Source of the DNA: a virus
Direction: 5' to 3' (one strand)
DNA: 28,771 bases
Virus record (IMG/VR): IMGVR_UViG_3300030101_001930
Span: 1 to 28,771 of that record
Under the pieces are notes generated by a model. The model ran no database searches and was not told the origin of the DNA. It saw nothing but the letters and a program-made list of their open reading frames with translations. A program made the position numbers and the translations under genes. Position 1 is the stretch's first letter. The number at the start of each line of letters is the position of its first letter. This document shows positions 1 through 28,771 of this stretch, piece after piece.

Positions 1-73
1 ACTTCAAAACCTTTGTTTTATTGCCTATTTTATAAAGTCTTTCTTTGTATTGATAGTCAAATATAGATTTCAT
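1..73 (-). CDS. Truncated hypothetical protein (N-terminal 24 residues)
   Basis: A leftward gene begins with ATG at 73 and runs off the left edge of the window. The visible part begins MKSIFDYQYKERLYKIG and is rich in Lys and Tyr. An AAGGGAG ribosome binding site lies four bases upstream of the ATG, which is the main reason to call it. It follows the next leftward gene by only 10 bases, so it is probably the third gene of the same leftward operon. The fragment is too short to assign a family. That it is a real start rests on the good ribosome site and the spacing. Confidence 0.6.
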   Translation of the reverse strand, partial: MKSIFDYQYKERLYKIGNKTKVLK

Positions 74-83
74 TTTTGCTCCC

Positions 84-329
84 TTATTTAACTTTAAAAT
101 TGACATAGTAACAACAATTACTCAACTCGATTGATTTATCATCTTTTAAAGTTATCCAATTTTTAGATACTTTAAATTTATCTAAATCTTTTAGAGTTGT
201 TTTATTATATGGTAAATCTTTAAAGAATTCCATTCCATCAACCATTCCAGAAAACTCCCCCCTAACTTTATGAAATAGTCTTTCTTTTCTAGCGTATTTT
301 TTAAGCGTTGCAAATGTAACTTTTTTCAT
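84..329 (-). CDS. Small conserved phage protein of unknown function
   Basis: This is an 81-residue protein starting MKKVTFATLKKYARK. The open frame extends 13 codons further up to 368, but an AAAGGGAA ribosome site sits just before the ATG at 329, and the longer form would overlap the upstream gene, so 329 is the likelier start. The N-terminal pattern (KVTFATLKKYARK, then a GMVDGM segment) resembles a small uncharacterised protein that I recall from many marine and cyanobacterial phages; that is memory, not a search. No membrane segment or catalytic motif is visible. It lies 14 bases downstream of the gene at 622 and 10 bases upstream of the truncated gene, so it is an internal gene of a leftward, probably early, operon. 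Confidence 0.7.
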   Translation of the reverse strand: MKKVTFATLKKYARKERLFHKVRGEFSGMVDGMEFFKDLPYNKTTLKDLDKFKVSKNWITLKDDKSIELSNCCYYVNFKVK

Positions 330-343
330 TTTATTTCCCTTTC

Positions 344-622
344 TTATTGTATTTGGTCTAGTTCGCACTCTTTACAATCTTCAATAATTATATATTTAGG
401 ATTAGAAAGAAACTCAATTCTCTTAGCTTTTTCTTTTAATGAGATATTAGGATTGTAATTTATTTCCATGTTTTTATATGTTTGTTCATATTGTCTTTCA
501 TAGCCATAAGTTTTCCCAGAATGATAAGTCTTACCATTAATATCAAATTGTATTGAGTGGTAAGTGTTACCATTTATATCATCAAAGTATTTTTTTACTA
601 TTACTATTAATTGATTATCCAT
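344..622 (-). CDS. Small conserved phage protein of unknown function
   Basis: This is a 92-residue protein starting MDNQLIVIVKKYFDDINGN. The start at 622 has an AAAGGAA ribosome site about eight bases upstream. The N-terminal half carries two similar segments, GNTYHSIQFDINGK and KTYHSGKTYGYERQYEQ, typical of a small beta-rich fold, followed by a Lys/Glu-rich C-terminus with two Cys (DCKECE). Such small proteins with a conserved YHS and YGYERQY-like stretch occur in early regions of several phages, with no known function. It is the first gene of the leftward operon at this end and has a candidate promoter at 644-672. Confidence 0.65.
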   Translation of the reverse strand: MDNQLIVIVKKYFDDINGNTYHSIQFDINGKTYHSGKTYGYERQYEQTYKNMEINYNPNISLKEKAKRIEFLSNPKYIIIEDCKECELDQIQ

Positions 623-643
623 TTTATTTTATTCCTTTACTTT

Positions 644-672
644 TATTTATTTATTGTTTAGTTAAATGTAAA
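644..672 (-). promoter_or_regulatory. Candidate leftward promoter for the left-end operon
   Basis: Read leftward, TTTACA (plus coordinates 667-672) and TAAATA (644-649) are separated by 17 bases. This fits a sigma70-type promoter and would start transcription around 637, just ahead of the ribosome site of the gene at 622. It is a visual match only, in very AT-rich DNA where chance matches are common. The -35 part lies inside a 17-bp motif that is repeated near the right end of the window. Confidence 0.4.
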
Positions 673-680
673 CACAATAA
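651..680. repeat. Imperfect inverted repeat overlapping the shared 17-bp motif
   Basis: TTATTGT (651-657) is matched by ACAATAA (674-680), with 16 bases between. The interior is the 17-bp motif TTTAGTTAAATGTAAAC (657-673), which recurs with one change at 28640-28656. Placement over the candidate -35 box suggests an operator, but this is inference. Confidence 0.4.
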
Positions 681-797
681 ATGAACTATGCAAGTAATAT
701 TTAATATTTATTTAATAAAGTTTCTATTTGTTGGAAGTGTTTTGAGGGTTTAGATGTTGAGATTAAGGGCACAGCTTGCACACTCTCAATTACTAAC

Positions 798-1063
798 AAT
801 GTCAACGGCTTTAAAACTTATGACACTATGACACTTAAAGTAAATTCTAGGTCTTATTTTGTTTATTTTCTAGGCTGTTTTTAGAGTTTCACGTCGAGAA
901 CCTACTATTTAAACTCTTTACATAATTAAAATTATCAGAAGTTATTTGACCCCCCTTAGACGTATACAAACAAAGCCCCCTTAACGGTCACCATTCCACA
1001 GAAATTAGAGATATTAATGTCAATATCGCCCCTACAAAAAAATATTTGAAAATAATGTCAACG
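798..1063. repeat. Three dispersed AATGTCAA repeats
   Basis: AATGTCAACG occurs at 798-807 and again at 1054-1063, and AATGTCAA at 1016-1023. On the opposite strand each copy reads TTGACATT, containing a perfect consensus -35 hexamer. The 1054 copy falls exactly between the candidate -35 and -10 boxes of the promoter for the gene at 1081. They could be operator sites or leftward -35 boxes; no matching -10 box was found at the right distance on the leftward strand. Confidence 0.4.
951..987. repeat. Paired CCCCCTTA direct repeats
   Basis: CCCCCTTAGACG (951-962) and CCCCCTTAACGG (976-987) share their first eight bases and are 25 bases apart. They stand out as C-rich patches in AT-rich DNA just upstream of the terminase small subunit candidate. 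A terminase binding site is one possible role; there is no direct evidence. Confidence 0.3.
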
Positions 1064-1073
1064 CTTGTATATT
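1046..1073 (+). promoter_or_regulatory. Candidate rightward promoter, possibly giving a leaderless mRNA
   Basis: TTGAAA (1046-1051) and TATATT (1068-1073) are 16 bases apart. Transcription would start near 1080, at or next to the ATG at 1081. No Shine-Dalgarno sequence precedes that ATG (ATTAATAGCC), which agrees with leaderless translation. The spacer contains one AATGTCAACG repeat. Confidence 0.45.
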
Positions 1074-1080
1074 AATAGCC

Positions 1081-1722
1081 ATGAGTAACTTGCCTAAACT
1101 TAACGAAAGAAAAAAAGCAGCAGAAATTATGGCAACTAATCCTGATATGAGCTGTAAACAAATAGCTGCAAAGCTTAAAGTACATGAGAATACGGTGCTT
1201 AATTGGCGCAAAGATCCTAACTTCGTAGATATGGTATATCAGACTTATATGGTTGAATTTGGCGCTGAAATACCTGCTGTATTAAGCTCTATGATTAGGG
1301 AAGCAAAGGCTGGGAATGTCCAGGCTGGAAGATTAGTATTGGAGCATAGTGGAAAGCTTGTTAAGAATATAAATGTTACGATAGACAGTCCTTTTGAGAA
1401 GTTCTTAAAGGCTGAGCAGGCAGAAGTAGAGTATATGGATGCAGAAGTACAAGATATAGTAGAGGATATTGAAGAGATACAAGATATAGCGTTGCCAGAG
1501 CGTAAGGTTGAGGATCAAAAGAAGCGCACACAGTCAGAGTTTAAGACTATTAAGCAAGCAGCGCAGAATTCTAAGCGTAGAATGAATAGAAATAAGATGC
1601 ACAGGTGGAAGCAAAGGGCTAAGTCTGTAGGTATAGAGCCATTACCTGCTGGCAGACCCACCAAAGCACAAAAAAAGGAATGGATAGAGCTTGTTAGAGC
1701 TAAAGAACGAGAACAGAAGTGA
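1081..1722 (+). CDS. terS: Terminase small subunit candidate (HTH DNA-binding protein)
   Basis: This 213-residue protein has an N-terminal helix-turn-helix at roughly residues 10-45 (KAAEIMATNPDMSCKQIAAK, then VHENTVLNWRKDPNF). It is followed by a helical segment with a Gly/Leu-rich AKAGNVQAGRLVLEHSGK stretch, an acidic middle (about residues 110-145) and a very basic C-terminus. This layout matches the phBC6A51-type HTH family whose members are often annotated as phage terminase small subunits. The role would be recognising the packaging site and delivering DNA to the large terminase. It is separated from the large terminase (5023-6348), which lies on the other strand. It is the first gene of a short rightward operon and overlaps the next gene by four bases. 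A transcription regulator is the main alternative. Confidence 0.6.
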   Translation: MSNLPKLNERKKAAEIMATNPDMSCKQIAAKLKVHENTVLNWRKDPNFVDMVYQTYMVEFGAEIPAVLSSMIREAKAGNVQAGRLVLEHSGKLVKNINVTIDSPFEKFLKAEQAEVEYMDAEVQDIVEDIEEIQDIALPERKVEDQKKRTQSEFKTIKQAAQNSKRRMNRNKMHRWKQRAKSVGIEPLPAGRPTKAQKKEWIELVRAKEREQK

Positions 1723-1958
1723 AATATTACTTTATAGGCTTGCTTTTATTTCAACCTATCGAGGAAATATACACTTGTAATCACCCTAATACGATAGACA
1801 ATAACCAGCAACTGCTTTGTAACTGGACAGATGCAGATTTTATAGAGTATGAAGACGGGACTAGAGTATTAAGACCGAAAAGGAAGAAAGATAACTTTGT
1901 TAAAGCGTACTATAGGCGTAAATACTGGAAAGCTAAAAAAAATCGAAGCAAAGCTTAG
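1719..1958 (+). CDS. Hypothetical small protein with hydrophobic N-terminus
   Basis: This 79-residue protein uses a GTG start that overlaps the stop of the preceding gene (GTGA). The first 12 residues (MKYYFIGLLLFQ) are hydrophobic, and the C-terminal 30 residues are strongly basic (RPKRKK, YYRRKYWKAKKNRSK). I do not recognise the family. An eight-A run at 1935-1942 lies near the 3' end. If one A were skipped, the frame would continue for 16 more codons and end in a TGA that overlaps the ATG of the next gene, an arrangement typical of operons. The annotated C-terminus may therefore be wrong. No clear ribosome site is seen, so translational coupling to the upstream gene is likely. Confidence 0.55.
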   Translation: MKYYFIGLLLFQPIEEIYTCNHPNTIDNNQQLLCNWTDADFIEYEDGTRVLRPKRKKDNFVKAYYRRKYWKAKKNRSKA

Positions 1959-1991
1959 GAAATACATTGAAAAGGTATATGGTAAAATAAA

Positions 1992-2213
1992 ATGAGTAAA
2001 TTAGACCCTATGAAAGGTGGAAGAAACGTAGCTCAACAGCATAAATACAGGCAAAAGTTTGTAGACGGTGGTAAGATATGCAGTAAATGCGATAAAGTGC
2101 AGCCACTTGATTTGTATAATAAAAGACAAGGTGGATTACAATCTACTTGCAAGATTTGTATGAATGAAAAGAACAGAAAACGGTGGGAAAAGCAAAAACA
2201 ACCATTATGGTAA
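1992..2213 (+). CDS. Small zinc-ribbon protein, HNH-associated type
   Basis: This 73-residue basic protein has two CxxC pairs, CSKC near residues 30-33 and CKIC near 53-56, which would bind one zinc. The segment CSKCDKVQPLDLYNK followed by CKICMNEKNRKRW resembles the N-terminal zinc module of phage HNH endonucleases. The HNH catalytic part itself is absent, so this is a stand-alone zinc ribbon and not a nuclease on present evidence. No good ribosome site precedes the ATG; the nearest AAAGG is about 17 bases away. It lies in the short operon that begins with the terminase small subunit candidate. Confidence 0.65.
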   Translation: MSKLDPMKGGRNVAQQHKYRQKFVDGGKICSKCDKVQPLDLYNKRQGGLQSTCKICMNEKNRKRWEKQKQPLW

Positions 2214-2222
2214 GGAGTTATC

Positions 2223-2414
2223 GTGAAAAAACTAACAAATAAAGAAAGAGATCAGCAATTACAGTTCTTAACAGCTCAAGTAGCCAATCTTAATCGTCTT
2301 CTAGGCGCTTATGTTGACTTTGAAGGTAATAGTGCTGATTTCCAGAAACATTTAATTGATTTAAACGAAAAAATTAAAAAAGAAGGTGAGAATGGTACAA
2401 AAACTAATAATTAA
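2223..2414 (+). CDS. Small hypothetical coiled-coil protein
   Basis: This 63-residue protein starts with GTG at 2223, preceded by a good AAGGAG ribosome site. It is charged and probably helical (KERDQQLQFLTAQVANLNRL, then LIDLNEKIKKEG), with a heptad-like run of Leu and Val. I recognise no family. Its 3' end overlaps the next small gene by 23 bases, whose ribosome site lies inside this gene, so the two are probably translated together. Confidence 0.6.
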   Translation: MKKLTNKERDQQLQFLTAQVANLNRLLGAYVDFEGNSADFQKHLIDLNEKIKKEGENGTKTNN

Positions 2415-2562
2415 CGCTGTAATTAAGGTTTTAGCTAAACAATTCAAGTTAGATAAAGTTTTAGAGTATGTTGAAAAGCCTAATGATGCAGATAAAAAGA
2501 TTAAAAAACTTGAAAAGAGGCTAAAAAAGCTAGAAAAGGATGCTATTAAGTGGAGACCGTAG
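2392..2562 (+). CDS. Small hypothetical coiled-coil protein, 56 residues
   Basis: The gene starts with ATG at 2392 and stops at 2562. The protein begins MVQKLIINAVIKVLAKQFK, a short amphipathic segment, and then becomes a Lys/Glu-rich helix (KKIKKLEKRLKKLEKDAIKW) with leucine every third or fourth residue. A ribosome site AAGGTGAG lies four bases upstream of the ATG. It is the last gene of the rightward operon, and its stop codon directly abuts the stop codon of the convergent head gene at 2563, with no intergenic base and no visible terminator. Function unknown. Confidence 0.6.
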   Translation: MVQKLIINAVIKVLAKQFKLDKVLEYVEKPNDADKKIKKLEKRLKKLEKDAIKWRP

Positions 2563-3102
2563 TTATCTTGTTGATTCTACGCCACCCACACCTTGAACAA
2601 TAACTTTATCGTCAATTTCTATATCTTCTGGTATAAGTTGGCAGTAGCAGTTTTCTTTACAGACCGAGAAACCACTCGCAGGTAATCCAGCAGCTTCCCA
2701 GTTTTGCCAGGTATCGATTTGACCGACTCGGCTTTGGCAATCAGGACATATTCTAGGGCTTCCAACAGAAACCCAGCGCATCATTACGCTATCGCCATAA
2801 ATATTATCTTGTCCGATCCTAAAGCCTTGCATAACTCCTCCCACAATTCCTCGCTTAATGGTATTGCGAAATTCTCCAAAGATTCTTCCCCCATCTCGTA
2901 AGTCATCTGAGAGGATTTGAACGATTGCTCTATCTCCGACCCCACTTCCTCTAAGTATTGCAATCTCTCGTTCAATTCTCGTAGCAAGGACATCAATTCC
3001 GTAAGCGAGTCCGAGTGCAACCCACAGCAGGGTGTCTTCGTCTTGTTGTTCGATTTCTTCGGCATCTAAAAACTCCTCTAGGTTATCGTATTGTTCAGCC
3101 AT
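2563..3102 (-). CDS. MuF-like minor head protein
   Basis: This 179-residue protein has a helical N-terminus rich in Asp and Glu. Its C-terminal part matches the end of the phage Mu F-like head morphogenesis family: RWVSVGSPRICPDCQSRVG, then a Gly/Pro-rich linker, then CKENCYCQLIPE, with paired Cys that probably bind zinc. Family members are minor capsid proteins near the portal and often take part in DNA ejection or head assembly. It is shorter than most MuF proteins and carries mainly the C-terminal domain. Its ATG overlaps the stop of the morphogenesis protein upstream (TAATG), so it is the last gene of the leftward packaging operon. Confidence 0.65.
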   Translation of the reverse strand: MAEQYDNLEEFLDAEEIEQQDEDTLLWVALGLAYGIDVLATRIEREIAILRGSGVGDRAIVQILSDDLRDGGRIFGEFRNTIKRGIVGGVMQGFRIGQDNIYGDSVMMRWVSVGSPRICPDCQSRVGQIDTWQNWEAAGLPASGFSVCKENCYCQLIPEDIEIDDKVIVQGVGGVESTR

Positions 3103-3581
3103 TATTTCTTCATAGCCTTTTCTATATTATGTGCAAATTGCTTGGAGACCACATTTAAAGCACTTTTGTCTCTCTTGAGACCTTTAGTCCCAACTATAAA
3201 ATTCCTTGAACGAACGAATTTTCCTTCTGGGGTATTAAACCCCTCGTTATGCTCAACCCCATACTCCAGCATTTCAATCCCATCTTTTGTTGCTTTTATA
3301 GAGTCTCTTAAAGCCCCAGTATACAACAATGGCTTTCCCTGCGTATCAGTTTGTTTTGATTTATTATGACCAGGAAAAGTTGAAAGCCCTCTCCTTCTTA
3401 ATTCTAATGTGTTTGGAGATAAAGCTCTAAGATTGCCATCACTAATATTTTTAGCTGTAGCTTCTGCTAAATCACTAATAATACTAAAATTACTATCTTC
3501 CATTACCTTATCAAACTTCTGAGTAAGCTTCCTAAAGCTAAAATTAGACTTAAAAGTTACATTATATAAGTTTTTTGCCAA
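3102..3581 (-). CDS. Virion morphogenesis protein (HK97 gp10 / Mu gpG-like)
   Basis: This 159-residue protein carries a pattern seen in Mu gpG and HK97 gp10-type proteins: LSPNTLELRRRG, then KPLLYTGALRDSI, then EYGVEHNEGF and VRSRNFIVG. Members act at head-tail joining or tail completion. The start is TTG at 3581, chosen because an AGGAGA ribosome site lies just upstream and because the first ATG would remove 26 residues. It overlaps the small gene upstream by 20 bases and the MuF-like gene downstream by one base. Finding it beside the portal and away from the tail genes is unusual but not unknown. Confidence 0.6.
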   Translation of the reverse strand: MAKNLYNVTFKSNFSFRKLTQKFDKVMEDSNFSIISDLAEATAKNISDGNLRALSPNTLELRRRGLSTFPGHNKSKQTDTQGKPLLYTGALRDSIKATKDGIEMLEYGVEHNEGFNTPEGKFVRSRNFIVGTKGLKRDKSALNVVSKQFAHNIEKAMKK

Positions 3582-3795
3582 ACTCTTCTCCTAGTTTGCG
3601 TGCTTTCATAATTCTATTAACATTTTGAAGTAGGATTTTGTTAGCCATAGCTTCGCCCCAAGCTTTTGGGTCTGCTATAATTTCGCTAATATCTCCGTCA
3701 ATTTCAATATCTATTTTATTGAGTTCTTTGATTTTGCTGACGGATTCTCTCAAAGATTGATTGTTGCTCATTTTCTTGCTTGTTCGCTCTGACAA
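3562..3795 (-). CDS. Hypothetical small protein in the packaging operon
   Basis: This 77-residue protein is predicted mostly helical, with an acidic middle (IDIEIDGDISEIIADPKAWG) and a basic end. A strong GAGGAGG ribosome site sits nine bases before a TTG at 3795, whereas the first ATG (3771) has none, so the TTG start is preferred. That start lies 80 bases inside the portal gene. It overlaps the next gene by 20 bases. Such small helical proteins between portal and head completion genes are common, but I do not recognise a family. Confidence 0.55.
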   Translation of the reverse strand: MSERTSKKMSNNQSLRESVSKIKELNKIDIEIDGDISEIIADPKAWGEAMANKILLQNVNRIMKARKLGEEFGKKLI

Positions 3796-5023
3796 TTTCT
3801 CTTGCCTCCTCTATAGATAAATCTTTATTGTACTTTTGAAGTAATTGTGGCTGTGTTGTTAAATTGTTTTGTAGCGCATGATTCTCTATTAATATTTGAT
3901 CTTGTACAGACTTAGGATACTCAGGCTCTATAAAATCAAGTTTAAGCTCAGCAGGAAGATTAATTCCGTTATATCCAGCAATAGCTCGCTCTACATGATA
4001 CATTTCATGCTCGTACATTCTCCAAAGCTCTATATCGTCTTGATAATCTTCAAATCTTTCAAGGTCTTTTATTTTAAGAGCGATGCCAGATGGAACTTCG
4101 CCACCATCTTGAGCAAACTGCACATATAAGTGATTATTCTGTGCTACAAGGTCTACCTGAAACTTAACGCTCTCTATTACAGACTGAATATTACCTCCAG
4201 GAGAAGCAATACCAAATGTCGCTCCCTCTGGTAGGTCAAGAATAGAATCCGATCCTGTCCTCTTCATACCTTTGTCACTATACACTCCAGTCACAAAAGG
4301 CTGCCCAAACATTTGGAATCGAAGCCCTAATTGGAGTTCCGTCATGGTTATATTCACTTGCTCATTACAATCAACAATATCATTAGCTCCCTCTACAAAG
4401 AAAGAGTCTAGCTGATTTTCTCTATGTGTAAAAACAAAAGGGATAACTCCGTAACCATGCTCAAACTCTTCCATTATATTGCCGTCTTGATCGTACTGCG
4501 CATACATATTGCTGTCCCAGTACGCATATTCTAACTCTCTTGTGTCATACACTTCATTCACATTATGTAGTATTGGATAAGTAATTGCAGTAGGCACAAA
4601 TGGATTTTCATCCATATGCACATCAAAGTAATAAACTGGTCTATAGTCAAAGTGAGGCATTTCAACATCATCTCGATAAATAATTTGGGTTGCAACAGTA
4701 CCAAGAAGTCTAGTCATTTTTTCAATGTGTTTCATCCTAGCATCTTTTTTAACAGTAAGATTAGAGTAAGAATCGCTTACATTACGATTTGCCCCAACAT
4801 TATAAATTCTAGACATTTTATTTATAAATCTTTTAGTAAAATTTGCACTGTAAACAGGAATCTCTCTGAACGCATCTGCATCAAAGTAGGGTTCAATATA
4901 TTTTTGAATTTCGCATCCAGAATAAAAGTCTAATAGCTTATATATTTCTATGCGCCTTTCTTGAGCGTATTGTGATTTTAAGTCTGTAATAGATTCTTTT
5001 ATAATCTCTTCAACTGTAGTCAT
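3716..5023 (-). CDS. Portal protein
   Basis: This 435-residue protein fits an SPP1-like phage portal in size, position directly after the large terminase, and content. It has an N-terminal helical region with RRIEIYKLLDFYSG, a central beta-rich region with Tyr and Asp (RPVYYFDVHMDENPFVPTA), a helical segment around GEVPSGIALKIKDLERFE, and a Gln-rich charged C-terminal tail. The portal is a dodecameric ring at one capsid vertex that forms the DNA channel and joins head to tail. Its ATG overlaps the terminase stop (TAATG), and a GAGGA ribosome site is present. The identification is by pattern and context; individual sequence motifs in portals are weak. Confidence 0.8.
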   Translation of the reverse strand: MTTVEEIIKESITDLKSQYAQERRIEIYKLLDFYSGCEIQKYIEPYFDADAFREIPVYSANFTKRFINKMSRIYNVGANRNVSDSYSNLTVKKDARMKHIEKMTRLLGTVATQIIYRDDVEMPHFDYRPVYYFDVHMDENPFVPTAITYPILHNVNEVYDTRELEYAYWDSNMYAQYDQDGNIMEEFEHGYGVIPFVFTHRENQLDSFFVEGANDIVDCNEQVNITMTELQLGLRFQMFGQPFVTGVYSDKGMKRTGSDSILDLPEGATFGIASPGGNIQSVIESVKFQVDLVAQNNHLYVQFAQDGGEVPSGIALKIKDLERFEDYQDDIELWRMYEHEMYHVERAIAGYNGINLPAELKLDFIEPEYPKSVQDQILIENHALQNNLTTQPQLLQKYNKDLSIEEAREIVRANKQENEQQSIFERIRQQNQRTQ

Positions 5024-6348
5024 TATCTAGTCCTCATGATTAATTTATTTCTCTTAATAGGAAATTGGTTTATAAAAAAATACCTAAGCATATCACATCC
5101 ATGGTCATGTCTACCATCTTTCAGTGGCTCAGGTTTTAAATGTTTATTTTCAACAGCTTCTGGATAGCGATAGTTTTCCAAATCTTCAGCGAGTCCCACG
5201 CATTTACGATCCAAGTGCAAATAACGATTGTCGTTGGCATTCTCAATAAATCCACGAACATGACTAATACCTGAAGCGATATTCCTTGAAGTTTTGTCTC
5301 TAACTGATTGCACATAAATTCCATTTCTTCTAAATATTTCTATATCTCCGAGTCCAGACTGTCCTTGAGCTTGCATTCCTGCTGGGTCTCCATAGTATTG
5401 TCTTACTGCATAATTTTTTGATTTTATTATATTGATAAGCTCATCCGTCTTAATATTTTTTTCGTGTATAACTTCGTCAATAACATTTATGTGCCACTCT
5501 CCATTTATTCTATGTATCTGAAACCAGCCCACTGCTGGCATTCTATATCCAAAGTCAATAGAACAGTAAGTAGGAAAATTAGGATTGTAAGGATAATCTC
5601 CTACATCTTTATTTCTATCAAATGGGTAAACTTTGCCTTCAAAAGAAGTAAAGGCGCTACCAAATTCCTGGTCAAACATTTCTTTAGACATATTCCTTTT
5701 TCTCTCTATAAGAAAAGGATCTTCCATGCCTTCAGGAAAAGCATATTGATTCTCCCAACTAGGAGCTTGATGCGATTCCCATAAATTATCGGACTGACCC
5801 AACAAATAAAGGTCGTATATCCAATTAAATCCTTCTGGGGTAGTAATAAAAATACATTTACTGTCCTTTTTATCTGCTAAAGTAGGAGATAGGTACATCT
5901 CCCATATCTTTCTTTTTACTTTAGCTGCCTCATCGATAACAAGTAGATCAAGACCAGCTCCCACTAAAGAATCTGGATTATCTGCTGACTTGGCTTCTAC
6001 CACGCTACCCCATTTGAAGCGTATGTATCGTTCTTTCTCCGAGGCTTTGTCTATATCATTAGACTTGCCGATTACCATTCGCTTCCAAACTTCTCTAAAC
6101 ATAATGTCTGCTTTGTCGTATGATAAACCTACAAGCCATACCCTCTTATTGGGCTGGGAAGCATAATAGGTAGCTTCCATAGCTGCTGCTGTAGATTTTC
6201 CAAACCTACGACCACAAACCATAACAAAAAACCTTGCATCTTCTTTGCTTGGATAATGCAATTTAGCTTGACCATTATGAGGTTTGTAATCCATAAAGTC
6301 AAACCATTTTTCTTTAAAATTTGATAGATTATTATTAAATGTTTGCAT
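5023..6348 (-). CDS. terL: Terminase large subunit
   Basis: This 441-residue protein is the DNA packaging motor. The N-terminal ATPase has a Walker A motif GRRFGKST (residues 46-53) and Walker B LDLLVIDEA (D139 and catalytic E140), followed by a coupling segment FITTPEGFN. The C-terminal RNase H-like nuclease has acidic residues in YCSIDFGY, YYGDPAG and RHDHGCDML. The length is typical of TerL. It is the first gene of a leftward operon (terminase, portal, small protein, morphogenesis protein, MuF-like protein) and diverges from the scaffold and capsid genes. A candidate promoter lies at 6364-6392. Only a weak GGGTT precedes the ATG. Confidence 0.93.
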   Translation of the reverse strand: MQTFNNNLSNFKEKWFDFMDYKPHNGQAKLHYPSKEDARFFVMVCGRRFGKSTAAAMEATYYASQPNKRVWLVGLSYDKADIMFREVWKRMVIGKSNDIDKASEKERYIRFKWGSVVEAKSADNPDSLVGAGLDLLVIDEAAKVKRKIWEMYLSPTLADKKDSKCIFITTPEGFNWIYDLYLLGQSDNLWESHQAPSWENQYAFPEGMEDPFLIERKRNMSKEMFDQEFGSAFTSFEGKVYPFDRNKDVGDYPYNPNFPTYCSIDFGYRMPAVGWFQIHRINGEWHINVIDEVIHEKNIKTDELINIIKSKNYAVRQYYGDPAGMQAQGQSGLGDIEIFRRNGIYVQSVRDKTSRNIASGISHVRGFIENANDNRYLHLDRKCVGLAEDLENYRYPEAVENKHLKPEPLKDGRHDHGCDMLRYFFINQFPIKRNKLIMRTR

Positions 6349-6363
6349 TTATAACCCAATGTA

Positions 6364-6392
6364 ATATAAGTTACGCAATAGGATAAATACAA
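6364..6392 (-). promoter_or_regulatory. Candidate leftward promoter for terminase operon
   Basis: Read leftward, TTGTAT (plus coordinates 6387-6392) and TTATAT (6364-6369) are exactly 17 bases apart, placing the start near 6357, just upstream of the terminase ATG at 6348. The -35 box lies inside the left arm of the inverted repeat at 6383-6406. Confidence 0.5.
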
Positions 6393-6406
6393 CATATTGT
6401 ATTTAT
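6383..6406. repeat. Perfect 10-bp inverted repeat, likely operator
   Basis: ATAAATACAA (6383-6392) and TTGTATTTAT (6397-6406) are perfect reverse complements around a 4-base centre, CATA. The element sits between the divergent terminase and scaffold genes. It covers the -35 box of the leftward promoter and the start of the rightward -10 box, so a bound dimer could act on both operons. It is too AT-rich and lacks a T run to serve as a terminator. Confidence 0.6.
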
Positions 6407-6409
6407 AAT
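6404..6409 (+). promoter_or_regulatory. Candidate -10 box for the rightward late operon
   Basis: A perfect TATAAT lies at 6404-6409 and would start transcription around 6416, leaving the GGAGG ribosome site of the scaffold gene (6429-6433) inside the leader. No good -35 hexamer is present 16-18 bases upstream; instead the inverted repeat occupies that space. This is the layout expected of a promoter that needs an activator, which is inference. Confidence 0.45.
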
Positions 6410-6441
6410 TAAAAAAAACACTATATATGGAGGACATAATA

Positions 6442-6957
6442 ATGTCTGATAATACCGAAACCAACGCCACAGTCAGTGAGGAAGTTTCAACAGGGACTGA
6501 GGTAAATTCGCCTGATACTGAAAGTCCACTTGCTTATGAAAATAAGAAGTACAGAAAAAGGGCGCAGGAAGCTGAAGAGCGATTAGCTGAACTTGAGAAA
6601 AAACTTGCTAGAGCAGAAGAAGCTAAACTTAAAGAAAAAGAAGACTTTAAAGCACTTTATGAAAAAGTGTCTTCTGAGAATGAAACTTTAGCCTCAACTG
6701 CACAGAAGTGGACAAAGTATGAAGAGGGTCGTAGAAATACTTTATTAGAATCAGCCCCTGAAGATGAGAGAGAAAGATTGGCAGGACTTGATCTTGACAC
6801 TCTCGAATATGTAACTGGTAAACTTAATAACAAACCTAATGCTCCTGAAGTTGTGGGAAGAGCCAAAAATATCATTCCAGACAAGCCGTACGAACAGATG
6901 GATGAGAATGAAAGAAGGGTTTGGTTCAATTCTCAAATGCAGAAGCATAGAGGATAA
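6442..6957 (+). CDS. Capsid scaffold protein
   Basis: This 171-residue acidic protein lies immediately before the major capsid gene. It has a disordered Thr/Ser/Glu-rich N-terminus, a long coiled coil (about residues 30-90, KKYRKRAQEAEERLAELEKK and onward), and a short charged C-terminal region ending KHRG that probably binds the capsid protein. This composition and position fit phage scaffolding proteins, which template procapsid assembly and then leave. The start at 6442 is chosen over an in-frame ATG at 6427 because the GGAGG ribosome site lies at 6429-6433. No separate prohead protease gene is visible in the window. Confidence 0.75.
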   Translation: MSDNTETNATVSEEVSTGTEVNSPDTESPLAYENKKYRKRAQEAEERLAELEKKLARAEEAKLKEKEDFKALYEKVSSENETLASTAQKWTKYEEGRRNTLLESAPEDERERLAGLDLDTLEYVTGKLNNKPNAPEVVGRAKNIIPDKPYEQMDENERRVWFNSQMQKHRG

Positions 6958-6973
6958 TTGGAGAAAATAAAAA

Positions 6974-7915
6974 ATGGCATATAATAATAATGCTGCAATA
7001 TCTGGTGGTCTTAATGGCGAAGGGACAAGAGCTGCTGAAAGCTTTGCAACCGAAGTCTGGGCGCCTGCCGTAGAAGTTGCAATTAAAGAAAAACTAGTCC
7101 TTGCAGGGCTTTGTAATGACTTGAGTGCATTTGTATCAACTCAAGGAGAAAAAATACACTTACCAAAAGTAGATTCAATTACTGCTGGCGACAAAGGAGA
7201 AGGAGCAATTACATGGGAGACTTCTTCAAGTGATGCTGGAGAGGAAGCTTTGCTTGTTGATAAGCATAAGTATGCTGCTGTTGTTATAGAAGATGTTATC
7301 AAAGTTCAGGGTAATTATGACATGATGAGCTTGTTTGCAACAGAGCTTGGATATTCAGTTGCAAATGCTATTGACGTGGCAGTAGATGCTGCTATTATTG
7401 ATAGCTTAAAAGCAAGTGGTGGAGGTATTAATCAAATTACTCCAGCTAATGACATGGGAAGTGAAGCAGACTTTGATACAATCGCAACTAGTGTTCTAGT
7501 CCAAGACTCAGACCCTAGTGCATGGACAATAGTTCTAGCTCCTTCAACTTATGCTAACTTATTTAATATAGGTGATTTAGCCTTAGGTACACAGGGATCT
7601 GCAATGGGTGCTAACTTTACTCAAACAGGCATGGTTAGCAAGGCTTACGGTTTTAATATCGTAATGTCCCCAAATGTTACAACTGCTAGCACTAATTTCG
7701 ACTCAGGTGGTGGTACAGACAGTGTTGCTCCTCTTGGATACTGTGTTCATAAGTCAGCTTTACATATTGCATTTAGCCAGCAAGCTAGACTGCAAACTCA
7801 ATACGATGTTGACTTCCTAGGTACTAAGGTTATAGCAGACTCTATATTTGGAGTATTGGCTAGAAATACTGTTAGTACAAGCACAGGTCAAGGAAGAATA
7901 TTCTTAATAAAATAA
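6974..7915 (+). CDS. Major capsid protein
   Basis: This 313-residue protein follows the scaffold gene and is followed by a strong terminator hairpin, as expected for the most abundant virion protein. It opens with an N-arm-like segment (ESFATEVWAPAVEVAIKEKL) and continues with a long beta-rich middle, a central helix (YSVANAIDVAVDAAIIDSL) and a C-terminal segment (FGVLARNTVSTSTGQGRIF). This resembles coat proteins of the P22/T7-like and N4-like HK97-fold groups. No N-terminal delta domain is present, consistent with a separate scaffold. The ribosome site TTGGAGA lies nine bases upstream of the ATG. Confidence 0.8.
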   Translation: MAYNNNAAISGGLNGEGTRAAESFATEVWAPAVEVAIKEKLVLAGLCNDLSAFVSTQGEKIHLPKVDSITAGDKGEGAITWETSSSDAGEEALLVDKHKYAAVVIEDVIKVQGNYDMMSLFATELGYSVANAIDVAVDAAIIDSLKASGGGINQITPANDMGSEADFDTIATSVLVQDSDPSAWTIVLAPSTYANLFNIGDLALGTQGSAMGANFTQTGMVSKAYGFNIVMSPNVTTASTNFDSGGGTDSVAPLGYCVHKSALHIAFSQQARLQTQYDVDFLGTKVIADSIFGVLARNTVSTSTGQGRIFLIK

Positions 7916-7928
7916 TAAGATAGAATAG

Positions 7929-7959
7929 AAAGTATAGGGGGGGAACCCCCTATACTTTT
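7929..7959 (+). terminator. Rho-independent terminator after the capsid gene
   Basis: A perfect 13-bp stem, AAAGTATAGGGGG (7929-7941) and CCCCCTATACTTT (7946-7958), closes a GGAA tetraloop of GNRA type. The stem ends in a short T run (TTTTA). It lies 14 bases after the capsid stop codon and 15 bases before the next gene. Because the following genes have no obvious promoter of their own, it probably works as a partial terminator that keeps capsid mRNA more abundant than the downstream genes, or protects its 3' end. Confidence 0.8.
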
Positions 7960-7973
7960 ATACAGGGAGAAAT

Positions 7974-8147
7974 ATGCACAAAGTAAATAAATTAAGACAA
8001 AGAAGAAAAGAAAGAGGGTTGCCTAAATCAGAGCAATCTTATAGAATGGGTAAAAAAAATTTTGCTGTAGAAGAAAAAACTGAAAAGCCCAAAACGAAAA
8101 CCAAAAAAAAGAAAACTAAAAATAAAAAAACTAAGGGAGAAGAGTAG
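7974..8147 (+). CDS. Small Lys-rich basic protein, 57 residues
   Basis: This gene starts with ATG at 7974 after a CAGGGAGA ribosome site and ends at 8147, directly before the ATG of the next gene. The N-terminal half is Arg/Lys-rich (NKLRQRRKERGLPKSEQ) and the C-terminal half is a Lys/Thr repeat-like tail (KPKTKTKKKKTKNKKTKGEE). By count it has 23 Lys plus Arg and 7 Glu, so a net charge near +16. It is probably disordered. Function unknown; a DNA-binding or capsid-lining role is a guess, made because it sits beside the capsid gene. It resembles in composition the basic proteins at 14620-15597. Confidence 0.65.
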   Translation: MHKVNKLRQRRKERGLPKSEQSYRMGKKNFAVEEKTEKPKTKTKKKKTKNKKTKGEE

Positions 8148-8657
8148 ATGGGCAATGCTTCAAGCGACTATACAATCATAACAGTAACGCCAACATTAAC
8201 AGCAGGCGAAGCCTACGCTGATGGCGATGTTTTGTTTGAGCCAACAGAAATACCAAATGCAGTTCTAGGTAATGGTGGTTGTTGTAAACTAATAAAAGCA
8301 TTTTTAATTGATTATGACCGAGACACATTTACAGCAGATATAATTTTTACTGAAAAAAGCACACCTGCTATTGGAACGAAACACGCAGCAGCAGGCATTA
8401 CTGATGCAGATTTTAGGACTACGGGTTTTATTGGTGCTTTAAAATTTGACAACCAATCTAGGGTAGATGATATAGATAATGTAAGACCTGCTGAATTACA
8501 GTCATTGTCAGGAGCAGGCGAATCAGTAGACCCTATGTTGTTACAAGCAGCAGATGATAGCACAAGTGTTTACGTATCAGCTGTTTTAGCTAGTGGAAGT
8601 CCAACATTTACGAATACAAATGACATACAACTAGTATTGCACATACAATACAAATAA
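8148..8657 (+). CDS. Putative virion structural protein (decoration or fibre type)
   Basis: This 169-residue, Thr/Ala/Asp-rich protein has predicted beta structure throughout (SSDYTIITVTPTLTAGEAYA at the start, NDIQLVLHIQYK at the end). It resembles small virion beta-sandwich proteins and lies two genes after the capsid gene, so a capsid decoration protein is plausible. The last strand resembles the end of the protein at 12273-13061 (SVQIKYHLT), hinting at a shared fold. An AGGGAG ribosome site precedes the ATG. I do not recognise a named family. Confidence 0.6.
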   Translation: MGNASSDYTIITVTPTLTAGEAYADGDVLFEPTEIPNAVLGNGGCCKLIKAFLIDYDRDTFTADIIFTEKSTPAIGTKHAAAGITDADFRTTGFIGALKFDNQSRVDDIDNVRPAELQSLSGAGESVDPMLLQAADDSTSVYVSAVLASGSPTFTNTNDIQLVLHIQYK

Positions 8658-9082
8658 TGAAAGATTTAAAAAATCTTAAAACCCAAATAGCAAAGCACGA
8701 AGGCTACGAGCCTGAAGTTTATAAATGCCCCAATGGATACGATACCATTGGGTATGGCTTTGCAATAAAAGACTTATATATGGATAAGGAAGTGGCTGAT
8801 CTTATTTTAGATAAAAAAATAAGAGGTATATTAGTTAGCATAGAGTCTAACGATGATTGGAACGGATGGTTCTGGAATAAGCCTAAAAATGTAAAAGAAG
8901 TCCTTATTAACATGATATTCCAGATTGGATTTTCTGGAGTACGAAAATTTAAAAAAACAATACAATACATAAAAGATGACAACTTTTTGATGGCTAGTGA
9001 GGAGATGCTCGATAGTAAATGGGCAAGGTCAGATAGTCCTAATAGGGCTAAAGAGTTAAGTGAAATTATAAAATCACAATAA
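8657..9082 (+). CDS. Endolysin, GH24 phage-type lysozyme
   Basis: This 141-residue protein is a T4-type muramidase. The N-terminal motif HEGYEPEVYKCPNGYDTIGY aligns to the T4 active site with identical spacing: E15, C24 and T30 correspond to T4 E11, D20 and T26. The Asp position is Cys, a change found in many phage endolysins. It would cut the glycan strands of peptidoglycan. There is no signal peptide or signal anchor, so it depends on a holin to reach the cell wall; three small membrane proteins at 10352-11196 are candidates. The ATG overlaps the preceding stop (TAATG) and has no ribosome site of its own, so translation is probably coupled. Confidence 0.88.
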   Translation: MKDLKNLKTQIAKHEGYEPEVYKCPNGYDTIGYGFAIKDLYMDKEVADLILDKKIRGILVSIESNDDWNGWFWNKPKNVKEVLINMIFQIGFSGVRKFKKTIQYIKDDNFLMASEEMLDSKWARSDSPNRAKELSEIIKSQ

Positions 9083-9097
9083 TCAGCCAGGGGGTGC

Positions 9098-10309
9098 ATG
9101 ATAAACCCTAAAGAGTTAATATGTCCTAATTGCTACAATATTGGAATGACCAAAGAGGGATTTTCAAGAGAAGGCAGGCAGCGATATAAATGTAAATCTT
9201 GTCATTGCAAGACGGTCTACCCTATATGGGATGCCGACCACGATATAGTCCGAGAGAATGTAAGGCTATCCAAGCAGAAACAGAAGGCTCAGGACAAAAA
9301 TCGCATATTGAATAAATCCTTTCGTGAACACGCTAGGATAGAAAACGCTGTAGAAGAGTACAGCAAAGAATTAATAAAGCTTTTTGAAAATAACGATTTG
9401 CATAAAACCTTAAATGAGTTCAAGGTTAATAACAAAGCTGTAGGTGTACTTCAGTTGTCGGATGTTCATTTTAACGAACTTGTAGATTTGGAAAACAATA
9501 AATATGATTTCGAAGTCGCCTCCTCCAGGATCAGGTATTTTGTCAATAGAGCGAAGATGTACTTTAAGACTGCGAATATTACAAATGTTGTATTGGCAAT
9601 GACTGGCGATATGATGAATAGTGACAGAAGACTTGACGAACTTCTAAATCAGGCTACCAATAGAGCTAAGGCTACATTTCTTGGAGTGGACATCCTTCAA
9701 CAAGCTATTATAGACCTTAACCAGGATTTTAATGTTACAGTTGCATCTATTATAGGTAACGAGGGTAGAGCGAATAAAGAAATGGGTTGGAGTGACATTG
9801 TAGCAACAGATAACTATGATTATACAATATTTCAATGTTTAAGGTATTTATTTAGAAATAAAAGTGTTAAATTTATACACGGTGATCCCTCAGAATTAGT
9901 GATTAATGTCGCAGGACAAAATCTACTAATGCTCCATGGTCATGGTTCGCTTAGAGGCAAACTAGACACTGCTGTAAATCAAATCGCTGGAAGATACTCG
10001 CTCAAGGGTATAAAGATTGACTATGTTATATTTGGTCATGTACACAGCGCAAGAGTCGGAGACAACTTTGGAAGAAGCTCATCTTTAGTAGGTGCTAACG
10101 ACTATGCAGAGAAAGCACTTAATCTTAATGGTAGAGCTAGCCAAAACTGCTACATATTTCATAGCAACGGAAATAGGGATGGCATAAAGGTTGACCTTCA
10201 GCATACAGACGGAAAAGGGTATGACATAGATAAAGCTTTGGAGGCATACAATGCGAAATCGTCAGAAAAAAGAGTGCAGAAAAAAACGATATTTGAAGTT
10301 GTCGTCTGA
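9098..10309 (+). CDS. Calcineurin-like metallophosphoesterase with N-terminal zinc ribbon
   Basis: This 403-residue protein joins two parts. Residues 7-37 form a zinc ribbon of the transposase type (CPNC at 9-12, then GRQRYKCKSC ending at C35), followed by a basic helical linker (about 50-100). The rest is a binuclear metallophosphoesterase with all motif blocks in order: DVH (D122, H124), GD (D171), GNEGR (N221), HGH (H280, H282) and GHVH (H314, H316). The usual GNH block has Glu in place of His. Such enzymes cut phosphodiesters in nucleic acids or nucleotides; Mre11/SbcD nucleases belong to the superfamily. The substrate here is unknown. It sits between the lysozyme and putative holins, an odd place for a DNA enzyme. 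A good AGGGGGT ribosome site precedes it. Confidence 0.85.
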   Translation: MINPKELICPNCYNIGMTKEGFSREGRQRYKCKSCHCKTVYPIWDADHDIVRENVRLSKQKQKAQDKNRILNKSFREHARIENAVEEYSKELIKLFENNDLHKTLNEFKVNNKAVGVLQLSDVHFNELVDLENNKYDFEVASSRIRYFVNRAKMYFKTANITNVVLAMTGDMMNSDRRLDELLNQATNRAKATFLGVDILQQAIIDLNQDFNVTVASIIGNEGRANKEMGWSDIVATDNYDYTIFQCLRYLFRNKSVKFIHGDPSELVINVAGQNLLMLHGHGSLRGKLDTAVNQIAGRYSLKGIKIDYVIFGHVHSARVGDNFGRSSSLVGANDYAEKALNLNGRASQNCYIFHSNGNRDGIKVDLQHTDGKGYDIDKALEAYNAKSSEKRVQKKTIFEVVV

Positions 10310-10351
10310 TTACTGGACTACAACAGTCACACCAAAAATAAGGTTTTATAG

Positions 10352-10597
10352 ATGATAGATAAAAAGATATCTGTGGGAACGCTACTCACTATAGTGACAA
10401 TAGGAAGCACAATAATATTTACTCAAGGAGCAACAACTCACAGGATAGATGTGATTGAAGCAGATTCAGTTGAGAACAAGAATGCTATAAAGACAGTAAG
10501 TAGAGAAGTGAATAACAATAAGGTCGATATAGGTAGAATAGAAGCCAAGATAGATGAAGGCTTCAAAAGACTAGAAACATTGCTGATTGAAAACTAA
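10352..10597 (+). CDS. Small membrane protein, holin-class candidate
   Basis: This 81-residue protein has a transmembrane segment at about residues 6-25 (ISVGTLLTIVTIGSTIIFTQ) followed by a charged coiled coil (RLETLLIEN at the end). One membrane helix plus a soluble coiled coil fits several phage holin-like or spanin-like proteins. It begins a set of three consecutive membrane proteins after the lysozyme and phosphoesterase. An AAGG ribosome site lies nine bases upstream. Its stop overlaps the next ATG (TAATG). Confidence 0.6.
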   Translation: MIDKKISVGTLLTIVTIGSTIIFTQGATTHRIDVIEADSVENKNAIKTVSREVNNNKVDIGRIEAKIDEGFKRLETLLIEN

Positions 10598-10890
10598 TGG
10601 ATATTTTTGCAATATTAGATCAGTATGGAGTGCCTTTGGCGATGTGCGCAGCATTTGGGTACTTTATTTGGAAGCAGAACTCTTGGATACAAAATGATTT
10701 AAAACGTGACCTTGATGATGCTAACGAAAGATTTGAAAAGATAGTTATTGGGTTAATAAACTCTCAGAAGCAAATGCAGCTAGACATAAAAGATTCAAAG
10801 GCTAGCTATAGAGCGATAGTAGAGATTCTCGCAGCCATGTCAGGAAATGGGTTGAAAGAGAAATTTTTAAATAATAAAAAAGATTATTAA
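10597..10890 (+). CDS. Small membrane protein with coiled coil, holin-like
   Basis: This 97-residue protein has a transmembrane segment near residues 11-25 (GVPLAMCAAFGYFIWK), then a long charged helix with Glu, Lys and Asp. This matches the outline of BhlA/UviB-type holin-like proteins (one N-terminal membrane helix and a basic coiled coil), though I cannot confirm the family. It overlaps the previous gene by one base. It could act alone or with its neighbours in membrane permeabilisation. Confidence 0.6.
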   Translation: MDIFAILDQYGVPLAMCAAFGYFIWKQNSWIQNDLKRDLDDANERFEKIVIGLINSQKQMQLDIKDSKASYRAIVEILAAMSGNGLKEKFLNNKKDY

Positions 10891-10902
10891 AGAGGAGACA
10901 AT

Positions 10903-11196
10903 ATGTTAGATACATTACTAGGAGCAGTATCAGGTAATTCAGGAATGATAGTTGGTGGTGGAGCATCAGCAGTAGTATTATGGGTATTAAAAAAAGTCCC
11001 AAATGAGCATATTTGTGGAGTGATAGAGACAGCGTTTGAAAGCATAGGCAAAGTTATGACACTTGGTCTAGGTAAATGGAAAGTAACAAAAGGTGTGTGG
11101 AATAGCACTATCGAGCCATGGTTTGTAGACTTAATTGATAATGTATTCGGATCTATGGTAAGAGGTTTTATAAAAGGATTGAGGAGTGATAATTAA
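10903..11196 (+). CDS. Small membrane protein, possible holin
   Basis: This 97-residue protein begins MLDTLLGAVSGNSGMIVGGG and has a Gly/Ala/Val-rich membrane segment at about residues 13-30 ending in KK. The C-terminal half contains amphipathic helices with aromatic residues (VWNSTIEPWFVDLIDNVFG). The AGAGGAGA ribosome site is strong. It is a holin candidate by position near the lysozyme, but it could also be a virion-associated membrane protein. It overlaps the next gene by 11 bases. Confidence 0.55.
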   Translation: MLDTLLGAVSGNSGMIVGGGASAVVLWVLKKVPNEHICGVIETAFESIGKVMTLGLGKWKVTKGVWNSTIEPWFVDLIDNVFGSMVRGFIKGLRSDN

Positions 11197-11410
11197 TTGG
11201 ATAAAGAATAATATCTTTCCTTTAATTCAGAACGAGGGGTGGGTGACTAATATTTTTATGAGATTAGATAGATTGGAGAAGGACTCTCATCCACCCTTGT
11301 TTGAAAAAGAGCAATTAAATAAGTTACACAAGAGAGTAGAAGATTTGGAGACAGTTGCATTTGTTAAAAGGTTTGGAAGTAAGATGAAAGATTATGAGGG
11401 TTCTGACTAG
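11186..11410 (+). CDS. Hypothetical protein, 74 residues
   Basis: The gene starts with GTG at 11186, inside the 3' end of the previous gene, with an AAAGGA ribosome site about six bases upstream. The protein has an amphipathic N-terminus (INWIKNNIFPLIQNEGWVTN) and a charged C-terminal helix (RLDRLEKDSHPP, then LHKRVEDLETVAFVKR). No family recognised. It sits between the membrane proteins and the first fibre-like gene, whose GTG start overlaps its stop. Confidence 0.55.
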   Translation: MIINWIKNNIFPLIQNEGWVTNIFMRLDRLEKDSHPPLFEKEQLNKLHKRVEDLETVAFVKRFGSKMKDYEGSD

Positions 11411-12261
11411 TGGCTAACGAGCTTAAACTAGATAATCCTCTTGCTAGGGATATGAAACCTATTAAGGTAAATGATAAGTCTACTGGTCTTTTAATATCAG
11501 ATAGTAATGTTTTTGTTGAAAGTCAGCCAACAGAGGAAAATCATGTAGCAACCAAAAAGTATGTTGATGACAATGCAGGTGGTGGAAGTGTCGCCCTTAA
11601 TGATTTAACAGATGTGGCATACTCTAGTGGCGACCTTACGATAAGTAGTTTAGATAAAATTATAGCAGATGACTTTGTGGTTGATTCAGCAGCTAGTATA
11701 GAGCTTGATTCTAATAGTGGTAACTTCGTCGCAAAGAAAGCAGGCACAGAATTTAGTGCGACTAATAGTGCTTATGCAGGCATGGTATTAGGATATACAT
11801 ACTTGCATCCTACAGATGGAACAACTACTCACGAAATACAGAACAGCATGACTGTTGAAGATAGTGCACATCAAATCACTTTCAAAACACCACCTAGTGA
11901 GTTTGTAGAGATAGAATTAAGTTGTTTTATTAATGTAAGTAGTACAGATACAAACATTGATGTAGGTCTTAGTGATAATAGCACATATAACTCTATAGGT
12001 GCACAATTTGAATATGATTTTGCAGGTGTTTATTTTACAGATGATGAAGTCGATGATGATATATTAACAGTGAAATGGGTTTTAGGTGCAAGTGAGCTAG
12101 CATCAATAGGGTCAAGTAATACATTTTATATTGGATTTTCAACAGCAGGCTCTACAAAAACTGCAAATATTTCATATGGATTGAGGAGTTCACATGGTGT
12201 GAGTCACCCTCCATTTATTATTAAGGCTACAGCTTTACCTGCTAGTATATATACAGGATAA
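11410..12261 (+). CDS. Virion fibre-like structural protein
   Basis: This 283-residue protein starts with GTG at 11410, overlapping the preceding stop by one base. Near residues 38-54 it has QPTEENHVATKKYVDDN, close to the A(T/N)KKYVDD motif common at the start of phage tail fibre and other virion fibre proteins. The remainder is Thr/Ser/Asp-rich beta structure ending in a compact C-terminal domain (GLRSSHGVSHPPFIIKATAL). It is likely a surface-exposed virion protein. Position between capsid and connector genes suggests a head fibre at least as much as a tail fibre. Confidence 0.6.
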   Translation: MANELKLDNPLARDMKPIKVNDKSTGLLISDSNVFVESQPTEENHVATKKYVDDNAGGGSVALNDLTDVAYSSGDLTISSLDKIIADDFVVDSAASIELDSNSGNFVAKKAGTEFSATNSAYAGMVLGYTYLHPTDGTTTHEIQNSMTVEDSAHQITFKTPPSEFVEIELSCFINVSSTDTNIDVGLSDNSTYNSIGAQFEYDFAGVYFTDDEVDDDILTVKWVLGASELASIGSSNTFYIGFSTAGSTKTANISYGLRSSHGVSHPPFIIKATALPASIYTG

Positions 12262-12272
12262 CAAGGAGAAAA

Positions 12273-13061
12273 ATGAGTTTAACAGGAAAAACATTAGCAG
12301 CAAGTTATAAAGATTTATTACACATGAACAATTCAAATAATGGTGTTACAACATCAAGTGTTCGTGTTGTTGATGGAGAAGGAACAGAGTCTTCAATCCT
12401 TATATCTGATGACCAACTAATAGTTTCTCCTAAAAATGATAATTCTACAAACACACTTAGAGTAAGAAAGGTAGATGGGACAGATGTTCTAGTGGTAGAC
12501 ACTACCAATGAAGTTGTAAAAGCATCTGGTAATAATGTTAATACTCAGTATGCTACATTTAGTATAGTAAACTCAGAATCAGCGAGCTTTGCAGATGACA
12601 CACATCAAGCAATACCTTTTGGGTGTGCAAACTTTGGAGACTCTTCAAATCCACCAGCATTTGGCACAGGAATAGATCCTGCCACATCATTTACAACAGC
12701 AGAGGGCAATGCAACAAGGGCAAGCGATATAGTCCCTTGTTTGTGGTATGTTCATGATAATATCTCTATAGATGCTGTAAAATCCATAGAGGGTGCAGAT
12801 GCAGCAACAGGAGATACTACTCGTATGCACCTAATGAGTTTTGACCTTACAAGTGGGTCAACATCAGCACTATCTAATGGAACAGTTTTAGCAAATAATT
12901 CAGATGTAACTAACGCAGGAAGTGAGCAGGCATACTTGTCTTCATGGACTGTAAGTAGCGCAGCAGTATCGTCAGGAAAGGTTATATTGGCATTTTTTAA
13001 GTCAGACTCAATCAATAGTGACTATAGCCTGAGCGTACAAATTAAATACCATTTAACTTAG
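12273..13061 (+). CDS. Putative virion structural protein
   Basis: This 262-residue Ser/Thr/Asp-rich protein has an N-terminal segment (SLTGKTLAASYKDLLHMNNS, then VRVVDGEGTESSI) resembling N-terminal attachment regions of marine phage structural proteins, and a beta-rich C-terminal domain ending SVQIKYHLT. It has an AAGGAGA ribosome site. It lies between two other beta-rich structural proteins and probably shares their role on the virion surface. No named family. Confidence 0.55.
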   Translation: MSLTGKTLAASYKDLLHMNNSNNGVTTSSVRVVDGEGTESSILISDDQLIVSPKNDNSTNTLRVRKVDGTDVLVVDTTNEVVKASGNNVNTQYATFSIVNSESASFADDTHQAIPFGCANFGDSSNPPAFGTGIDPATSFTTAEGNATRASDIVPCLWYVHDNISIDAVKSIEGADAATGDTTRMHLMSFDLTSGSTSALSNGTVLANNSDVTNAGSEQAYLSSWTVSSAAVSSGKVILAFFKSDSINSDYSLSVQIKYHLT

Positions 13062-13071
13062 GAGTAAGATT

Positions 13072-14610
13072 ATGACAATGAAAAAATCAAGACAACAGCC
13101 ATATAACAGAAATAGAAATGGTGGTGATAGAACAAGAACCCCATTATCTACTATCAGAAAAAGCATTACATATAGCACAGATACTCCTGACCTGTTACTA
13201 GATTTAGATGCAACTGCAAGTAATACAGCTTCTAAGGAAGCTCCTATATCTATGGTTAAAGTTAAAAATGATGGCAATGTTTCAGCTTTAGCTATATTTG
13301 CTTTCAATAAATACGAAGCAGCTGGCACTGTGCATGGAACAGAGTTTCTTCAGTTTTTACTAAATCCAAATGACGAAGTATCTTTACCAACCACAAAAGG
13401 AATATTAACAGATTCAGTAGAGTATTTTGATGGAACATCAATAAATACAGAAAGCCCTCATCATACAATGAAAGCAACTACAGGTAACACAGCAAGTAGT
13501 GGAGAGTTGAATAATACAACAGATCCAGTGGTTTTTGAGCCAAACAATGGAGAGTTAAGTTTTAAAGTTGGTGATTTAATTAGAGTAGATGATGAAATTA
13601 TGGAAGTTTTGGGTGTTTTTGGTGATAATCCATCAACGGCTGTATTAGCAGACAATCATATTGTTGTTAAAAGAGGAGTTGCAGGTACAGACCCAGCCAC
13701 TCATTCTGGTACACCTGCTATAGATTTTGCTTTCCATAATCACTATCACTCTTTAGCTAGATACAGTGTGGCTCAGACAGACTCACTAGGTAGATACAAA
13801 AGTAGCAACTTTTATGGCAAAGGTAGGGCAGACAGTGGACAGTCTGGAATTGTAGCTGGTAGCGTAGCTTTTCAATTCTACACACAAGGCACAGCAACAA
13901 TACCAATCAATGGTGGAGCTACACCAGATAGTGAAACAGGTTTAGTTGCCTCAACAGAGTATGGATTTGACATTACTGTTGATGGCTCTGGCAATCTAAC
14001 ATCAGCCTCGATGAAATTTACAGTAGATTCAAGTAATACAAAATTTGGAGGCTCTACAGGAGTTATAGCAAAGATACAAGATACGCTAGATACCTATTAC
14101 TATACTAATGGCTCTAATATATTAAATGAAAGAGTGACTGTTAGCTTAGAAAACGGAGATATAGTATTTAGAAGTGGTTCATTTTTATCAACATCAGCTA
14201 TACTTATAGCTGCTCCAAGTGCTGGACAGACAACACCATTTGGTGTAGGAAGAATACCAGCTGTGTCAGCAGTTGTTCATGAGGATGCTAGAATCGAAAC
14301 CGATGTAGTGTATGACCCAGTGACTCATGGAACAGCTTACAAAGAAATATTTATAAGGGATGATGGAAATGGTAACTTGATATGGAAGAACGAAAGAAAA
14401 GTAGGTGAAATAAACTATGAGACAGGCGCTCATTTTTTTACAATTCCAGAGCGCCCCAACGCAGAGTATAAATTTAGTGTATTACACACAAGTCCATTTA
14501 GTGGTAAGTTAGACGGTACTGCATCTGGCAGAACGAACGCATTAAGACAAGTTCTTGGAAACACAACGCAACAAAAATGTGAAGCAAAATTAACAGTAAC
14601 AACATTCTAG
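13072..14610 (+). CDS. Large putative virion structural protein
   Basis: This 512-residue protein starts with a basic disordered stretch (MKKSRQQPYNRNRNGGDRTR), then long beta-rich domains. Around residues 165-210 a segment GDLIRVDDEIMEVLGVFGDN is followed by HIVVKRGVAGTDPATHSG, a pattern that I recall from uncharacterised virion proteins. There is no coiled coil or catalytic motif. The ribosome site AGGAGT supports the ATG at 13072. It comes directly before the cluster of very basic small genes. It may be a head decoration or fibre protein; the assignment rests on composition and context. Confidence 0.55.
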   Translation: MTMKKSRQQPYNRNRNGGDRTRTPLSTIRKSITYSTDTPDLLLDLDATASNTASKEAPISMVKVKNDGNVSALAIFAFNKYEAAGTVHGTEFLQFLLNPNDEVSLPTTKGILTDSVEYFDGTSINTESPHHTMKATTGNTASSGELNNTTDPVVFEPNNGELSFKVGDLIRVDDEIMEVLGVFGDNPSTAVLADNHIVVKRGVAGTDPATHSGTPAIDFAFHNHYHSLARYSVAQTDSLGRYKSSNFYGKGRADSGQSGIVAGSVAFQFYTQGTATIPINGGATPDSETGLVASTEYGFDITVDGSGNLTSASMKFTVDSSNTKFGGSTGVIAKIQDTLDTYYYTNGSNILNERVTVSLENGDIVFRSGSFLSTSAILIAAPSAGQTTPFGVGRIPAVSAVVHEDARIETDVVYDPVTHGTAYKEIFIRDDGNGNLIWKNERKVGEINYETGAHFFTIPERPNAEYKFSVLHTSPFSGKLDGTASGRTNALRQVLGNTTQQKCEAKLTVTTF

Positions 14611-14619
14611 GAGGTAGAT

Positions 14620-14703
14620 ATGCCATATCATTACGGTGGTAAAAAGAAAAAGATGAAGAAAGGAAAGAAAAAAGTTCGTAAAATGAGAAGGAAAAAGAAA
14701 TAA
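14620..14703 (+). CDS. 27-residue Lys/Arg microprotein
   Basis: The ATG at 14620 follows a perfect TAGGAGGT ribosome site, which makes this tiny gene credible. It begins MPYHYGGKKKKMKKG. By count it has 16 Lys plus Arg in 27 residues and no acidic residue. Its stop overlaps the next ATG (TAATG). It is the first of five consecutive basic small genes. The composition resembles protamines, so nucleic acid binding is likely, but its role is unknown. Confidence 0.6.
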   Translation: MPYHYGGKKKKMKKGKKKVRKMRRKKK

Positions 14704-14888
14704 TGCCCAAGACAGATTATGTTAAGGGTATAAGCATGAGAGGCTTAACTAAAAGACAAAAGACTGCTATGCGTAGACATAAAAAACATCACACTGCAAA
14801 GCATTTAAAATCAATGGCTACTGCTATGAGAAAAGGCAAAACATTTACACAATCTCATAAAATAGCTATGAAAAAAGTAGGTAGATGA
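14703..14888 (+). CDS. Small basic His-rich protein, 61 residues
   Basis: By count the protein has 19 Lys plus Arg, one Asp and several His (net near +18). It contains RGLTKRQKTAMRRHKKHHTA and then HLKSMATAMRKGKTFTQSHK. The pattern (T-RQ, M, HKKHHT, H, M, M-KG-F, SH) looks like a conserved small phage protein I have seen in other genomes, with no function. Probably two amphipathic basic helices. The ATG overlaps the preceding stop. Confidence 0.65.
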   Translation: MPKTDYVKGISMRGLTKRQKTAMRRHKKHHTAKHLKSMATAMRKGKTFTQSHKIAMKKVGR

Positions 14889-14889
14889 A

Positions 14890-15147
14890 ATGGCTAAGTA
14901 TAGAGGCAAGTCAGTTAGACTTAATAAGCCGACTCGTATTCGTAAAGGTCAGCCAGGATATGGTAGAAAGAAGTCCCAAGTATACGTCAGATCTGGGAAT
15001 AAAATAAAAAGAATTACATTTGGTGACCCTAATATGAGAATAAAGAAATCAAGCCCAGCAAGAAGAAAGTCTTTCAGGGCAAGACATAAGTGTGCAACAG
15101 CTAAGGATAAAACAACAGCAAGATATTGGTCTTGCAAGGCGTGGTAA
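14890..15147 (+). CDS. Small basic protein with FRARHxC...YWSC motif
   Basis: This 85-residue protein is strongly basic (about +26: 28 Lys plus Arg, 2 Asp). The N-terminus (KYRGKSVRLNKPTRIRKGQP) and middle (ITFGDPNMRIKKSSPARRKS) lead to a conserved-looking C-terminus FRARHKCATAKDKTTARYWS plus C, where two Cys and a His could bind a metal. I recall this C-terminal pattern from many marine and cyanobacterial phage proteins, some in head gene regions. Biochemical role unknown. Confidence 0.7.
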   Translation: MAKYRGKSVRLNKPTRIRKGQPGYGRKKSQVYVRSGNKIKRITFGDPNMRIKKSSPARRKSFRARHKCATAKDKTTARYWSCKAW

Positions 15148-15148
15148 G

Positions 15149-15352
15149 ATGGCGAGAAAGAAACGTAAAACGAGAAGAAAGACAAAGAGTAGAGTGAATG
15201 AAGCAGGTAACTATACTAAGCCTACTATGCGTAAAAGACTTTTTAGAAAGATATTAGCAGGTTCAAAGGGTGGCAGAGCAGGTCAATGGTCAGCCAGAAA
15301 AGCTCAGATGTTAGCTAGGCAGTATAAAGCTAAGGGTGGAGGCTACAGATAA
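15149..15352 (+). CDS. Small basic protein, 67 residues
   Basis: The ATG at 15149 is preferred over an internal upstream ATG at 15092 because it follows directly after the previous stop and has an AAGG about nine bases upstream. The protein has an Arg/Lys N-terminus (MARKKRKTRRKTKSR) and a C-terminal segment TMRKRLFRKILAGSKGGRAG followed by QWSARKAQMLARQYKAKGGG. Net charge is near +23. The QWSARKAQMLA-YKA-GGGY ending looks like a recurrent small phage protein family without a function. Confidence 0.65.
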   Translation: MARKKRKTRRKTKSRVNEAGNYTKPTMRKRLFRKILAGSKGGRAGQWSARKAQMLARQYKAKGGGYR

Positions 15353-15597
15353 TGGCTCTTAAAAAATCACAAAAGTCTTTAAAGAAGTGGACTTCGCAGA
15401 AATGGGACTATGTTAGTGCAAGAGACAAAAAGAAGCCTAAGAGTAAGAGAGGCAGATATTTACCTAAGTCTGTTAGAGATAGCCTCACTCCTGCGCAAAA
15501 AGCGTACGAAAATAGAAAGAAAAGAAAAGCAACGAAAGCTGGCAAGCAACGAGCAAAATATTCTAAAAAAGTTAGAAAAAAGATGAGAGGTAAATAA
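15352..15597 (+). CDS. Small basic protein, possibly DUF5872-like
   Basis: This 81-residue protein has about 33 Lys plus Arg and 4 acidic residues (net near +29). It contains SLKKWTSQKWDYVSARDKKK, then RGRYLPKSVRDSLTPAQKAY and a basic tail. The order SLKKWT-QKW, RYLP, then a Lys/Arg helix recalls the DUF5872 family as I remember it, unverified. DUF5872 is uncharacterised. The ATG overlaps the previous stop, and its own stop overlaps the connector gene start, so it is tightly embedded in the virion operon. Confidence 0.65.
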   Translation: MALKKSQKSLKKWTSQKWDYVSARDKKKPKSKRGRYLPKSVRDSLTPAQKAYENRKKRKATKAGKQRAKYSKKVRKKMRGK

Positions 15598-16562
15598 TGG
15601 CATCAGCCCCAATATATTGTACACATAAAGAATTAAAAAGAGTATTCCCTCAGTTAGATGAGTATGATCAAAAGACACCTATATATGGGTGGGTATTAGT
15701 TTCGACTAATAAATATGCTGCTCACGATAGTGGCTCAGTAACTCAGCTATTTGTAGATGGAGAATCTCTAGGTGCAGCTCAGTCTGCTCATACTGACTTA
15801 AATGTTGAGGGAGAATGGTTTTACAACTCCACTGACGATGTACTTTACTATTATTCTGCTAACCCACCTGAAGATAAACTTATGGAGGCAGGAGAGCTTT
15901 TCACTGCAATGGTAACTCAATTTAGGACAGATGCGAGTAGATATCTAGATTCAAGGCTTGACCCTAAGCTACCTAAGAATCAACTTAAAGATAAGAATGG
16001 CAACTTTGACTACATGATAATAAGAACTACAGCTTTGTATGCTGCTGCGTTTATGGTTAGGACTAAAGACCCAACCTCAGACATAGCTGCTGCTCTAATG
16101 CTAGAAGCTGACAATAATGTACAGCTACTAAACGAAGGTAGAGCTGCTTTATCATATCAGAATACTGGAGATGCCTCAAAAGGTGTACTAAGAGATGTTA
16201 CTTACACAGGGGCAGTTAGACCAGTTGACTTTAGAGGTAGGGCTGGTGGAGTTGACTATGACCTTATACGAGTAAAAATTGGAACTGGTGGAGCTATAGG
16301 AACTGCTACTTACAATGTTTTTGTAAAGGACAGTAATGGATTAAAACAAAATCAAGTAGTCACAAACGAAAAAATAACTGGTGACTATCAACCCATGGCT
16401 TATGGCTTAGAGGTTAGATTCGCTGGTACTATAGATGCGAGCGAAGCTACAGCAGATGATGAGTGGGAAGTTGAGGTCAGAGGATATAATGAGGAAGTAG
16501 ATACAGCAGACCTGAAAGGTATAAAAATGACTAGAAGAAGGTATTATGGAGGAAGATACTAA
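15597..16562 (+). CDS. Head-tail connector / adaptor protein
   Basis: This 321-residue protein has an N-terminal segment typical of phage head-tail adaptors (CTHKELKRVFPQLDEYD), a central helical region (FRTDASRYLDSRLDPKLP, then DYMIIRTTALYAAAFMV) and a beta-rich C-terminus. Adaptors of the HK97 gp6 / SPP1 gp15 class dock under the portal. It is longer than those, with an inserted beta region after residue 30 and an extra C-terminal domain of about 130 residues. It is followed by tail terminator-like and tail tube genes, as expected. Confidence 0.65.
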   Translation: MASAPIYCTHKELKRVFPQLDEYDQKTPIYGWVLVSTNKYAAHDSGSVTQLFVDGESLGAAQSAHTDLNVEGEWFYNSTDDVLYYYSANPPEDKLMEAGELFTAMVTQFRTDASRYLDSRLDPKLPKNQLKDKNGNFDYMIIRTTALYAAAFMVRTKDPTSDIAAALMLEADNNVQLLNEGRAALSYQNTGDASKGVLRDVTYTGAVRPVDFRGRAGGVDYDLIRVKIGTGGAIGTATYNVFVKDSNGLKQNQVVTNEKITGDYQPMAYGLEVRFAGTIDASEATADDEWEVEVRGYNEEVDTADLKGIKMTRRRYYGGRY

Positions 16563-17011
16563 TGCCTGTAAGTTTTACTAACAACTTTAAGGATATTCTT
16601 GATAAATTAAGGAACATTCTAAGAACAGAATTTAAGGGCGCTCTACCTGTTTATGTAGGTCATGAGTCAGCGCAAGCTAGTACACAATTTCTAAGATTAG
16701 ATCCTGTGGGCAGCGAGCTTACTGAATACAATACAAATGGAGAGATTAGGGAGTATACGGTTAATATGTATTATTACTTCCTTGATAAGAATATTAAAAA
16801 ATCATCACTTGACCATGTATTAAGATATTCGGCTAGGGTAGAAGCATTGATTCATGACAATATTGCTTTGAGCTTTACAGATGAAAAAGGTGCAATTAAT
16901 AATATTTTTAATTGCAGAATAGAATCTACTAATTTAAATAGTTTAGAAGAAGAAAATGAATATGTAGTAGAGATGGTGTGGAAAGGTCAACTATTAACCA
17001 ATTTAGACTAG
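16562..17011 (+). CDS. Tail terminator / tail completion-like protein
   Basis: This 149-residue alpha/beta protein starts MPVSFTNNFKDILDKLRNIL and contains a strand-rich core (GEIREYTVNMYYYFLDKN) and a helix (SLDHVLRYSARVEALIHDN) before two final strands. That order and its place between the connector and tail tube genes fit the tail terminator family, whose hexamer ends tail tube growth and joins it to the head. The sequence signal is weak. A GGAGGA ribosome site is present. Confidence 0.55.
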   Translation: MPVSFTNNFKDILDKLRNILRTEFKGALPVYVGHESAQASTQFLRLDPVGSELTEYNTNGEIREYTVNMYYYFLDKNIKKSSLDHVLRYSARVEALIHDNIALSFTDEKGAINNIFNCRIESTNLNSLEEENEYVVEMVWKGQLLTNLD

Positions 17012-17019
17012 GAAAGTAT

Positions 17020-17229
17020 ATGAAAATTAAATTAAAAGACAAAGATAAACCAATAAGCCTAAAGTCAGGTTGGTGTTTTATGAATACTGGTTTTGATTCT
17101 AGTCTTATAGAAAAAATTAATTCAGGAAAGCAAGTAAAAGTAGATAAGATACCAAAACCTGCCTCTGATTATGTAAAAGAAGTAAAAAAACAAGTAAAGA
17201 AAAAAACAAAAACCCAAGGAGGTGAATAA
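17020..17229 (+). CDS. Hypothetical small Lys-rich protein
   Basis: The ATG at 17020, with an AGGAAAG ribosome site, is preferred over an upstream in-frame ATG at 16978 that lies inside the previous gene. The 69-residue protein begins MKIKLKDKDKPISLKSGWCF and ends in a Lys-rich tail (VKEVKKQVKKKTKTQGGE). A small protein at this position, before the tail tube, is common in siphoviruses, but no family is recognised. Confidence 0.6.
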   Translation: MKIKLKDKDKPISLKSGWCFMNTGFDSSLIEKINSGKQVKVDKIPKPASDYVKEVKKQVKKKTKTQGGE

Positions 17230-18248
17230 TGGCTATTAATGCTAATGCTTACTCCCCAAAGCAATTTAAATTTTTAATTGCCGAGCAAGACGACTGGGGA
17301 ACTTTAAATGAAAACTCAAGTGGGAGTCCAGACAATCCTTATCTTGCTGTGGATGTAGATTCAGTTGGAAGTCCATCTTTAAACTTAAACCAAGTTCTCG
17401 ACCATAGGTCTGGCAGTAGAGTATTACAGGCTACTGACTTTTTCCAAGATAAATTAACTAAAGTAATGGAATTTTCAGTGAGTGGGACAGCCACAACTGA
17501 AGTTTTAGACTTGTTATTGGGCAATATAACAGAGGGTGACACAGTTCCCTATGGGATTGCAGCTAATAGTGGAGCGCAAAATCTTACAAGCGCATCATCT
17601 AGTCAAACAGCTAATCAGATACTATCTGTTATATATAGCTCTCCTACATCAGGCAGAGACATGGCATTTAAAGATTGTTTTTGTACATCTTTGTCATTTA
17701 ATGGCGATGCTGCGACAGAGGGTGGTAGAATTAAGTTTTCAGCAACTTTTAAAACTGGAAGCTTGCCAGCAGATTTAACCAACTCATCTATAGCTGTAGA
17801 TACTGCTATAACTGCAAATAATTATTATATGAGTTCATGGGATGCAGACGATAGAATAGTGGCTGGACACTCAAATATGCTAGTAAATACTTTTACTTTA
17901 AACATAGAAAATGATGTTATATTTTCAGGAGCAACTGCTACTGGGTATGAATCAGCAGCAAGAGTTGGGGAAGTCTCAGCAACAGCAGACTTTTCAGTAA
18001 AATACGATGCGAATACTGACTCTATGTTTGAAAATTTTCACGATCAAGTAACTGGGACATCTGAGGGAGCTACCTTGATGGGAGCTGATGCTACTCCATC
18101 TGACGGACAATTTGAATTTAAATTTGCAAATTCTGTAATTACAAGTGTTGCTTTAAGTGATGGCGATATAATGATGTTAGATGTTTCAGTGAAAGCTGTT
18201 GGAGCTGGAATTGGTAGTAGTGATTTGTTTTTTGAAGTTGCTTGCTAA
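17229..18248 (+). CDS. Major tail tube protein
   Basis: This 339-residue protein has the layout of phage tail tube proteins: an N-terminal strand region with GSPSLNLNQVLDHRSGSRVL, a beta-sandwich core (VMEFSVSGTATTEVLDLLLG) and a repeated beta motif later (NTFTLNIENDVIFSG, then ATADFSVKYDANTDSMFENF). Tail tube proteins polymerise around the tape measure. It is preceded by one of the strongest ribosome sites in the window (AAGGAGGTG), fitting high expression. The absence of a sheath gene beside it argues for a non-contractile tail. The next genes are tail chaperones and tape measure, as expected. Confidence 0.75.
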   Translation: MAINANAYSPKQFKFLIAEQDDWGTLNENSSGSPDNPYLAVDVDSVGSPSLNLNQVLDHRSGSRVLQATDFFQDKLTKVMEFSVSGTATTEVLDLLLGNITEGDTVPYGIAANSGAQNLTSASSSQTANQILSVIYSSPTSGRDMAFKDCFCTSLSFNGDAATEGGRIKFSATFKTGSLPADLTNSSIAVDTAITANNYYMSSWDADDRIVAGHSNMLVNTFTLNIENDVIFSGATATGYESAARVGEVSATADFSVKYDANTDSMFENFHDQVTGTSEGATLMGADATPSDGQFEFKFANSVITSVALSDGDIMMLDVSVKAVGAGIGSSDLFFEVAC

Positions 18249-18268
18249 TAAATAAAAAGGAATAAAAA

Positions 18269-18547
18269 ATGGAATTTAAAACAAAATCTGGTGTAAAGGT
18301 TAAGTTTAAAGAGATAAGTGTGCTAGAGTTGTGTAAACTAAAAGATATACTACATAACTCTACAGACTTTAACTCTGAAGATAATAAATTTACTGCTCCA
18401 TTTGAATGTATGTACAGATGGTTGAGCGCAGGGATTGAAGGCTTTACAGATGAATTGTTTACATCTTTCAAAGATGATGATAGGGTAGAAATCTTCATTA
18501 AGATGCAAGACCACTATATCATGGGGGAGCAAGAAGCCTCCAACTAG
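18269..18547 (+). CDS. Tail assembly chaperone (lambda G-like)
   Basis: This 92-residue protein lies between the tail tube and tape measure genes, where siphoviruses encode the G chaperone. It begins MEFKTKSGVKVKFKEISVLE and is then helical (ELCKLKDILHNS, then FECMYRWLSAGIEGFTDELF). It ends with TAG at 18547. Near its end, a G5 run allows a shift to the -1 frame, which stays open through the following frame and gives the longer GT-like product listed separately. Chaperones of this kind bind the tape measure and recruit tail tube subunits. An AAGGAA ribosome site is present. Confidence 0.75.
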   Translation: MEFKTKSGVKVKFKEISVLELCKLKDILHNSTDFNSEDNKFTAPFECMYRWLSAGIEGFTDELFTSFKDDDRVEIFIKMQDHYIMGEQEASN

Positions 18548-18987
18548 AACTCAATGTAACGATTGAGCCATGTGGGGGCTGTAAATTCCATAAATTTCCT
18601 TACAAGGCACAACTACCAGTAATGGTAGATGGGCAATACGAAACTCGCACATTTACTTGCGAGAAAGATGTTTGGGAAGTTGTAGATTTAATTATAGAAG
18701 AAACAAAGGAGATGAATGAAACGAGTGGCAAATCTTTTAGCCCAGCATCCTCTGTCAAGAGCCAACTTCCTTTCTTTGCCTGTAATAACATCATATTTGA
18801 TAAAGAATTTCAACAAGATATTGAACGATATATATACTGCGAGAACTTTAAGACTCCAGCATTCCCTGGAAGTTATGACGAGCAACCTGCGAGATGGGTT
18901 CAAAAGTCTTTTCTTATAAAGAAAGCAGTAGGAAAAATACAAAATAAGGCTGTAAAGAATGGCAAACAAGATAACAGTAAAGTTTGA
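18269..18987 (+). CDS. Tail assembly chaperone frameshift product (lambda GT-like), -1 shift near 18526
   Basis: If ribosomes slip back one base on the GGG codon at 18524-18526, reading continues in the -1 frame from GGA at 18526 to the stop at 18987, giving about 239 residues. The join reads MG-GARSLQLELNVTIEPCGG. The second part has a Cys/His cluster (CGGCKFH, then TFTC) and a charged helix (VWEVVDLIIEETKEMNETSG). The downstream frame has an internal ATG at 18622 but no ribosome site there, and the frame is open well upstream of it, which favours frameshifting over a separate start. This matches the lambda G/GT arrangement. The 3' end overlaps the tape measure gene by 29 bases. Confidence 0.7.
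18521..18530 (+). other. Probable -1 frameshift site in tail chaperone genes
   Basis: The sequence ATGGGGGAGC holds five G (18523-18527); zero-frame codons are ATG GGG GAG. A -1 slip keeps perfect pairing of the GGG tRNA. The A-site codon GAG would become GGA, so this is not a canonical X XXY YYZ heptamer. The shift must happen between a -1 frame stop near 18500 and the zero-frame stop at 18545-18547, and this G run is the best candidate in that interval. Confidence 0.6.
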
Positions 18988-20680
18988 GGCACAGGGCGCA
19001 AGAGCGCTAAAAACTGCTATAGAACAACTAGCAGTAGCACAAACGAGATTAAATAAAAGCAATAAAGCTGCTGAAAGATTGCAAGCTAAATTAAATAAGC
19101 AAATTAAAAATTACAGCAAAGACTCTGTTCTTGCCACTAGAAATACAAGATTACTTGCAGGGGCGTTTGCAACATTAAGATCAAAACTTCTTTTGACTGC
19201 TTTTGCAATGAATATTGTTAAAAATTCATTAGGTAGTTTAGTTAATTTGTTTGGAGAGCAAGAAGATGCAGAAAAAAGATTAGAAGTTGCTTTAGGTGGT
19301 GTGAATCAAGAGTTATTAGATTTTGCATCTGCAAGCCAGAAAGTTACTAGGTCTGGAGACGAAACTATAATATCTGCAATGGCTTTAATAGCAGCTTTTG
19401 TTGATGATGAAGAGCAAATAAAAGCAGCAACTACAGCAACTTTAGATTTAGCAGCAGCAAAAGGTATGGACTTAAATTCTGCTGCTGATTTAGTAGCCAA
19501 GACTTTGGGAAGTGAGACAAATTCTTTATCTAGATATGGTATTCAAGTAGAGGGAGCAGTAGGGTCAACCGAAAGACTTACAAGTCTTACTAATAGTATG
19601 GCTGAAGCTTTTGGGGGGCAAGCTACCGAGCAGGCTGGCACTTTAGCAGGCAAGCTTGATAGAGTAAAAAATATCATGGGAGATATTGGCGAAGATGTTG
19701 GAGAAAAAATGGAATCTACTTTAAGCAAAGTAACTACAGCTATGCTTAAATTTAATGATGCTCTAACAGATGAAGAAATACAAGAAGAAGCAATTAAAAA
19801 AACAAAAGAAGATATAATAGAGCTTGATAGAAGGATTGCAGCTAATCTTGAAAACACTAATTCAGAGGACAAGCTTGATGCTGAAATTAACCTTTTAGAT
19901 CAGTTCCTTAGAAAAACAAAAGAAGCAAGAGAAGAGCAACTAAAACTGCTTACCCCAACGGAAAACACAGAAGCTCAAGCTGCTTTTGAACAAGAGATGG
20001 CTTTAATTCAATTAGAATTAGATACAGATGAAAATAAGTATATACAAAAAAGAGACAGAATGATAGCTTTCAGGCAAGAAGAAACAGCTTTAGGGGAAAA
20101 CGCTGTTCATTTTAGTTTTGAAATGCACAAGAAGGAATTGAAAGCATTTGAAGACAAAGAAAATAAAAAAAAATTAATACAATTAAAAGCAGGGCAAGAA
20201 TCTATAAGAATATTATCACAAGTTGCTCAAGCTATTGACAAAAACTCTGGATTAGCTAAAGCTGCGATGGTTGCAGAGATGATGGTTAATGCTTTTATGA
20301 TTGCTCAAAAAACCTTAATGTCTCTACTTGATATGGATGTGCCGTTTCCTGCTGCTTTTGCTTTATCAACAGCTCAATTTGTTGCACAAGTAGCCCAAGT
20401 AAATAAAGCAAAACAATTTGAAACTGGTGGACTTGTCGGAGGAAGAAGACATTCTCAAGGTGGAACTATGATAGAAGCAGAACAAGGCGAGTTTGTTATG
20501 AGTAGAGATGCTGTAGAGTCTATAGGCGCTGGGACTTTGGAAGCTATGAATCAAGGTGGAGGTGGCGCTATAACAGTTAATGTGTCTGGTAATGTTATGA
20601 CAGACGACTTTGTAGAGAATGAACTTGCAGAAAAAATTGCTACTGCTGTTAGGCGTGGCACAGACTTTGGAATGGCATGA
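18959..20680 (+). CDS. Tail tape measure protein
   Basis: This 573-residue protein follows the tail chaperones. It has a Lys/Ala-rich helical N-terminus, a hydrophobic stretch (about residues 65-98, LLAGAFATLRSKLLLTAFAM and on), helical coiled-coil regions in the middle (260-400), a second hydrophobic region (about 440-480) and a C-terminal block typical of tape measures: FETGGLVGGRRHSQGGTMIE, then GEFVMSRDAVESIG. Tape measures set tail length and may help DNA entry. By the usual rule of about 1.5 angstrom per residue, the tail would be near 85 nm; this is a rough inference. The ATG lies inside the previous frame. Confidence 0.85.
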   Translation: MANKITVKFEAQGARALKTAIEQLAVAQTRLNKSNKAAERLQAKLNKQIKNYSKDSVLATRNTRLLAGAFATLRSKLLLTAFAMNIVKNSLGSLVNLFGEQEDAEKRLEVALGGVNQELLDFASASQKVTRSGDETIISAMALIAAFVDDEEQIKAATTATLDLAAAKGMDLNSAADLVAKTLGSETNSLSRYGIQVEGAVGSTERLTSLTNSMAEAFGGQATEQAGTLAGKLDRVKNIMGDIGEDVGEKMESTLSKVTTAMLKFNDALTDEEIQEEAIKKTKEDIIELDRRIAANLENTNSEDKLDAEINLLDQFLRKTKEAREEQLKLLTPTENTEAQAAFEQEMALIQLELDTDENKYIQKRDRMIAFRQEETALGENAVHFSFEMHKKELKAFEDKENKKKLIQLKAGQESIRILSQVAQAIDKNSGLAKAAMVAEMMVNAFMIAQKTLMSLLDMDVPFPAAFALSTAQFVAQVAQVNKAKQFETGGLVGGRRHSQGGTMIEAEQGEFVMSRDAVESIGAGTLEAMNQGGGGAITVNVSGNVMTDDFVENELAEKIATAVRRGTDFGMA

Positions 20681-23600
20681 TAGATATAGATTCGCTTTAC
20701 CCAGCTATAGCAAATGACTTAGCATCACAAGCAAATAATATAGAGTATCTTGTCCATATAGAAGGTGTTGCTTATATTGCGACAAGAAAACAAATGTTTG
20801 AAACTGACGGTCAAGAAACATACTACGAAGACCTTGATTTAAAAGTATCAAATATCAAAGAAAAGATAGATATTAAGAATAAGAAAATATATCTTTCTAA
20901 TTCTAGTATCACCATGAATAACTTCCCTGTGCTAACTAGCGAAATCTCGCTTGACAATGAAAGAATATCAGATAGAATATTTCAAGGTTATGGAAAAACA
21001 ATCTCTGTATACTTTAAAACTCAATCTTGTAAAAACTTAGATGATTGTTTAAAGATAGCAGACCTTAGCATTACTAAAATTACACACGATGGCGACAAGA
21101 TAAAAATAGATGCAGAAGACAAGAATCAGCAGTCATTTTATGTAAATCTCCCAAGGCAACAACACGTACTAGAAAAAGATTTAAATACTTTCTCTTCATA
21201 CGACCAAAAAGTTGTGCCTATCTTGTATGGACATTTATTAGATGCCCCTGCTGTAATATATGTAAATGAAATGCAGCTACCTACTTCAAATATATATGAT
21301 GACAATAATATTACTTTACTCCCAGATAACTCTTTTATCTCGCAAAATAATTCTAATATTCAAGGCATTAAAGATTATGGTCAGCCTATATTTACTAGTG
21401 GTGACTCAATCAATGAAGTTAGTTTCTTAGAAAATGACAATGTTGTCAAAATGAAAATAGATGATATTATGTGTAGTGTTAATAGGTTGCCTTACTACAA
21501 TATAAGAGATTTCAAGGACTTATCTATAGCTGCTTTTCATAACTACCCTCAATTTGAAGTTATGGCAGACCATATTCAATTTAATACAAGGTACGAAGGG
21601 GAATCAACTATATTAAAAAAGGGTGGAGTTTGGACACACACATTTTCTCCATCTATATCTAGGGAAGGAATATTCCTAAGAAGCATATCAGCTTTTCTTG
21701 ATGTTGGAAGTATAATAAGCGTTGCCCCAATACAATATCAAGCTTTTTCGCCAATTATTGATGGAGCGAATTTAGAATTTGAAAATTCTATTTTTACCGA
21801 TCAAGATAATACTGTCGCTAATTTCGATTTCGGTTCAATAAACTCAGTTACAACTGGGTTGTGTGCAGAGAAATTAGAGTTTGAATCTGCCCCAAACATG
21901 AATGTGCTTATAAAGCCTAACGGTAATGATTATCCAAAAGATATGAATTTTACTGGTAATATGGAAGTTTTATTAAATCCTGATGGTGTAAGTAATGCTC
22001 AAAATTTAAATGTGTTTTGTGTGTCATCTGGATACAGCTTAGATGAAACTAATTTTGGAGATTCGGGGGTTATTAACAATGCAGAGCTTAATGGGTTTCC
22101 ATCTGAGTTTGGAAGTGATTTGCAAGAAGTCAAGGAACAGTTTTTGGAAATTGAAACTGGTGATCTTGGTCTCCCAGAAGATTTCTTTTTCTTTGAAATA
22201 GATGGATTAGATCAATATATTAATTTTATATTTGCTTTATCATCTCCATTTTTTACCTCGATGTCTTTAGAAAACGAAAATAATCTAAGCAATAGATTTA
22301 TATCTTATTTATACCCACAATATGGTTTAAACTCTGATGGCATATCTGGCTTTGGATTGGAATTTGAAAATATTTTTAAAAACTATGAAAGGTCGTTTGA
22401 TGAGTTTCTTCCTGAGTCAGCAGTTGAAGCTTTTGAAGGCGAGGGGTTAATAACCAATCCTAAATTTCCTATAGAAAAAGCATCAGAACTAACATTTTAT
22501 TATATGTTTGATACTCTTTTTGAAGATTCGGATGGGACTGGAATAAACAATACATTGATTACAAACCTATCTAATATTCACATGAGAAGATTTTGGTGTG
22601 AAGCAGAAGCGTTTACTAAAGAATACTTTTTAGATGCACGAGGCAGAACTGATTTAGCAGTGTACGAGACAAGACTGACTGAGGGAGAGCCTGACTTTTT
22701 ACTTATAGATAGAGTTACTGGTTTAGTAAGGATAGTTGCAGATTCATCAGATGACGATATTTTTGACGTTGATTTTAACAATAAATCTTATAGTTACAAT
22801 GTAGACAATAAACATTACTTAGAATTTATAGAAAAGCTTACCAATCCTGACCTTAAAACAAAAATGATAGATGGAAAAGTTCATGAAATAATGATGATGT
22901 GTGGAGAGGCATTTTTATATGACGTAGAAATAAATGATATAACGCCTTTTAAAAATGGTATGGATATCCCTGAATTGCCATGGGAGCAATTTGATGATGG
23001 GAATGTAAGTAAAAATAACGGTTGGGATATTAACTTTAAAGCAAATAGATTTGGTTTTAACGGAGATGAAAACATTAATGTAAGTAAAATAGATGATGAA
23101 TACTTTGGAAGGTTTGATGGAATAAAATTAGTATATGGAAGAAAAGTTTTTAATTACGATTTAGATGAGGTTGGCGCTAAAGAAATTACTTCCATAGAGG
23201 TTGCACCTGACGAGGATTCTACTGAATTGCAAGAATTTAACACTTTAAATAGATATGATGGGGGCGAAATTAGCATTCCATTGCATGTTGAGGGTTTATC
23301 TGCTGCTATTTGGAACTCTGCGTATCATAATCAATTAAATTATTATGGGAATATGATAGAAAACCCAGTAGAAATATCTAGAAACTTAATAAAAACAGAA
23401 ATGAATGAATCGGTTACATTTGATCCTAATAAATTAAAAATAGGTCAAGAGTTTAACGATTCAATAAAGCAGGCGTTTTCTGTAAATGAGAGACTAAATT
23501 CTAGAGAAATACTTGAAAACATATTTAAGCATTCAAGGTCATACTTTAATTACAGACCAAGAGATGGCAAGGCTATCGTACATACGATACAAGACGATTA

Positions 23601-25368
23601 CTCATCTGTCGACAAAACTATAGACTCAGACAATATTTTAAAATTTAGCTACACTAAAACTAGCTTAAAAGACATTTGTGGGGCTGGATGTACAGTTAAG
23701 TATGGATACGACTATGGGACAGAAGAGCTTACAAAAACAACTACAAAAAGAGCTATATTTTCTGGTGATGCAATTCCTTATAAGTTATATTATGGCATTT
23801 CTGATGATGATTTTGATAACTATGTATTAGAGTTTGAAGCGCCATACATTCAGGATAAAGCTTCTGCTGAATATTTAAGAAACTTTCTTTTCCAAATGAA
23901 TTTACACCAGCACCTAATTGTAAAACTTACTTTAGACATAAAAGATGGATTAGAGCTAGAGGTAGGAGATGTTGTTTCATTTAATAAAAACCCTAATAAT
24001 GTAAAGCCTTATGGAAGAAGTTTAAATGTTTCTTATGAGCTTTTTCAGCAGACAGTGTTACCTTTTTTTATGATTACAAATATATCTAAAGGGGCTACAA
24101 GTGTTGCCATAGAGGCTTATCAACTTCACACAATAAATATGGAGCAAATTAAACCTACATTGCTAGGGGATATAAATGAAGACAATCAAGTCGATGAATA
24201 TGATTTTGTTATTTTAGATAATTATATATCTAACCCTAATAACTTTGATTTAACAGAACAACAATTTGTAAATGCTGATATAAATGGCGATGGATTTTTA
24301 AATGAGTTAGATTTATTGGCAATGACCGATTTAGATTATTTTGTCCAACCTAATCAGCCCCCAACATCTAGTATTTTAATAGATGGCGCAAATGTTGGTT
24401 ATAATTTGGAAACTTCTGTAGGAGAAGATGGTAGTGAAATATACATACTAGACATAAACAATTCTTCAAATTACGCTAATGGTGGATTTTATGATGGAGT
24501 TTTATTTACTAACTTAAAAGGTCAAGGTAGTGATTCAGATGGAGAAGTTGAGAAATATTTGTGGAGCGTGCAAATAGGAGAGACCATGCCTATGTTTTTA
24601 AACAGCATAGAGCCAGGAACTTCAAGTAGACCTTGGATATCTTTAAGACATACAGACAACCAAGAGGAAGTTGGAGAAATAACACTTGATAATACTGGGA
24701 ATTATTTTTCTATAAAAGTTGACTTAAAAGGGTTAAACGCTGTGCAAGATGGCGTGAGAGTATATTTAAATACGGTGGACAATGATGAAGCAATGTCGGA
24801 ACAAGAATCACAAATAACTTTCTTTCCAGGTGAATACTCGGAAGCTCCAGATCCACCAGTGTTTTCTATCTGCGAGCCAAAACAGACTTTTAGTAATGCT
24901 TTAAATACCGATATAAATTTTGAATTGGTAGGTAATATTTGGCAAGCAATAGTCACAGATGGTGATATGAACACAGATTATATAAATTTTCCAGGAACAA
25001 ATCCTTTATATAGTACAATGAAAATTAATTTCAATATAGCTCAATATTATAGAGATATATTAAATAGTCCACCTTCTCCATATTTTGTTGTATATACGTT
25101 TAGTGATATATTTGGAAATAAAATATCGGAATATTTTGAATGGGTTACTTCAAATGTTGAAAGTGAGTATACACTATCAATTTACATGAATGAATTATTA
25201 AATGCGATAGACGTAAATGCAGCTGCTATCCCTGATCCTATTGATAACTTGTATATATATATTACATTAGATATTCATGTTAATACATACGGTAATTTAA
25301 ATCAAGGAAATCCATTTTTAGGTGCGCAGGTGCAATTTAGTATTCCAGAACTTTATGAAGAATTTTAA
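20677..25368 (+). CDS. Large tail-tip / baseplate protein with dockerin-like and PKD-like domains
   Basis: This 1563-residue protein overlaps the tape measure stop (ATGA). The N-terminal ~200 residues (SNIKEKIDIKNKKIYLSNSS, then TKITHDGDKIKIDAEDKN) and the region near 960-1160 resemble phage tail hub proteins. Residues 1164-1224 contain two dockerin type I calcium loops: D1165-N1167-D1169-D1173-D1176 and D1201-N1203-D1205-N1209-D1212, each in a D-x-N-x-D context followed by a helix. A PKD/Ig-like domain follows (GQGSDSDGEVEKYLWSV, from G1282), then about 220 further beta-rich residues. It is likely the central tail-tip protein, with a C-terminal extension exposed for host binding. No enzyme motif was seen. 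Confidence 0.75.
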   Translation: MIDIDSLYPAIANDLASQANNIEYLVHIEGVAYIATRKQMFETDGQETYYEDLDLKVSNIKEKIDIKNKKIYLSNSSITMNNFPVLTSEISLDNERISDRIFQGYGKTISVYFKTQSCKNLDDCLKIADLSITKITHDGDKIKIDAEDKNQQSFYVNLPRQQHVLEKDLNTFSSYDQKVVPILYGHLLDAPAVIYVNEMQLPTSNIYDDNNITLLPDNSFISQNNSNIQGIKDYGQPIFTSGDSINEVSFLENDNVVKMKIDDIMCSVNRLPYYNIRDFKDLSIAAFHNYPQFEVMADHIQFNTRYEGESTILKKGGVWTHTFSPSISREGIFLRSISAFLDVGSIISVAPIQYQAFSPIIDGANLEFENSIFTDQDNTVANFDFGSINSVTTGLCAEKLEFESAPNMNVLIKPNGNDYPKDMNFTGNMEVLLNPDGVSNAQNLNVFCVSSGYSLDETNFGDSGVINNAELNGFPSEFGSDLQEVKEQFLEIETGDLGLPEDFFFFEIDGLDQYINFIFALSSPFFTSMSLENENNLSNRFISYLYPQYGLNSDGISGFGLEFENIFKNYERSFDEFLPESAVEAFEGEGLITNPKFPIEKASELTFYYMFDTLFEDSDGTGINNTLITNLSNIHMRRFWCEAEAFTKEYFLDARGRTDLAVYETRLTEGEPDFLLIDRVTGLVRIVADSSDDDIFDVDFNNKSYSYNVDNKHYLEFIEKLTNPDLKTKMIDGKVHEIMMMCGEAFLYDVEINDITPFKNGMDIPELPWEQFDDGNVSKNNGWDINFKANRFGFNGDENINVSKIDDEYFGRFDGIKLVYGRKVFNYDLDEVGAKEITSIEVAPDEDSTELQEFNTLNRYDGGEISIPLHVEGLSAAIWNSAYHNQLNYYGNMIENPVEISRNLIKTEMNESVTFDPNKLKIGQEFNDSIKQAFSVNERLNSREILENIFKHSRSYFNYRPRDGKAIVHTIQDDYSSVDKTIDSDNILKFSYTKTSLKDICGAGCTVKYGYDYGTEELTKTTTKRAIFSGDAIPYKLYYGISDDDFDNYVLEFEAPYIQDKASAEYLRNFLFQMNLHQHLIVKLTLDIKDGLELEVGDVVSFNKNPNNVKPYGRSLNVSYELFQQTVLPFFMITNISKGATSVAIEAYQLHTINMEQIKPTLLGDINEDNQVDEYDFVILDNYISNPNNFDLTEQQFVNADINGDGFLNELDLLAMTDLDYFVQPNQPPTSSILIDGANVGYNLETSVGEDGSEIYILDINNSSNYANGGFYDGVLFTNLKGQGSDSDGEVEKYLWSVQIGETMPMFLNSIEPGTSSRPWISLRHTDNQEEVGEITLDNTGNYFSIKVDLKGLNAVQDGVRVYLNTVDNDEAMSEQESQITFFPGEYSEAPDPPVFSICEPKQTFSNALNTDINFELVGNIWQAIVTDGDMNTDYINFPGTNPLYSTMKINFNIAQYYRDILNSPPSPYFVVYTFSDIFGNKISEYFEWVTSNVESEYTLSIYMNELLNAIDVNAAAIPDPIDNLYIYITLDIHVNTYGNLNQGNPFLGAQVQFSIPELYEEF

Positions 25369-25377
25369 GGTAATTAA

Positions 25378-25896
25378 ATGAATAAAAATTTACTACATAT
25401 AAATCAGTATCATAACGAGATTTACATTAAAAATAAATATGATGCTAAAATTATAGAAATTAGATATACTGGTAATATTGTTGCAGATTGTTTAGCAAAT
25501 TCTGTCGTGCTTATGAGTCATAATAAAATAATGATTATTAATCCTAAAAAAGAAATTAGGGCAAAACTTTTATTTAGATACTATGGAAACTTTAAGATAA
25601 AAAGAATATATGTTTACCATGAAGGTAAAATGATTCCTGGAGCAATTAGTCATCATTTTGACGAGATAGAACATATACACAGCCAAATAGACACAGCTAC
25701 ATTTAAATACGAAGACATGAATAAAACAACTAAGAATTATCCAGCTTTAAATAGTATGGTGTCTTATGAAATTGAAGGCAAAAAAGGGTATGCATCTCCG
25801 AAAGATATTGGGAGAAGAATAACAAAAAGATATACAAAAGAGGGCGCAATTTTAAATAATTTAATAAGTAAAAGAGGTGACGATGCCATTAGATAG
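25378..25896 (+). CDS. Hypothetical tail-associated protein
   Basis: This 172-residue protein begins MNKNLLHINQYHNEIYIKNK. It has predicted beta strands in the first 85 residues, then a His-rich segment (SHHFDEIEHIHSQIDTA) and a basic C-terminus (GRRITKRYTKEGAI). No named family. It lies between the large tail protein and another tail protein, so a role in tail-tip or fibre assembly is inferred from position. Only a weak AAGG precedes the start. Its end overlaps the next gene by 14 bases. Confidence 0.55.
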   Translation: MNKNLLHINQYHNEIYIKNKYDAKIIEIRYTGNIVADCLANSVVLMSHNKIMIINPKKEIRAKLLFRYYGNFKIKRIYVYHEGKMIPGAISHHFDEIEHIHSQIDTATFKYEDMNKTTKNYPALNSMVSYEIEGKKGYASPKDIGRRITKRYTKEGAILNNLISKRGDDAIR

Positions 25897-26836
25897 AGGA
25901 ACATCAATAGGAAAACCAAAAGTGTTTATAGACTATGTACAGTATTTAAGAGCTGTTGGAGCAGTTAGCGAGTTTGTCGAAAACCCCAATGTTTGGGATA
26001 TGAATCCATCTAAAACTGTTAATTTGAGTTTTGGCACTACAAGTCAAGTAGTATTTGACATACTTGAAGATAACAATGTGTCAGATTTTTTAAATACTGT
26101 AAATTATTTTGCTATATTGGGTCACGATAGCAGTGCTGAAAACTTTACTTTAAATTTTGGTCAAGACAGCAGCAACGTCAATTTAAATGTTTACGCCCCT
26201 AGGATTGCTTTAGCAGATTACTCTGGATATCATATTTTTAATATAAAAAAATCAGTATCTGACAATAGTAGATATAAAGTTAAAAATACATCATCTTGCA
26301 ATATTGGATGCTACTCTATAGGAAGAATATTTACTTTCCCAAATGCTCCAGACCTAAGTGTTGATTTTAAGCTTACGCACGATGGCATAAAAAGAAAAAG
26401 AACTATAGGTGGTAGCGATATTACTGACATCAATCACTATCAAACTCCAGATTGGGTAGGCAGAAGACCATGGACAGCTTCTGATAACAGCAACACAAGT
26501 TATAAATATACTGGCTATAATGGCAGAAGGTCTTGGAAAGTCAAATTCTCGTATCTAGATCACACTAATACCATGCCCATTGACACCAATGAGTCTTTTT
26601 TGCTTGATGGATACTTACCAGACAATGCAATATCTTTAAACGTAATGCCTGATAAATTAAATATAGTATCTCACTTCTTATCTCTCACATTGAACGGAAA
26701 TTTAAAATTTATATTTCAACCAAATGAAGATGAAGATCAGTTTTCTTTATGTTTGCTTGATAAGAACAGCACCACTATAAAACAAGTAGCACATAAGACC
26801 TACGAAGTTAGCTTTACTTTTGTCGAGACTTACTAG
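25883..26836 (+). CDS. Putative tail protein
   Basis: The ATG at 25883 has an AGAGGTGA ribosome site just upstream and is preferred over an in-frame GTG at 25877 within that site. The 317-residue protein starts MPLDRGTSIGKPKVFIDYVQ and is beta-rich with many Asn, Asp, Ser and Tyr. It has a recognisable mid segment (HYQTPDWVGRRPWTASDNSN) and a C-terminal domain ending YEVSFTFVETY. It is the last gene of the rightward late operon and probably forms part of the tail tip. Its last 23 bases overlap the convergent nuclease gene, with no terminator between. Confidence 0.55.
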   Translation: MPLDRGTSIGKPKVFIDYVQYLRAVGAVSEFVENPNVWDMNPSKTVNLSFGTTSQVVFDILEDNNVSDFLNTVNYFAILGHDSSAENFTLNFGQDSSNVNLNVYAPRIALADYSGYHIFNIKKSVSDNSRYKVKNTSSCNIGCYSIGRIFTFPNAPDLSVDFKLTHDGIKRKRTIGGSDITDINHYQTPDWVGRRPWTASDNSNTSYKYTGYNGRRSWKVKFSYLDHTNTMPIDTNESFLLDGYLPDNAISLNVMPDKLNIVSHFLSLTLNGNLKFIFQPNEDEDQFSLCLLDKNSTTIKQVAHKTYEVSFTFVETY

Positions 26837-27191
26837 AGCCTTCATATAGCTCTAATTCTTGTTTTAAGACACGATAGCGCCTCATTTCAGCAAGATAATC
26901 ATCATACCTAATAACTATGTAGGATTCGCCTCTGTCTTGCCTAATTAGCTGCGCATCTATGGCATCATCTTTTGGGAATATATACTCTGGTAATCGCTTC
27001 CTAATCTTACATTGTATATGCGTTTCGTCATTATACTCTTTATCACCAATTACCATATCTACCTCAGCATTAAGACCCATTGATCTTCCGTCACTGCCCC
27101 AGGCTCTTTTAGATGGGATTTCATACTCTTCTGCTTTCTTACAGCACTCTCGTTCAAATCGATTTCCCTTTTGTTTACTTGGATGGCTCAT
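26814..27191 (-). CDS. PDDEXK-type nuclease (Holliday junction resolvase-like)
   Basis: This 125-residue protein matches small phage PDDEXK nucleases: KGNRFERE near the N-terminus (E13, E15), RAWGSDGRSMG, then EVDMVIG (D45) and IQCKIRK (Q60, K62), where Q-x-K replaces the classical E-x-K. Such enzymes cut branched or damaged DNA; Hjc-type resolvase activity is possible, but substrate cannot be told from sequence. The ATG at 27191 has an AAGGAGA ribosome site inside the end of the methyltransferase gene (17-base overlap). It is the last gene of the right-end leftward operon and overlaps the convergent tail gene. Confidence 0.75.
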   Translation of the reverse strand: MSHPSKQKGNRFERECCKKAEEYEIPSKRAWGSDGRSMGLNAEVDMVIGDKEYNDETHIQCKIRKRLPEYIFPKDDAIDAQLIRQDRGESYIVIRYDDYLAEMRRYRVLKQELELYEGSSKSRQK

Positions 27192-28275
27192 AGTTCTCCT
27201 TGTATAGTTTTCTATATATTGCTTCTGCTACATCTACTGTTATTGCATTACCCATCTGCTTATATCTTTGAGTGTCAGATAAATGGTCAGTCCAACCATC
27301 TGGAAATCCTTGCAGCCTTTCACACTCAGTTGGTGTTAATCTTCTAATGCTAGTATCTTGTATAGTCGCTTGGTTAGATGCAGTATCTAAAGTTTGTGCT
27401 ACGCCTTTACCTACTCTACCACGCCTAGTCTTTGAGTCTGGAACAGAAAAGTTTATACTATCGCCAATATCGGCTTCTGCATAGCCTTTTTTTGTTGCTT
27501 CTCTAATTTTATACAATCCAGTTTTAGCTCCCATACCCCCACCATCTGTAATTGTTTTTGATATACCATTAGAATCGTAAACTCTTGTAGCCATTGTATC
27601 CTTACCTATTACGCCTATTTGTTTTAGTGGTGTTTGTATCATTGTTCGTTTTCCATCGACTCCTTTATAGTAGGATGCATCAATACAGGAGATGGCATCC
27701 CTCTTTTTTTGCTTACTTGCAGCTGATTTACTGCTTTCTCCGATAGGAAATACTTTTGGTCTACTTCTTCCTCTAATATGTCCAACAAAGTATACTCGCT
27801 CTCTATTTTGGGGGAGAAACCACCGTGTATTAAGTAGTTGCCATTGACCATCATACCCAATGTCGGCAATCTCTTGCAATATGAGCGTAAAGTCTTTTCC
27901 TTGGTTACTTGAGAAAGTCCCTTTGACATTTTCAAAGATAAAATATTTGGGTCTTGTAGCCCTAATGATGCGAGTTGCTTCGTAGAATAAACTGCTTCGC
28001 TCTCCTTTGAATCCTTTTCTCCTTCCAGCGATTGACAAATCTTGGCAAGGGAATCCGAAAGTGACGAGGTCGATTCTTGGCAATCCTTCTGTTTTAATAT
28101 CTGTAATTGATCCGAGTCTTTCTGCATTTGGAAATCTCCTTTTAAATGTTTCATTGGCATATCTATCTATATCGGAATATCCAACCCATCCAATGTTTTC
28201 TTCTCCAATAACTTTATGCAGCGCAAGTGAAAACCCACCTGCACCACTAAATAAGTCTAAATGATTAATTTTCAT
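27175..28275 (-). CDS. DNA (cytosine-5) methyltransferase
   Basis: This 366-residue protein has all main C5-methyltransferase motifs in order: motif I LDLFSGAGG (6-14), motif IV GFPCQ with catalytic C77, motif VI ENV (115-117), motif VIII QNRERV (156-161), a target recognition region, and motif X GNAITVDVAEAI near the end. It transfers a methyl group from S-adenosylmethionine to cytosine in DNA, probably protecting the phage from host restriction. No paired restriction enzyme is visible, so it looks like an orphan phage methyltransferase. The ATG at 28275 (ATGA overlap with the upstream gene) is preferred over an in-frame GTG at 28284. The recognition site cannot be read from the sequence. 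Confidence 0.93.
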   Translation of the reverse strand: MKINHLDLFSGAGGFSLALHKVIGEENIGWVGYSDIDRYANETFKRRFPNAERLGSITDIKTEGLPRIDLVTFGFPCQDLSIAGRRKGFKGERSSLFYEATRIIRATRPKYFIFENVKGTFSSNQGKDFTLILQEIADIGYDGQWQLLNTRWFLPQNRERVYFVGHIRGRSRPKVFPIGESSKSAASKQKKRDAISCIDASYYKGVDGKRTMIQTPLKQIGVIGKDTMATRVYDSNGISKTITDGGGMGAKTGLYKIREATKKGYAEADIGDSINFSVPDSKTRRGRVGKGVAQTLDTASNQATIQDTSIRRLTPTECERLQGFPDGWTDHLSDTQRYKQMGNAITVDVAEAIYRKLYKENYEPSK

Positions 28276-28616
28276 TTTCCCCACTTTCCAACTCTTAATG
28301 TGATAAGTATGTTAGCGTAGTTTATTAAGTCTAATAATGTGTCGTCTACAGACTCATTTACAGCAGAGCTTTCTACCATATCTTTTTTATACAGATTGAC
28401 AAGTCTATTTATCTTATCATTCATTCTTATAACAACCCCAAGCTGAGCAAGTCTGTTATTTTCTGGTGAATTATATATATCCAATCCAAGCCTAATATTT
28501 GAGTCGCCATAATCGTGCTGCTTCTTGCAGAATAATTTATATGCTTTATCAAAGTTATCCAGCATTTCGTTGGTACACTCTGGATATTGCTGCTCTATTT
28601 CTTGTATTACGCCCAT
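28272..28616 (-). CDS. DUF1599 / Nmad1-type nucleotide modification-associated protein
   Basis: This 114-residue all-helical protein fits the DUF1599 (Nmad1) pattern: CKKQHDYGDSN, then VVIRMNDKINRLVNL, then ESVDDTLLDLINYANILI. The family is predicted to be related to MazG-like all-alpha NTP pyrophosphatases and is often found beside phage DNA modification genes. The start at 28616 is chosen over an in-frame ATG at 28631 because the AAAGGAGA ribosome site lies between them. It overlaps the methyltransferase gene by four bases, so the two are translated together. A role in nucleotide pool control for DNA modification is inferred from family and neighbour. Confidence 0.75.
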   Translation of the reverse strand: MGVIQEIEQQYPECTNEMLDNFDKAYKLFCKKQHDYGDSNIRLGLDIYNSPENNRLAQLGVVIRMNDKINRLVNLYKKDMVESSAVNESVDDTLLDLINYANILITLRVGKWGK

Positions 28617-28639
28617 ATATTCTCCTTTCATAGTAACAA

Positions 28640-28656
28640 TTTAGTTAATTGTAAAC
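28640..28656. promoter_or_regulatory. 17-bp motif shared with the left-end control region
   Basis: TTTAGTTAATTGTAAAC at 28640-28656 differs at one base from TTTAGTTAAATGTAAAC at 657-673. Each copy lies 24-35 bases upstream of the start codon of the first gene of a leftward operon. Read leftward, both begin GTTTACA, which could serve as a -35 box, but here the matching -10 (TATGAA) would place the start inside the ribosome site, so an operator is also possible. A near-palindrome GTAACAATT/AATTGTAAAC overlaps this copy. Confidence 0.4.
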
Positions 28657-28692
28657 TGCTGTGCAACAAAAAAATAAACTAAAGTAAGTATC

Positions 28693-28727
28693 AGAGTCTG
28701 GGAGTCCGAAGACCCCCATTCTCTTTT
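28693..28727. terminator. Stable hairpin with UUCG loop, terminator-like
   Basis: AGAG (28693-28696) pairs with CTCT (28721-28724), and TGGGAGTC (28699-28706) pairs with GACCCCCA (28711-28718) around CGAA. On the leftward strand the inner stem is complete (one G-U pair) and closes the very stable loop C(UUCG)G, common in terminators. On the rightward strand there is one A/C mismatch, but a short TTTT follows. It may end rightward read-through from the late operon or leftward transcripts arriving from beyond the window. Confidence 0.5.
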
Positions 28728-28732
28728 CGACG

Positions 28733-28753
28733 AGGTAAACATCACATTTACCT
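28733..28753. repeat. Inverted repeat AGGTAAA/TTTACCT
   Basis: A perfect 7-bp inverted repeat flanks a 7-base centre, CATCACA. It lies just upstream of the hairpin at the right edge. No T run follows, so it is more like a protein binding site than a terminator. It contains GTAAAC, also present in the shared 17-bp motif. Confidence 0.35.
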
Positions 28754-28771
28754 AATAAATTGGTTTAATAA

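Follow-up and report, generated by a model that had tools for sequence, protein, structure and literature searches.

A dockerin module on the tail-tip protein of an uncultured phage lineage, and its possible part in host recognition

Why should a phage tail protein carry what looks like a type I dockerin, and what might such a module do there? The question arises from an uncultured tailed-phage contig of 28.8 kb (28,771 nt; an IMG/VR record), here called the window, which encodes a terminase and a major head protein. A sequence-only reading of this DNA had recognised, within a tail protein, a double calcium module like that of type I dockerins, and it suggested three roles: a calcium-dependent stabiliser, a socket for another virion protein, or a means of binding polysaccharide-associated, cohesin-like surface proteins of the host.

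The Pfam-A search matched residues 1163-1216 of the protein to Dockerin_1 (PF00404) with 38.3 bits (E 1.5e-9), and a six-frame search gave 43.1 bits for the same dockerin, the curated cut-off being 22.9 bits. Dockerin_1 was the sole Pfam match at E <= 1, a range in which neither an EF-hand profile nor any other family appeared, so the profile check proposed in the sequence-only reading came out for the dockerin; together with the structure comparison below, it rules out a calmodulin-type EF-hand for the window module. Both 12-residue loops (Table 1) have all of the calcium-ligand positions (1, 3, 5, 9 and 12) and lie 36 residues apart, and the earlier placing of the two loops at 24166-24348 (residues 1164-1224), with that spacing, proved exact. 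Nowhere else in the 1563-aa protein does the loop pattern recur. A chance motif is excluded by shuffling, which gave the pair in 0 of 2000 shuffled proteins, as well as by profile and fold. In the close homologues L002 (94%), L003 (60%) and L004 (56%) the module persists with its calcium ligands, the loop 1 pattern being retained in all three and loop 2 likewise, with asparagine replaced by aspartate at position 9 in two of them. We infer that the window dockerin binds calcium. Positions 10/11/17/18/22 read E, Y, D, N, N in one half of the window dockerin and E, L, T, D, F in the other, and neither the twofold symmetric recognition residues of the classical type I dockerins of cellulosomes nor the Ser-Thr/Lys-Arg pattern of Clostridium thermocellum CelS is present in it.

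Table 1. Features of the tail-tip region of the window
Feature	Position	Strand	Basis or remark
Tape measure protein	18959..20680	+	gene directly upstream of hub protein; weak PHROG tape measure match
Tail tip/hub protein, 1563 aa	20677..25368	+	ORF; directly downstream of tape measure gene
Conserved hub, residues 1-1155	20677..24141	+	alignments and tree; ends at motif QLHTINM common to relatives
Dockerin type I module, residues 1163-1216	24163..24324	+	PF00404 match, AF2 fold, PDB matches
Calcium loop 1, D1165-D1176, DINEDNQVDEYD	24169..24204	+	ligand positions D, N, D, D, D
Calcium loop 2, D1201-D1212, DINGDGFLNELD	24277..24312	+	ligand positions D, N, D, N, D
PKD/Ig-like extension (tentative), residues 1225-1390	24349..24846	+	motif D.DGE...Y.WS conserved
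Fast-evolving C-terminal region, residues 1391-1563	24847..25365	+	candidate receptor-binding part
Small neighbour gene, 172 aa, conserved	25378..25896	+	homologue also adjoins dockerin-less hub of L044
Neighbour gene, 319 aa, conserved	25877..26836	+	homologues also in dockerin-less L044, L045, L046, L048

An AlphaFold2 model of the domain, for which 18 related dockerins from viral contigs were used, reached a pLDDT of 89 and a pTM of 0.77. As the sequence-only reading had expected, the two loops run into predicted helices at 1174-1185 and 1210-1217, so that paired loop-helix sites are present in the predicted model; an extra predicted helix (1194-1200) lies between the two units. In a Foldseek comparison, PDB matches 1-34 were all solved dockerins (probability 0.94-1.00), with a best E-value of 2.7e-3 that is modest, as expected for a query of 75 residues, and calmodulin-type EF-hands stood far down the list (TM about 0.25). 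The first half of the dockerin also matches a solved structure labelled 'stopper protein' (PDB 30yu, E 0.0017). Since the Pfam match, the predicted fold and the conservation of the loops agree, we regard the identity of the dockerin as firm in both sequence and predicted fold, and we have very little doubt that a true dockerin type I module, with two calcium-clamped loop-helix units, is fused to the tail-tip protein in a siphovirus-like lineage of uncultured phages.

The designation as a tail-tip (hub) protein comes from the position of the gene right after the tape measure gene and from a conserved gene order, which hub homologues share in at least 20 uncultured contigs; the weak tape measure match in the window is supported by a strong one (213 bits) in the relative L046. 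The hub is most conserved in its last 285 residues. Outside the dockerin the 1563-aa protein has no Pfam, PHROGs or PDB family match, and the label 'hub-like' is for that reason taken solely from gene order; no relative of the hub was found among the named phages searched, and a model of the 528-aa C-terminal half was too poor for use. The sequence-only reading had set the module between hub-like sequence and a surface-type C-terminal extension. Residues 1391-1563 have 17-20% identity to L003 and L004, compared with 75-86% in the adjacent hub, and a dN/dS of about 0.6-1.1. The PKD part is tentative, the Pfam match being found in the homologue L003 only and below threshold (14.8 bits, cut-off 27).

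Two conserved genes follow the hub gene. A dedicated partnership of the dockerin with them is ruled out as a general rule, their homologues adjoining hubs that have no dockerin. In L014, two consecutive paralogues of the 319-aa gene occupy 8229-9743 and 9745-10953, the first with a large insert relative to the window gene. Elsewhere in the window, 14890-15597 holds a row of three small, very basic proteins that match PHROGs families of unknown function, and 9098-10309 encodes a calcineurin-like phosphoesterase/exonuclease (PHROG 284) with an InsA-type zinc ribbon joined to it, the Pfam matches falling short of the cut-off.

To follow the module through the lineage, we reached the wider set of contigs by scans with the hub or with the 319-aa gene, the latter a dockerin-independent probe; neither probe contains the dockerin. 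L023 and L024 entered the set by way of a dockerin scan, and L024 then co-seeded a later scan for relatives. When the window is included and the count is limited to contigs whose hub is complete at its C-terminal end, a dockerin is present in 19 of 21 with a long hub, a figure in which those of L059 and L061 reach no more than 17-19 bits against a profile made for this analysis, L035 aligns to dockerins with no Pfam hit, and L010 (21.1 bits) and L024 (19.1 bits) do not reach the cut-off when whole proteins are scanned, another count placing both above it. Nor is the sample one of independent contigs, the hubs of L014 and L015 being identical, L055 and L062 apparent near-copies, and L023 and L024 having come in by the dockerin scan. 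The dockerin is absent from two long-hub contigs, L044, which has a PKD-like extension, and L056, whose protein stops at the hub end, and from the four short hubs (L045-L048); the hub can therefore function without it. On the hub tree, where the deeper branching is poorly supported, dockerin presence and absence need at least three changes, and L044 groups with the dockerin-bearing L061 (support 88/87), which suggests that L044 may have lost its dockerin. Because some relatives are without the module and the neighbour genes persist without it, we read the dockerin as an optional and apparently exposed module. Genome scans toward identification of a host found no relative. The C-terminal dockerins of this lineage may resemble those of marine FCB-group bacteria.

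Four architectures can be distinguished. In the window, L002, L003 and L004 the hub is followed by the dockerin, a PKD-like region and a variable end, and L061 is similar. In L010, L014 and L015, three repeats of GCTDPxAxNYNP type lead through an Ig-like region to a C-terminal dockerin, and L063 and L064 resemble these with one or no such repeat; the repeats between hub and dockerin carry cysteines in L010, L014 and L063. The protein ends with the dockerin in a third group (L023, L024, L034, L035, L055, L059 and L062), and in L036 and L050 the hub is followed by tandem arrays of about four dockerin units (at 6796-7668 in L036; in L050, in the C-terminal part of the hub encoded at 2114-7501). 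One EF-hand match above its cut-off lies within the array of L036. Overall, the dockerin is the last, C-terminal module in 12 of the 19 contigs that have one, and L021, a contig with a very divergent hub that came from the dockerin scan and stands outside the 21, also ends in a dockerin. Two large phage contigs, L019 and L020, encode a 687-aa protein with at least four dockerin copies (3342-5402 and 1426-3486, respectively) near tape measure and baseplate-like genes, and a further 738-aa frame with one dockerin.

Another way to view the module is through its rate of change relative to the hub to which it is joined. We compared the dockerin with the last 285 hub residues in ten pairs of contigs, several of which share members and so do not make ten independent tests. 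Amino-acid differences were 8.3% in the dockerin against 0.4% in the hub for the window and L002 (p = 0.0007), 27.7% against 1.4% for L010/L014 and 40% against 13% for L024/L034, and the dockerin was the more divergent also in window/L004, L003/L004, L024/L035 and L034/L055. L014 and L015 are identical, the dockerin of L023/L024 is not faster than the hub, and L063/L064 run in the opposite direction, with the hub differing more in amino acids than the dockerin. The dS values are 0.62 for the dockerin against 0.055 for the hub in L010/L014, and 0.028 against 0.36 in L063/L064, a mismatch that shows exchange of the dockerin separately from the hub in these two pairs.

Between the window and L002, the dockerin codons differ by five replacement and no silent changes, and residues 881-1240 outside the dockerin by one replacement and three silent changes. 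Three of the five dockerin replacements fall at loop-1 positions 10, 11 and 17, which we take to be the counterparts of classical cohesin contacts. Because this coincidence (p about 0.03-0.06) was noticed after the fact, it serves as a lead only, and it is weak since the exposed positions of any small domain vary. The fast change of the dockerin could also be due to relaxed constraint, though its calcium ligands are conserved across the window's group.

The most economical reading of the module's role, in our view, is that it forms a calcium-locked end piece of the tail tip, can be exchanged, and contributes to recognising the host; we give this reading a probability of about 0.5. The 1563-aa protein would form the tip of the virion. 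In the window, the dockerin, between the conserved hub and the fast-evolving C-terminal extension, would carry that extension and would also present a variable surface of its own, and in most relatives the dockerin itself would be the outermost module; its exposed surface would contact a host molecule. In support stand the fold prediction, the intact loops, the recurrence of the module, its optional presence and C-terminal position, its fast change in several pairs and its separate exchange, and it is fast change and module exchange by which a host-facing role gains. Counting against it are the hub fold and the place in the virion, for which no family match speaks, and the dockerins of L023/L024 and L063/L064, which are not faster than their hubs.

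The host-recognition idea has an attractive version in which the dockerin would bind a cohesin that the host displays, either at its surface or on a scaffoldin, a cellulosome-type lock thus serving as receptor. The predicted fold and calcium loops are like those of cohesin-binding dockerins, loop-1 positions 10, 11 and 17 vary between the two closest relatives, and non-cellulosomal cohesin-dockerin pairs occur in other microbes (PMC9012536, PMC8542988). Against this, and in line with the earlier remark that no cohesin partner was recognised in the window, a cohesin-family search found none encoded in 13 records (the window and 12 related ones, some of them fragments); the two halves also have neither matching recognition residues nor the CelS pattern, in a code that varies between species. 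We consider a cohesin receptor unlikely, and advance with the same reserve the wider picture of a phage lineage that grips host-surface cohesins with tail-tip dockerins, shuffled and diversified to track host variation.

It is rather improbable that the dockerin is a calcium-stabilised joint or stalk segment which has no ligand and spaces a C-terminal receptor-binding part from the hub. Such a part could follow in the window, L002-L004 and L061, where the dockerin lies between the hub and further domains, and the tandem arrays of L036 and L050 are stalk-like; however, the dockerin is not simply a spacer, because in the contigs where it comes last nothing is left to space, and in several pairs it outpaces the hub. 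A socket for a further virion protein of the same phage (fibre or decoration), favoured by the general background that dockerins are docking modules and that tail tips bear attached fibres, is more doubtful still, since the conserved neighbour genes tested as partners persist in phages that have no dockerin and a cohesin family protein is in none of the 13 records. Thus the identification made in the sequence-only reading holds, and its stabiliser (as a mere joint) and socket roles are weakened.

Among known systems, the type I dockerins of C. thermocellum (PF00404; Xyn10B, 1OHZ/2CCL; double dockerin, 8X39) likewise have two DxNxDxxxxxxD loops leading into helices, and the predicted phage model superposes on the Xyn10B dockerin 2CCL at 1.2 A rmsd over 56 alignment columns. 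Unlike them, the window module lies inside a phage tail protein instead of ending a secreted enzyme, and it comes without the twofold repeat of recognition residues and without a cohesin in the 13 records. Dockerins outside cellulosomes occur in many microbes, mostly without known function. Bacterial and archaeal examples include ANME archaea and Cloacimonadota, some with surface-protein domains; these, unlike the phage module, are parts of proteins of cells whose genomes are reported to encode cohesins as well (PMC9012536, PMC8542988). Among viruses, BFVD proteins of uncultured phages (A0A516LCZ1 and others, several of 830-1344 aa) have the same predicted module, with database names only, if any (e.g. 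'Dockerin type 1', Myoviridae sp. ctCL221); we found no functional description of them. The few dockerin-like matches in named phage records are weak and come chiefly from contigs of gut phages and a single Ruminococcus phage. A dockerin is mentioned as a bare homology remark for gene 40 of Vibrio phage VvAW1, and a structural match labelled dockerin carbohydrate-binding module is reported in a tailspike-like protein of E. coli phage HSE2; in the open-licence literature searched, no description of a recurrent tail-hub or tail-tip dockerin turned up.

The closest analogy for the protein as a whole may be the siphophage tail-tip host-recognition proteins such as lambda J, in which a conserved hub is likewise followed by a variable C-terminal end; unlike lambda J-type tips, the window protein has no sequence match to known tip families, and its dockerin is an addition. 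Thus the dockerin family, its members outside cellulosomes and viral database entries with the same predicted module were already known, and what is new here is a dockerin that recurs in one phage lineage as the swappable, fast-changing end of a tail-tip protein. This gives non-cellulosomal dockerins a concrete, testable setting and hints at a class of receptors that phages of unknown hosts may use; should a cohesin partner come to light, the cohesin-dockerin couple, well studied and of high affinity, would also count as a pairing of phage and receptor.
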